This document shows positions 1 through 57,498 of a stretch of DNA of 57,498 nt, in pieces (the first letter of the stretch is position 1; every line of letters begins with the position of its first letter). The notes below the pieces were generated by a model, which was given only the letters and a program-made list of their open reading frames with translations, searched no databases and had not been told where the DNA came from. Source of the stretch: Mortierella sp. BCC40632 (lineage: Eukaryota > Mortierellomycota > Mortierellomycetes > Mortierellales > Mortierellaceae); the NCBI GenBank assembly GCA_011634665.1, contig WAEK01000040.1, positions 1-57,498 of the forward strand, read 5' to 3'. A program made the position numbers and the translations under genes.

Positions 1-170
1 TTATGTTTGATAACTTTTATTTATTAAATATTTAAATAAGATTTTAAAAAATCATTTTAAAAAGAAGAACTCGAACAAATATCTGAGTTTAATTCTTAGA
101 AAAATGATTCTGGATAAATAGAATATGTAATAATTAAATCCCCGGCCGGCCCGGGGTAATAATTTATATG
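1..170 (-). promoter_or_regulatory. copy of the cox1 5' leader
   Basis: Read on the minus strand this matches the 230 bases upstream of the true cox1 start (55.58-55.81 kb): a block with taattaattacataat-like sequence, a degenerate middle, then a block ending in tatttaataaataaa. The gene it would serve lies beyond the left edge. The segment also holds a GC cluster, cccggccggcccgggg, near 140. Similar leaders sit before endonuclease genes at 3.26, 9.35, 12.6 and 25.84 kb. Confidence 0.6.
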
Positions 171-502
171 TTTTAAAGAGTGGAAGCCTAATTTATAAAA
201 GCATAGATTCGTGAAAAATAATAAAAGCTTCCACTTTCTTAATTAAATCAACAGATTCTTTATGAATATACCTTGATGTTGATTAATTTTATAAACAGTA
301 TGATAGGTACATTTTAATATTAAATTTATTTTTTAATACAGATATTAACACCAACTTCTTGTAAAAAAAAATAAAATTTTAATGGCACCATCCTTGAACT
401 AAATAGCAGATAATGTTAATAAATCCATTATGATTTATGCAACCATAATAAAAAAAAACTTCTTGAAAGTATTAAAATAATGTAAGGGCATCAAACCCAT
501 TA

Positions 503-1548
503 TTATTTAACTAATCTTTGAGGGATTATTAGTATGATCTTTTTAACAAGAATTCTAAATAAAAATAAATATTCTTTGCTAATTTGTTTGAATTTAAATC
601 TAACCACTGCCAAATAAAATCTTATAAATAATAATTTAAGAAAGAAGAAATGAGGATAGAATAAATTTTTAAAAATTTTATTAGTATTAATATTTCTAGA
701 AATTGTTGATTGATTACAATTAAAATGTTTAGCAGCCTCTGAATAGGAAGAAAACTTCAATAAGACATTAGAAAGATTATCTTTTTGAATACACAAATAC
801 TTTTTAGCTTTTTAATTTCACTCATTATTTTGAATGTCTCTAGAGAATGAGTTTTACCATACATTGGGCTATTTTCTCCTAATCTTGTAATCAATTTTTT
901 TTTTCTCCCTTTTAAAGTTAAACTTATATTTTTTTATGCTCTTCTGTGAAAAATTTTTTTTTTTTATTAATTTTTACTAAGAACTAATCGTGTTTTTTCT
1001 GTATGTGGTTACCATATCTAGGGATGATTTTTTTTCCGATTCTTCCAAACATATGATGATTTTCACCACTTATTTTTTTTTTTTCTAATGTTTCCCTCTT
1101 TATGTTTGTATCCTAAATTATTTCCGGCATAATTTAATAAATTGAATTTGGGTTTTATTAAATTAATATAATATTGTTCTTTAGAAAGTATTAATTTTTT
1201 TTTTATTTCATCTTTGATAGATTAGAAATATCAATATATTCAAGAATTGATAAACCAAATGCTGAATGACCATGTACCCAATTGCTCTATATATAAAAGT
1301 TTTCTTTTATTTAGACTATATGCTGAATAATAATTTATATAATCGTCTACTTTTATGGCCTACCAACATATTTTTTACCTGATTCGTGAGTCCATAGATA
1401 TATTCCAGTCTTATTTTTTTTTATTTTCCCTAAAAAATTGAAGCTTTTATCTGTCTCAGCATTAGAATAAATAACAATTGCAGAGATCAAAAATTATTTC
1501 TGCTTGTTCAGATCTTTCAAAATTAAATAAGATAATTGAATTTTTCAT
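503..1548 (-). pseudogene. GIY-YIG homing endonuclease, broken
   Basis: In pieces across frames one can read TGIYLWTHESGKKYVG (GIY-YIG core) near 1.39-1.35 kb, the family's EQYYINLIKPKFNLL segment near 1.16 kb, a GYKHKE start of the NUMOD3 region, and an IENR1-like DNA-binding end (SEAAKHFNCNQSTISRNI) near 0.72 kb. These enzymes nick DNA at an intron-less or HEG-less site so that the gene is copied in by repair. Many frame breaks fall in runs of A or T. The likely start at 1548 lies just behind a copy of the nad4L leader. Relic or badly read gene; the family assignment is firm, activity is doubtful. Confidence 0.75.
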
Positions 1549-1561
1549 GTTTATTTTATAA

Positions 1562-1655
1562 AATTACTATTTGTTCCCAATGTGATTATTAATCACTTAT
1601 CTTCGTCTAAAAAATCGATAATATACTTATTTATTTGACACACTTTATGGTTAGA
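1562..1655 (-). promoter_or_regulatory. copy of the nad4L 5' leader
   Basis: Shares long exact stretches with the sequence just upstream of nad4L (29.14-29.24 kb), including gttcccaatgtgattatt and acttatttatttgacacac. It stands directly before the GIY-YIG gene that starts at 1548, in the same orientation. A third copy lies at 49.07 kb. Confidence 0.75.
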
Positions 1656-1659
1656 ATTT

Positions 1660-2189
1660 ATTTATATTATATACAAATTATTTATTGTAAGACTCGAACT
1701 TTTTACTAAAAAAGTAGTTATTTGCATATAATTCATAAATATAAATTTTAATATATTTATCAAATTTTATATTTTTTTGTCAAATTTTAGCGCAGAAAAT
1801 TAAAATTTTAAATAAACATTAGTATCTTATTAAGTCAAGTCTCTTTTAATAAAAGACCGCCATTAATTTAAGGAATGATTTTTTATATAACTTTTAGTAA
1901 ATAAATTTTATTATTTATAATTATTTACCAAATCTCAATGATCTTTTAACCAGGGATTTTACTGTACTGTTATTGGCTTTTTAGTAATATATAAAGTATA
2001 TTGAGATCTATCTTTTATACTGAATATTTTTTTGAAGCTTTTAATCATTTATTAATAAATCAAATCCTTAGAACTGAATGAATTTGTAAAAAATTTTTAA
2101 TCCACTACCTGTAAAAACTTCCATCATCGCAACGTATGTAGGAATTGCCAAGGTAAAATTTTACAATTCATTCTTATTATTTTCGCAAT
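1660..2189. other. AT-rich spacer, no gene seen
   Basis: No conserved protein or complete RNA gene found. The piece taagactcgaactttt near 1688 looks like the T-arm of a tRNA in reverse but has no partner arms. The right end runs into the tail of the next endonuclease. Confidence 0.5.
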
Positions 2190-3255
2190 CTGAAGAACCC
2201 ATGTTTGAACTAATTAAAAAATTTTCGGAACGAGATAAATAACATTTATCCTGAAATAATGAATTATTTTTATATATCTCATAATTGTAGAATGAGTAGA
2301 ATTAAAATATTCAGCAGCTTTTCTAGCTGAACTAAACTGTTGCTTTACCAATGAACCTTGACTATCATAAACATAAATAGTAGTTCCATTTTTGCAACAC
2401 TTAGTTTTGTTAGAGTCTCTGCGGAATGTCTTTTACCAAAGAAAGGATTAGTCTCACCAGACAAAGCCTCACTAATTTTTAGTTTGTGCTCTTCTGATTT
2501 AGCTACCCCCCTTTTTGGCTTTTCTCATTTTTATTAAAGATTCAGCCGAATGAGTTTTTACCATACATTGGATGATTTTCAGCCAATCTATTAAACATTG
2601 GATTATTCTCACCTTTTATTAATCTCACTCAGTAAAACTTTTGTTTCAGTACTATGAATTCTATTCTTCATAGCGGCAATAGTTTCCTCAGTGTGTTTAT
2701 AACCCAACGAAGAACCCGTTTTTAAGAATATTATAAGTATTAGGTTTATCTACTGAAAAAATTTGATCCAAATAAATTTGCTCACGTTCTAAAAATCAAC
2801 TTTCGTGCTTTTTTAGATAAACTCGAGATATCAATATATTCAAGTATAGCTAAGGAAAATGCAGAATAAGAGTGACTAAGTAGTGAATTATAGATATATA
2901 CGGTTTTAAATCCCTCTAAATGACTTTCATTTAAGTAGTTCTTAAATCGTTTTGATAAATCTACTGCAGAACCAATATAAATTTTTTTTGACTTAATGTG
3001 GGTCCAGAGGTAAATACCTGCTTTACTTTTATTGTCAGAAATTATTTTTGTCTTATTAGCCTTCACATCAGAATAAACAATAATAGGAACAAAAGAGATT
3101 AAAACAGCATCTTCTACCCCATAGAAAAGACTCGCCAGAAAAGTAAGGATTACTATAATATAAAATACAATAGTAATCATGCCTGAAAATAATACTAAAT
3201 TTAGATATAACATACCTATATCTTTAGCATTTGTTGAAAAAAGCCATCGTTTCAT
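2190..3255 (-). pseudogene. GIY-YIG endonuclease headed by cox1 codons
   Basis: The protein begins [20 protein letters not shown], nearly the start of Cox1 (compare 55814). It then passes through a hydrophobic stretch into a GIY-YIG domain (AGIYLWTHIKSKKIYIGSAVDLSKRF; read in two pieces AGIYLWTH and IYIGSAVDLSKRF), an ILEYIDISSLSK segment, NUMOD3 repeats (NPMFG-like) around 2.45-2.75 kb and an IENR1 end (SARKAAEYFNSTHSTIMRYI) at 2.27-2.34 kb. One frame reaches from 3255 to 2782 (157 residues); frame breaks follow. The cox1 leader lies upstream too, so both leader and first codons were copied. Inference: the gene borrows cox1 expression signals. Confidence 0.8.
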
Positions 3256-3480
3256 AATTTTTTTTATATATTTGACAATCCTTTTATTTATTAAATGTTT
3301 AAATTAGAATATTAGAATCATTTTTAAGAAATCTTATTCTCAGTATCAGAAAACCCCGGGCGGGCCGAGGGTTTATAAAAAAAAAAGACTTGAACAATCC
3401 GGATTAAATGATTTAATTAAAATGATAAAAATATAATAGATTATGTAATTAATTATAATTATTATTCTCAGAAAATGACG
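3256..3480 (-). promoter_or_regulatory. copy of the cox1 5' leader
   Basis: On the minus strand it runs from ttaattacataatc-like sequence to ttgtcaaatatataaa just before ATGAAACGATGGCTTTTTTC, matching the region before cox1 at 55.58-55.82 kb. A GC-rich insert (ccccgggcgggccgaggg, about 3353) interrupts it. Confidence 0.75.
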
Positions 3481-3589
3481 ATTTGACGTAAGATAAATGC
3501 TATTTATATTATAAAACAATTTTATATTATTTTTAAAGTACTAAGGGTGATGTTGTTGACAAATATATCTATATAAATTTATCTCTAGG

Positions 3590-3850
3590 ACATTATCCAA
3601 TAAGCTAAACTTACTGGCGTTAAGAGATCAGCAATATTATCTGGAATTTTTTTATTTTGTTTTCAAAAAAAGAATCATATAATTTGTTGAAACATGGAAG
3701 AGCTAAAGTAGAGAAACTAAGATTATGTCTAGTTCTACCTGTTTTTGTATCTAAAATGTTAGTTACAGTAGGTGGACTAGCCACAAATCTTTGAAATAAT
3801 TCATACAAATGTAATAAAATAAGATGCATTAGTTGATCCCTTGTTCAAAT
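3590..3850 (-). pseudogene. LAGLIDADG endonuclease fragment (single-motif family)
   Basis: Fragment of the gene seen best at 44.47-45.15 kb. It keeps FEQG, an HLYELFQ-like piece, TLALPCFNKLYD and LLTPVSLAYWIMS, where the intact family has LLTPVGLAYWAMDDGS. Both ends are missing, and it lies directly behind another ruined copy. The GC box at 3893-3912 separates the two. Confidence 0.7.
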
Positions 3851-3892
3851 ATAACTCTTACGTTAGAATTTTCGGAGAATCTTCTCATGTGG

Positions 3893-3915
3893 GAGGGGCC
3901 CAACGGGGTGTTTAT
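3893..3915 (-). repeat. GC box AACACCCC..GGGCCCC
   Basis: Reads AAACACCCCGTTGGGCCCCT on the minus strand. The same box recurs, often behind endonuclease genes, for example near 22.75, 39.50, 41.88, 44.41, 53.62 and 54.22 kb. Confidence 0.7.
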
Positions 3916-3949
3916 TTTATTAAAAAAACCAAAAAAGATATTATTAAAC

Positions 3950-4632
3950 AAAAAGTTTATACATCAATGATTCATGAAAAATGGTGTAACAAGAGATCTA
4001 AATTTATCCATCGAATCTGACTTAATATAGATTCTATAATTATTTCCACTTTTGTGAATAGGACAATTTAAATCAAAATTATTTTCAATACTTTTAATCA
4101 ATAAATTTACTTTCACTTAAAGTATAGAGTTCGTACAAAGTATAAATCCAGATGATTTTATACTACCATCGTCCATTGCCCAATATGCTAAAACCTACAG
4201 GAGTCAATAATTCACCAATGTTCAAAGGAATTTTCTTAACTTTATCTACACATAAAATAAATCACAATAATAATTGAAACAAGGTAAAATATCTAGTAAT
4301 AAAAAATATACTCTTAGTGTATATTTTACCCGTCCGAAAATCAGGTTTTCGGGCATTATATTTAGCCCCTGAAGAACAATAATCTTTAAACAAATCATAT
4401 AAATGTAGAATATATGCTTCATGTATTAGCCCTTTTTGTTCAAAAATATAAATAAGTATTATGAATAGTAGATTTTTTTTTAACAGAAACATCGCCCAGA
4501 ATAATACCTATAAGTACTTCATGTAAATGAGGTGAAACAGAAAAAGAATTTTTTCTTCATTAGTTAATTTTTTAGTACTATATAATCTATTAACAAAACT
4601 TGCACGTATATAATTATTAAACTTGAACATTA
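3950..4632 (-). pseudogene. LAGLIDADG endonuclease, single-motif family, broken
   Basis: Shares the whole layout of the 44.47-45.15 kb gene: a start region with VNRLYSTKKLTN, the first motif VLIGIILGD, LIHEAYILHLYDLFKDYC, RKPDFRTGKIYTKS, a second conserved patch around the HIGQWTMVV frame (normally AYWAMDD), and the C-terminal patch ending near 3.96 kb. At least four frame changes break it. The leader upstream (4.63-4.72 kb) carries the family's ATTGATTAAAAAATAGTTT and AATTGACATGATCTAGAAAG sequence. Confidence 0.75.
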
Positions 4633-4828
4633 GATTTGAACTTTCTAGATCATGTCAATTAAGACATGATTTGTATTAAACTATTTTTTAATCAATTCCT
4701 GTTAATTTTTTAATAATCGGTCTTAGCCTGTTTATTTTTCATAAATATTTTTTATACCCCCTCCCGAGTATATTATTACTAATACTTGACGTAAGTAGTC
4801 ATCAAGTTCATAATTTTCTTTTTTTCAG

Positions 4829-4872
4829 CTTTTACCTCCCCTGGGGGTAAAGCCCCCGAAGGCTTTTTTACT
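4829..4872. repeat. GC-rich double hairpin, W-W'-W type
   Basis: Target word AGCTTTTACC, then CCCC-GGGG, the inverted word GGTAAAGC, another C/G block and a damaged direct copy of the word (GGCTTTTTTAC). Same class as 5745, 8831, 12856, 20389 and 49295. Confidence 0.75.
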
Positions 4873-4874
4873 CA

Positions 4875-5115
4875 ATCTTTTACCGAATTACTTATGCTAG
4901 TATGGAAAAGTTTTAGCGGTTGACAAGGCCTTCAGCAACGGGGTGGGTGTTAAAGATTTAGATAATTTTCTATATCATTAACGTGTTTCTAATATTAATA
5001 TTTCTCAAAACCCGAGAAGGATTACAGTAGATAAAATAAACCCCTAATTTCAACTGAGCACCATAATATAATATAATATAATATAATTATTATTGTTATA
5101 CTTTTGAAAACAGTG
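4875..5115. other. AT-rich spacer with a simple repeat
   Basis: Contains several tandem units of ataat near 5068-5088 and, near 4.95 kb, a minus-strand TTAACACCCACCCCG that resembles the right-end box of the endonuclease elements. No gene seen. Confidence 0.45.
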
Positions 5116-5744
5116 TTATTCAAAGTAGGGAAATTTATCAGATATGGATAAGAGCCACTGTTTCTAAATAATTTCCCCATTTTTAAGTTAATATTGTAGT
5201 TCTGCTTTTACATTAAAATGTAGAGCCGCTTTTCTAGCTGAACAAAAAGTATTAACAAGTGAACCATTGAGAATAAACAAAAAATTGATGTACCCATCCC
5301 AAAACTAATCTTTTGCTTTTAGATTCAGCGGAATGAGTTTTACCAAAAATGATTTTAGAACCGCTCATATTTGCTTTCTGTTCATCAGATTTTGGTTTTT
5401 TCAATTTTTGTATAGTTTTTTCCGTATGTTTATAACCTAATAAAGAACCGGCTGCGCGCTGTTTTTAGTAGATTATATTTAGGTGAAAAGAAATTAAAAT
5501 AATATTGCTCTCGTCAAGAATCAGTTTACGTTCTTTTTCTTTCTATAAATTCGTAATATCAATATATTCAAGAATTGAAAGACTAAATGTTGAGTATTTA
5601 TAATCTTTTAATGCGTTACAAATATACTTTTTATTTCAACCCAAATATTTTATAGAAAAATAAAGTGACATTCGTCTTGATATATCAACAGCAGAGCCTA
5701 TATACATATTTTACCAGATTCATGAGTCCACTGGTATATTCCCT

Positions 5745-5793
5745 GCTTTTACCTCCCCTGGGGGGTAAAGCCCCCCAGGGGAGCTTTTTACCT
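5745..5793. repeat. GC-rich double hairpin, W-W'-W type
   Basis: GCTTTTACC + CCCC/GGGG + GGTAAAGC + CCCC/GGGG + AGCTTTTTACC. It lies in the codons just before GIY, at the same place as the element at 20389 in the nad5-fused endonuclease. Confidence 0.85.
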
Positions 5794-6037
5794 CTGTTAT
5801 CTGATAAAATTTTTGATTTGTCAGTCTCAGCATTTGAATAAACAATTACTGGAAGAACAGATAAAAGACAATCGTAATCTAAAAAGATAAAAAAAATATA
5901 TTCTAGAAGAAGGTGGATAAAATAATACCCCTAAAAAATAGAGTAGAATATTAATTAATAATTTTGTAAAAAATTTTTTTTTTCGCAATAATAATAACAT
6001 ACTTTGATGATAAATTGATAGTTGATAGAACCTTCCG

Positions 6038-6112
6038 TTATATTGAATAAATAAAAATGTCAAATAATTATAAATAAATAAAAATGTCAAATAATTATAA
6101 ATAAATAATATA
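6038..6112. repeat. tandem repeat, unit about 29 bases, two copies
   Basis: The unit aataaaaatgtcaaataatt plus ataaat occurs twice head to tail inside the linker of the nad2-headed endonuclease. On the minus strand it encodes FIYNYLTFL twice. Confidence 0.85.
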
Positions 6113-6377
6113 AGAAAAGCACATCTGTGAATTAAGATTGTTGATAAATAAAGAGAAGCTTGTGGTATCGTCATTACTAAAATTAAATTTTCTAATAGTA
6201 ACATATTTATATTAAAAATATTTTTATTTTTTTTTTTTTTTTTTATATTAATCTATTTCTAAAATACACCTACTTCCGAAAAAGCTGAATTTTTTTAACA
6301 ACTTTGAAAGTCGTATGCCGTCAAGAAAATACGGTTGAGTTATGAACAGTAACTAATAATTTTTTTCAAAATTAAAC

Positions 6378-6505
6378 TGGACTATATCATCATCCTATCT
6401 ATTCCATATAGGATATCAAGCGTGTAGTCTCTGAGGTTCCTGTTAGTATATAAAATATACATTTAAACCGGTTACCCGTTGATTATTCATTATATTATCC
6501 TTAAA
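6378..6505 (-). other. group I intron core (cob intron 5)
   Basis: On the minus strand the R element CTCAGAGACTACACGC (6422-6437) and the S element GATGATATAGTCC (6379-6391) are close to the textbook P7 strands and pair through GACTA/TAGTC. This follows cob exon 5 in transcription order, so it is the core of the intron after that exon. No cob exon is seen downstream of it. Confidence 0.8.
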
Positions 6506-6643
6506 ATTTTACCGAATGTTTAAGATATAGGTACTTTTATATTTACCAAATATTTAACATTTTGGTATTTAAGGCTTTTTAGAAAATTCCAGCATATAGC
6601 TTGATGCTAATTATATTATTACCAATATAAAGGCCCCACACTT

Positions 6644-6820
6644 GAGCTATAAAATGCATTACTACTAAAGCTGCTAATATGAATGGTAATAAATAATGTA
6701 AACTAAAAGAATCTGTTTAAAGTAGGATTACCTACGCTGAAAACCTCCCCATAGAAATCCCCTACGAAATCATTACCAATCCACGGTATTGTTTGACATT
6801 AAGTTTGTAATTACAGTTGC
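6644..6820 (-). CDS. cob: cytochrome b, exon 5
   Basis: Encodes the stretch [36 protein letters not shown] and ILAALVVMHFIA. This is the part of cytochrome b around transmembrane helix IV, including the haem-ligand histidines of the HYLLPF and VVMHF segments. Cytochrome b is the membrane core of complex III and carries both quinone sites. The frame is disturbed near 6740-6790 by extra or missing bases in G and T runs (the usual EFIWGGFSVG is scrambled). The exon starts directly behind the group I core at 6.95-7.06 kb. The right splice edge is uncertain by a few bases. Confidence 0.85.
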
Positions 6821-6952
6821 CTCAATCTTTTTAATAATTTTTTAACCAAAACAAATTTATTCCTGTACTATGCTAACCTAGTGTATAACGCTAAGTAGGT
6901 AAAAATACCGTTAGATAGCCTTGTGATAATATTAATTAAAATATTATAAAGA

Positions 6953-7060
6953 TTCCGACTGTACATTAAGCACCATTTCAGGCACCTACCAATGAGCCAG
7001 TCTGTAGCGATGTATGAACAACCGACGGTCTTAAACTTTGTTTTTTTAACCGTTTTCATT
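6953..7060 (-). other. group I intron core (cob intron 4)
   Basis: Minus strand: P AAAACGGTTA, Q AGACCGTCGG (P4 pairing ACGGT/ACCGT), R CGCTACAGACTGG and S AATGTACAGTCGG (P7 pairing GACTG/CAGTC). Same type as the cores at 8.09 and 24.77 kb. Confidence 0.9.
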
Positions 7061-7145
7061 GATATTGCTTTTTTATCATATCAAACATAATTTTTTTCTA
7101 TTCATATATTGCAAAATTACTAATGATAAAACTATGACTTAATTT

Positions 7146-7795
7146 TTAAATATAACCATTTAATTTATAGTACATCGATGGATGAAGATGAGGTTTTATA
7201 ATTTCTGCTAAATCTTTCATTGACGATTTAGAGATATATAGATTATATTGATTTAAAGCCCCAGCTTTTATAATAGATACTTTTAAGTTATATTTATCTC
7301 TTAATATTTTAGCTAAAATATTAACTTCATCATAAGTAAAACTATTTGTAGCTATTTTTAAGCCTGAGGATACTTTTCCTCCATCATCTTGGATCCAGAC
7401 TGCTAAAGCTAAAGGTGATAAGTATTCATCTAAATTATTAGGTATTACTTTTAATACCATCTTTATAGAAAGATTCATGGATCCAATTAAAACTTGAAAA
7501 AGTGTAAGTTTTAAATCTAGAAATATATCTTAATTTACCTTGTTTACCTATTCTTGAAGTTATTTTAGGTATTGTACTATTACAATATCCTAATTCACTT
7601 AAATAATTATGAAACCATAATAAATAAGAATTGTGTAAATGCTTTTTGTTGAAAGCAAAAAATCTAGTACCGTTCCCATGTTTTTCAGCATGGGCATCTC
7701 CTAATAAAGATCCAATCAAAATAGAAAGGACCTTATAGTCATGAGGACCTATTCTATTCGCTGATTTTTTTTTGGAGCTATAAAAGGTAAAATTG
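7146..7795 (-). CDS. LAGLIDADG endonuclease/maturase of cob intron 4
   Basis: The reading frame follows cob exon 4 and shows NRIGPHDYKVLSILIG, motif 1 ILIGSLLGDAHAEKH, the HNSYLLWFHNYLSELGY segment, motif 2 ALAVWIQDDGG and a C-terminal LHPSMYYKL. This is the two-motif family common in cob introns, whose members cut the intron-less allele and some of which help splicing. A one-base frame slip near 7.44-7.48 kb splits the protein, and another lies in the A run near 7.77 kb. Both acidic motif residues (GD, DD) are kept, so the gene may be intact apart from read errors. Confidence 0.8.
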
Positions 7796-7860
7796 AACTA
7801 TAAATTAAATTGTTTGGATTTGTATTTAAAAAACTTAAGTCATCTTGGGCACAAAAATTT

Positions 7861-7898
7861 ACCCCAGAAGCTCATTTTTGCCCGTATGGAAGTACATA
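7861..7898 (-). CDS. cob: cytochrome b, exon 4 (micro-exon)
   Basis: About 36 bases encoding YVLPYGQMSFWG, the stretch that joins exon 3 (..ITGFLG) to exon 5 (ATVITNLMS..). An A run here is two bases too long for the frame (CAAAAATGAGC instead of CAAATGAGC). A group I core lies upstream (8.09-8.23 kb), and the LAGLIDADG frame of the next intron follows. The exon is real by content; its length relies on the frame repair. Confidence 0.8.
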
Positions 7899-8087
7899 CC
7901 AATTTCCTAAATTAAACATAAATATAGTTTTATATATTTATTTTCTAGTTCAATTTTTACCTGTACCTTATCAACTTATTAATCCCCAAGTTTTAACTCT
8001 TTTCTAATAAGTATCATTTTAAGGCCTTGTGAAAAAATATATATAGTCTTTTTAAAAAGCAATTAGACTTTTATAATTTTTGGAAAT

Positions 8088-8228
8088 TCCGACTGTACAT
8101 TAAGCATCATTTTTAGATTAAAATTAATTAACTAAATCAGACACCCATTAGTGACCCAGTCTGTAGCGATTATTCACATAACCGACGGTCTTAAAAAAAA
8201 AGAAGATTAATTTTTTAACCGTTTTCAC
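8088..8228 (-). other. group I intron core (cob intron 3)
   Basis: Minus strand: P GAAAACGGTTAA, Q AAGACCGTCGG, R CGCTACAGACTGG and S AATGTACAGTCGG. It sits directly upstream of the cob micro-exon, so it is the 3' core of the very long intron between exons 3 and 4. That intron (about 5.6 kb) has taken in several further endonuclease genes. Confidence 0.9.
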
Positions 8229-8379
8229 TATCGTCGCCAGAGAGATCGATGATGATTCTCCAATATTAAATAAAAGATATAAGCGAAAACAAAAGTTGGG
8301 TGTTAAAATATGACGTATCATATTGATAGTCCCCCTTCTATCCCTTCAGGTTCTGAGTTAACTTTTGGTTAATTAATTA

Positions 8380-9351
8380 AAGATGTAGATAAGATCCATT
8401 TGTTTTTAAATAATTTACCATTTTTTTGCATATCTTAAAATTGTATCCTTAGAAACATTAAATTCCTCAGCAGCTTTTCTAGCGGAAGAAAAAACTATTA
8501 ACTTAATGTTATCTTATCAGGAGAATATATATATATAGTAGTACCAAAATATTTCACTTTATTTTTGTTTTTTTAGTCTCAGGTAAAAATAATTTTACCC
8601 CTTATTAATATTACTCAGTAAAGTTTTTTTTAGTTTCAGCTGAATGACTTTTACCTTTATTAGGATGATTCTTACCTTTAAGGGCTTCACTAATTAAAGC
8701 TTTTTAGTCTTATCAGAATGTTTTTTTTACCCAAATTAGCAACTCTCATTTTCTCCTTAGTTTCAGTGGAATGGGTTTTACCAAAGAAAGGATGATTTTC
8801 TCCCTGACATAATTTCACTTTTTTTTTTTATAGTTTCTGCCCTTTCGGGGGGCGGAAAACCCCGGAGGGAGTTTCTGTAGAAACTGTTTTACCTAAATGA
8901 GTTTGACTAATTTTTATTAATGATTCTTCAGTATGTTTATAACCCAACGAAGAACCTGCTTTTTATTAAGTATATTATATTCAGGTCGTAATGAATCTAA
9001 GTGTTGTTCCTGTTCTAGAATTAAGTTTTTTTTTGCCTCATCCTTTGATAAATTCGAAATATCGAAATATTCAAGGATAAATAAGGAAAACGCTCCAAAT
9101 CCATGCTCTAAAAAGGGCATTACATATATACATAGTTTTATTACGCTTTTAAATAGTCTATATTATAATACTTTTAATAAACGATTTTTAAATCGATTGA
9201 AGAACCCACATATTTTTTTTTCAGATTTCAAATGTTCCCACAGGTAAATTCCTGTTTTACCTCTGTTATCTGATAAAATTTTGGATTTGTCAGTATCTAC
9301 ATTATTATATGTAATTACTGGTGTGAAAAATATTTTTTTGTTAATGTCCAT
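8380..9351 (-). pseudogene. GIY-YIG endonuclease behind a cox1 leader, broken
   Basis: From the start: MDINKKIFFTPVITYNNVDT, then KTGIYLWEHLKSEKK (GIY half), a damaged YIG half, FGAFSLFILEYFDISNLSKD, LEQEQHLDSLRPEYNIL, NUMOD3 repeats (about 8.93-8.60 kb) and an IENR1 end (SSARKAAEEFNVS) near 8.47 kb. Frame breaks are frequent. A GC double hairpin has entered the NUMOD3 region at 8831. Unlike the 12.6 kb relative it does not keep the cox1 codons, only the leader. Confidence 0.75.
8831..8882. repeat. GC-rich double hairpin, W-W'-W type
   Basis: AGTTTCTGCC + C/G block + GGCGGAAAAC (imperfect inverted word) + CCCCGGAGGG + AGTTTCTG. Inserted in an endonuclease relic. Confidence 0.75.
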
Positions 9352-9520
9352 TTTTTTAGTTTAGATAATCCTTTATTTATTAAATATTTAAATTTATATT
9401 TTAAGGGGTCATTTTTAAGAAAAACTATAAAGGTAGAATTGAGCCGCCTAGGTATAGTTACTTTGCTAAAAAGAATCCTAAAAATATTGAGTATGTAATT
9501 AATTATTATTATGTTTAAAA
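9352..9520 (-). promoter_or_regulatory. copy of the cox1 5' leader
   Basis: Minus strand: taattaattacatactcaat, a degenerate middle, then the tatttaataaataaaggatt block, as before cox1. Serves the GIY-YIG gene at 9351. Confidence 0.7.
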
Positions 9521-10012
9521 AAATAAAAAAAATGGTATAATCTTTTTGATTATCTTATAATATTTTTACTCAGTACCTGTGGTTCAGGTAACCTTTTCAA
9601 AAAATAATCTAGTCGTCTAGTTAAGTCTAGTCTAGTGAAGGATAAAACTACAAAAGCAAAATTATAAGTATTTACTGTATAATACATACAAATATTTATT
9701 ATTAAATTATAAAATTGACTATTAAATAAATTCCCGGCCCGCGCCACTGCTGCGGGTCTGCCGGGCGTTATAGTACTACCAAAATTAATCTCCTGAAATA
9801 AAATAAAGAACAATATATCTTGTATTTAAAATATTGTTAAGTTAATCTCTCCAATATCCCTGTCAGGACATTCTATTCTACTGTAGAATTTTTTTGTGAA
9901 AATTACATAATACTCCGAATAGGACTATAATTAAATATAAATAAATTCAAATTGTTAATATTAACATTGATTTATTACTATTACCTTATTTAAGATAATA
10001 TTAAAGGTATTA
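9521..10012. other. spacer with a GC cluster
   Basis: No gene recognised. A GC-rich block cggcccgcgccactgctgcg sits at about 9734. Near 9850-9900 and again at 13.97 kb a phrase close to ccctgtcaggacattctatt/ccatatcagggaattctatc recurs, probably shared intron sequence. Confidence 0.5.
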
Positions 10013-10498
10013 TTATTTAGAAGGGTTATTAAATTTAACATACCACTGTTTCTTAAATAATTTGTTATTCTCTATAGCCTTATTAATAGTTCTAGTATCG
10101 CATTTAAAATATTTAGCCATTTCGTATAATCCTGGGAATGAGGTATAGATTGATGAATCTAAATTATAAAGAGTAACTGATTTTGATAATGTTACACTAA
10201 TTTTTTTTTTAGTTTCATTACTCATATTTAAAGCTCTTTCTCTCATTAAATATTTAGTATGATCTGAAAGAGGTTTATTTTTATTGATAAAAGCAACTTT
10301 ATTTCTTCGTTCATCAGAATAATTTTCTTTCATTTTTTGTTTTGTTTCTTCAGTATGTTTATAACCAAAAGAATTACCAAAGCGAGAGGCTACCCCTATT
10401 AGCCTAGTATCAACTATGCCTTTCATAGCAGAACCTTCTAATATAATTGAATATAATATTTTTATATAGATTAGATTGAAGATAGGGGGGGTGTCCAC
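10013..10498 (-). pseudogene. GIY-YIG endonuclease, C-terminal half only
   Basis: The open frame (161 residues) begins with unrelated codons, then FGNSFGYKHTEETKQKMKEN opens a NUMOD3-type region and YEMAKYFKCDTRTINKAI followed by LFKKQWYV forms the IENR1 helix-turn-helix end. No catalytic GIY-YIG part is present, so it cannot cut DNA by itself. It could be a truncated relic or a DNA-binding-only protein; the family is certain. Confidence 0.75.
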
Positions 10499-10521
10499 CT
10501 TAAGTAAAAGAAGACACGAAA

Positions 10522-11292
10522 TTAAGATAATCCTAATTTATAGCGCATGGAACATGGCATATGTAAAGCTACAATAGAAACTAATTTAGGCATTGATCTT
10601 GCTCTAATTCGTATTCTTGGTTTAACTTTTTTATGCATAGGAAGAGTACACTCTATATCATACTTAATAATTAATACATTAATCAATTTAACTACATCTG
10701 GTATAGAAAAAGAGTCCGTACATAAAATTACAGATTTTTGATGAAGAGTCCCTGCTATCAAATGAGCTAAAACTTCAGGAGTTATTAAATTATAAATTAT
10801 TTCAAAGTCAGGAATAATCTTTTAATTCCATTCACATAAAAATATATTATATAATTCAGTAAAACAAGGTAAAGCTCTAGTTTGCATTTGTAAACCATAA
10901 GATCTTACCCCGTCTTTAACAGAAGAAGTTAAATTAGGTAAAACTTTTATTATAATGAGATAATAAATTAGAAGTATACCAAAAATACTCAAAAAATTAG
11001 CAGGAAAAGTTTGTTTAAACCCTAATCTTGCATTTTTATTTCCTGCGCTAGAAAAAGATACCCAACCATCCGATAGAATTAGTCCTATTACAACACCTCT
11101 TATATGCGGGGGTAAAAAAATTTGATCACTTACAAATCTCGTGAATCTTGGATATCCAACATTAGATGAAAGATTAGATCCATAAGGAACAAGACTACAA
11201 GATTCCAATCTAGTTGCATAAATCTTGTTAGTTGAAAACATTCGAGATGATTGAAAAGACTCGAACTTTGTAATAATAAAATTTGTTAACAT
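10522..11292 (-). pseudogene. LAGLIDADG endonuclease, divergent copy
   Basis: N-terminal half 11292-10822 (FSSRMFSTNKI-like start, TRFVSDQIFLPP, motif 1 VVIGLILSDGW, RALPCFTELYNIF) and C-terminal half 10761-10522 (VILCTDSFSIPDVVKLINVL, RIRARSMPKLVSIV, MRYKLGL) are separated by a short broken stretch. The second motif (AYWAMDD in relatives) reads AHLIAGTLHQ, so its acidic residue is lost. Related to the LAGLIDADG genes at 44.5 and 22.8 kb but distinct. Likely inactive. Confidence 0.7.
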
Positions 11293-11639
11293 GCTAAATA
11301 ATAAAAAGTTTTACAAAAAAATGAGATTTAATCATTTATTTATTTCGGATATAGCCTGCTTCTATTTATTCCGGACATAGCCACTTTAATAATAAAAATA
11401 GATAATATTATCTCTCGTAGGAGTATAATAATTTTATCTATAAAATGTTTCAGGGTTACAAGATTCTAATAAAAATATTATATGATGGAGAATAAGTTTT
11501 AATCCACTTAGTCTCAAGATCCATAATGGGAGGCAGGGGGAGTTTAATGCTTTAAGCAAAAAATAATATATGTTTATACTCCCTATCTATAAAATTTTTG
11601 CTTTTGTAAAATGTCTAAGAAGAGACAGAACTATCTCTT
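11293..11639. other. spacer, no gene seen
   Basis: AT-rich. It includes the imperfect tandem word tcggatatagcctgcttcta / tccggacatagccact (11.34-11.39 kb), which also occurs near 47.56-47.60 kb. Confidence 0.5.
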
Positions 11640-12596
11640 TTAGATGTAGATAAGATCCATTTGTTTCTAAATAATTTTTCACTTGAGGCATATCTAAGAA
11701 TTGTTTTATAAGAACAATTAAGAGATTCAGCCGCTTTTCTAGCAGAATAAAAACTATCAATTAATGTTAACCCATCACTTGAATATACAAAAAAATAGGA
11801 TATCCTAAAAGCAACCCCTATTTTTTATTTTTATTCTAGCCTCAGCTGAATGAGTCTTACCAAAATTTGGATTCTTTTTTCACCTTTTATTTGCAATTTT
11901 CATCGCATCTTTTGTGTTCCTTAGATTTTTGCTACTCCTTTCATTTTTTACTAATTGCTTTTTAGTTTCTAATAAATGAGTATAACCTAGCGTACTACCT
12001 GCTGTTAAACTAATATTAAACTGAGGCAAAAGAGTATCAAGATAATATTGTTCCCGCTCCAGAATTAATTTTCGTGCTTCTTCTTTTGATAAATTCAATA
12101 TATTTATTGTCTCAAGAATAGTAATAGAAAATTGCCCATAGCCATAAATAGAAAGTGCATTACAAATGAACATAGTTTTGTTTCGTTGTAAATGAGATTT
12201 AGAATAATATTGAGAAAATCGTTTTGATAAATTAAAAGATGAGCCAATATAAATTCTACCCGTTGATTCATGGGTCCATTTATAAATTCCTGCGAGAGAA
12301 TTATTATCATTTAAAATTTTAGTTTTATCAGTGTCTGCATTAGGATAAAATTTGACTGGAAGACATACAGCATATCTAAAGTCTACCATAGAAATATAAT
12401 TATTAATATTATAATCACTACAGGTCGAAATAGATAATAAAGAATCATAGAACCAAAATAAAGAGGATAAGAAAGAAGCAAATTCTAATGAATTAAACAT
12501 TAAAAATCCAGTTCCAAATATAACCAAAAATAATGCAAAAATTAAATATAATATACCTATATTTTTAGCATTTGTTGAAAAAAGCCATCGTTTCAT
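11640..12596 (-). CDS. GIY-YIG endonuclease headed by cox1 codons
   Basis: Best example of the cox1-headed type. Residues 1-25 copy Cox1 (MKRWLFSTNAKNIGILYLIF). A hydrophobic linker follows to about residue 90, then NADTDKTKIL, the catalytic domain LAGIYKWTHESTGRIYIGSS with the conserved Arg in LSKRFSQYY, GYGQFSITILETINIL, EREQYYLDTLLPQFNI and a GYTHLLETKKQ start of NUMOD3 (238 residues, 11880-12596). NUMOD3 and IENR1 remains (SARKAAESLNCSYKTILRYA) run on to about 11.64 kb in other frames. It lies inside the long cob intron 3 with the full cox1 leader upstream. Inference: translated independently of cob through cox1 signals. Confidence 0.85.
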
Positions 12597-12775
12597 AATT
12601 TTTTTATATGTTTGACAATCCTTTATTTATTAAATATTTAAATTAGATTTAAAAGGATCATTTAGTTTATAATTTAAAACTTGAGACTTGAGCCATTTTG
12701 TTTAAATTAAATTATAAAAATATTCCTAATAAAAATTGATTATGTAATTAATTATTATTATATTTAAGAAAAAAA
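12597..12775 (-). promoter_or_regulatory. copy of the cox1 5' leader
   Basis: Minus strand: taattaattacataatcaat, aaatgatcctttt, ttaaatatttaataaataaa, ggattgtcaaacatat, then ATGAAACGATGG. Nearly identical to 55.58-55.82 kb, making it the best preserved copy. Confidence 0.9.
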
Positions 12776-12829
12776 ACGGTAGAATTTTTTTTTTTTATTA
12801 TATTTAGTGATAATGGAAAGAGATTTTCC

Positions 12830-13488
12830 TTTTATGAGCTTCACTCATTTTTTTTAGTTTCCTCCCCAGGGGGGAAACCCCCGGGGGAGTTTCCTCTGTT
12901 CTAGGTTTTTTTATTCTTTTTTTTAGACTCCTCAGTATGTTTAAATCCAAAGATGTTTCCGGCCTCAAGTAAAATATTAAATGAAGGGTTAAATTTTTTA
13001 AGATACTTAGTTTCTAAACTCATAAGTTCTTTTTTTTTTTTTTAGTAACTTCTTCAGGAAAAAATTCTAAGATTACAAAAAAGCAAAAATTTTCAATACC
13101 ATATTTATTTACAGAATTAAAAAACGTATTTACTGCCAATTCCTTTTAATTAAATGTTTATAAAATCTACTATAAAACTTATTTGTAATTGCACTACCTA
13201 TATAAAAATCACCTGTTTTAATATTAAAAAAATACCATAAATACTTTTTTTTTTTTTTTTTTTTTGTTTCATTTTTATGTTTTTTTTTTTTTCATTTTTA
13301 TAAAGAGATTCATAAATTAATTCAGGTTTAATATTATAATGATTTAACCAATAACTTAATTTATTATCTTCTTTATTTGAAGAATTATTTTGAGAACTAA
13401 TAGGAACAATAGTTGATACTAAAAAACTAGTCTGTTGAAAAGGTTCACTTTGAATACTTATATTTAACCATTTTAGGCTAGTTTCCAA
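12830..13488 (-). pseudogene. GIY-YIG endonuclease in frame with cob exon 3
   Basis: The frame of cob exon 3 runs on into LETSLKWLNISIQ, a lysine-rich stretch inside long T runs, then YGIFFNIKTGDFYIGSAITN (GIY-YIG form with YGI) and FYSRFYKHLIKRNW (13.24-13.14 kb). FGINKYGIENFCFFVILEFF-like sequence, LMSLETKYLKKFNPSFNI and NIFGFKHTEESKK follow. A GC double hairpin at 12856 cuts the NUMOD3 region. Typical intron-encoded gene started by its upstream exon; several homopolymer frame breaks. Confidence 0.65.
12856..12902. repeat. GC-rich double hairpin, W-W'-W type
   Basis: AGTTTCCTC + CCCAGGGG + GGAAAC + CCCCCGGGGG + AGTTTCCTC: the word GTTTCC appears direct, inverted, direct. Confidence 0.85.
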
Positions 13489-13569
13489 ACCTAAGAATCC
13501 TGTAATAATTAAAAGTAAGAATATTATTACACCAATTGACCATAACATTATTCTAGGTGCTTTGTAAGA
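13489..13569 (-). CDS. cob: cytochrome b, exon 3
   Basis: Exactly 81 bases, 27 codons: SYKAPRIMLWSIGVIIFLLL then IITGFLG. This is cytochrome b transmembrane helix III, directly following exon 2 (..MAKGLYYG). No frame error. The exon is preceded by a group I core (13.6-13.76 kb) and continues in frame into the intron 3 endonuclease. A damaged second copy of this exon lies at 16160-16215 right behind exon 2. Confidence 0.9.
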
Positions 13570-13614
13570 CAATTATATTATCGATAAAGTGTTTAGTTTT
13601 ATCTTCCAATAGTT

Positions 13615-13765
13615 ACCTATTGGTTTAGACTATGTTATCAACCAAATTACTTAATGTAAATGGTTGTAGGGCACTCGTGTCCGGATTATTGCTAGTGTAG
13701 CTCACCAATTAGTCGTTGAACGTTCGTATACCTATAAAACACTGATATACGCTTCGCTGCAAATT
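13615..13765 (-). other. group I intron core (cob intron 2)
   Basis: Minus strand: GCAGCGAAGC (P/Q region), R GTTCAACGACTAATTGG, S AACATAGTCTAAAC; P7 pairs GACTA with TAGTC. Directly upstream of exon 3. Confidence 0.85.
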
Positions 13766-14141
13766 GTCCATAACTATAATTTATGGATGTCTTTGCAATT
13801 CACCCTATTCTCATTAAAATATTACTATTTTAAGCGGCTAATTTTAGTATAGAATAAAATATACTATTTTAAAACTCAATTGTGTTAATCTGTTCACAAA
13901 TAATATTATGTATTAAAAAAATTACAATATCTTTAAGAATTAATTGTAGTTCTCTGTACTTTTTAAATCCCATATCAGGGAATTCTATCCTATTAAAAAT
14001 TGCTTTTTGTGAATATAAATTTAGATAGACTATGATAAAAAAATGTTTTTAAAATGATGGGGTGTTATTAATTGTTTAAAAAAAAATTATAACTATAGTA
14101 GTATAATAAATTTAATCAGTAATATTTATATAAATTATAGA

Positions 14142-14285
14142 ATCTAGTATATTAACCCCTACTAGATCAAAATTTTTTTTTTAGAGATTAAGGATGTTGT
14201 TAATTTCCATTGTTCTAAATATAATTTATCTTTTTATCTAAATATCTAGATAAAGTACGTCTGTTCAAAAATATTTATTAAGGTC
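14142..14285 (-). pseudogene. endonuclease 3' tail: IENR1 scrap plus tail hairpin
   Basis: Minus strand 14285-14175 reads RRTLSRYLDKKI and EQWKLTTSLIS, the very end of an IENR1 domain. It is followed by the hairpin ATCTAGTA-GGGGTTAATA-TACTAGAT (14167-14142), the covarying tail found behind other GIY-YIG genes. An AACACCCC box follows near 14.06 kb. Probably the tail of the 16.07-15.3 kb gene, split off by the LAGLIDADG insertion at 14.37-15.05 kb. Confidence 0.65.
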
Positions 14286-14369
14286 AAGTCAAGGTCGGGG
14301 GGGGGTGTAATTTTATCTCATAAAATAACACAACAAAAAAAAAGTCTAATCTGTATTTACTATAAGTTT

Positions 14370-15050
14370 ATACATCATTGATTCATGAAAATGTGGTCTA
14401 ACAAGAGAAATAAATTTATCTATAGAATCTAATTTTATATAAATTCTATATTGTTTTTTTCTCTGTAATTTGTGAATAGAACAATTTAAATCAAAATTTT
14501 TTGTTTTAAAACATTAATTAGTAATTGTACTTCTTCAAAAGTGTAAGAGTCAGTAAAAAAAAAAATAAAGGATTTATTTTTTTTTAGCACCATCATCCAT
14601 TGCCCAATATGCTAGACTTACAGGAGTCAAAAGTTCACCAATGTTCAAAGGAATTTCTTAATACCATTAATATAAAATAACTCATGATAATAATTGAAAC
14701 AAGGCAATCTATAAGTATGAAAGTTTATAGAAGTATAAGTTTTATTTTGATCTTTTTATCTAAATATGGAAGATGTTTTGGAGTTTCCATATTAGTAAAA
14801 CTCAAAAAAAATAAATCGAATAAATGATAAATATACCCCTTATTTACTAAACCTTGTTTGAATTGAAAATAAGTATTATGAATTAATGTTTTTTTACAGC
14901 AATCAAGTCGCCTAGGCAAGAACCTATAATTACCTCATGTAAATGCTGAGGAACATTAAAGGAATTTTTTCAACATTAGTTAATCTTTTTAGTACTATAA
15001 AAATCGATTAAGAGATCTATATTGAAATAAATTATTGAATAACATTATGA
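14370..15050 (-). pseudogene. LAGLIDADG endonuclease, single-motif family, broken
   Basis: Ruined copy of the 44.5 kb gene: LTNVEKIPLMFLSIYMR-like start, FKQGLVNKGYIYHLFDLFF, then LVSIIIMSYFILM frames (normally LPCFNNIYDLFYVNG), FEHW*TFDSCKSSILGNGWW (normally LLTPVGLAYWAMDDG) and a C-terminal patch near 14.4 kb. Many frame breaks. Confidence 0.7.
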
Positions 15051-15082
15051 CATTATATAAAAAAATTAAAATTTAATCTTTT

Positions 15083-15142
15083 CCCATTACCCTTCCGCAA
15101 GCATGCAGAGGGGACAGAAAGACAGCAGGTTAAACCAAAAAA
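15083..15142. repeat. inverted repeat, partner at 37037-37094
   Basis: About 57 bases nearly identical, in opposite orientation, to 37.04 kb: ccgcaagcatgcagaggg and gacagaaagacagcaggtt here, their complements there. Contains the palindrome-like gcatgc. Confidence 0.85.
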
Positions 15143-15299
15143 ATAAGTAAAAAATATATAGAACTAGACAATTATATTTATTCAAAGGAAATCAACCTCA
15201 GAAAGGAATCTAATCTCACTTTTAAGATTATAACTTAGTTATAAACAATCTTTTTTAAATTACATATCAATACTATAATTATAACTTTTAGTAAGATAT

Positions 15300-16074
15300 T
15301 AAATAAGTTTGATCTAAATCTCTCGAGAGTAAATATCTATAGTACTGCTGATATCAAAATTATTAGCAGCTTCTATACTAGAATTAAAAGTTTTATTCAG
15401 TATAAAATCTTTTCGTCTCTGAATCGAATGAATAAACAAATACTTTTTAGTCAGAGTTAAAGAAATTTTTTTTTAACCTCAGTTGAATGAGTCTTACCAA
15501 ACATTGGATGAGAATCTTTTTGTTTTTGCTTTTACTCATTTTAACTAAAGTTTCTGCTGAATGAGATTTTACCATACATTGGATGTTTCTCACCAGTTTT
15601 ACCAAAATTAGCATTATTTTCACCTTTCAAGGCTTCACTAATAGCTACTTTAGTTTCAGCTAAATGAATATATCCTAATGAAGAACCGGCTTCTTTTAGA
15701 ATATTATAAGTATTAGGTTTATTATCTAAAAAGATAAAATCAAGATAATATTGCTCACGTTCTAAAATCAATTCTCGTGCTTGTTCTTTTGATAAACTTG
15801 TAATATCTATATACTCAAGGATAGATATAGAAAATAGAGAATAACCATGAAGAAGTAAAGCGTTACAAATATAATTTTTCGTTCGTTTTAAATATGAAGA
15901 AGCATAATAATTATTTAATCTATTAGATAAATTAACAGCAGAGCCAATATAAATTGTATTTGTTTCTAAATGTTTCCACATATAAATACCAGCTTTGTCT
16001 TTATTAGCCAATAATATTTTAGATTTGTCTGTTTCAGCATTATGATATATCGTTACAGGTACAAGAATAAACAT
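15300..16074 (-). CDS. GIY-YIG endonuclease of cob intron 2
   Basis: Open frame 16074-15541 (177 residues): HNAETDKSKIL lead-in, KAGIYMWKHLETNTIYIGSA with LSNRLNNYY (catalytic Arg), ISILEYIDITSLSK, LILEREQYYLDFIF, NILKEAGSSLGYIHLAETK and NUMOD3 repeats NNANFGKTGEKHPMYGK. A poor IENR1 end follows to 15.3 kb. It follows cob exon 2 and a damaged exon-3 copy, so it was probably read as an extension of cob exon 2. The catalytic part is intact. Confidence 0.85.
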
Positions 16075-16159
16075 ATTATATGGGTATTCGTAAGTACTGA
16101 AAAATATATTATAAGATGAATGAATCTCATTAGATAAAAATATATACCAATCTGTTCAC

Positions 16160-16215
16160 AAACTATATATTGTGAATAACTTAAGAATCCTGTAATTATT
16201 ATTAATAATAAGAAA
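16160..16215 (-). pseudogene. damaged second copy of cob exon 3
   Basis: Reads [18 protein letters not shown] (exon 3 has [17 protein letters not shown]), placed immediately behind exon 2 across an A run of 15. It then leads into the endonuclease at 16074. Compare the cox1, nad2, nad5 and nad3 copies elsewhere. The intact exon 3 is 2.6 kb further on. Confidence 0.75.
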
Positions 16216-16264
16216 ATTATAACACATATTGAATAATATTTATTTTTTTTTTTTTTTCGTTTTT

Positions 16265-16513
16265 ACCGTAATAAAGGCCTTTAGCCATATGGATATATAT
16301 AAAGATGAAGAAGAATGCAGCCCCATTTGCATGGAAATATCTTATCATCCAACCATAGTTTACATCACGCATAATATGTTCTACAGAAATAAATGCTAAA
16401 TCTACATGCGGAACATAATGCATTGCTAGTGTAACACCTGTAGCAATTTGAATTACTAATACAAAACCAAGTAAACTTCCAAAATTCCATAAATATGAAA
16501 TATTTGATGGGGA
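16265..16513 (-). CDS. cob: cytochrome b, exon 2
   Basis: 249 bases, 83 codons, no frame error: [58 protein letters not shown] and [10 protein letters not shown]. Holds helices I-II and two of the haem ligand histidines (RYFHANGA region). Intron 1 ends just upstream in a sequence (gattgccatg on the minus strand) shared with the end of nad5 intron 2. Confidence 0.95.
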
Positions 16514-16644
16514 CATGGCAATCAAATTTATCCTGCAATTAAATATTAAATATATTTTTTAGTTGTTTATTATTTCTAGCTAATAAATATCATTGATTAT
16601 AAATTTATGAAAACAATGATTTAATTTATTTATTGAATTAAACT

Positions 16645-16697
16645 TAGTCCCCGGGGGGCCTAGACCCACGGCGGACGAAGCCCCCGTGGGCTTAGTA
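16645..16697. repeat. GC-rich element in cob intron 1
   Basis: CTTAGT, then ccccggggggcc, gacccacggcgg, cgaagcccccgtggg and again CTTAGT. The flanks repeat directly, and cccacgg/ccgtggg can pair. Confidence 0.7.
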
Positions 16698-16959
16698 TAA
16701 TATATTGATCTTATCTTTAATAAAATTAGTACAATTTTTAATTATAAATAATTATTGAAGTCAGTGGGGCTTTAAAGAAATTAAGAATTTTTTCTTTTCT
16801 CCCTAAAATCTGATATAATCAAATTATCGTAGAATTATTTTACTCCAAACAATAATAAATTATAAGGATCATAATATAATAAAATTATAAAATGGTTTTA
16901 GCAAAATGAATTTATTTTTAAACAACCTATTACATTAATCATTTTTTTTATGAGTTGAA

Positions 16960-17954
16960 TTATTTTTCCGATGTTGATAAAATCCATTGGTCTCTAAATA
17001 ATTTATTCTTATCTGTATGTCTATAAATTGTCATATAGCTACACTTAAAAATATTTAGCTGTTTTTTTTACTTGAACAAAAACTATTTACTAGTGTACCC
17101 CTGTCTATCATAAACATAAATAGTGGTTTTTTTTTTTAGCTGCACTCATCTTTGCTTTTAGTTTCAGCAGAATGAGTTTTACCCTTATGAGCGGAACTCA
17201 TTTTAGCTAAAGTCTCAGCTGAATGACTCTTACCAAACATAGGGTTATTTTCACCAGACAGAGCTTCACGGATTAATTCTAAAGTTCCTGCTGAAAGAGT
17301 TTTACCAAATAAAGGATGATTTTCACCTGAAAATTTAGCAAGTGATTCAGGTGAATGTTTGTAACCAAGTGATGATCCAGCAGTAGGATTTATATTAAAT
17401 ATATTCTCTTTATTTATTGAAAAGATTATATCTAGATAAAACTGCTCTTTGTCTAATACCATATCACGAGCCTCTTCTAAAGAGAAACCTTTAATATCTA
17501 TATATTCAATAATGTGTAAAGAAAAAGCGGAATGAGTGTGATGAAGAAGTGCTCTACAAATATATGTATCGTCTCTTTTTAATGCTAAAGGAGAAAAATA
17601 TCTATAAAATCGCTTAGACAAATTTATTGCTGAGCCAATATAAATTTTACCAGATATAGTGTTAACCCACATATAAATTCCAGCTTTATTTTTATTTTCA
17701 TTTAATATCTGAGGTTTAGATGTTCGAGCATTTGGATATATCATTACAGGTACAATACATGATAAATTAAAGAAAGAATCAGAGAAAAATTCAAATATTG
17801 AGAGATTAGTCAATGAAAATAACAATACGGAGAAATATAAAATACCCTCAAATTGCGAAAAATGTAAAAATAGAGATTTAATATTTAATTGATTAGAAAG
17901 GTTTTTGAATTGATAGTTTCTTTCGAAACCCATTAGAGTATACCTTAAATGCAT
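16960..17954 (-). CDS. GIY-YIG endonuclease of cob intron 1
   Basis: Open frame 17954-17136, 272 residues. The N-terminus (MHLRYTLMGFERNYQFKNLS) is the start of a known group I intron ORF lineage and recurs in nad5 intron 2 (24270). It then joins a hydrophobic linker, NARTSKPQIL, KAGIYMWVNTISGKIYIGSA, LSKRFYRYF, HIIEYIDIKGFS, LDKEQFYLDIIF and four NUMOD3 repeats (NHPLFGK, NNPMFGK types). IENR1 remains extend to about 16.96 kb. A GIY-YIG gene has therefore replaced the LAGLIDADG part of the old intron ORF after its shared head. Catalytic core intact. Confidence 0.85.
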
Positions 17955-17984
17955 AAATAAAATATATTATGCATCTACTACCGT

Positions 17985-18227
17985 CTACTGTTGTTGCTTT
18001 TTTACAATGTTTACACTATTAAATGTAAATACACTTAACGGCGTAAACGCTGATTTAGATCCGCGATTGCCCATTTTTCTTTTGTCTATCTTATGACTTG
18101 TTACCGTACATGGGTCATTACTCCATCCACCTACGGACTTGCGGCCGAGGCTTGGTATCATAAGTTTTAGGGTGTCCCCGGAATTTGGCAGTATGAACCC
18201 AATAAATGTTTTCCCAAAACATTTGGC
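17985..18227 (-). other. 5' part of cob intron 1 (group I family shared with nad5 intron 2)
   Basis: Translated through, it reads GWSNDPCTVTSHKIDKRKMG and NRGSKSAFTPL. These strings arise from the structured 5' half of the intron and occur again at 24.34-24.52 kb in nad5. The intron begins after a CCT codon in both genes (..DSP and ..ADP). Confidence 0.8.
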
Positions 18228-18320
18228 AGGTGAATCAATTAAATAACTATTAACTATACTTAAAAATGGATGAGTTTTTAAAAGTTTCAAAATATTTTTA
18301 TATTTTTTTATATTCCTCAA
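18228..18320 (-). CDS. cob: cytochrome b, exon 1
   Basis: 93 bases: start at 18320, then LKLLKTHPFLSIVNSYLIDSP, the usual cytochrome b N-terminus (LKSHPLLKLVNSYLIDSP in relatives). The ten or so residues before it are lysine/asparagine rich and longer than usual; only this ATG is in frame. Upstream leader to 18.75 kb, partly copied at 33.97-34.36 kb. Confidence 0.85.
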
Positions 18321-18544
18321 TCTTCCATCACTATAAAATCAAAATTAATAATGCTTTATTAAGACAAAATGAAAAAGGTATATTCCTTTACAGAAATATA
18401 ATATTTTTATTATTTACATCTATCTTTTTATTAGGCACTAAAGAATTTCTTTTTCCTAGAAGAAAGAAAACTTTTTAAATAAAAATTCATGAAAAATAAT
18501 AAAATAAATTAGTTTTTAATTTAGAGTTATTTTTTAGCTTCCTC

Positions 18545-18749
18545 ACATATAATATTAATATTATGGGTTTAAATTTTAACTAAATAAGCACTTTAATTTA
18601 TTATAAAAAATAATTAAGTATTTTTATTGGTTTAAATAAAAAAATAACGAAATATTCAACTTAATTAAAAAAAATTAAAGAATTCAATAATATACAGATC
18701 TGTATACTATATTAAATAATATTACCTTAATATAAAGGTAGAAATTTGT
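18545..18749 (-). repeat. cob upstream region, inverted copy at 33.97-34.17 kb
   Basis: Minus strand from tRNA-Met toward cob: acctttatattaaggta, atacagatctgtatatt, aattaagttgaatatt, aagtgcttatttagtta. The same run, in the same order, is on the plus strand from 33974 to 34170, behind a damaged tRNA copy. Confidence 0.9.
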
Positions 18750-18820
18750 TAAGACAAGGAAGAGTCGAACTTCCATCAGTTCCGTTATGAGCAGAAAGCT
18801 TTACGTTAAGCTATTGTCTT
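18750..18820 (-). tRNA. trnM: tRNA-Met (CAT)
   Basis: 71 bases. Acceptor AAGACAA/TTGTCTT, D-arm TAGCTTAACGTAAAGCTA-like, anticodon stem TTCTG/CGGAA with loop CTCATAA (CAT), T-arm GGAAGTTCGACTCTTCC, discriminator A. All arms fold. It precedes the cob leader. Confidence 0.9.
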
Positions 18821-18945
18821 ATTAATATAATTTTAATTAAATAACCCGTTAAATAATCACTCTATATTTATTTTAGTATGCTCGGGGGGCCAACGGGGAG
18901 TTTGTTTTGGTTTGGGCGGGAGAAGAATCGAACTTATTTAAAAAC

Positions 18946-19464
18946 CTAGTTTGGGATATATCCGTTATCTACTGATGCTAAATTTCGACTAGTACTAGAG
19001 AAAAGATTAGTTAATCCTGTTGGACCTACTAATTCTAGTGTACCTCTATCGATGATTTTATGAGTCATATATCCTAGATTTAAAACTAAACCAACTAAAC
19101 GAGAATAAACTAAATCAAAGAAGTATTTTTGGTTAAGGAACGTATATATCGTTCTTCCCAATTTAGACAGTTTAATTTCAACCAGGATATTTGGTACAAA
19201 CTCGTAAAATAATAAAGTACCTAAAAATCCACAAATTGTTAAGATAGATGGTAACAATTTAATGAACAATGGTATTGCAAATTCAGCATCTATTAAAATT
19301 ATATTATTAGGATGAACAAATATTGCATTAGCAAAAAAATCTGAACCCATCCCGATAAACAAGTCTTTTGATAAATAACCGAAAACTACTGATAACATAG
19401 CTAATATACCTAATGGGATTGCCATAAAGAAAGGAGCTTCGTGTGTATTCTCATAGTTATTGTC
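18946..19464 (-). pseudogene. nad5: displaced copy of the nad5 3' end
   Basis: Reads [20 protein letters not shown] through to [14 protein letters not shown], about 170 residues, then a stop. The main nad5 (20.7-22.3 kb) has the same stretch with about 90 percent identity and continues further ([12 protein letters not shown]..). This copy begins exactly at the [10 protein letters not shown] codons and lies behind the GIY-YIG gene fused to nad5. It is best read as the old nad5 3' end, pushed downstream when the endonuclease brought its own substitute 3' end. Confidence 0.9.
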
Positions 19465-19559
19465 GGTTAGTGTTATAGCCTTGCGTAGCAGCAGACACTT
19501 TAACAAGAAATTATGAGTAATTTCATGACCCTTATAACATAGGCTCCAGCTATTATTTT

Positions 19560-20520
19560 TTAGCTATTATCTCTTACTAAAAATGAAGATAAAATCCATT
19601 GTTTTTTATATAATTTATTTTTATCTAAATAATTTGTTATAGTACGTGTGGAACAGTCAAAGAATTTAGCAGCATCAGTACAAGTATTAAAAGATTTATA
19701 CAGTATAGTTTCTTTTGTCTCTGGATTTAATGAATAAACATATACTATTTTACTCATTGGGTTATTTTCACCAGCTCTTGAAGACTCATTAAAGCTTTAG
19801 TATCAGCAGTATGTGTTTTACCAAACATCGGATTATTCTTACCTAAATTGATTTCACTTAATAAGGCCTTAGTATCAGCAGTATGAAATTTTCCAAATCT
19901 AGGACTATTCTCACCTAAATTGATTTCACTCAATAAAGCTTTAGTGTCTGCTGAATGAGATTTACCTAAAAAACCTCGAGGGTTTTTATCACCAGTCATG
20001 CAACACTAATTAAAGTTTTAGTTTCTGCAGAAAGAGATTTATTAAATAATGATTTGTACCACTTCTTTTAGCTATTGATTCTTCACTATGTTTGAATCCT
20101 AGGGAAGATCCGGCTGCGCGCTATTTTAAGTATATTATAAGTATTAGGTTCGTCTACCAAAAATATTATATCAAGATATTTTTGCTCACTTTCAATGATT
20201 AAATTATGTGATTCTTCAACAGATAATCCCGAGATATTTATATATTCTAAGATTGATAAAGTAAATGCTGAATATCCGTGATGAAGAAGTCCTCTAGAAA
20301 TATAATAATCTTGTAATCGATTAGATAAATCAAATGCAGAACCAATATAAATTCTATCGCTTTCTATATGTTTCCACATATAAATACCAGCTTTACCTCC
20401 CCCGGGGGGGGGTAAAGCCCCCCAGGGGAGCTTTACCTTTGTTTTCTGATAAAATGATAGATTTTTTAGAATTAGCATTATCATATATTTTTAAAGGATT
20501 AAAATTAATAAAATTCGTCA
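19560..20520 (-). CDS. GIY-YIG endonuclease fused behind nad5
   Basis: The nad5 frame runs through a linker (FTTKTNSPHSEGSFYLNKVN) into NANSKKSIILSENKGK. A GC insert at 20389 follows, then AGIYMWKHIESDRIYIGSA with LSNRLQDYY, LSILEYINISGLS, IIESEQKYLDIIF and a broken NUMOD3 section. Three near-identical NUMOD3 units lie at 19.75-20.0 kb, and an intact IENR1 end (DAAKFFDCSTRTITNYL, KKQWILS) at 19560-19757. Frame changes occur at the GC insert and near 20.09 and 19.76 kb. The fused protein must be processed or tolerated for Nad5 to work. Confidence 0.8.
20389..20438. repeat. GC-rich double hairpin, W-W'-W type
   Basis: Flanked by exact 10-base direct repeats AGCTTTACCT (20389-20398 and 20429-20438) with the inverted word GGTAAAGC between. 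It lies in the codons GKA just before GIY. If one G-run is misread by a base the element is in frame and adds a Pro/Gly peptide to the catalytic domain. Confidence 0.85.
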
Positions 20521-20695
20521 TTTTCGGCTCTAAATCTGTATTAATCCCATTATTGTTTTCAATATTTTTTCTAAATAAACTTGACATATGAAATTTTCGA
20601 GTTTGATATGTAGTCCCAAAAGAACCTAATTTATTTACTTTATTTAAATAAAAAGAACCTTCTGAGTGGGGGGAGTTTGTCTTTGTTGTAAAACG

Positions 20696-22324
20696 ACGAG
20701 AATTTAAAACAAATAAAGTAGAAACAAACACTAATAGTAATCTTGCATCATCTAGGTATAACACTGATGCTGTTAATGTGATAACAGATAAAATGATATA
20801 CAAGGCGTAGTTTGGGATGTACCCATTATCTACTGAAGCTAAATTTCTACTAGTACTAGAGAATAAATTAGTCAATCCTGTTGGACCTACTAATTCTAGT
20901 ACACCTCTATCCACTACTTTGTGTGTTATGTATCCTAAATTAAGGATTAAAACTACTAAACGAGAATAAACTAAATCAAAGAAATATTTTTGGTTAAGGA
21001 ACGTATATATCGTTCTTCCCAATTTAGACAGTTTAATTTCAACTAAAATGTTAGGAACAAACTCATAGAATAATAATGTACCTACAAAACCAAAAATTGT
21101 TAAGATAGATGGTAATAATTTAATGAACAATGGTATTGCAAATTCAGCATCCACAAGTATAATATTGTTTGGATGAATGAATACTGCATTTCCAAAGAAA
21201 TCACTTCCCATTCCAATAAACAGATCTTTACTTAAATAACCAAAAACTACTGACAGTATAGCAAGTATTCCTAATGGAATTGCCATAAAGAAAGGAGCTT
21301 CATGAGTATTCTCATAATTATTTCTAGGACCATTAGGTATTGAAAAGAATGTTAAATATAACAATCTAGTAGTATAAATAGAAGTAAAGAAAGCTGCTAA
21401 GGTTGTTAACCAATAGGCGAAAGAACCTTGAAATGTGTACTGTCCGAATCCTGATAATATAATTATCTCTTTCGAATAGAAACCAGATAAGAACGGAAAA
21501 GCGATGTTACTTAGAGCGGCTATAAACATTACTACGAAAGTATACGGCAATAAGTGAGCTAAACCTCCCATTTTTCTAACGTCCTGTTCATCAGCCATCG
21601 CATGGATAACTGAACCGGCTGCTAAGAAAAGAAGTGCTTTAAAGAAAGCATGATTAATAATATGATAAAAAGCTATGTTATATTGGCTTAAACCACAAAC
21701 TGCACCTAAATATCCTAATTGACTAGCTGTTGAATAAGCAATTATTCGTTTAAGATCATTTTGAACTAATCCGATAGAAGCAAAAACAAATGCAGATAAT
21801 GAACCTAAACATGTGATTATTATTAATGCTGTACTACTATATTCTAATAATGGTGAAGTTCTAATCATTAAAAAAATTCCAGCTGTTACCATTGTCGCTG
21901 AGTGAATTAAAGCTGAAACTGGAGTAGGACCCTCCATGGCCGTAGGTAGCCAAGCGTGCAGACCTAATTGAGCGGACTTAGCCATAACACCTATTAATAA
22001 ACATAAACTAATAAATGTTAAAATATCAGTATTAATATATGGAGCTAAAGAGAATATATTAGAATAATCTAAATTCCCAAATACAAAAATAATTGCAAAA
22101 AGAGCAATAGACATTCCCCAATCACCTACTTTTTATTAGTAACTATAGCTTGTATTGTTGATTTAGTAGCAGCTATTCTTGTAAACCAAAACTAATTAGT
22201 AAAAATACGAGCAAACACCTACACCTTCCCAACCTACGAATAATACTAATAAATTATCTCCACATACTAATAATAGCATAGAGAAAGTAAAAGCTGATAA
22301 ATAACTAAAGAATCTCTGAGTGTG
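20696..22324 (-). CDS. nad5: NADH dehydrogenase subunit 5, exon 3
   Basis: Starts [20 protein letters not shown], with [12 protein letters not shown] and FWFTRI (frame slips in runs near 22.13-22.2 kb). It then continues open from 22114: [68 protein letters not shown] and [12 protein letters not shown]. These are the proton-channel helices of complex I subunit ND5, with the conserved Lys/His/Glu residues present. ND5 homology ends about [16 protein letters not shown]; beyond it the frame runs into the endonuclease. From [10 protein letters not shown] onward this 3' end exists twice in the window. Confidence 0.93.
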
Positions 22325-22442
22325 CATGGCAATCAAATTAATCATGCAATTAAATATTAGAAATATCTCTACCTCTATTTATCCCAGACTTTATTTTCCG
22401 TATTAAATTTAATCCTTCAGGTAAGATAAGATGAGATGAGAA

Positions 22443-22740
22443 TTATCTATCATTAACATAGCAACTTTTACACCAATCAAGATAATCAAGATGTTTTACA
22501 CCAAGCAAAGGATTTTCCTTAAATAGAGGGATTATTATATTAGAGATATCCGAAAATTTAGTAATCATTATTACTACAGCAGCTTTATCGGAATACTTAT
22601 ACAATTTTCCAGCACCTAGATATTTTATGATAGTTTCCATTAATTTTTTTATCTCTATCATGTTGATTAATTCTAAATCTTAATTGAACTCGAAAACCTG
22701 TTTTACTTTTGATTGGCTAATTTTATATCGAAATATACTA
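22443..22740 (-). pseudogene. LAGLIDADG endonuclease of nad5 intron 2, C-terminal part
   Basis: Reads KTGFRVQLRFRINQHDRD, LMETIIKYLGAGKLYKYSDK, ISNIIIPLFKENPLLGVKHL and DYLDWCKSCY: the second half of a two-motif LAGLIDADG protein. Its first half is at 23.62-24.3 kb. The piece between GFTSG and KTGF is missing because another LAGLIDADG gene was inserted there. Confidence 0.85.
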
Positions 22741-22829
22741 GTTTATAGGGGCCCGATGGGGTGTTTAATAAAAAAAATAAGAATTAATTATAACACTTAA
22801 AATAGATTATCCGTTACTATCAATGTTGT

Positions 22830-23525
22830 CCTTACTCATTTTATACATCATAGATGGCAAAAAAAATAAGGTGAAACTAAATTTCTTAAATCATTTAAGG
22901 ATTTAGTTCTCACGTAAATTTTTAATTTATTAGAATCTCGTTTCATAGGATTACAATTAATATTGAATTTCTCCTTTAAAACAGATATAAGTAATAATAC
23001 TTTTTTGTTCTGAATAAGATTCAGTACAAATGCTTAAACTAGTACTGTGTTTAAAAGAATCATCCATTAACCAATAAGCTAAAGATCTAGAAGTTAAAAG
23101 TTCACCAATGTTCAAAGGAATTCTCTTAACTCCATCTACATAAAATAAATCACGATAATAATTGAAACAAGGTAAAGAATAAGTGGCAAAAGAAACCCTA
23201 GAGTAAATTTTCCCTGTTCGAAAATCAGGTTTACGTTCACCGTATTTAGGGCCTGTACCACAATAACCTTTAAATAAATCATATAAATGTAATAAATATG
23301 CTTCATTTATTAAACCTTGCTCAAATACTAATAAAGCATTTCTATAATCTCTACGGATATGTAAATCTCCTAAAGATAAGCCTATAATTACCTCATGTAA
23401 TTCTGGAGAAACAGTAAAAGAATTTCTCTCAACATTAGTTAATCTTTTAGTACTATAAGATCTATTAACAAAACCTGCACCTTTTACAGAACCAGCACCT
23501 ATTAATTTAAAAATTGTAAAAACAT
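22830..23525 (-). pseudogene. LAGLIDADG endonuclease, single-motif family, nested in another HEG
   Basis: Same family as 44.47-45.15 kb: VNRSYSTKRLTNVERNSFTV-type start near 23.47 kb, motif VIIGLSLGDLHIR (frames at 23.37 kb), CGTGPKYGERKPDFRTGKIY, LPCFNYYRDLFYVDGVKRI, LLTSRSLAYWLMDDSF and a C-terminal FCHLWCIK. Several frame changes. Leader at 23.53-23.6 kb (ATTGATTAAAAGATAGTTTA), right end at the CACCCCATCGGGCCCC box (22.75 kb). Confidence 0.8.
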
Positions 23526-23624
23526 ATTAGACTTGAACTTTTGATGACGTGTTAATTAAAGCTCGACTTGAATTAAACTATCTTTTAATCAATTTTGTTA
23601 TTTATAAACATTCTCATCAGGCCC

Positions 23625-24300
23625 CCTATTTAGACAGATGAACCTGAAGTAAATCCTGAAATCCAATTAGGATCAGGGATGTTTTCAGTATTAATGATTT
23701 CTTTTCAACAGGAGTAAAATTTTTAAACTCAGATTTTAAAAAATCGGATAAACCTTTTATTCATTGAAGCTTTCAAATTAATAATTTGATAAATCCCTTC
23801 TATCGAAAGATGAGCTTTTATTATTCATTAAATTAATTAATTTTTTTAAACAAAATAAAATCCGCAGCTTTTTGAGTTAATAATGGATATTTTTAAAAAA
23901 AAAAAGTTATTAGTATTGTTAAATCTTTTTTTTTAGAGTTAATTGTATAGTTTAACATATCAGATGAGGAATTTGTATATATCGTTCCGATTCCACCAAA
24001 AAATTTTTGTAATTGTAATAATAATGATAAATCTCGTTTATCTAGACCTAATTGGAATTTTGGTTCTACTCGCCACCCTGTTTTATGTGTTTTACTATTA
24101 CTTATTATAAGACTGAAGCTACCTTCAGCATCTATAAGACCACTCCAAAACCAAGGGTTTAGATTTGATGAACTTTTAGAAGTAGAAAATTCTCTGCGAT
24201 TTAATTGGTTAGAAGGGATTTTGAATTGATAGTTTTTTTCGAAACCCATTAGAGTACATCTAAAATGCATAGGATTATATTTAACTATGCACCAACTACC
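23625..24300 (-). pseudogene. LAGLIDADG endonuclease of nad5 intron 2, N-terminal part
   Basis: 24270-23893 is open: MHFRCTLMGFEKNYQFKIPS, then motif 1 NPWFWSGLIDAEGSFSLI, GWRVEPKFQLGLDKRDLSLL and FFGGIGTIY. It continues with frame breaks (KYPLLTQKAADFILF near 23.86 kb, VEKKSLIL) to the start of motif 2, NWISGFTSG, where it stops at 23.64 kb. The rest lies at 22.44-22.74 kb. The head is shared with the cob intron 1 ORF (17954). Confidence 0.85.
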
Positions 24301-24344
24301 GTATACTGTTGCTGTTTTTTACACCATTAAAAATTAATGATGAT

Positions 24345-24519
24345 TTAGATCCGCGATTGCCTTTTTTTTTTTTTGTCTATCTTATGACTTGTTACCGTAC
24401 ATGGGTCATTACTCCATCCACCTACGGATTGCGGCCGAGGCTTGGTATCATAAGCTTTTAAGGCTTCCCCGGAGTTTGGCAGTTTTATCCCAAATAATAT
24501 TTTCCCCAAAATATTTGGC
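24345..24519 (-). other. 5' part of nad5 intron 2 (same group I family as cob intron 1)
   Basis: Intron starts after CCT (..MGADP). The translated 5' half, AKYFGENII-like then GWSNDPCTVTSHKIDKK, matches the cob intron 1 start at 17985-18227. The intron 3' ends match too (gattgccatg). Confidence 0.85.
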
Positions 24520-24595
24520 AGGATCAGCTCCCCATATATGAAATTGAATACATATGAACTAATGAAGAAATAAATACAACTGGTATTAACATTGA
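24520..24595 (-). CDS. nad5: NADH dehydrogenase subunit 5, exon 2
   Basis: Encodes SMLIPVVFISSLVHMYSISY then MGADP; one extra G in the GGGG run breaks the frame just before the end. It joins exon 1 (..FDSLTV) to exon 3 (HTQRFFSYL..). Only about 25 codons, with a group I core just upstream at 24.77 kb. Confidence 0.9.
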
Positions 24596-24768
24596 ACAAC
24601 CCTAATTAACTTGCCTTTAATGTCGCCTCTGAAATTATCACTAAGAAATAGACATTAAGAGTAGTTTCTCTACTTAGGAGTTTATGACCTTTGCGGAAAG
24701 GCTATCCACTGTGCGTAGTGTTTTTTTGATAAATATTTCCTCCCTACGATCTCGCACTCGTTATAGGG

Positions 24769-24880
24769 CCCGACTGTACATTTAGACAGACATTTCAGCC
24801 TAACCTTGGTGAACCAGTCTGTAGCGACATTTATAACTGCCGACGGTCTTGGAGTATATTCTCTTTAACCGTTTTCACCG
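24769..24880 (-). other. group I intron core (nad5 intron 1)
   Basis: Minus strand: P AAAACGGTTAA, Q AGACCGTCGGC, R CGCTACAGACTGGTTCACC and S AATGTACAGTCGGGCC. Matches the cob cores at 6.95 and 8.09 kb. Confidence 0.9.
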
Positions 24881-25010
24881 ATATATATAAGTATAGGATT
24901 GTTTGATTATAATCTTGCTCAATCCCTAATTATACCTTTATTAACATATTATCTCATTAATATTCAAGAAGATAAGATTTCCTTTCCAAATTTCCTTATT
25001 ATATATTATC

Positions 25011-25829
25011 CTATTCCTTAGTTATTAAAGATGCGGATAAAATCCACTGATCTTTAAATAACTTACCACTATTCAAATAATTTACAATTGTTACATGAGA
25101 ACATTCAAAGAACTTTCCTGCCTCTCTAGTTGAATAAAAACTATTTACTAGAGAACCTAGACTATCATAAACATATATAGTTGAACCTCTAGCAATTCTA
25201 ATTTTAGCTTTCGTTTCAGCAGTATGAGTTTTTCCTGTTTTAGCGATTCTCAATTTAGCAATTGTTTCCTCAGAATGAGTTTTACCAAACATTGGATTGT
25301 TTTCACCTTTCTTGGCAACACTCATTTTAACTTTAGTTTCTGCTAAAACAGTTTTACCAAAGTTTGGATGATTCTCACCTCTTATACCAAACATTGGATG
25401 ATTCTCCCCAGATTTAGCTTCACTCATTAAAGCAAGAGTTACTTCACTATGTTTATAACCTAGTAAAGAACCCGCAACTAGTAATATGTTAAATTTGGGT
25501 TTAAGCTCATTAAGATAGAATTGTTCTCGTGATAAAAGTTCTTTTGACTCACAATATTCAAAAACAATTAAATAAAAATCTTGTAAATTATATTTATTTA
25601 TTGCTCTTTGTAGTAAAATATTTGATTTTTTGCCCTTAATATGATTATTAAAGCGAGTGGCTAAATCAATTGAAGAACCTATATATAGTTTGTCATTAGT
25701 TTTACAAATAAACCCGTAAACACCTGGTTTATTTTTCAATTCTTTTTTAATAATATCCTGAATTTCTGCTAAATGTAAATTACCTATCAATTGCTCGATG
25801 GTAGAAAAAAAAGGTTTAAGTTGTGTCAT
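25011..25829 (-). CDS. GIY-YIG endonuclease, full length
   Basis: An unbroken frame of 272 residues: N-terminal cap (MTQLKPFFSTIEQLIGNLHL), catalytic domain PGVYGFICKTNDKLYIGSS with LATRFNNH (Arg), YLIVFEYCESKELLSREQFY, then LLGYKHSEVTLALMSEAKSG and five NUMOD3 repeats (NHPMFG, NHPNFGK, NNPMFGK), ending in an IENR1 domain REAGKFFECSHVTIVNYL and DQWILSAS. All parts of a working enzyme are there. It lies inside nad5 intron 1, behind a cox1-like leader, though it carries no cox1 codons. The catalytic sequence is GVY rather than GIY. Confidence 0.93.
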   Translation of the reverse strand: MTQLKPFFSTIEQLIGNLHLAEIQDIIKKELKNKPGVYGFICKTNDKLYIGSSIDLATRFNNHIKGKKSNILLQRAINKYNLQDFYLIVFEYCESKELLSREQFYLNELKPKFNILLVAGSLLGYKHSEVTLALMSEAKSGENHPMFGIRGENHPNFGKTVLAETKVKMSVAKKGENNPMFGKTHSEETIAKLRIAKTGKTHTAETKAKIRIARGSTIYVYDSLGSLVNSFYSTREAGKFFECSHVTIVNYLNSGKLFKDQWILSASLITKE

Positions 25830-25837
25830 TGTTTTTT

Positions 25838-25995
25838 TTTGTTTTAAAATCCTTTATTTATTAAATATTTTACTTAATTTTAAAGACCATTTAAAAAAAA
25901 GGAATGAAGAAAGATTTGAACTATGTTGTTCAAAATACCTTTATCTAAATGATTCCTAAAAAGATTGATTATGTAATTAATTGTTATTATTTAAA
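25838..25995 (-). promoter_or_regulatory. copy of the cox1 5' leader
   Basis: Minus strand: aataacaattaattacataa, aatcatttagataaagg, then aaatatttaataaataaagg close to the start codon at 25829. Weaker than the 12.6 kb copy but in the same order. Confidence 0.7.
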
Positions 25996-26214
25996 ATATT
26001 ATTATAAAATCGGTAAACGCTATAAATTAGATACTTTGGATTAGACAGAATTGAAAAATTTAATTAACCTAATCAAAATAGCTCTGCTAGGTTCCAATTA
26101 TTCTAGCAGGCTTATTATATAAATTCTTCTATAATTTAAAGGAACAGGTACTTAGATAAAAAGAAGTTCTTACTAAGAACTTCTTATTAAAATAATTCAG
26201 CTCACTAATTAACG

Positions 26215-26640
26215 AATATCTTTATAATGAGTGTTAAATGGTATTGATTTATTCAAAAATTTTTTAAGCATAGCTCCTGCGGCCATATTTATTCTATAAA
26301 GAATTAGGCCCATGAATAGGCCCCCGCAGATGCCTAATGAATGCTGGTATAATGTCATCAATAAATTGATAGATTGAAAAATTGTGGTCTACGAAGGGAC
26401 GTTTATTTATATATAATTTAATGATTTAGGTATTATTTACCCTCCTCCTCCCCTACCCTAATGAGAAATATAAAATATACATAAGGTAGACACTATGTTT
26501 TCTTGAGTGCAAAAATACTTTTTCGCATTTAACTAGTCAAGACCGCATTACTAAAATTGTTTTCTGGGCCAAAAATAACAACTTAGACCTTTAAACCAAA
26601 TTATTATATAAGAGCCCTTAGGCCATAAATAAATTCAGAA
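26215..26640 (-). other. second, degenerate group I core in nad5 intron 1
   Basis: Minus strand P-like TCTGCGGGGGCC and Q-like GGCCGCAGGAGC can form P4 (26.27-26.33 kb). A phrase ATTCGTTAATTAGTGAGC further on resembles the R region of the cob intron 2 core (ACGACTAATTGGTGAGC). If right, nad5 intron 1 is two introns or a nested one. S not found with confidence. Confidence 0.45.
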
Positions 26641-26654
26641 ACTAGATACCATGG

Positions 26655-28226
26655 TTACTTAGTAGGAAAAAATACACGTACTCTTCTAATTTTTAAGGGC
26701 CGGACCAGTAAGCCGGGCCGAGATTTATTAATTTCTACGAATACTCCCTCTGAATTTAAGATCTCAATATCTAAATATTTACTTAAAGTCTCAGGATATA
26801 GTCCTACAATTGAAGCAGCTTCGCTTAAAGAATTAGCCAAGGTAAAAACTCCAGGTTCTTCACAAATTTCGTATATACAACTGTTTTGTTTAGGAAGTAT
26901 TTTTTTTGTGGCACTATCTATCACTCTTCCATCAAGAAGATGTTCAAATGTAGGTGTAGCAGATAATAATTTTTCTATTTGCTCTAAACTTAAAGATTTT
27001 ACTTCTCCTTTATAAGTAGATAATCTAAAATTATTCATTGTGTTCGATAAATCTAAGATTAAGGATCTGATCTCCTCTTTTTTATGTGCCCCAACATAAA
27101 TATTTTGGCAAATAATCTTAAAATCTTGAAAATCTTTACCTTTTTTAGTTAAAAATTCCATATCAGCAAATAAAGGTATCAAATAGTTATTTAAAACATA
27201 AATATTTTTTATAATAAGCGATACACTACTTTTGCCGTTACTGCTTCTAGCCTTATTTGAATTAATTGCTATAATAGAAGAGTTTTTTAGTTTATACAAA
27301 GAATAAGTATCAAAACCTAGAGCTGAATTCTCTAAAAATTCTTTTATTTTAATTAAAACAGGAAGCTGCACTCCGGATAATTCTATAGAAAACGTAGGCG
27401 TTAAAGTATCTCTTAAAAAAAAAAAAAATGAGGCATCTCCTTCGATGAATCCAAGTAACCAATTTTTCGTGATTATTATTTCAGAATTTTCTGGTCTATC
27501 AAAATAAATACGATTAGTATTCATTTTATTTTTTAATTCTAATATTTTATTATTTACCTCCTCTCTGACCTCTGTATTTATTGAAGCAAGATTTAAAAAT
27601 TTATCTCTATTTAAGTATAAATAAAAAGCTTCTTTAAAATCTAAATAATCAAGATATTTAGATGTATTTAGATTATATTTATCGAAGATAGAGATTAATA
27701 AAGCAATCCCTTTTTGATCGGTAACAGTAAATATACATTCATCTTTATAAAGACGAACTCCACCAATACCTAATTTATCCTTAATATAATTTAAAACCTT
27801 TTCATCATCTTTGTGTAATGCTATTTTAAAAATAAATGTAAATCTTGAAGTAGTTAAATTATCTTTTTTAAGTAAACGATTAATAATGAAACAACCCTCA
27901 GCATCACTGAATCCTACGAACCATTCTAAGAAATTTGAATCCAGATTACCAAAAGGTTTGTCCTGAGAAATAAGATTATGGCTCATATTTTTGGCATTAC
28001 CTTTTTCATTATTAAGGTCGACATAATTAATAGTTGAATAATTTATTAAATTATTTTTTTTAAATAAAAGATAATTGAATGGAAATCGTTTAAAAGATTT
28101 AAGTTGAAAGAAAAGATTTATTAATGTATACCAGCAAATAAAAAATTTTTGAATAAATATGTTCTTATACAGTTGGATTTTAACCAACACAGCCTCTATT
28201 CCTATACCAAAGGAACCCGCAAATAA
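26655..28226 (-). CDS. LAGLIDADG endonuclease in frame with nad5 exon 1
   Basis: The open frame that starts as Nad5 (28475) continues 523 codons into the intron. After an AKNMSHNL region come motif 1 WFVGFSDAEGCFIINRLL and IALHKDDEKVLNYIKDKLGI, FTVTDQKGIALLISIFDKYN, LDFKEAFYLY, motif 2 NWLLGFIEGDASFFFFLRD, then FLTKKGKDFQDFKIIC. A C-terminal repeat-like LANSLSEAASIVGLYPETLS resembles an IENR1/NUMOD1 helix-turn-helix, unusual on a LAGLIDADG protein. Both acidic motif residues are present and no frame break is seen. Such proteins are cut from the exon-encoded part after translation. Confidence 0.92.
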   Translation of the reverse strand, partial: LFAGSFGIGIEAVLVKIQLYKNIFIQKFFICWYTLINLFFQLKSFKRFPFNYLLFKKNNLINYSTINYVDLNNEKGNAKNMSHNLISQDKPFGNLDSNFLEWFVGFSDAEGCFIINRLLKKDNLTTSRFTFIFKIALHKDDEKVLNYIKDKLGIGGVRLYKDECIFTVTDQKGIALLISIFDKYNLNTSKYLDYLDFKEAFYLYLNRDKFLNLASINTEVREEVNNKILELKNKMNTNRIYFDRPENSEIIITKNWLLGFIEGDASFFFFLRDTLTPTFSIELSGVQLPVLIKIKEFLENSALGFDTYSLYKLKNSSIIAINSNKARSSNGKSSVSLIIKNIYVLNNYLIPLFADMEFLTKKGKDFQDFKIICQNIYVGAHKKEEIRSLILDLSNTMNNFRLSTYKGEVKSLSLEQIEKLLSATPTFEHLLDGRVIDSATKKILPKQNSCIYEICEEPGVFTLANSLSEAASIVGLYPETLSKYLDIEILNSEGVFVEINKSRPGLLVRPLKIRRVRVFFPTK

Positions 28227-28475
28227 AACTGTTAAGCTATCAAATAAAAATCCCCATGATACGAAAAAATATTCAGAGTCAATCCAAGAAAATAAATTTA
28301 CTGATACATTAGATTGGTTTAATCCAACTTCTACAAATGCTGTTAGAGATAATATACATGTAATAATTAACCCTAATGTAGTAATTAATTGGCTACCTTG
28401 GGCTCCTAATTTTCGCCCGAAAAGTCCACTAATAATTGAACCTAATAATGGTATTAAAATGATTGATAAATACAT
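28227..28475 (-). CDS. nad5: NADH dehydrogenase subunit 5, exon 1
   Basis: 249 bases, 83 codons: MYLSIILIPLLGSIISGLFG, RKLGAQGSQLITTLGLIIT, SVNLFSWIDSEYFFVSWGFL and FDSLTV, the standard Nad5 N-terminus with its first two membrane helices. Start codon at 28475; the gene lies 380 bases behind nad4L. It continues without a stop into the intron 1 endonuclease. Confidence 0.95.
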
Positions 28476-28855
28476 TGTAATATTTTATATAAAATTCCTC
28501 TTTATTTATAAAACGCTATTTGCCAGCTAAACCGCGGCTATGTTTTATTTTAATAGATAAAACTAAAATTTTCCCTCCCAACCGCCCTTATTTGAAAACA
28601 TGAATTTAATTATAAATTTACATTAAACTCACTAAACAATGCTATCTTATTACTAATAAATGCCATTATAACATAAAAATATCCAATAAAATAATAAAGA
28701 CGAGATTAAAATTACTTTATCATTATTTTTATTAGATAAATATTATTTGATACAGATATATAATCCAATAATTGAGATTTCTGTCCGAAAAGAATCTACG
28801 AAACTTTCCAATACCTTTTTTAAAGGTATTAATTCACCAAATAATAATTTAATTT
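28476..28855. other. nad4L-nad5 spacer
   Basis: 380 AT-rich bases. In many filamentous ascomycetes nad4L and nad5 overlap or abut, so this gap is unusual. Nothing coding recognised. Confidence 0.6.
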
Positions 28856-29132
28856 CTATTTAAAAAGGCTATTAATTAAGATAGAACCTCTTAATCTGTA
28901 GAAGGCGATCACGATACCTAATCCGATTGCGGATTCTGCTCCTGCAATTGCGATAATATAAATAGCGTATATTTCACCAATAACATCATCAAAAGCAAAA
29001 GATGAAATTAAAATCATGAAAGTAACTGCTAATAACATTAATTCAATAGAAATTATTAATAAAATTATATTTTTACGATTTAAAATAAACCCCGCCAATC
29101 CAATTATAAAAAAGAGTAATAGATAAAGTCAT
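28856..29132 (-). CDS. nad4L: NADH dehydrogenase subunit 4L
   Basis: MTLSITLF then (after a one-base loss in the T run near 29.11 kb) IIGLAGFILNRKNIILLIIS, IELMLLAVTFMILISSFAF, IYIIAIAGAESAIGLGIVI and AFYRLRGSILINSLFK. Three membrane helices with the conserved Glu of IELMLL and of GAESAIGL, part of the complex I membrane arm. Start at 29132, shown by the leader and the usual MTLSI opening. Confidence 0.93.
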
Positions 29133-29245
29133 ATTTTTTTTTTATAATATTGTTATTTGTTCCCAATGTGATTATTAATCACCTATTATTGTTTAAAATA
29201 AAAAAATTAATAGTATACTTATTTATTTGACACACTTTTATGGTT
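29133..29245 (-). promoter_or_regulatory. nad4L 5' leader (original)
   Basis: Minus strand: gtgtgtcaaataaataagta, tactattaat, ggtgattaataatcaca, ttgggaacaaat, then the start. Copies precede endonuclease genes at 1.55 kb and 49.07 kb. Confidence 0.75.
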
Positions 29246-29594
29246 ATAACAAAATTAAATAAAAGACTTGAACAAATAACTATTTTTCAAGAGTAAAAGT
29301 CAAGAATATTAATTTTATTATTGTTTTATAAATAAAACATAAATAGCCTTATCGTTTAAGAAAGAGAGGGATGTTTATTTAATAAAAATACAAGACAGTA
29401 AAGTCGTATTTAATAACACAAGTATTCAGAAACAATATCTAACCATTATTAAGTAAATTAAAATTAATTAACTATTAATTATTATATACTTTATTCGTGT
29501 CAATATAATTAAAATAATAATATTATTGCAACTAAAATATTTAGTTGCATCTTATATCAAAGCATTTAAATAGATTTAATAAATGCATCAAAAA
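29246..29594. other. AT-rich spacer, no gene seen
   Basis: No coding or structured RNA recognised; short palindromic AT runs only. Confidence 0.5.
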
Positions 29595-29886
29595 TAAATA
29601 CTCCCAAAGGCGCTCGCCCGCAGGATTTTTTCACCGTTATCTATAAAACTTAATTTAATACGTACTTCTGTGGTATAAAATTTTCCAAATCTTAGATAAT
29701 TTATACCTATTACTACGCAAGAAATTTCATTACTATTGGCTTCACTAATTTTTCTTCATGATCATCAGTTTTAGTAATTTCAATCTGGGCTTATAAAATT
29801 TTGCTTGTAACTCTATGTTTATATCCCAGACTTCACTTTAACAGCCCCCCTCGGGGACGCGGGCGCCCCCTCAGGGAGGCTGTTAA
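29595..29886 (-). pseudogene. GIY-YIG endonuclease scrap between two GC elements
   Basis: Minus strand frames show NUMOD3 traces (KFGKFYTTEV near 29.68 kb, GYKHRVTSKI near 29.81 kb), bounded by GC elements at 29603 and 29842-29886. No catalytic part. Confidence 0.45.
29842..29886. repeat. GC-rich hairpin element
   Basis: Starts AACAGCCCCCCTCGGGG and ends CAGGGAGGCTGTTA; outer arms AACAGCC/GGCTGTT pair. Related to the fixed-core GC family at 33.33, 37.31, 37.58 and 42.44 kb. Confidence 0.7.
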
Positions 29887-29954
29887 AATATTGTATTCTA
29901 AAGGCAATTAATCAAGACTATATTGTTTTGTTATAATATTAATTTTTTGATCAT

Positions 29955-30036
29955 TACCTGTTGTGAGACTCGAACTCACACGCTTAAAAGCAATTGATTT
30001 TAATTCAACATCGTATACCATTTTCGACAAACAGGT
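29955..30036 (-). tRNA. trnL: tRNA-Leu (TAA)
   Basis: 82 bases. Acceptor ACCTGTT/AACAGGT, anticodon stem TTGA/TCAA with loop ATTAAAA (TAA), an extended variable arm TGCTTTTAAGCG as in class II tRNAs, T-arm GTGAGTTCGAGTCTCAC, discriminator A. Confidence 0.92.
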
Positions 30037-30229
30037 TATTATAAAAATCTTAAAACTAAACAAAAGGTATCTTACTTGCTGAATGGTTTCTTTGTTTACC
30101 TTTAAAAAAAAGACCCGAACCATTTTTTTTTTTTTATAAAACTCCCCTGATAGGCTGTAAATAACTAAGTTAATTCCTATTATTAATTGACCTTTTCCAA
30201 TTAACTGACCTTTGGTCTTATAAAGTGAA

Positions 30230-31012
30230 AAATGGGGCCCAACGGGATTTATGTTATTATTAATATTTTTTATATTAGTAATGACAACATCATTAGCTTC
30301 TCTTTATTTATCAACAATCTCAATACATAGAATTGCTTTTTAATATTTCTATTTAGTACTTTATTATATGATATGTAATTATTAGTAGAAATATTAAGGG
30401 GGCCCAATACAGACGGGGTAATTTTAACTATTATTATATCTAAATTATGATACATTATTGTTATTTACCCCACCCTCTTCCTTCCAGAATAGTCTCCTAA
30501 GGGACCTGTTATAGTTTATTCTAATGCGGATTCTTATAAATCAATTTAGATGATAAAAAATTAAAAACAGAAGTCTATCAATAGACACATCAGAATCAGG
30601 CAAATATAAGTTAGTTCTTAGTGGATTAATCTAAGCTATTTAGATTTTATTACCCAATAAATCATTTAACTCGTTATATTCATATGCTTATTATGCTCCC
30701 AAGGATGCTCGCCCGCAGTTTATTTATAAACATTTCAAAAAGAAAGGGAATACCCCGGCGGGGTCCCGACGAGCTTTACTTAAATATGATTATTCAAATT
30801 TTAGTCTAACTATATTAGATCTAGTCAATATAATCAATTAATCGGATGCTGAATCACGTTAATTTATTCTAGAAGGAGAGCTATATTATATTGACTCTTG
30901 CGCCTGAATATATAAAAAATCGCAGATAGTTCCTTAGAACAAAAACATTCAAATGAATCATGTTGTCTAATGAGTGAAACTAAAAGAGGAAGTAATAATC
31001 CTTTTATGATAT
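30230..31012 (+). pseudogene. nad2-headed GIY-YIG relic
   Basis: After a GC box (GGGCCCAACGGG, 30236) the frame at about 30251 reads MLLLIFFILVMTTSLASLYL and STISIHRIAF, a copy of the nad2 start, then breaks. Endonuclease pieces follow: VIVYSNADSYKSI (30.51 kb), FSLTILDLVNIIN (30.80 kb), FILEGELYYIDS (30.87 kb) and EQKHSNESC-type NUMOD3 start (30.95 kb). The catalytic GIY-YIG block is lost; a scrap of GC element sits at 30694. Second nad2-headed copy in the window, on the opposite strand to the first. Confidence 0.75.
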
Positions 31013-31017
31013 AATTA

Positions 31018-31140
31018 TTTCCCGGCCTGCTCCACACAGGTTTAAATTATATTTAAAACATTATCCCAGCGGGACCCGCGTTTGGCTCCACATAGCGGGA
31101 CGGGCCCGGGCGAAGAGAAAGCGGGACGGCCGGGCACTTT
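31018..31140. repeat. GC-rich cluster with GCGTTTGGCTCCACA
   Basis: Blocks cccggcctgctccacacagg, gcgtttggctccacatagcg and cgggacggccgggcac. The phrase gtgtggagccaaacgc recurs inverted at 54.36 kb. Confidence 0.75.
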
Positions 31141-31267
31141 ACTAATTTTTATTGTTCGTATTTTAAGCAATCTCATTTATTATTTTTAACTTAAAATTAT
31201 GTTTAAAGATCAATTACCTATATAATTAATTTATACCTCCCCCGGCAAAGATTTTATTAATAAATAA

Positions 31268-31341
31268 GTCAGATTAATTTTAATTGGTAAAATACATGAT
31301 TTGTAATCATCGATATGCTTGTTCGAATCAGGCATCTGGCA
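31268..31341 (+). tRNA. trnT: tRNA-Thr (TGT)
   Basis: 74 bases. Acceptor GTCAGAT/ATCTGGC (one G-T), D-loop TAATTGGTAAAA, anticodon stem ATGA/TCAT with loop TTTGTAA (TGT), T-arm TGCTTGTTCGAATCAGGCA, discriminator A. Confidence 0.9.
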
Positions 31342-32202
31342 ATAAATATCATAAAAGGTGAACCGCCTCTCGTTATATCTTTACCCCTTCGGTACTCCCC
31401 CAAGTCCAGAAGGTGCCCGGAGGGCTCAATATATTTTATTATTTAGTTTTGTTTACCCTTAATTTGGGAGCAAAGTTTTATATAAAAATAAAGGTCGAAT
31501 AATTTTCTTCTATAGGTGATATGGAAAACTGAAAAAAACATTAAGAAGATCGTAAAATTAAATAAAATCACATTAGGCTAACCTTGTAAATGATGATATT
31601 TAACTGTATATTGTATCTATATCCAATAAGCTAAGTCCTGTAGGGTATATAGGGTATTATTATGGAGAATAGGGGGAGATCGGTGTGGGGTAAAAACAGA
31701 GGGAGCGGAAATATTTGATTAGTATTATGACTCTCCCAAAAATGATAAGTCCCAAGCTTAATCTATAGGGTAGGTTTTTAAATAGGGTAGATTGTTAAAT
31801 TGATTCGAGTCTTCTCCGCCCTATTATTTTAAACATCTTTTTTGTAAAAAGATAATAACTTATCGTAATATTGCTCCGTTAACACCTTCCCCCTGCCTTC
31901 TTATATCTTAATGATACCTTTTTCTTCAAATAATGTAATTTTTTAGCAAATCCGGTCATTAATGGGGATTATAAATAATAAGATCTAAGAGCTTACCGAA
32001 CTTGCCTTTTTCAATATATGATAAAGGTCTGATTCTATCTTCAAATTTTAAATTGTCCCCGCGCCGGCCCGCATAATTGCGGACGGCCGGGGCCCGAAAA
32101 AATTAGAGTCAGAAGCTGCTTGGAATTGGTTTAATGACTAATAAATTCCAAGTGTATCTTGTTATGGACAAAATTAGGATTAAAGAGAAAAAAAAATAAA
32201 AA
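31342..32202. other. long spacer before rps3
   Basis: 860 bases without a recognisable gene. Holds GC blocks near 31.40 kb and 32.06-32.09 kb (gcgccggcccgc .. gcggacggccggggc), the latter able to pair. Possible rps3 leader at its right end; nothing else seen. Confidence 0.5.
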
Positions 32203-33066
32203 ATGGGAAGTAAACATCCTATCAGTTTACGATTAAAAACAAAACAAAATTGGGGTAATACCTCTTATTATTTTAACTCTAAGAGTGAATTATATAATTA
32301 TTGGGGTGTAGATAAAATAGCTTTAAATGTAATTAAACATTATTTTCAATTTGCTTTAATTTCAAAAGTAAAATTTTATAAAAATTCAAATAAAGTTGTA
32401 ATAAGTTTTTATTACTTTTTAAATATACCAGTATCAAAACGATACAATGCAAATGGAGAATCAAAAAGAATACAATCTTTTGGAAATTTAACAACCAATA
32501 CAACCAATACAACCAATAATTTAACAACAAACTTAACAACCAATAATAAAAATATATTACCTTTTGAAGCTAAAGGATATAATAAATTAATATTAAAATT
32601 ATCAAGATTTTATGGAAAACCAGTCGAATTAAAACCTGTAAGAATTCATTATCCTTATTTAAATTCTTACATTTTAGCACAATATTTGGCACTTAATATA
32701 AAAAAAGGGAATTTTAATATATTAATGCGAACTTTATTTAAAAAAGCGAAATTAATTGAGAGTAATAATAGTACTATTAGTAAATTTAAAGATTTAATAA
32801 AATATTCTTCTGTTATAAATCAACCTCAATATTTAACGGGTATAAAAATCGTGGTATCTGGACGGCTTTCTCAACGAAAGGCTGCTAGTAGAACAAGGAT
32901 TGTTAGAAAATCTATTGGAAGCCTGCAATTAAACAGCAACTTTTCAATCGATGCCAGTAAATTTAATATTACAGGTAAGAATGGTAGCATTACAGTTAAA
33001 GTTTGGCTTTCTTCATCTTTTGCAAATTCGTTAATTAATAATAGTACAGTTAAAAGTACTAATTAG
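32203..33066 (+). CDS. rps3: ribosomal protein S3, free-standing
   Basis: 287 residues, unbroken. The N-terminus MGSKHPISLRL and LYNYWGVDKIALNVIKHYF are typical of fungal mitochondrial S3. The C-terminal domain GIKIVVSGRLSQRKAASRTR followed by IGSL and ITVKVWL matches the universal S3 pattern (GIK..SGRL....AR). uS3 sits at the mRNA entry of the small subunit. A low-complexity Thr/Asn insert (codons ACA ACC AAT in tandem, about residues 98-118) breaks the middle. In many Pezizomycotina rps3 lies within an rnl intron; here it stands alone. Confidence 0.93.
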   Translation: MGSKHPISLRLKTKQNWGNTSYYFNSKSELYNYWGVDKIALNVIKHYFQFALISKVKFYKNSNKVVISFYYFLNIPVSKRYNANGESKRIQSFGNLTTNTTNTTNNLTTNLTTNNKNILPFEAKGYNKLILKLSRFYGKPVELKPVRIHYPYLNSYILAQYLALNIKKGNFNILMRTLFKKAKLIESNNSTISKFKDLIKYSSVINQPQYLTGIKIVVSGRLSQRKAASRTRIVRKSIGSLQLNSNFSIDASKFNITGKNGSITVKVWLSSSFANSLINNSTVKSTN

Positions 33067-33109
33067 TTAACACCCCACTATTACTGAGCTCTAACAGTTT
33101 GAAAATATC

Positions 33110-33234
33110 TGGAGGCAACAGAAATTATATTACACAAGGAATTCGATATTATTCTACTAATAATAACTCTATAAATAACAATGAATCTTTTTTACTAGCC
33201 CCCCCCCCAACGCCCGGGAGTAATTAAATATAAC
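33110..33234 (+). other. short HEG-like leader remnant
   Basis: Reads NYITQGIRYYSTNNNSINNN-like sequence and a C-rich run at 33200; perhaps the lead-in of the relic that follows. Confidence 0.35.
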
Positions 33235-33762
33235 AATGTGGAAATAGAAAAAATTAGATTTTAAGTGACAATAAAGATAAGACCTGTATATACATGTGGA
33301 CGCATGAATTAGGTAAAAGATATGTTGGTTCAGCTCCCGTCGGGGGCACCCGGCGGGCGAGCGCCCTTGAGAGCAGGTAATTCTTTAGGGCAAACACGTT
33401 CAGAGGAATCTAAAGCTTTAATGAGAAGACCTAAATCCGCTGAGACTAAATTTAAAATTAGTGAATCTCTTAAAGGTAAAACTCATTCAGAGAATACAAA
33501 AGCTAAAATGAGTTTATCAAAAACAGGTGAGAAAAATCCAAATTTTGGTAAAGCTCGTTCAGCGGAAACTAAAGCTAAAATGAGTGTTGCTCGAGGAACC
33601 GCAATTTTTGTATATTCATTAGATGGTACCCTTGAAATTAGTTTTTCTTCTGCTACAGCGGCTGGAGAATTTTTAAATACTCATAATAAAACTATATTAA
33701 GATACCTTAGAAGTGGCAAGATATATAAAGAAAAATGGTTATTATCTTCTTATAAAAAATAA
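33235..33762 (+). pseudogene. GIY-YIG endonuclease with catalytic domain cut short
   Basis: Begins RPVYTWTHELGKRYVGSA (33.28-33.33 kb), then is cut by a GC element (33332-33376). It resumes at AGNSLGQTRSEESKALM, so about 80 catalytic residues are gone. The rest is open: NUMOD3 units (SLKGKTHSENTKAKMS, EKNPNFGKARSAETK) and the IENR1 end (ATAAGEFLNTHNKTILRYL, KEKWLLSS). Same subfamily as the next gene. Not a functional nuclease. Confidence 0.8.
33330..33377. repeat. GC-rich element, fixed-core family
   Basis: AGCTCCCGTCGGGGGCACCC then GGCGGGCGAGCGCCC and GAGAGC. The core GGGCACCCGGCGGG(C/T)GAGCGCCC is shared with 37305 and, inverted, with 37576. Confidence 0.85.
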
Positions 33763-33770
33763 GGGAATTT

Positions 33771-33798
33771 ATAATAGTAGGGGGCAATATACTATTAT
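33771..33798 (+). terminator. conserved tail hairpin of GIY-YIG element
   Basis: ATAATAGTA-GGGGGCAATA-TACTATTAT, nine-base stem just behind the stop codon. See 35279, 38197, 39560, 14142 and 53563. Confidence 0.75.
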
Positions 33799-33897
33799 TA
33801 ATAAATAACTTGTTTAGTAAGTAATATTACTAAACTCCCCCCCCCGCAGTGGGCCCCTTTTTAATTACTTAAAAGGCATATTATATATAATAATAAT

Positions 33898-33974
33898 AAG
33901 ACTTTATGGTCAAATGGTCTCTTTTGCTTAATGCTCAAAAGGATCCGTGGGAGTTCGATTCTTCCGTTGTCTTA
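33898..33974 (+). pseudogene. damaged tRNA-Met copy
   Basis: Acceptor AAGACTT with partner GTTGTCTT, T-arm GGGAGTTCGATTCTTCC; the anticodon arm has an over-long loop (CTTAATGCT between TTTTG and CAAAA). It is followed by the same downstream sequence as the real tRNA-Met at 18.75 kb, so it was copied with it. Confidence 0.75.
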
Positions 33975-34354
33975 ACTAGTTTTTACCTTTATATTAAGGT
34001 ATTGTTATTAATATAGTATACAGACCTGTATATTATTAAATTCTTTAATTTTGTTTTAATTAAGTTGAATATGTCGTAATTTTTTATTTTAATCAATAAG
34101 AATACTTAATTATTTTCATAATAAATTAAAGTGCTTATTTAGTTAAATATTAAACCCATTATATCCTATAAATGGGTGGCTAATAAATTGCCTTAAATTA
34201 ATAACTAATATTGCAAATTATATCTTTACCCATGGATTTTATTATTATTGTTAATGACATTCATGAATTTTTATAATTTGACATATACTAGAGTCATCTA
34301 GTATACCTAATCATTCATGATAACGGTTATATAAAAATTTATAATAAAACAGAA
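33974..34354 (+). promoter_or_regulatory. copy of the tRNA-Met to cob leader region
   Basis: Plus strand 33974-34170 matches the minus strand 18749-18545 over about 200 bases. The later part (ttcatgaattttta, 34.26 kb) resembles the cob-proximal leader. It leads into the GIY-YIG gene at 34355. Confidence 0.8.
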
Positions 34355-35239
34355 ATGAAATTTATACTTACTTATTATTTAAACTTACCTTCCTTGGAAA
34401 TCTTAGAATTTTCAAGTTTATTATGTACTTTACCTGTAATAATTTATTCAAATGCGGAAACCTCTAAAGCAAGTATTCTATCAGAGCATAGAGGTAAAGC
34501 AGGAATATACAAATGGACCTATTTAGAATCTTCGGGATTAAGCCTGGCGGCAGAATCTGAAAAAATATATATTGGTTCTTCCGTGGATCTATCTAGACGG
34601 TTGAAAGATTATTATTCTCCTTTAAAATTAAAAAAAGCAAATAATTATATTTGCAATGCTTTAATACGTCACGGTCATTCTGCATTTTCTTTATCGATTA
34701 TAGAATATATAGATATTTCTCAATTATCTAAGGATGAAGCAAGAAAATTAATTCTTGAAAGAGAACAACATTTTTTAGATAGTTTAGAGCCAAAATATAA
34801 TATTCAAAAAATTGCAGGTAATTCTTTAGGGCAAACACGTTCAGAGAAAACTAAAGCTTTAATGAAAAAAATCAAATCTGGTACATTCCATTCTGAAGAA
34901 ACTAAAGCAAAAATTAGCGAAGCCCTTAAAAGAAGAAATCATCCTTTATTTGGTCAACCTTTTTCAGCTGAAACTAAAGCAAAAATGAGTGTAGCAAAAA
35001 TAGGTCAAAATAATCCAAATTTTGGTAAAGTTCATTCAGCTGAGTCTAGACAAAAAATGGGTCTTGCTCGAGGAATTCCAATTTTTGTATATTCATTAGA
35101 TGGTACGCTTGAGAATAGTTTTCCTTCTGCTACTTTAGCTGGAAATTTCTTTAATGTTCATAATAAAACAATATTAAGATATGTTAAAAGTGGTAAGATA
35201 CTCAGAGAAAAATATATTTTATCTTTAATAAAAAAATAA
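34355..35239 (+). CDS. GIY-YIG endonuclease, full length
   Basis: 294 residues, unbroken: hydrophobic head, NAETSKASILSEHRGKAGIY and KIYIGSSVDLSRRLKDYY (catalytic Arg; an 11-residue insert SSGLSLAAESE lies between GIY and YIG), IIEYIDISQLSKDEARKLI, EREQHFLDSLEPKYNI, NSLGQTRSEKTKALM, NUMOD3 units (NHPLFGQ, NNPNFGK) and IENR1 (ATLAGNFFNVHNKTILRYV, REKYILS). Stands between a copied cob leader and the conserved tail hairpin. One of the two best candidates in the window for a working enzyme. Confidence 0.93.
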   Translation: MKFILTYYLNLPSLEILEFSSLLCTLPVIIYSNAETSKASILSEHRGKAGIYKWTYLESSGLSLAAESEKIYIGSSVDLSRRLKDYYSPLKLKKANNYICNALIRHGHSAFSLSIIEYIDISQLSKDEARKLILEREQHFLDSLEPKYNIQKIAGNSLGQTRSEKTKALMKKIKSGTFHSEETKAKISEALKRRNHPLFGQPFSAETKAKMSVAKIGQNNPNFGKVHSAESRQKMGLARGIPIFVYSLDGTLENSFPSATLAGNFFNVHNKTILRYVKSGKILREKYILSLIKK

Positions 35240-35278
35240 AATTTCAAGTTTATTAAATAGGAACGAACAGGTATTTAA

Positions 35279-35304
35279 TAATGGTAGGGGGTAATATACC
35301 ATTA
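35279..35304 (+). terminator. conserved tail hairpin of GIY-YIG element
   Basis: TAATGGTA-GGGGGTAATA-TACCATTA. Compared with 33771 the stem has a paired change (AGT/ACT to GGT/ACC), which supports a real structure. Confidence 0.8.
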
Positions 35305-35398
35305 CAAACATTTTGAATTTGTTAAATTGTTAAATAATAATAATTTAACACCCCCCTTAGACCTATAAATTTAATAATATATATAAATAATATATAAA

Positions 35399-35469
35399 GG
35401 TTCTATGGTCAAACGGTAAGACACTGTTCCTTCACAACAGGGTTATCGGTTCAATTCCGATTAGAATCA
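35399..35469 (+). tRNA. trnE: tRNA-Glu (TTC)
   Basis: 71 bases. Acceptor GGTTCTA/TAGAATC, D-arm TGGTCAAACGGTAAGA, anticodon stem CTGTT/AACAG with loop CCTTCAC (TTC), T-arm ATCGGTTCAATTCCGAT, discriminator A. Confidence 0.92.
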
Positions 35470-35474
35470 AATAA

Positions 35475-35534
35475 ATGGTCAAGACGCTATTCTTTCACAA
35501 TAGAGTTACACGGTTCAATTCCGGTTAGAGTCAA
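35475..35534 (+). pseudogene. tRNA-Glu copy 2, shortened
   Basis: Begins within the D-arm (ATGGTCAAGACG), anticodon arm CTATT-CTTTCAC-AATAG (TTC kept), T-arm CGGTTCAATTCCGG, 3' end TAGAGTC. No 5' acceptor strand. Confidence 0.8.
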
Positions 35535-35537
35535 AAT

Positions 35538-35588
35538 GTTAACAACTCCTTCACAGTTGAATTACCGGTTCGATTCCGGTTGAAGTCA
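35538..35588 (+). pseudogene. tRNA-Glu copy 3, shorter still
   Basis: Starts at the anticodon arm (AACAACTCCTTCACAGTTG, TTC kept), T-arm ACCGGTTCGATTCCGGT, 3' end TGAAGTC. Head-to-tail with copies 1 and 2. Confidence 0.8.
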
Positions 35589-35694
35589 ATAAAATATTTA
35601 ACTACTTTAAATTTTTTCGGTGGGAGAAGACTCGAACCAATTTAACAATCTAAACAATTCTTTCTAGAAGTTTTATTACCATCCTTTTATATTC

Positions 35695-36240
35695 TTAATT
35701 TAACGGGATCTCTTCAAGGGTATAAACATTCAGAAGAATCAAAAGCGAAAACGTGTTTATCGAAATCTGATGAATACAAATCAAATATTTATTTAGCCAT
35801 AACAGATGAGAATCATCCAAATTTTAGTAAATCTTTTTCTGCTGAAACTCGTTCTTTAATTAGTCTTGCGATCTTACATAAAGATCTAAAGAACATAAAG
35901 CAAAAATGAATATTGCTAAAGGTATTTCGGGGGGGAGGAAAGGATTTTTGTATACTCCAGTAATGAGCTTACATTATTAATTATTTTTTTTTCTGAGGCC
36001 GGGGCCCGGCCTCCGGCGGCGTTTGTTTTAATATAAATTTTTAAACTCTGCATCTAGGGTGGGCCCCCGGGACTGCAAATATACAGATGTAGCCCCGGGC
36101 ACTTAAAAAAAAGCGAGTGAATTTGAAATTGTTCGGATCATACTATTAAAAGATATTCGGCCTCCGGCATAAGTGGTAAATTATTTAAAAACAATGGATT
36201 TTATCTACAACTCTAAGAGGTAACTCTGCTTCTTTTTAAT
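35695..36240 (+). pseudogene. GIY-YIG endonuclease C-terminal relic with GC insert
   Basis: Reads SLQGYKHSEESKAKTC, NHPNFSKSFSAETRSLIS and KAKMNIAKGIS (NUMOD3 type), a broken IENR1 region around a 115-base GC-rich insert (35991-36104), then SGKLFKNNGFYL. No catalytic domain. Confidence 0.75.
35991..36104 (+). repeat. 115-base GC-rich element, inverted copy at 39.7 kb
   Basis: From ctgaggccggggcccggcct to gtagccccgggcactt; the reverse complement at 39701-39813 agrees at almost every base. Ends are GC hairpins (ggccggggcccggcc; gggcccccggg). Inside an IENR1 region at both sites. Confidence 0.9.
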
Positions 36241-36899
36241 GAGATTAAAATTTTTGTCAATTTACAACCAAAACAAACTTCCCGTTGGGCCCCACCAGCT
36301 CCAAATATCTATATAAATTATATATTTATATTTTAGAAGTCTGGTTTTGCCTCGGATTTATATTTTACTATAATAATAATGAATTATATATATTATTATT
36401 CATATATAATATAGTATTATTGCTTGGTCTTCATATTATAAAAGGTTGAATTTTTCTTTATGTGTTAACTTCTTTGTAGGAAAATATGCTATTTAATTTA
36501 GTTTCTAAATAAAATTGAACCCCGGTTAATTGGTTTTATCTTTGATTTTCCTGCTGGATCCTGTTAGGTTTTCTCGGGCCATCGTCTAATTGTAGGGTCT
36601 TTTATAAAATATGAATTACCAACCATTTTGCAAAATTCAAAGTTAAGTTTAATATAATAACAGTATGGATATGTGATCTTGAAATCCTCGGAGGGGCCGA
36701 TTATCTTTAAAACTTAAAAGTTCAAATCTGTTTTTAATTATTGAAAAGTTTATTAATAACTATATAATAATAGTAATTATTCGTTTTAGAATAAAACGAA
36801 TAATTAATGCTAATTAAATAAAAGTTCAATTTTTTCTTAATGGGGGGGGCTTAAAAAATTAGATTTGGAATTAGTTTCCTAAATTAAATTATACAAAGT
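36241..36899. other. AT-rich spacer, no gene seen
   Basis: The patch 36.66-36.74 kb ends in a T-arm-like AAAAGTTCAAATCTGTTTTT but does not fold into a tRNA. Otherwise nothing recognised. Confidence 0.5.
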
Positions 36900-36971
36900 G
36901 GTTAGTTAGCATAATGGTAATGTATTGGTTTGCAAAACTTAAAGATGTATGTTCAAGTCATACACTAACCT
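36900..36971 (+). tRNA. trnC: tRNA-Cys (GCA)
   Basis: 72 bases. Acceptor GGTTAGT/ACTAACC perfect, D-loop AGCATAATGGTAATG, loop TTGCAAA (GCA) on a weak stem TTGGT/ACTTA with one mismatch, T-arm GTATGTTCAAGTCATAC, discriminator T. Confidence 0.82.
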
Positions 36972-37036
36972 AGATTAAATAAGAAATTAATAAGATCGAT
37001 TCCTCTTAATTAGTCTTTTTTATTTTTTACTAAATT

Positions 37037-37094
37037 TTGGTAAACCTGCTGTCTTTCTATCCCCCTCTGCATGCTTGCGGAGGGGTAATGGGAA
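37037..37094. repeat. inverted repeat, partner at 15083-15142
   Basis: ttttggtaaacctgctgtct, ttctatccccctctgcatgc, ttgcggaggggtaatggg: the complement of 15.08-15.14 kb with about four differences. Confidence 0.85.
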
Positions 37095-37304
37095 GATTAT
37101 TAAATTGGTTCGATTCCCCTCCCTCCCAAAATTACCATATTTATTTTACCTAGATTTAACTTGTTGTTTGCTGTTAGAATGTCTAGTGTACAACTTCCCT
37201 AAGAACGCTAGTACATTAACCCCGGCCTGCGGCGTTTATTTTATACAAGCGATTTTATTCTTTCTTATCTCTTTATCTGTTGAGTTATTGCTTACTACTT
37301 TATT

Positions 37305-37353
37305 AAAAGCTCCCCAGGGGGGGCACCCGGCGGGTGAGCGCCCGGAGGGAGCT
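37305..37353. repeat. GC-rich element, fixed-core family
   Basis: AAAGCTCCCCAGGGGGGGCA, CCCGGCGGGTGAGCGCCC, GGAGGGAGCT: outer AGCTCCC/GGGAGCT arms pair. Confidence 0.85.
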
Positions 37354-37575
37354 GGTGATATATTATATCTTATTTTGTACCTGTGATGATATATCATAAT
37401 GCTGAAACTGATAAATCAAAAAATTTATCTAATAATAAAGGTAGATCAATTATTTATATGTGGACTAATAAGAAAACAGGTAAAATTTACATCGGTTCTG
37501 CTTTTGATACATCTAAACGGTTAAAGGATTACTATTCAACTTATTATTTAAACCGAGCGAATAGCTATATTTGTA

Positions 37576-37624
37576 AAGCTCCCAAGGGCGCTCACCCGCC
37601 GGGTGCCCCCGATGGGGAGCTTTA
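37576..37624. repeat. GC-rich element, fixed-core family, inverted
   Basis: Same core as 37305 in reverse: AGCTCCCAAGGGCGCTCACC, CGCCGGGTGCCCCC, GGGGAGCT. Inserted in the codons CKAL of the endonuclease, within AAAGCTTTA. Confidence 0.85.
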
Positions 37625-38196
37625 ATATATCACACTCATTCAGCCTTTTCTTTGTCTATCCTTGAGTATATAGATATATCAAATTTATCTAAAGAAAAAA
37701 CATAAATTAATACTTGAACGAGAGCAATTTTATCTCGATTTGATTTTTTCAGTAGATGAGCCAAATACTTATAATATACTTAAGGAAGCTGGATCTCGAT
37801 TAGGCTCTAAGCATTCACCAGAAACAATAGCTAAAATGTCGAGAAAATAACTTTTTTTTGGTAAAACTCATTCTGCTGAGACATTAGCTAAAATGAGTGA
37901 AATACAGAGAAGCATTAACAGAACAGGGGAGAATAATCCAATGTATGGTAAAACTCTTTCTACTAAGCTTTAATGAGTAAAGCTAAAATTGGTGAAAATA
38001 ATCCAGCTAGTAAAAGTGTATATCTTTATTCAATTGATCCAGAAACAAAAGATTTAATACTATTTAAATCTTTTAATACTTGTACTGATGCTGCTAAATA
38101 TTTTAATTGTAGTATTTCAACTATATCTAGGCATTTAGCTAAAAATAAAATTTATAAAGATAAATGGATTCTCTCAGTATCCATAATTTCTAAGGA

Positions 38197-38223
38197 ATAA
38201 TAGTAAGGGTTATATACTATTAT
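38197..38223 (+). terminator. conserved tail hairpin of GIY-YIG element
   Basis: ATAATAGTA-AGGGTTATA-TACTATTAT; the stem overlaps the stop codon. A CTAACACCCC box follows at 38263. Confidence 0.75.
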
Positions 38224-39555
38224 CAATAATTTTTTGTTAGCAATTAGAATAATTAATTATAAATTACTAACACCCCCCCCCTGTTGTTCAAATGAAAAAG
38301 TTTAGTCGGGAATAGAGAGGGGTGTTCTTAGATTATTATAAGCCAGATTCAGTTATATAATTAAATATAATATATTTATTATAAAGTGATTCAATAAACT
38401 TTTTAGAATTATAATTAAATCTACTTAATAAAGTCCTATAAAGACTTAATTCGAATTAATAATATTAAGTTATATCCATTTACTCAGAAAATCTATCTTA
38501 CTCTTAAAGAGCTAAACTATAATAGGTCTTATATTAACATTCTTATACTATTAAGGTTTTATCCTTTTACTTGCTAACATAATTTTCATTTACCATAAAG
38601 GTTTAAATTAAGCTAATAGTAAAATCCATTAAAAATTTCCAGTAGAAAAGATTAATAACATAAAATTTATTCGATATTATAAAGAATAAATTAGGGCCCA
38701 ACGGGCTTTTATTAATAATTTTTAAAGAATCAGGGAATTTTATCTTAAAGTAAATAATAGTAAAAGATTTGATTTCTTTTAAAAGTACCTCAATTTTTTA
38801 ATTATTAATTTAAATATTATATTATCCCGGAAAAAAAATGTATTTAATATATTCATAGATTAAAAAAATTATGGATATATTTTAAAAATACACTACTTTT
38901 TTCTATATATCAATCTTATATATAAAGCAAACCTCTATACTTTATATTTTATCTTATAAAACAAAACTCGGGGGGGGTTTCTCTGAAACCTAAGTTTTCC
39001 AAAAAAGGAAAACCCAAAACTAAAGTTCTGTAAGTTTAAAAAGACTTATTAACTAGATAGATAAAAAATCCGTCCGGTAAACTAAGAAAAATAAAACGTT
39101 TTAAAAATTTCAAACTTTTATATAATTTTTCAGACTTAAGGAACAAAATTAGGGCTTTACTAAATAAATTAATAGGTAGAAATATATATTTTATCTTGGT
39201 CTCGAAAATTTAGTATTTTAATTATTATCAATATATTATTAATATTATGTATATATTTAATTAAATAAGGATAATTTTATATAGTGTTTAATTAGCTTCC
39301 CAAAGGAAGCTAGTTTTCTTAGTTTTAGTATTCTGGACTTTCCTTTAATTTATCCTAAGACAAAAAACTGGGGGTCACTCAAATTTTTAGCAAAAAAACT
39401 TGAAAATTATACGAAGTGAATAAAAAAATTTTGATGAAAATTTATCATCTATTTACCAACAAATTTTTTAATATTACATTATATTTAAAAAAGGCTAAAG
39501 GGGGGCCCTGTGGGGTGTTTAGAAATAAATATAAATATTTTAAAACTAAATTATA
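38224..39555. other. 1.3 kb AT-rich region, no gene seen
   Basis: No protein family, tRNA or rRNA landmark found. GC box gggcccaacggg at 38694 and (minus strand) AACACCCCACAGGGCCCC at 39.50-39.52 kb mark the right ends of two elements. Confidence 0.5.
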
Positions 39556-39559
39556 ATTG

Positions 39560-39588
39560 ATAATAGTATATTAAACCCCTACTATTAT
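39560..39588 (-). terminator. conserved tail hairpin of GIY-YIG element
   Basis: Minus strand ATAATAGTA-GGGGTTTAATA-TACTATTAT, just behind the relic at 39.59-40.43 kb. Confidence 0.75.
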
Positions 39589-39700
39589 TTATCCTTAGAA
39601 ATTAAGGATGTAGATATTATCCACTCGTTTTTAAACAATTTCCCGCTTTTGTATATTTTTAAATTGTATGATAAGATACATTTAAGTATTCGCTTTTTAA

Positions 39701-39813
39701 AAGTGCCCGGGGCTACATCTGTATATTTGCAGTCCCGGGGGCCCACCCTAGATGCAGAGTTTAAAAATTTATATTAAAAACAAACGCCGGAGGCCGGGCC
39801 CCGGCCTCAGAAA
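39701..39813 (-). repeat. 115-base GC-rich element, copy 2
   Basis: Reverse complement of 35991-36104; see there. Confidence 0.9.
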
Positions 39814-40223
39814 AACTATTAATTAATGTTAACCCATCTTTACATAAAAATTGAAGTACCATTACTAACACTAATTTTATTCTAACTTTCAATAGAGTTA
39901 GTTTTACCAAACATTGGATGATTTTCACGAGATAAAGCAAGACTCATTTTAGCCTTGACTAAGTTTCTTCACTATGAGTTTTACCAAACATTGGATAATT
40001 TTCGCCTAATTTTGCTTAACTCATTTTCATCTTTGTTTCAGGTGAAAATTTTTGACATTTTTGCTATTGATTCTACTGTATGAAAATACCCTAATGAAGA
40101 ACCCGCTATTGGATTTATATTAAATAAAAAAAATTAATGAGGTTTAAGCTCATCGATATTAAATTGCCCTCGAAATATCAACTCTTTTGTCTTACAGTAT
40201 TCAAAGATTATTAAATTAATATC

Positions 40224-40272
40224 TGACCCGCATCGCGGGGCCCCCTGCATCAGGGGTGGGCCCCGGGAGTAA
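40224..40272. repeat. GC-rich insert in an endonuclease relic
   Basis: gacccgcatcgcggggcccc, ctgcatcagg, ggtgggccccgggag. The inner parts (gcatcgcggg; ggggcccc/ggggcccc) are palindromic. Confidence 0.65.
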
Positions 40273-40859
40273 ATTATATTTATTTATTGCTCTTTGGAGT
40301 AAAGCATTTGATTGAAATCCGTTAATATGTTTATAAAAGCGAATATCTAATGTTTTTGAAGAACCTCGATGGCTCCCTCGGGTGGGTTCCCCCCTCTCTA
40401 GTCTGCACGGAAGAACCTTAAAGTAAATTTCCGATATAACTCGGATAAGATATTAGAAATATAGTTAGTAATCTTCTATCGAAAAAGGATTATTGCTTTT
40501 TTTTTTAGAGCACTGGTTTACATTAACCTATTACTGAAGTATTATAAATTATAATAAGCTAAACGAGCTACCATAATGCTAGTATAATAAGATAAATAGG
40601 GGGCTTTATCGTACTTTTCAGAAAGGGAATTAAATATTTTTGAAAGAAGAATCAAACCCTCTTCAAAAAAAAAAATAACCAAGCAATTAATATCTATTAA
40701 TTTTTTACATATCAATACTATTATTATAAATTATTTAAAATAAACTTCTTGCTTTTTGGAAATTTTAGCAAAAAGAGCTTGGAATCAAACCTTTCACTTT
40801 CAAAAATAAACTATAAATATTTATTTATTAAATATCAATATTGTTATAATAAATAATTT

Positions 40860-41110
40860 TTTAATTCTTAGAAGTAAATAATAACCATTCCTTTTTAAAC
40901 AATTTCCTGCTTTTGTATATTTTAAATCTTTTCGTATGATATAAAACATTTAAGAATTGACCAGTTTTCTCCGGGCGCCCGCCCGGGGGTGCCCCTGGGG
41001 GCTTTTTTACTAACAGAAGGAAAATTATAAATGTTAGCCCATCATTATTCAGTCGATATTCAAATATTGGAGTAGTTTTTACTGATACTAATCATTATTT
41101 TTAGTTGAAA
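40860..41110 (-). pseudogene. GIY-YIG endonuclease C-terminal scrap
   Basis: IENR1 remains on the minus strand: TTPIFEYRLNNDGLTF near 41.05 kb, a GC block (40.97-41.01 kb), then YKRRKQLKNGWLLFTS-like codons to 40.87 kb. The same ending as other family members (KLFKKEWLLFTS). Confidence 0.55.
40966..41010. repeat. GC-rich element
   Basis: ttctccgggcgcccgcccgg gggtgcccctgggggct; palindromic cgggcgcccg inside. Lies in the scrap above. Confidence 0.65.
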
Positions 41111-41307
41111 AATCCTTTTTATTTTAATAATCCTAATAATAAAATAGAATATACATAATTAATGATTATTATATAAATATAGATTTTAGATAAATCATTA
41201 GAATATAAATTATCGGATGTTTGATTCGAACAACAATTAAGTTTTAGATTAATATTTGTTTTTATTAAAAATTAATAATAATTTTATCTTTGAAGAAATA
41301 ATTTATT

Positions 41308-41378
41308 TAGGAAATGAAAGAATTGAACTTTCACCTTCTTATTGTAAGTAAATTGCTCTACCGTTAAGCTAATTTCCT
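41308..41378 (-). tRNA. trnV: tRNA-Val (TAC)
   Basis: 71 bases. Acceptor AGGAAAT/ATTTCCT, D-arm TAGCTTAACGGTAGAGCA, loop CTTACAA (TAC) on stem TTTA/TAAG, T-arm GTGAAAGTTCAATTCTTTCAT, discriminator A. Confidence 0.88.
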
Positions 41379-41557
41379 ATTTAATTTAAAAAATTCTTTT
41401 TTTGATAAAAGGCGAAATTATCATGTTCATGTTTATGTTAATAATTAGGGGGCCCAACGGGGTTGCCTCTAATTATTATTGATAAAATAAAAAGTAAAAG
41501 AATAGGGTTATACTTATGAAAAAAAAATTAGTGACTTGACTTTATGACCATTAACTT

Positions 41558-41652
41558 TAGAATTAAAAATCCCGTTGACCCCTCCAAATGAAGGTGCTAC
41601 AAGAGAAATAGCAAAACTTATTATAAATTCATTATTTGGATGGGTAAATTAA
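41558..41652 (+). pseudogene. fragment resembling family B DNA polymerase motif B
   Basis: The short frame LKIPLTPPNEGATREIAKLI then INSLFGWVN and stop contains AKxxxNSLFG. This is close to the Kx3NSxYG motif of protein-primed family B polymerases carried by linear mitochondrial plasmids. Only about 30 residues; no other polymerase motif is seen. It may be a scrap of an integrated plasmid or chance. Confidence 0.35.
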
Positions 41653-41985
41653 ATTTTTCATGGTTATCCTTTTACTTATATTTATGTTCCCGGTCCCCTG
41701 GGGCTTGCTAATATTTATTTTCCTAAATTAACCTTATTTCTGAGACCGACCCCCTGAAAGCATGCAGGGATGGGCACTATTCTTAATTGGGGGATTTAAT
41801 TATTTACTATAAAATGGAATTACACCATTATCTGGTAATTAAGACTTACCATATTTAATAACACTTTATCAACTATTAATGTGGAGGGCCAACGGGGTGT
41901 TGAGGGATTTTGATTATACAAACTAGCTCTAGTCTTTCACAACTATATTACCCGGGAATTAATAATTAAAATTAATTCTTAAGCA
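41653..41985. other. spacer, no gene seen
   Basis: Contains GC boxes at 41.69 kb and 41.75 kb (gaaagcatgcagggatgggc) and the AACACCCCGTTGGCCC box on the minus strand at 41.88-41.90 kb. Confidence 0.45.
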
Positions 41986-41989
41986 AATT

Positions 41990-42645
41990 AGAAAATAATA
42001 TCCATTTATTTTATATGGTTTATTAGTATCTACATATCTTCCTTTAGTTGTGCTATGGCAATTAATATATTTAACAGCATCTGTATGAGTGTCAAATTCT
42101 TTAAAATTAAAGGATTTTTAGTTGAATATAAAATCCCGTAGGCCCCTTTTTAATTTAGGGGTTTTACTTCCAGTTAAAGCTAGAGAAATTTTTTAATGTT
42201 GTTTATATTTTTTTATTAATAATATTCAATTTTGCTCTAACCTAATCATTAAAAATTTATCATAAAAGGATTTTTATTCTCGGTTTAACCATATATAGGG
42301 TAATTTTACCTGATTTAGCAAGACTCATTTTTTATTAATGTTTCCTTTAAATGTTTAAAACCTCGTTAGGCCCCTGAGGGGCTGAGAAATTCCCATCAAT
42401 ATTAAATAGATTATAATCTGGTAAAAATTAATTTATATTAGCTCCCGTCGGGGGCGCGGGGGGGCGAACGCCCTTGGGAGCTCTTTAAATATAATTTTTT
42501 TGCTTTAGTATTATCTAATTAATAATATCGATATACTCTAAATTATTAAATTAAAGTAAGAATGACTTTCTTAAAGTAAAACATTACATATTAAAATTAT
42601 ATTAAATTAAATATTCATATTTAAAACTAGGAAAGGGGGGGTTTA
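41990..42645 (-). pseudogene. GIY-YIG endonuclease relic
   Basis: From right to left: degenerate GIY lead-in, GC element (42438-42483), DYNLFNIDGNF-like segment near 42.40 kb, GFKHLKETLIKNES and NUMOD3 traces near 42.33 kb, and a readable IENR1 end (FDTHTDAVKYINCHSTTKGR then DTNKPYKINGYYF) at 42.0-42.13 kb. Not functional. Confidence 0.65.
42438..42484. repeat. GC-rich element, fixed-core family
   Basis: AGCTCCCGTCGGGGGCGCGG, GGGGCGAACGCCC, TTGGGAGCT. Outer arms AGCTCCC/GGGAGCT pair. Confidence 0.8.
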
Positions 42646-42789
42646 TAAAATATATAACTTTTTATGCGGCCGAATATTATTAATAAAAGATAGTTTATAA
42701 CTACTTTTAGGCTACCGGCCGGGGCACAGGCTATTTTAACTTTTTTTTTTTTCAAGTTCTTTTTTCATTTTTCAAGGTTTTATTTTTTA

Positions 42790-42861
42790 AGTCATTAAGA
42801 AGAATTGAACTTCTATCTAAAAAGTATGAATTTTTTGTTTTAACCGTTAAACTATAATAAC
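42790..42861 (-). tRNA. trnM: tRNA-Met (CAT), second
   Basis: 72 bases. Acceptor GTTATTA/TAATGAC, anticodon stem AAAAA/TTTTT with loop TTCATAC (CAT), T-arm AGAAGTTCAATTCTTCT. Differs clearly from the 18.75 kb tRNA-Met, so it is not a recent duplicate. A CAT anticodon modified to read AUA (Ile) cannot be excluded. Confidence 0.82.
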
Positions 42862-43100
42862 TTACTTTTAATTGTAGTTTAAATAAATTATTTTTTTTTT
42901 CAAAAACTAAATTTATTCTAGCCCTCCGGGTCTAGATTTAAAAAATTTTGGGGCCCAACGGGATTTTTAAAATTAAAAACGCCCCCATTATAAGATTTAT
43001 AAAAAGGCTAAAGAAAAAAAAAAGAAGCCTATCGAGAGTTTATAATCCTTAGCTTTTGATTTATGTCATTTAAAACATCATTTAATTAATGAAGTATATC

Positions 43101-43286
43101 TTATTTTAATAATTCTATAGGAATAATAAAAAATCCTGAACCTTTATTTTTAGGAACTTTAACACAAGAATAAATAATTACCCCTTTATTAAGATATTTC
43201 CATAATGTTGTCCGAGATATATTTAGAGCTGTATAAGCTCGAGCTAAATTATAAAAAGATTCCCTAAGAATTAATTTATTTTCCAA
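43101..43286 (-). pseudogene. IENR1/NUMOD1 end piece
   Basis: 61 residues with LARAYTALNISRTTLWKYLN, a helix-turn-helix repeat of the IENR1 type, followed by a VKVPKNKGSGFFI end. It lies 0.1 kb behind the GIY-YIG gene below and was probably its last module. Confidence 0.65.
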
Positions 43287-43389
43287 GATTTCATATAAAT
43301 AAACTTTTTTACCACAATTCCAATTTGGATGTAATTCTCTTTTTCCAACCCTTAAATGAAGAAAATCGTCTTAATTTATTACTATTCAT

Positions 43390-44250
43390 TTATTTTGTAA
43401 GAATAAAAATAGTATGTATTTTTAAGGGCTTTCCCTGTATTAATGTAAGTAGATATTGTTGTTCGAGGTATCTCCAATTTACGTGCTGACTCAGTAACAG
43501 AATTAAATTCATGTAATAGCTCAAAAAATTAACGCCGCAGGCCGAATAAACATATATTTTAACCGGTTTAAATAATGGATTAGATAAACCAATATTATCT
43601 ATATTTATTTGTTTGTCTTTTAATTGACCAAATGAAAAATAGTATTTATTATTAAATAGTTCTCCTGACTTAATATATTTAGAAACAGACCAACTACTAA
43701 TACCTAAATTTATTGCTGCTTCTTTTATGGAAACATATTGATTTATTAATTCCTTATCTATTGAATATACATTTATAAAACCATTACCATGTTTAGTGTT
43801 TGAAGAGTATAAATCTAATTTAGTTTTACTCATTAAAGCCTTACTTTCATTTGAGTATCTCAAATTCTCTCTAGATGCAGAAATTCTAGATTTATGTTCT
43901 TTAGACAATTTTCTCCCAATTGTTGAACCTGCTTTTCTAAGTAAATTATATTTTGAGTTATAGTAATCAATAAGGAATTGTTCTAATTCTAAAACTTCTT
44001 TTTCGTTTTTATCTGATAAAGTTATAATAATTAAAGAAAAATTTTCCATACCATGACGTAATAAAGCAGCAATAATTAATGAAGTAAATTTTAGTTTAAC
44101 AGAATTGTAAGTATAATAAAAACCTAATCTTTCAGCTAAATTCAAAGAACTACCTACGTAACATTTAGAATTTTTTCTATTAAGCCAGATATAACATCCT
44201 GATTGGTTTTTAGTTAATTTATATATTTCCTTCTTTTTTGTAAATAGGGA
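43390..44250 (-). CDS. GIY-YIG endonuclease, second subfamily
   Basis: The catalytic start lies in another frame (GCYIWLNRKNSKCYVGSSLN at about 44.2 kb, so GCY-YVG). From 44145 the frame is open for 251 residues: LAERLGFYYTY, HGMENFSLIIITLSD, ELEQFLIDYYNSKYNLLRKA, GSTIGRKLSKEHKSRIS, a NUMOD3-like part and an IENR1 unit (KEAAINLGISSWSVSKYI) followed by a second, broken one. Distinct from the abundant type in the window. A single homopolymer slip near 44.15 kb separates the halves. Confidence 0.8.
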   Translation of the reverse strand, partial: SLFTKKKEIYKLTKNQSGCYIWLNRKNSKCYVGSSLNLAERLGFYYTYNSVKLKFTSLIIAALLRHGMENFSLIIITLSDKNEKEVLELEQFLIDYYNSKYNLLRKAGSTIGRKLSKEHKSRISASRENLRYSNESKALMSKTKLDLYSSNTKHGNGFINVYSIDKELINQYVSIKEAAINLGISSWSVSKYIKSGELFNNKYYFSFGQLKDKQINIDNIGLSNPLFKPVKIYVYSACGVNFLSYYMNLILLLSQHVNWRYLEQQYLLTLIQGKPLKIHTIFILTK

Positions 44251-44317
44251 TCATTAAAACGTAAGTTTGACTCATTATTTTTATATTTCCAAGGGTAAAT
44301 TCTTACTATTAGCCCCC

Positions 44318-44392
44318 TTCATTATTTCAGATATAGTTACAGCTTAGTAAAGGGGGATTTTTAATTCCTTGGTTCATTACTACTCCCGGAAC
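44318..44392. repeat. direct repeat, left copy (partner 45953-46024)
   Basis: tagttacag..tagtaaaggg ggatttttaa then ccttggttcattactactcc: about 75 bases shared with the 3' edge of rns at 45.95-46.02 kb. The two copies flank the double LAGLIDADG insertion. Confidence 0.85.
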
Positions 44393-44466
44393 TAGGGGAA
44401 TCAAGAGGAGGGGCCCACCGGGGGGGGGGTGTTATATTTAAGATTTAAATAACACTATATAATGAT

Positions 44467-45155
44467 CTAATCAGATTTAACTTTAAGTTTATACATCATT
44501 GATGAATGGAAATGTGGAGTAACAAGAGATCGAAATTTATCCATTGAATCTACCTTAATATAAATTCTATACCGATCTTTACTTTTCTTGTGAGATGTAC
44601 AATTTAAATCAAAATTTTCCTTTAAAACTTTAATTAATAACTCTACTTCACTTAAAGTATAGGAGTCAGTATTTAGATGAAAACCATTTTCATGTACTAC
44701 CATCATCCATTGCCCAATATGCTAAACCTACAGGTGTTAACAATTCACCAATGTTTAAAGGAATTCTTTTTTCTCCATTTACATAAAATAAATCATAAAT
44801 ATTATTAAAACACGGCAATGAATATGTTTGAAATATAACTCTAGAGTAAATCTTACCTGTCCGAGAATCAGGCTTACGATCACTATATTTAAGGCCTAAA
44901 TTACAATAATCTTTAAATAATTCATACAAATGTATTATATATGCTTCATGAATTAAGCCTTGTTCAAACTGCAATCTCGCATTTATACCTCTAAAAACTT
45001 TACGGATACATAAATCCCCTAAGATTAAACCAATCATTACCTCATGTAAATCTTGAGATACAGAAAAAGAATTTTTTATAACATTAGTTAATCTCTTAGT
45101 ACTATAAAACCGATTAACATAACCTGCACTTAAATTATTAAAATAAAACATTAGA
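44467..45155 (-). CDS. LAGLIDADG endonuclease, best copy of the single-motif family
   Basis: From 45151: VNRFYSTKRLTNVIKNSFSV, motif 1 VMIGLILGDLCIRK, FEQGLIHEAYIIHLYELFKD, DRKPDSRTGKIYSRV, YSLPCFNNIYDLFYVNGEKR, then motif 2 LLTPVGLAYWAMDDGST. One frame slip near 44.70 kb leads into HLNTDSYTLSEVELLIKVLK, KDRYRIYIKVDSMDKFRSLV and HFHSSMMYKLK. Both acidic residues (GD, DD) are kept. It is nested in another LAGLIDADG gene (45.40-45.92 kb). Older copies: 3.6, 3.95, 14.4, 22.8, 47.8 and 49.3 kb. Confidence 0.85.
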
Positions 45156-45235
45156 CTTGAACTTTCTAGATTATGTCAATTAAGACATGATTTGTATTAA
45201 ACTATCTTTTAATCAATTCTTGTTATTTATAATTT

Positions 45236-45312
45236 TTCATGCTAAAAAAACATGACTTAGATAAAACTATTTTTCATGCTAAAAAACATGACTTAGATAA
45301 AACTATTTTTTA
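45236..45312. repeat. tandem repeat, unit about 37 bases, two copies
   Basis: The unit atttttcatgctaaaaa, acatgacttagataaaact occurs twice in the leader of the nested LAGLIDADG gene. Confidence 0.9.
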
Positions 45313-45395
45313 TTATTTTTAATAAGAAAACAGTCTTTGACCTGGTTAATCTCTTGTTATATTATAAATATAAATAATTACCCGCTATTAACTAT

Positions 45396-45920
45396 TTATA
45401 TACCACCTGCTATAAATCCTGATATATAATTACCATCAATAGGAATATAATTATCATTATTTTTATTACAATGTGAAGGTAAATAATTTTCTATAATTAT
45501 ACGTGATTTATTCATACTTTTAAATAAATCAGCTAGTTTAGTAATACCGTCCGAAGTCAAATGACTTCCTGATGTTATAATCTCAGCAGCTAAACACCAA
45601 GATTCAAAATCTTGGAATTTATTACCTCTTAAAGGGTAAGATTGAAAATGTGGTATAATTATATTATTTATATCTGATATTTTAGAAACAGTAAAATGAA
45701 TCATTCCATTTGTACGTGGCTTAGATATAATCCCACAATTAAAGTAATTTTGTACTACTTTTAGTAATTCTATATCATTATCCATAATAGCAATTGAAAA
45801 TCTTAATTTAGCTGTTTTTTACCTGATTTAGTTTTATAAATATTTATATTGAAACAACCCTCTGCTTCAGTAAATCCTGTCATAAACCAAGCTAATTTAT
45901 AGTTATTTATCATAATTTTA
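45396..45920 (-). pseudogene. LAGLIDADG endonuclease cut at its second motif
   Basis: Reads NNYKLAWFMTGFTEAEGCFN (motif 1), LLKVVQNYFNCGIISKPRTN, ISDINNIIIPHFQSYPLRGN, FQDFESWCLAAEII, an NKSRIIIENYLPSH linker and NYISGFIAGG, where the second motif is broken off. The leader of the nested gene follows within a few dozen bases. The C-terminal half is not found on the other side. Placed directly behind rns. Confidence 0.85.
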
Positions 45921-45952
45921 CGTTTTCCAGGGATAATATCTTATTCTCATAG

Positions 45953-46024
45953 CCCCCCTCTATTTGAGATTCAGTTAGTTACAGTAAAGGGGGATTTTTA
46001 AATCCCTGGTTTATTACTACTCCA
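45953..46024. repeat. direct repeat, right copy (partner 44318-44392)
   Basis: Touches or includes the last bases of rns; see the left copy. Confidence 0.8.
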
Positions 46025-47530
46025 CTGCAGTTTCCACTACACTAACTGTGGTTCGACTTCACAGCAGTCATAGAATAACAGGCATAAATATAATCTTAAA
46101 AATATTTATAATCAAATATAAACGATTGTCTATATATAAAACTATAAACACAATTAAACCTTATTTACTTGGGGTTATTCTATTTCCGCCGCGCGTGACG
46201 AGCGATTTGTACACACCGAATATTATGTTTCACCCGGGCAATCCTGATCCCGGATTACTAGCAATTCCTACTTCATATAATCGAGTTGCAGATTATAATT
46301 CGTTTATTAACCTTTTTTAAAGATTAGCAAAATAAATTTTTTTGCTTCTTATTGTAAAGGTCTTTGTGGCACGTCTATAGCCCACTCCATAAGGGCCATG
46401 AAGGCTTGTCTTAGTCCTAATTAACTCAACATTAATCGAGTACTTCTGTAGTTTAAATTAATTTTTATTTTAATTTTCATAATTACAGACAAGGGTTTTG
46501 CTTGTTAACGAAATTAATCTAACGTCTTACGATACAAGCTGACGACAGCCATGCAACGCCTGTGTTACCAATATAATTAGTACATTGCAAGAAGTGGTAA
46601 GGTTATGCGTGGGTTATCGAATTAAATAACATGCTTCACTGCTGGTCTTCAGCACCGTCAATACTTTTGGGTTTCAATCTTGCGATAGTACTCCCCAGGT
46701 GGAGTGGTATAGTCTTCACATTAAAACTGATTTTATTACCAATTTTATCCACTCATAGTTTAGGGTATGGACTACAAGGGTCTCTAATCCTTTTTGCTCC
46801 CCCCATACTTTTAGTATCTCAGTGTCAGTGTTTAATTAGATAGATGCCTTCGCCTTTAGTGTGTCTACCAAGTATAAAAAGATTTCATCCTTACTCCTAG
46901 TATTCCTCTATCTTCAATTACACTCTAGTATCTCAATTACATTTTATAATTTTTCTATTGAAATTTTATAACTACTGTTTGATAATACAACCTACATACG
47001 CTTTAGACCCATTTATGTTGAAGAACGTTAACCCCTCTCGTATTACCGCGACTGCTGGCACGAGATTGGTCGGGATTAATAAATAGGTAACGTCATTATC
47101 CTCCCTATTTTTTAGAGGTATACCATAAAGATGCTTTTTCCTCTTCTAGTTAGCTGGATCAATCTTTTCGATCATTGTCCAAAATTTTTTACTGCTGACC
47201 TTTTTGTTAGGTATGGCTATTATTTCAGAGCCATTGTGACGAACCCTCCTCTCAGACTCGCTACAGATCGTAGGCTTGGTAAGCTGTTACCCCACCAACT
47301 ACCTAATCTGAAATAGGCGCATCCCACGGTGAAAACTTTCCTTTTACCATTCCCGGAGGAATAGCAATATAAGGGATTTACCCTATCCGTGGTGTAGCTT
47401 CCTATTTATTACTCACCTGGTCGCTATGAATATATAATATTCATTCAACTAGCATGTATGAAACTTCTAGATAACGTTACTTCCGAGCTAAATTCAAACT
47501 CTTACAATATTTACCCTTTTGAGGTGACAA
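46018..47530 (-). rRNA. rns: small-subunit ribosomal RNA
   Basis: Minus strand landmarks in order: 5' AGAGTTTGAATTTAGCTCGG (47.50 kb), the 530 loop CGTGCCAGCAGTCGCGGTAA (47.05 kb), the 900 region GGGGAGTACTATCGCAAGAT (46.68 kb), GCATGGCTGTCGTCAGCTTG (46.54 kb), the decoding region GGTGTGTACAAATCGC (46.20 kb) and a 3' end with GAAGTCGAACCACAGTTAGT (46.05 kb). About 1.5 kb and uninterrupted, so no intron. Ends are approximate. Frames on the plus strand here are antisense shadows. Confidence 0.95.
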
Positions 47531-47539
47531 TAATTATTT

Positions 47540-47770
47540 ATTATATACGATAATCGGATATAGCCAGTTAATTTAATTCAATAATCGAATATAGCTAGTT
47601 TATTTAATACAAGGGGGGAAGAAAGCCCAATAATATTATTAGTTTCTTGGGGGGGGAGCCACCCAGAATATTTGGAAGGGGGGGGGGTGTTCATATGATT
47701 GTCATATGAATAAAAAAGTTAGCTGATATATTTATAGGCCCCCTACCAGAGACTAAATTAATAGTATAAT
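47540..47770. other. spacer upstream of rns
   Basis: Imperfect tandem word taatcggatatagccagtta / taatcgaatatagctagttt (47.55-47.60 kb), then G-rich runs (47.65, 47.68 kb) whose complement gives the AACACCCCCC right-end box. Confidence 0.55.
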
Positions 47771-47774
47771 ATTT

Positions 47775-48220
47775 AAGCTCTTAATTTATACATCAATGAT
47801 TCATGAAAATATGGTGTAACAAGAGATCTAAATTTATCCATCGAATCTGACTTAATATAGATTCTATAACTATCTTTCCCTTTTTATTATAAATACAATT
47901 TAAATCAAAATTTTCTTTTTAAAACCTTAATTAATAATTCTACTCCAGTTAAAGTATAAGAATCAGTACATAAATGTAAAAAAACCACTATTATGCTTAC
48001 AGCCGTCATCCATTGCCCAATAAGCCAAACCAACAGGTGTTAATAATTCATTTATATTCAAAGGAATTCTTTTAACTCCATTGTAATAGAATAAATCATA
48101 ATTATTACTAAAACAAGGTAAAGACAAAGTTTTAAATCTAATAGAAGAATTAAACTGACTTCCTAATACTATTTCGCCTCTAGTATTAATCCTTAAGTAA
48201 TTAAGGAAGTTGATAATTTC
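47775..48220 (-). pseudogene. LAGLIDADG endonuclease, single-motif family, N-terminus lost
   Basis: Begins within the middle (RGEIVLGSQFNSSIRFKTLS), then LPCFSNNYDLFYYNGVKRIP, LLTPVGLAYWAMDDGCK and broken C-terminal parts (YTLTGVELLIKVLK, RFYIKSDSMDKFRSLV-like near 47.85 kb). The missing half has been replaced by the end of a GIY-YIG gene that abuts it at 48.19-48.24 kb. Confidence 0.8.
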
Positions 48221-49030
48221 CATTTATCTTTTAAAGATATTTGACCATTTTGAGCATATCTCAAGATTGTATTTTTGAGAACATTCAAAATGTAATGCAG
48301 CTTTTCTAGCAGAAGTAAAACTATTTACAAATGAACCGTGGAATCATATTGATAAATAGCAGTTCCTTGTGTAGCACTAATAAAAAACTTTAGTTTCTTC
48401 AGAATGACTTTTACCATAATTTGGATGATTCTCACCTAATTTAGCTATGCTCATCTTAGTACGTGTTTCAGCAGAAAGAGATTTTCCTTTTTATTGGCTT
48501 CACTAATTATTGCTTTTAGCTTCTTCACTATGACTTTTACCAAAATTTGGATGATTGACTCCAGTTCTACCAAATAAAGGATGATTTTCACCAGATCTTT
48601 TCGCTAATGATTCTTCATCATGTTTAAAACCTAGCAAAGAACCTGCAATTTAAGTATATTATAAGTATTTGGTTCATCCTCCGAAAAGATCAAATCAAGA
48701 TAATATTGCTCACGTTTAATAATCAATTTACGAATTTCTTCTGTAGATAAATTAGAAATATCTTTTATACTCAAGAATATTTAGAGAAAATGCAGAATAT
48801 CCATGACAAAGACAAAGAAGAGCGTTATATATATGCATAGATTTATTACGATTTAAATAACTTTTAATAAAATAATTTTTTAATCGTTTAGATAAATCCA
48901 TTGCAGAACCAATATAGATTTTACCAGATTCGTTATGTTTCCACTGATATACCCTGCTTTTTCCTTTACTATCCTTTAGAATTTGATCCTTACAAGTTTC
49001 TGCATTAGAATAGATAATAACTGAAACAAT
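48190..49030 (-). pseudogene. GIY-YIG endonuclease behind a nad4L leader, broken
   Basis: NAETCKDQILKDSKGK, then GYISVETN-type frames of the GIY half, SGKIYIGSAMDLSKRL, YSAFSLNILEYKRYF, LIIKREQYYLDLIFSED, AGSLLGFKHDEESLAKRSGE, NUMOD3 units (NHPLFGRTGVNHPNFGK, NHPNYGKSHSEETK) and an IENR1 end (SARKAALHFECSQKYNLEIC) leading to KDKWKLSTSLIT. Several frame breaks. Confidence 0.75.
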
Positions 49031-49069
49031 ATTATTTTTTAAATTGGTTCGATTCTTCTCCCGCCCGAT

Positions 49070-49115
49070 GATTAATAGTATACTTATTTATTTGACACAC
49101 TTTATGGTTATAATA
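49070..49115 (-). promoter_or_regulatory. copy of the nad4L 5' leader (short)
   Basis: Contains taatagtatacttatttatt, tgacacactttatggttata as in 29.19-29.24 kb. It is joined directly to a tRNA T-arm-like piece (ggttcgattcttctcccgcc) at 49045. Confidence 0.7.
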
Positions 49116-49294
49116 ATAATAAAGGGGGTAGTAGACTTGAGCAATTACTCTTCTTGAATCACAATTAAAAATTAAAGTCAAGCATATTATTATTATTATT
49201 GTTATTATATATGAAATATACTGTTATAATTTTAAAGTAGGTTTGCCGAGATTTTCACAAGAATATATTAAACCGGCTGCGCGTTCTTTTATCT

Positions 49295-49342
49295 AGTTTA
49301 CCCCCCCCCCCGGGGGGGGTAAACCCCAAGGGAGTTTACCCT
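49295..49342. repeat. GC-rich double hairpin, W-W'-W type
   Basis: AGTTTACC + C/G run + GGTAAAC + CCCAAGGG + AGTTTACC. Ends the LAGLIDADG fragment to its right. Confidence 0.8.
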
Positions 49343-49605
49343 TATAAAGTTTAGGAGCAGAACCACAATAATCTTTAAACAAATCATATAAATGTAAAAT
49401 ATAAGCTTCATTATTTGAACCTTGCGCGAATTGCAATCTTAGATTTTACCCGGTTTGGTTATACATAGATCACCTAGACATAAAACCAATAAGAACTTGT
49501 TCTAAATCAGGATTTATAGAAAAGAAAAAAGAATTTCTTTCATTCTTAGATAATCTACCAGAACTATAAGATCTATTTAGAAACACTGCATTCGTTAATC
49601 TTGTA
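49343..49605 (-). pseudogene. LAGLIDADG endonuclease, N-terminal fragment
   Basis: NRSYSSGRLSKNERNSFFFS, LEQVLIGFMSR (motif 1, frame broken), FAQGSNNEAYILHLYDLFKD and YCGSAPKLYKGK, then the GC element at 49295. The rest of the gene is missing. Confidence 0.75.
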
Positions 49606-49671
49606 ACAAAAATTAAGATCTAATTTTTGTTTAGGATTACCCGTTACTCTAATTAAAGGTATGAAAGAATA

Positions 49672-49770
49672 GGGAGGGAGGGACTCGAACCAATTTAACA
49701 ATCCAATTTAAAACATCATTTTTTGGAGAGTCATAATTCTAATCAATTATTTCCGCCCCTCTATTTTTTT
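49672..49770 (-). other. tRNA-like remnant
   Basis: The minus strand ends TTGGTTCGAGTCCCTCCCTCCC, a good T-arm plus acceptor strand, with AGAGGGGCGG as a possible 5' acceptor. The middle does not give a proper anticodon arm. Similar T-arm pieces lie at 18.92, 35.62, 37.10 and 49.05 kb. Confidence 0.4.
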
Positions 49771-49981
49771 TATCTCACGCCGATCTCCCTATTCTTTCGA
49801 ATAGTCAGCTACATAATATAACTCGGCTCTCTGGGCGTATAAATTAAAGGAAATAAAATTACGATTAATAATAGAAAGGAATATGATAAATATTAAGGGT
49901 TCAGCTTCATGATAGGGATAAATATTTAGTAATAGATAGATATAAAGAAGAAAAGGTGAATAAGTAATATTTAAAATAATA

Positions 49982-51581
49982 ATGTTACTATTAGGAATTA
50001 TAACTCTAGTAATGACGATACCATTAGCTTTCTTTTATTTATCAACAATCTTAATTCACAGATTAGCTCTTTTAATATTACTATTCAGTGCTTTATTATC
50101 ATATAATACGTTATATGTAATACCATTATCAACTGGTATAGGAATATTAGGAGGGTTATTTCAACTATCATCTTTATCTCAAAGCCTAGAAATATTTATA
50201 TTAATTATAGGAAGTATAATTTTATTATTAGTACCTGAAGGGAAAGAAATTAATACAAAAATAGTTTTCTCGGGCCAAGGGTCCGAAGAAAATATTAAAG
50301 ATCCTATTAAAACAGCAACTTTATGGAATTATTGGGATAACTTATCATCTAATGTTAAAGAAGTTTTATCAATTACAAATAAAACTAATAATAATTTAGG
50401 ATTGAAAGATTATCCTTTAATTATTTTATTCACTACATTAGGGATGTCATCATTAATATCTAGTTCTGATTTAATTACTATGTTTTTAGCAATAGAATTA
50501 CAAAGTTTTTTGCTTTTATACATATTAGCTACTATGAATAGAAATTCAGAATCAGCAGTAGCAGCAGGATTAAAAATATTTTTACTTGGTGGTCTTTTTC
50601 TTCTTGTTTTATTTTATTAGGTTCTACATTAATATATTCTTATACAGGTTTAACTAATTTTGAATCATTAAACATCTTACAAAGTGTTATTGGTCAATCA
50701 TTTGAAGAAAATTCTTATAATTATTTAGCTATAGGTGCCTTAATCTTGACTATGGGATTCCTATTCAAAAATTAGTGCTGCCCCATTACACTCTTTGGGC
50801 TCCTGATGTTTACGACGGGGTTCCTACTATAGTTACAACTTGGTTAACTATAATGCCTAAATTGTCTATAATTGTCTTTTTTATGATGAATAAATTCCTT
50901 TTAAACTCTAATTTATTAATGATATCTGCTTTATTATCACTATTATTAGGTTCTATTACTGGATTAGCTCAATATAAAATAAAACGACTATTAGCTTATA
51001 GTACTATCTCGCATGTTGGATTCATCCTTTTAGCTTTAGGAAATGAAAGTGTTAATGGTTTAGAAAGTACGTTATTCTATATTACTCAATATACTATAAC
51101 TAGTTTAAATACTTTCTTGATATTAATATTATTAGGCTATACATTAGATAAAAATAATATTGTATCTATTTATTCACCTATTCAATATATTTCTCAACTT
51201 CGAGGACAATTCTACCATAATCCTACACTTAGTATTGCATTAGCGTTATCTTTATTTTCTATGGCTGGTATTCCACCGTTAGCAGGATTCTTTTCTAAAT
51301 ATTTTGTTATTAATTCAGCTTTAATGAACGGTAACTATTTCTTAAGTTTAGTTATAGTTATCTCTAGTGTAATTAGTGCTGTTTATTATCTTCAAATTAT
51401 TAAAACTTTATTCTTACCTGATAATAATAATATTTCTTCAATATCAGAAAATAATAATTTATCACCTATATTAGCTTATATTATAGCAATATTAACCTTA
51501 TTTATTACTTTCTTTATAATTTACCCTACACCAATATTAAATAGTATACACATTATAGCTACCTCTCAATATTATTTCTAA
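49982..51581 (+). CDS. nad2: NADH dehydrogenase subunit 2
   Basis: From MLLLGIITLVMTIPLAFFYL and STILIHRLALLILLFSALLS through the ND2 core (MSSLISSSDLITMFLAIELQ, SAVAAGLKIFLLGGL), then LIYSYTGLTNFESLN, HYTLWAPDVYDGVPTIVTTW, RLLAYSTISHVGFILLALGN and LFSMAGIPPLAGFFSKYFV. Frame slips occur in the T run near 50.59 kb, the A run near 50.77 kb and at 50.79 kb. Membrane-arm subunit of complex I. The stop TAA overlaps the nad3 start by one base, as in other filamentous ascomycetes. Confidence 0.94.
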
Positions 51582-51974
51582 TGAATTCATTTTTATTTTA
51601 TTTTATTTTAGTACTGGTAATTGTAATTGCCCTTTCTTGTTCTTAATTTATTTTTTTTCTGCTTCAAAACCAAACGAAGAAAAATTAACTACTTTCGAAT
51701 GCGGGTTCACTCCGATCGACCAAGCTAGACAGAAATTTCTATTCACTTTTACTTGGTTGGGATTTTATTCCTAGTTTTCGATTTAGAGGTATTACTTCTT
51801 TTCCCAGCTGCTGTATCGATGAATTCTATCGCAAATTACGGTTTTTGGATTCTTTTATTCTTTTTAGTTGTACTGACAATCGGGTTTATTTATGAGTACT
51901 GCTCAGGAGCTCTTAACTACGCTAACAAAGAAAACAACCTAAAACACCCCCAGCTCAGTCTTTTTTATTCATAA
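51581..51974 (+). CDS. nad3: NADH dehydrogenase subunit 3 with substituted 3' end
   Basis: MNSFLFYFILVLVIVIAL, then (after slips in T runs near 51.63 and 51.65 kb) SASKPNEEKLTTFECGFTPI, DQARQKF, and (slip near 51.74 kb) FLVFDLEVLLLFPAAVSMNS, YGFWILLFFLVVLTIGFIYE, SGALNYANKENN and a short extra tail. ECGF and FDLEVLLLFPA are hallmark ND3 motifs. The part from about KFS-HFYLVG onward occurs again at 54.48 kb. This 3' half probably came in with the endonucleases behind it. Confidence 0.92.
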
Positions 51975-51978
51975 TAAT

Positions 51979-52580
51979 ATGTCTTCTAAGAATAATAAAT
52001 CAATATTTATAAATACAAATAGTAAATATAATATTAGAAATTTTAGTTCTGCATCAAATAATGGTTTACTTAAGGATTACTGGTTAAATCTGAAACCAGT
52101 TTCTAAGTGGTATTGTTTAGATGAGAATGGTAATTCTATTAATTATTCTAATGAGTTCAAGGAAATTAATGGAATTTATATTTTTAGATTAATTAAAGAA
52201 CCTTGGAAATGTTATGTAGGTAGCGCAGTCTCTTTTATCTAAAAGATTACTAACTCATAAATGGGCTTTTTTTATTCATTCTATTAATTCTGGTAATTCT
52301 TCAGTTCCTTTTATTTTATAATGCAATTAATAAACATGGTTGGAAATCCTTTGAAATAGCAGTCTTAGAGATAGTGCCTATAGCAGAATTAGCTAATCGT
52401 GAGAATTATTATGTTTTAAAACCCTACTATAATCTAAAAATATTCAATTGATGGTAAAGTTCAACATTCAGATGAAGTACGAGCTCAAATTAGTTTATCT
52501 GTTTTAGGCGAGAATAACTTTTTTTTTGGACGGACGCATAGCGAGATATCCAAATTAAAGATCTACTAAATTATTATCTA
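51979..52580 (+). pseudogene. GIY-YIG endonuclease behind nad3
   Basis: Starts five bases after the nad3 stop: a mitochondrial-style NIRNFSSASNNG lead, YWLNLKPVSKWYCLDENGN, then INGIYIFRLIKEPWKCYVGS (GIY-YVG) where the frame breaks (52.23 kb). Further on FYNAINKHGWKSFEIAVLEI, NRENYYVLKPYYNLK and VQHSDEVRAQISLSVLGENN (NUMOD3 start). Truncated, with no IENR1 end. A different subfamily from its neighbours, closer to 43.39 kb in style. Confidence 0.75.
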
Positions 52581-52814
52581 AACTGGCTATGTCCGTTGTA
52601 AAAATATATAATGACAAGTACAATTTCTATTATTATATATATGCTAATTTTTATTTTCAACTATTATGTTATTTTATTTGTTCAATTTTTTTATATAAGG
52701 CGAGAGCATATAGCTTAGGGTTACGATTAACGGCCAATATGATTAAAGGCCTTGCTTTCATTTTTCTTATATTTTTACATATAATATTTTTTTTTGATCT
52801 TCTTTTATCCTGAT

Positions 52815-53567
52815 TCTATTATTATTTATTCTTTTTATTCCTATAATAACATATTCAAATGCTGAAACAGACAAGTTAAAAATTTTAGTTGATTCTAAAC
52901 AGAAAACTGGTATTTATATGTGGAAGCATAAAGAATCGGAGAAAATTTATATAGGTTCTGCAATGGATTTATCTAATAGATTTAATATGTATTTTTTTAA
53001 AAGTAGTTTAAGTCGTCATACATATTCTTATATATATAACGCTTTATTACTCCATGGCCTTTCTATGTTTTCTTTTATCAATTTTGAATACGTTGATGTC
53101 TCTAATTTATCAAAAAGAAGATGCCCGTAAACCAATTTTGGAACGAGAACAGTACTATCTTGATATCATTTTTAAGGAGACTAAAACCAAATATTTATAA
53201 TATCTTAAAGGTAGCAGGATCTCGCTTAGGAACACGACATACTAACGAAGCGAAAGATAAAATTAGTAAAGCTAATTCTGGTGAGAATCATTCAATGTAT
53301 GGTATTGATAGAACAGGTGAGAAAAATCCAATGTTTGGAAAACTCATTCTGTTAAAACTTTTAGATAAAATAAGTATAGCTAAAGGTACATCTATTTATG
53401 TTTATTCTTCGGATGGTTCAACACTTATTAATACTTTTACTTCAGCAAGGAAAGCCGCTGAGGAATTTAATTGTGACCATACAACTATCATGAGATATGT
53501 TAAAAATAATAAACTATTTCAGAACAAATGGATTTTATCAGCAACCTTAATTATTAAGGAAAAATAG
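52815..53567 (+). pseudogene. GIY-YIG endonuclease, nearly complete
   Basis: SNAETDKLKILVDSKQKTGI, YMWKHKESEKIYIGSAMDLS, NRFNMYFFKSSLS, LLLHGLSMFSFINFEYVDVS (frame slip near 53.12 kb), ILEREQYYLDIIF (slip), KPNIYNILKVAGSRLGTRHT, NUMOD3 units (NHSMYGIDRTGEKNPMFGK) and IENR1 (ARKAAEEFNCDHTTIMRYV, QNKWILSAT). It ends in the tail hairpin and a TAACATCCCACTGGCCCC box. Two or three slips, otherwise complete. Confidence 0.82.
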
Positions 53568-53589
53568 TAGGGGTTCTAAATATACTATT
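53563..53589 (+). terminator. conserved tail hairpin of GIY-YIG element
   Basis: AATAGTA-GGGGTTCTAAATA-TACTATT, overlapping the stop codon; box TAACATCCCACTGGCCCC at 53.62 kb. Confidence 0.75.
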
Positions 53590-53644
53590 GCTGTAGTCTT
53601 GTTATATATTAGACTCCTAGTCTAACATCCCACTGGCCCCCCTC

Positions 53645-54110
53645 CTGTAATGAACACGGAGGATCAGATTATTTAGAAGCATTAATTAAATCTAAAAAAA
53701 CTTCCTTAAATAAAACTATTTATCAATTGTCTAAAGATAAAAAAGAATTAATTAATTCTTTTCCTTCATTAAATATAACTGCTTTATACTTTAAATTAGA
53801 TAAAAAAACTATTAAAAAATATGTAGATTCTGGGATATTATTAGGTAATGAATGGTTTCTTATTACAAGTATTAATAAAAATCCTGAACAAGAAATTTAT
53901 AATATTAAAGATTCAGGAATCAATAAATCTATTTTAACCCCTGTTTATCAGTATTTAATAGATAAGGAGAGCATTAAATTAATAAAAAAACTTTCCCTTC
54001 TATTATTACTGCAGCATCATATTTTGAAGTTAATCCTAGTAATAATAAGAAGATATCTTTTAAAAGTCAAAAAACTTTTAAAGATATATATTTATTAAGT
54101 AATGATAATT
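53645..54110 (+). pseudogene. IENR1-rich endonuclease tail
   Basis: NEHGGSDYLEALIKSKKTSL, IYQLSKDKKELINSFPSLNI and TALYFKLDKKTIKKYVDSGI form one IENR1 unit. A second, frame-shifted one follows (VYQYLIDKESIKLI; ASYFEVNPSNNKKISFKSQK). No catalytic domain; probably the tail of an earlier insertion. Confidence 0.7.
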
Positions 54111-54477
54111 TTTAGATAATACTAGTAATAACAATAATTCACCTTCTTAATATATCAAACTTTTTAATTCTCAGTATTTAATTTGTTTTGAGGTCAATTG
54201 GCTATAAAATCAGTTAACACCCCACTGGGCCCCTCATAGTTCCTTTTCCCAGTCAGCTGTTGATTTTCTTTCGATTAAAACCTAAAAAAAAATATTAAAT
54301 TACGATCCGGTCCGTCCCGCCTTTTCTTCTAAATGTTTATATTAATAGATATTAACTGTGTGGAGCCAAACGCCGGCCGGGCTTAATAAAGATTCTAGTA
54401 ATTACTAATTAAGATATATAAGTAATCCTTATTAAGTATAAAAGGTTTTTCCCCCTGTTCTGCAAGCACGGCAAAAA
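54111..54477. other. spacer with box and GC cluster
   Basis: GTTAACACCCCACTGGGCCCC box at 54215, then gatccggtccgtcccgcc and gtgtggagccaaacgccggc (54.30-54.38 kb), related to the 31.0-31.1 kb cluster. Confidence 0.7.
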
Positions 54478-54682
54478 ATTTTCTGTTCATTTTTATTTAG
54501 TGGGTCTACTTTTCCTTATTTTCGATTTAGAAGTGTTACTTCTTTTCCCGGCTGCGGTATCGATGAATTCTATCGCAAATTACGGTTTTTGGGTTCTACT
54601 ATTCTTTTTAGTTGTACTGACTATCGGTTTTCTGTACGAATATCGATCAGGTGCTTTAAATTATGCTAACAAGGAGAAATAA
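54478..54682 (+). pseudogene. nad3: displaced copy of the nad3 3' end
   Basis: Begins FSVHFYLVGLLFLIFDLEVL and continues LFPAAVSMNSIANYGFWVLL, GFLYEYRSGALNYANKEK to a stop, with no nad3 5' part in front. It ends as a normal nad3 should. The 51.7-51.97 kb version has several changes and a foreign tail. Best read as the original 3' end left behind by endonuclease insertion. Confidence 0.9.
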
Positions 54683-55448
54683 TCCAAACACCCCCCCTTT
54701 CTATTTCAAAATTAGTAATGGGTCGTTTAACAAGTCACAATCTCGTAATTACCATGTGTTTCCTTCATTAAGAAAAGAAACTATAGAAAATTTAGAAGAT
54801 AATGATAATAAAAATTTACCTGGATTAGATGTAGATATTATTAAATGGCTAATCACAAATAAACCTGCTAAAGAGTATATAAATAGTGAAGAGTCTAAAA
54901 ATAATATTTATAAAGATAATAAAGGGCAATCTGGGATATATTTATGGTTAAATACTACTAACGAGAAGTATTATATTGGTTCAGCTAAGGATCTTAGAAA
55001 TAGATTGGCTAGATATTATAGTTCTAAGGAACTAGCTAGTGCTAATCATCTTATACATAAGGCTATTATAAAACATAAACATCAAAATTTTTCTTTATTT
55101 ATATTAGAATATTGTAATTTAGAGAATTTAATTGCAAGAGAGCAATTTTTATTTAGATTCTCTTACTCCATTTTTTATAATATACTAAGAATTGCTGGTA
55201 ATTCTTTAGGTTTTGAACATTCAGAAGAAACTAAAGAATTAATACGTAAAATTAAAATTAATGATCCTAATTTATTAGAACGTATAGAAGGGTTAAGTAC
55301 TATAAATAGAGGGAGTACTAAGTCTGAGGAATTCAAAGCTCTTCGAAGTGCTTTAACCAAAGGGGAGAATAATCCCATGTTTGGTAGGACTCATTCTCCT
55401 GAATCTCGAGCTATAATGGGTTCAAAAAAAAAAAGGAATTCCTTTTAA
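54663..55448 (+). CDS. GIY-YIG endonuclease overlapping the displaced nad3 end
   Basis: 261 residues, overlapping the last 20 bases of the nad3 copy. SRNYHVFPSLRKETIENLED, KAKEYI-type linker, GQSGIYLWLNTTNEKYYIGS, AKDLRNRLARYYSS (Arg), HKHQNFSLFILEYCNLENLI, AREQFLFRF, RIAGNSLGFEHSEETKELIR and NUMOD3 (NNPMFGRTHSPESRAIMG). It stops in an A run (55.43 kb) before any IENR1 end, so it is either truncated or slipped. The catalytic core is complete. It lies between nad3 and cox1. Confidence 0.88.
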   Translation: MLTRRNNPNTPPFYFKISNGSFNKSQSRNYHVFPSLRKETIENLEDNDNKNLPGLDVDIIKWLITNKPAKEYINSEESKNNIYKDNKGQSGIYLWLNTTNEKYYIGSAKDLRNRLARYYSSKELASANHLIHKAIIKHKHQNFSLFILEYCNLENLIAREQFLFRFSYSIFYNILRIAGNSLGFEHSEETKELIRKIKINDPNLLERIEGLSTINRGSTKSEEFKALRSALTKGENNPMFGRTHSPESRAIMGSKKKRNSF

Positions 55449-55579
55449 GTGAAGCCCAGCACATAAAGGTAAATCAAAGTCTGGCTCCATTAATATTCTG
55501 GCCCCAATTTTTTTTTTATTTACTAATATTTAGCATAAAACAAAATTATAAAAACCCTAACCACTTTTTTATTTTTTAT

Positions 55580-55813
55580 AGATTATTAATAATTAATTAC
55601 ATAATCAATTTTTTATTAGGGTTATTTAGATTAAGGTTATTAAAGCTTATATAGTTCAAGTCTATTTTTTATTTGTTTAATTAGTTTATATAACAAAACT
55701 TATTAAAAAATATATAAGTAGTTAATGTATAATTTTTATCTTTTAAATGATCCTTTTTAAATCTAATTTAAATATTTAATAAATAAAGGATTGTCAAACA
55801 TATATAAAAAATT
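55580..55813 (+). promoter_or_regulatory. cox1 5' leader (original)
   Basis: ttaattacataatcaatttt .. aaatgatcctttttaaatct .. aatatttaataaataaagga .. ttgtcaaacatatataaaaa, then ATG. Copies at 0.0, 3.26, 9.35, 12.6 and 25.84 kb all stand before GIY-YIG genes (the first at the window edge). Confidence 0.85.
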
Positions 55814-56024
<211 letters not shown>

Positions 56025-56059
56025 TAACAATATGCATATATTACCAATCTTAGAATAAA

Positions 56060-56160
56060 TAAATATCATACTTATATTAATATTAGTAATGATAAAGATT
56101 TAGATAACGCTAAAAATTCAGATAGCGATAAAGATTTAGATAACGATAAAAAATAAAAAC
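56060..56160 (+). repeat. short tandem repeat gataaagatttagataacg
   Basis: gataaagatttagataacg (56.09 kb) recurs after ctaaaaattcagatagc (56.13 kb); it encodes an Asp/Asn-rich stretch at the head of the intron ORF relic. Confidence 0.7.
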
Positions 56161-56204
56161 CCCCCGGGGATCAGATAATAAAAAAGAATTAAAAATTCTG
56201 ATTT

Positions 56205-56550
56205 TACTAAAATTGAAGTAAAAGATCCTTACAACAACAGGGATACTATACTAAAATTTACTAAAACAAAAAGGTATTTATATATGGAAATCATTAAATG
56301 ACGAAATATTATATGTAGGGCATTCAATCAATTTATATAATCGAATAAGCTCTTATTTTATGTCTTCAATTCTTAAGACTAAAAGCTCGAAGAGTCCTTA
56401 GATATCTTAATAAATACGGTTTTACTGAAATAAATTTAACAATTTATATTGTAGATAATTCTACTAGTTTAGAAGAATTAATTAAATTAGAACAACATTT
56501 TATAGATACTTTTAAATCCAAAATTAAATGTGGATTTGATAGCTAGTGGT
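56205..56550 (+). pseudogene. GIY-YIG endonuclease relic in cox1 intron
   Basis: TKKGIYIWKSLNDEILYVGH then SINLYNRISSYFMSS, LRYLNKYGFTEINLTIYIVD, SLEELIKLEQHFIDTFKSKI. Several frame breaks. GIY-YVG type, distinct from the abundant family. No NUMOD3 or IENR1 end seen; the message stops at GSGSHEP. Confidence 0.75.
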
Positions 56551-56734
56551 TCTGGGTCTCATGAACCCATATTTTTTTTATTATTTAATCTTTTTATTCT
56601 TATTTATCTTTTTTATTGTTATTTATCTTTATAAATATTTGTTGTTATTCCTTTATTGATAATATATTATTAATATTGAACATATTAATAGGCATGGCCG
56701 TGTAAAGTAGAAATACTTTTTTTTTTTTTTTTCA

Positions 56735-56905
56735 CTATATGCGGGAACATCTTTAAGTTTTTGATACTAGTATTGCAGACTTTCGGAACTTATAGGTATA
56801 CGAAAAGCGGCAGAATACAGTAACAATTCAAAAAATTAGACAATCCGCAGGGAACTACTAAAAGAGTGCTGATTGATAGACTTTCTATCCATTGAAAAGG
56901 CCGCT
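56735..56905 (+). other. probable group I intron core (cox1 intron)
   Basis: P-like TATGCGGGAACATC (56738) and Q-like CAATCCGCAGGGAAC (56841) pair as P4 (TGCGG/CCGCA). The P7 strands are not assigned with confidence. Confidence 0.6.
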
Positions 56906-56929
56906 TTTTATTTATTTATTAGTTTTTTT

Positions 56930-57498
56930 ATAATTACCTTTTTATGACCATTACCCTTTTATGTCCATTAATTTATTCTTTTAATAATTTTTAGCAGAAC
57001 TTTGAGTTGAGCGTGGTATTAAATCATCTTTTTCTAGATTAATCCCTATGAATTTTGAAAAATAACCGAACCCTCTCTAAAGAGATAAAATCAAAAATCT
57101 ACCCGTGAAACTGTATTTATGTTAATAACCTGGCTGAACCTTGTTTTATGTTTGATCGCAGTTTAACCCTGCTTTCTTCATATTATACAGCCTGAATTTT
57201 TGATTGTAATTTTAAGAGCCTTAAGTTTAGAGATAGCGGACAGCCTAACCGAAGGAACCGAGTCTGACAAAGAAACAGATACATTTTATTTTTAATAATT
57301 TGTCTAAATCTTTTAATTTTGAAATAGGGATTTTGATAGTCTTTTCCTTTTACCATAATAAATGAGCTCAATAAAAGTATAAAGCGGACGTTAGCTGAGT
57401 CACCAATACAGACGTTCTGGAAACAATAAGGAACAATATTAATTAGTCGGTCCACCAAGCCTTTTTGGTTTGATCGTGGTTATTTACGGAGAGCCAAA
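56930..57498 (+). other. non-coding, possibly structured intron RNA
   Basis: No cox1 exon 2 is found. The stretch from gagcgtggtatt (57015) has many short GC-containing pairings and no protein family. A group II intron often starts GUGCG or GAGCG, so domain I of such an intron is possible but unproven. It runs off the right edge. Confidence 0.3.

Follow-up and report, generated by a model that had tools for sequence, protein, structure and literature searches.

The 5' ends of five host genes recur in front of homing-endonuclease genes in the mitochondrial contigs of Mortierella sp. BCC40632. Across the assembly we identified at least 31 such copies (8 of cox1, 6 of nad2, 4 of nad4L, 3 of cob and 10 of atp9, with redundant contigs merged; as search counts these are lower bounds), and 30 of these are followed immediately by a homing-endonuclease gene (18 GIY-YIG and 12 LAGLIDADG). 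Judged from sequence comparison, it is probable that unrelated endonuclease families (GIY-YIG, LAGLIDADG_1 and LAGLIDADG_2) have repeatedly taken host 5' ends as portable 5' leaders. The preliminary description had proposed that GIY-YIG genes captured the leader of cox1; the capture of host leaders by endonuclease genes is clearly supported, whereas its restriction to cox1 and to GIY-YIG proved too narrow. At the level of structure the interpretation is strengthened, and we infer that the leader serves as a translation (or transcription) signal, a reading that appears well motivated.

Assembly and domain inventory

The window, that is, the whole stretch of 57,498 nucleotides that was analysed, is contig C40 of a 62-contig, 49.9 Mb assembly. 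Contigs C33, C36, C42, C46, C48 and C49 overlap collinearly with C40 or with each other, mostly at 94-98% identity and with many alignment gaps (C36, C40, C42 and C46 are mutually collinear at 94-98% identity), and were used as partly independent readings of the same structures. C36 and C40 differ by about one gap opening per 80 bases, and the mitogenome, split over C40 and these six contigs, needs polishing. The redundant contigs often differ by indels, so an isolated frame break is given little weight. The DNA read comprised C36 entire, C33:1-30000, small further pieces of C33 and parts of other mitochondrial contigs, and several endonuclease genes are frame-broken or degenerate in the contigs read.

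Above the Pfam cut-off, the GIY-YIG profile gave 83 matches in the assembly, redundant contigs included, one of which is in C9, outside the mitochondrial contig set. A first scan of 10 window proteins placed 6 above this cut-off; the other 4 were two frame-broken gene pieces, one Nad2-like N-terminal piece and one nad5 ORF. Five stretches counted in host nad5, nad2, rps3 and cob exon 2 contain 0 TGA and 12 TGG codons. A Cox1 scan of the prokaryote collection returned mostly bacterial cox1.

Copies of the cox1 leader

The start codon of cox1 is at 55814 in C40, where the frame is broken soon after the start by one extra T; this T is absent from C33, C36 and C49, in which the intact start reads MKRWLFSTNAKD. 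With window positions 55400-56100 as the query, blastn returned 12664-12478 (88%), 3329-3158 (85%), 69-2 (84%), 25896-25828 (81%) and 9429-9350 (79%), and the upstream half of the leader matched 12776-12718, 9530-9470, 25989-25903 and 3456-3379, all on the minus strand. The downstream half of the queried stretch was not found by blastn after the copies. The five copies that had been described in the window were all recovered in this way, and overlapping contigs have them at corresponding places. A 16-base core, AATTAATTACATAATC, has 5 window matches with at most 2 mismatches (cox1 and four copies), compared to 0.75 expected, and none of 100 shuffles reached 5 matches, so that the leader blocks align better than random AT-rich DNA would by chance. 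In the whole assembly, the cox1 leader has at least 47 matches including cox1 itself, all in seven contigs, all of them mitochondrial.

The fusions and the leader-only copies that had been distinguished were both confirmed: at 12.6 and 3.26 kb the Cox1 N-terminus opens an in-frame ORF with a Pfam GIY-YIG domain, and the copies before the genes at 9.35 and 25.83 kb carry no Cox1 codons (Table 1). Read in overlapping contigs, the left-edge copy is a third Cox1-GIY-YIG fusion (MVRWLYSTKTKDIETLYLILGLFS...). All five lie away from cox1, as proposed, with the 12.6, 9.35, 3.26 kb and left-edge copies between cob exons and the 25.83 kb copy between nad5 stretches. The 3.26 kb gene has internal frame breaks in C40, and its later part is open in C36. 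A single TGA, at codon 239, occurs in the 12.6 kb ORF; should TGA be read as a stop in this genome, the ORF may terminate upstream of NUMOD3. GC-rich, palindrome-like inserts occur within leaders and, in several GIY-YIG domains, at a comparable position (APLGGFTPPPG or similar); their places are ~3350-3372, 5.7-5.8 kb and 20.4 kb in the window and ~5.45-5.85 kb in C36.

Table 1. Host leaders, their copies, associated endonuclease genes and group I intron cores in the window.
Feature	Position	Strand	Remarks
cox1 5' leader, source of cox1-type copies	55585..55813	+	copies begin within ~55565-55589
cox1-leader copy	12597..12776	-	proximal block 70/70 vs cox1; distal 0.96 over 27 columns
GIY-YIG + NUMOD3 ORF, ~40 Cox1-derived codons at start, between cob exons	11805..12596	-	Pfam GIY-YIG E 3.9e-7
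cox1-leader copy	3256..3456	-	blastn and alignment
GIY-YIG ORF, ~33 Cox1-derived codons at start	2746..3255	-	GIY-YIG E 4.9e-7
cox1-leader copy without Cox1 codons	9350..9530	-	blastn and alignment
GIY-YIG gene behind the 9.35 kb leader	8629..9303	-	frame broken in C40
cox1-leader copy without Cox1 codons, within nad5	25828..25989	-	blastn and alignment
GIY-YIG + NUMOD3 + NUMOD1 ORF behind the 25.83 kb leader	25011..25829	-	ORF and Pfam
cox1-leader copy at left edge	2..69	-	its gene: C36 ~5704-4757
nad2 start and first codons, source of nad2-type copies	49982..50080	+	alignment
nad2 5'-end copy (some leader and ~32 codons), between cob exons	6106..6263	-	precedes GIY-YIG gene (domain 5303-5834)
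nad2 5'-end copy, from ATG	30251..30367	+	precedes degenerate GIY-YIG gene (30770-31002)
nad4L leader, source of nad4L-type copies	29133..29341	-	start codon 29132
nad4L-leader copy	1547..1656	-	precedes GIY-YIG gene (domain 799-1463)
nad4L-leader copy	49071..49220	-	precedes GIY-YIG gene (domain 48389-49006)
cob leader with tRNA-Met at 5' end, source of cob-type copies	18480..18830	-	
cob-leader copy	33926..34209	+	precedes intact GIY-YIG ORF
GIY-YIG + NUMOD3 ORF behind cob leader	34355..35239	+	ORF and Pfam
atp9-leader copy, between cob exons	4657..4704	-	precedes LAGLIDADG gene, frame broken in C40, named by eye
atp9-leader copy, within nad5	23544..23605	-	precedes LAGLIDADG_2 ORF
atp9-leader copy	45178..45230	-	precedes LAGLIDADG_2 ORF
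GIY-YIG ORF	17136..17966	-	upstream region and start match LAGLIDADG-like intron ORF at 24318-23893
Group I intron core, head of cob inter-exon region with five endonuclease genes	6357..6654	-	complete core match
Group I intron core, directly before cob exon	13606..13855	-	
Group I intron core, after cob exon 1	17914..18228	-	

Copies of other leaders, counts and controls

Recurrent leaders were sought in the 700 nt upstream of 29 of the 31 GIY-YIG clusters in the 88 kb that were read throughout (the two others are C36:39553, with the C-terminal part only, and C36:10506, with one weak match), and three were identified: those of cox1, nad2 and nad4L. Copies of these three number 15 in the 88 kb, of which 14 lie within 300 nt upstream of a GIY-YIG gene and one precedes a LAGLIDADG_2 ORF; at least 13 of 14 copies would stand before GIY-YIG genes by chance with p = 1.4 × 10−16. 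The atp9 leader was first met through a LAGLIDADG gene, and a search with it yielded at least 10 places besides atp9 itself, with the copy starting at query position 30-35 in 9 of 10; the shared boundary of the atp9 type lies at ~C33:45601. According to the alignment, the nad2 copies keep codons more than leader, and they thus fit a pure leader function less well; the nad2 copy at C33:48058 has no adjacent endonuclease, the next GIY-YIG being ~1.25 kb away. The cob gene itself may start at a TTG (~18250-18330, minus strand), which is aligned to the start ATG of the LAGLIDADG gene that carries a cob leader in L112.

Of the 30 endonuclease genes behind leaders, at least two are degenerate, those at window 30.77 kb and at C33:88.7 kb, and further ones have broken frames in the contig sequences used. 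All 10 open LAGLIDADG pieces scanned exceeded the Pfam cut-off (LAGLIDADG_1 in 3 and LAGLIDADG_2 in 7), the count of 12 LAGLIDADG genes including those at window 4.7 kb and C33:88.7 kb, which were named by eye from broken frames; GIY-YIG was recognized by Pfam in 9 of 10 further open pieces.

Internal segments of rns, nad5, nad2 and rps3, used as controls, had no extra copies, and neither had the 5' ends of nad5 and rps3 or the stretch before nad3. The stretch before rns gave five matches, located in LAGLIDADG sequence beside rns, and the internal cob exon 2 gave one 42-base match elsewhere. A query from the cob start (18250-18650) yielded no copies within the 88 kb; it was the leader further upstream that recovered those of cob. 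The total of 31 leaves out matches taken as repeats of one place across redundant contigs, two short fragments of cox1 exon (C33:11539-11572 and 11644-11697), a 62-nt nad2 leader fragment (C33:71601-71662) and two short partial cob matches (C33:78842-78912 and 40121-40187). C46:27516 and C42:38987 were counted as one place on the basis of identical sequence, and C33:103718 was merged with both as presumably the same place, because it lies at a similar distance from a group I intron match. Three metagenomic relatives (L001-L003) have endonuclease arrays as well; their upstream regions, compared only mutually, contain repeats that mostly resemble neighbouring endonuclease genes, in what is a weak test, the host leaders lying mostly off those pieces.

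Host codons and direction of transfer

After the start codon, the copies carry ~19-40 codons of Cox1 (blastn extent), ~30 of Nad2 (MLLLVILTLVMTIPLASLYLSTIS) or 13 of Atp9 (MLASAKIIGAGLA, followed by GIY-YIG) in frame, and the other copies consist of the leader only. Because the host codons of Cox1, Nad2 and Atp9 sit in frame after the start, the direction of transfer is from the host gene to the endonuclease. Pieces of two host genes also occur in combination: in L112, a cob leader ends at the ATG, the initial codons of Cox1 (MNRWLFSTN...) come next, and a LAGLIDADG_1 ORF follows these.

On the GIY-YIG tree, which is poorly resolved and leaves out 5 of 29 loci for low coverage, genes do not cluster by leader class (for cox1, 7 changes for 7 rows, compared to a shuffled mean of 6.3), and a tree of the leaders gave no resolution. 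A single origin of each leader class may be compatible with such poorly resolved trees.

Introns and endonuclease arrays

Mapping with yeast Cob located exons of cob at 16510-16220, 13569-13489 and 6789-6645, and the following exon at C36:4165. Whole-window Rfam scans missed group I introns that short segments or a targeted search found (Table 1), and no group I core was reported at E 0.5 in 7000-13500 or 1-6000. The cob inter-exon region that follows the core at 6357-6654 holds an array of a GIY-YIG gene with a nad2 leader, a LAGLIDADG gene with an atp9 leader, and three GIY-YIG genes with cox1, nad4L and cox1 leaders; the cox1 inter-exon region at C33:11463-20220 likewise holds GIY-YIG genes with cox1 and nad2 leaders, a LAGLIDADG gene with an atp9 leader and a GIY-YIG gene with a cox1 leader. 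Between 13489 and 6789 in cob, the first GIY-YIG gene is in frame with the exon, and the two later ones have cox1 leaders. Fragments of cox1 exon 1 (34 identical bases in one stretch) are present at C33:11539-11724, inside a later cox1 inter-exon region, where they adjoin a short group I intron match.

All 15 copies located between mapped exons (7 in cob, 2 in nad5 and 6 in cox1) are co-oriented with the host gene. Transcription would therefore already be supplied to these endonuclease genes, and what a gene in the middle of an array would lack is a translation start, which favours a translation signal as the function of the leader.

Conservation of the leaders

Among seven cox1-leader GIY-YIG genes (21 pairs), mean leader identity is 0.82 in the proximal and 0.87 in the distal block, whereas the linked GIY-YIG sequences are 0.61 identical in DNA and 0.41 in protein; in the 12.6 kb copy, 70 of 70 proximal leader bases match, compared to 100 of 126 coding bases. 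The alignment shows variable spacers between the cox1-leader blocks, and the LAGLIDADG_2 copy at C33:27.3 kb still has the spacer of cox1. This pattern is consistent with constraint acting on short blocks of the leader. Part of the conservation could stem from captures that were recent and repeated, or from short gene-conversion events involving the host leader, and the linked GIY-YIG genes may simply predate the leaders they carry. Differences between the three Cox1 fusions and cox1 are distributed over the codon positions as 6/9/11, 9/12/12 and 14/13/14, with no clear excess at third positions; because they are spread about evenly, the captured codons are not kept as Cox1 protein.

Pairing in the cox1 leader was considered as a 10-pair long-range stem and an alternative hairpin, each with ~91% of cells paired, and since covariation was no higher than in shuffles, we claim no structure for this leader. 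The T-loop-like motif GTTCAARTCTA occurs in the cox1, nad4L and LAGLIDADG leaders and their copies (55654 on the plus strand; 29263, 45152, 23528, 4631, 3385, 25911 and 49132 on the minus strand), with 12 window matches at no more than 1 mismatch compared to 3.4 expected, and may be a tRNA-like processing mark of leaders.

Interpretation and alternatives

Leader-dependent translation in fungal mitochondria uses nuclear translational activators. We propose that the 5' ends of cox1, nad2, nad4L, cob and atp9 were copied to endonuclease genes, and that a captured leader would recruit the host's leader-dependent translation, perhaps along with a 5' processing signal. The endonuclease would then be made as its own cistron in the middle of an intron, where exon fusion is impossible; host codons after the ATG would be carried at first and later erode, with the leader being kept. 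On a further step we are evenly divided, namely that the intron arrays would be sets of separate cistrons under interchangeable respiratory-gene leaders, with each endonuclease controlled by the nuclear translational activator of its donor.

An alternative that we consider unlikely is that endonuclease modules insert near host 5' ends and drag the displaced 5' end along, the leader having no selected function; this would mirror the elements of Allomyces and Glomus, in which host 3' ends are carried. Host 3'-end duplications do lie beside GIY-YIG genes in the window, with the nad5 C-terminus at 18947-19461 and 20808-21322 and the nad3 C-terminus at 51733-51951 and 54477-54695, and a GIY-YIG ORF stands directly upstream of cox1 (54660-55448). 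However, in leader-only copies the leader has outlasted the host codons, the linked coding DNA is less conserved than the leader blocks, the downstream half of the queried cox1 stretch does not follow the copies, and the length of the fusion varies between copies, all of which argue against passive carriage.

It is similarly improbable that the captured piece is mainly an RNA-processing or transcription element (a tRNA-like 5' processing site or a promoter) rather than a translation signal. The recurrence of GTTCAARTCTA in cox1, nad4L and LAGLIDADG leaders, the tRNA-Met that heads the cob leader and the nearly identical starts of the copies, within ~55565-55589 for cox1 and at one query position range in all but one atp9 copy, would all be accommodated by such an element; the co-orientation of the 15 inter-exon copies, to which transcription is already supplied, and the conservation of cox1 and nad4L copies up to the start codon region would not.

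A very unlikely origin is simple duplication of cox1 exon 1 together with the ORF of its intron. The cox1 gene does have a GIY-YIG gene in the same frame after exon 1 (~codon 71, with two intervening stops in C36), and GIY-YIG sequence directly follows Cox1 residue 71 in the metagenomic mitochondrial contigs L115 and L116, but in the captured copies the match to cox1 stops no later than ~codon 40, still within exon 1, so that the junctions already contradict this origin; moreover, on the tree the GIY-YIG gene of the cox1 intron is placed apart from the captured-leader genes (branch 100/97, the end branches being long), and four other leaders and the LAGLIDADG genes would be left unexplained. 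Least probable of all are assembly chimeras, a concern raised by the noisy assembly, its gappy redundant contigs and the extra T in cox1, which we set aside because as many as four overlapping contigs have the copies at matching places and most copies differ by 12-25% from the host sequence, and also differ from each other.

Relation to known systems

In the preliminary description, no described family was known to use this arrangement repeatedly. Precedents are in print, both for exon fusion and for GIY-YIG genes with an atp9 N-terminus, but leader capture from several genes is not among them in the portions of the articles that were available. Exon-fused intron ORFs ("core creep") gain host expression signals through in-frame fusion to host coding sequence, and both PMC10448965 and PMC7487136, in the portions available, give expression as the reason. 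A core-creep ORF, as characterized there, stays behind its own host exon, whereas here a leader and start are copied into introns of other genes and between genes: the leader-captured genes are not in frame with the upstream exon of their own host gene but have their own start and a leader from elsewhere. Exon-fused GIY-YIG genes exist separately, in cox1 and cob.

Mobile ORFs with host C-termini have been described for atp6 in Allomyces and for atp6, atp9, cox2 and nad3 in Glomus (PMC3630166, in the sections accessible). They share with the present genes the link between endonuclease elements and duplicated host gene ends, and the nad5 and nad3 duplications reported here seem to be of that type. 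In those elements, as far as the accessible sections go, the host 3' end is duplicated in place and completes the gene there, whereas in the leader-captured genes a host 5' leader and start codon precede the endonuclease, at a distance from the donor gene. The nad5 gene runs in frame into a GIY-YIG-type tail, in an Allomyces-like manner.

Introns with host N-terminal duplications are on record (PMC7315562, excerpted text). Published intron elements with duplicated parts of mitochondrial genes, which include extra truncated nad2 and nad3 copies in an intron, are modelled as host-gene fragment exchange; the word promoter occurs nowhere in that text, and leader capture is absent from the excerpted account. 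GIY-YIG genes duplicated with the atp9 N-terminus (PMC7487136) resemble the present case in placing GIY-YIG beside a host N-terminus, and atp9 is among the five donors here, but the text available treats that single donor as a duplication hotspot, with no leaders of several genes. In Phialocephala, an atp9 duplicate includes 124 bp upstream, and an inserted ORF (ORF_01) draws on the initial 14 bp of that copy (PMC3434094); this is a single case next to atp9, and ORF_01 is not called an endonuclease in the passages at hand. Partial gene duplications occur in other cases, too (PMC4019555 and PMC5626475, each in excerpt).

In plant cytoplasmic male sterility, orf79 has a cox1-like N-terminus. The chimeric mitochondrial ORFs of these plants (PMC2851602, in the part available) are comparable in that a new ORF has become linked to sequence from upstream of other mitochondrial genes or from their N-terminal part, but they are plant recombination products, not endonucleases. 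In the open-licence literature searched, most subscription journals lying outside it, and in the accessible portions of its articles, there was no report of leader capture from several host genes by different mitochondrial endonuclease families. Chimerism between endonucleases and host genes is thus known, and what appears from the present sequences to be new is its breadth across five donors and both kinds of endonuclease.

Exon fusion is the usual answer to the question of how an endonuclease, free-standing or nested in an intron, is translated in mitochondria, where mRNAs need gene-specific leader activators. The thirty natural joints between leaders and endonuclease genes, from five donors, constitute a comparative experiment on which leader bases matter, in which conserved cox1-leader blocks contrast with the variable spacers. 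If the proposed function of the leader is true, nuclear activators of respiratory genes unintentionally drive selfish elements, leader capture may explain the endonuclease arrays in long introns, and leader swapping might be a general route to selfish-gene expression in a compartment whose mRNAs depend on gene-specific activators.
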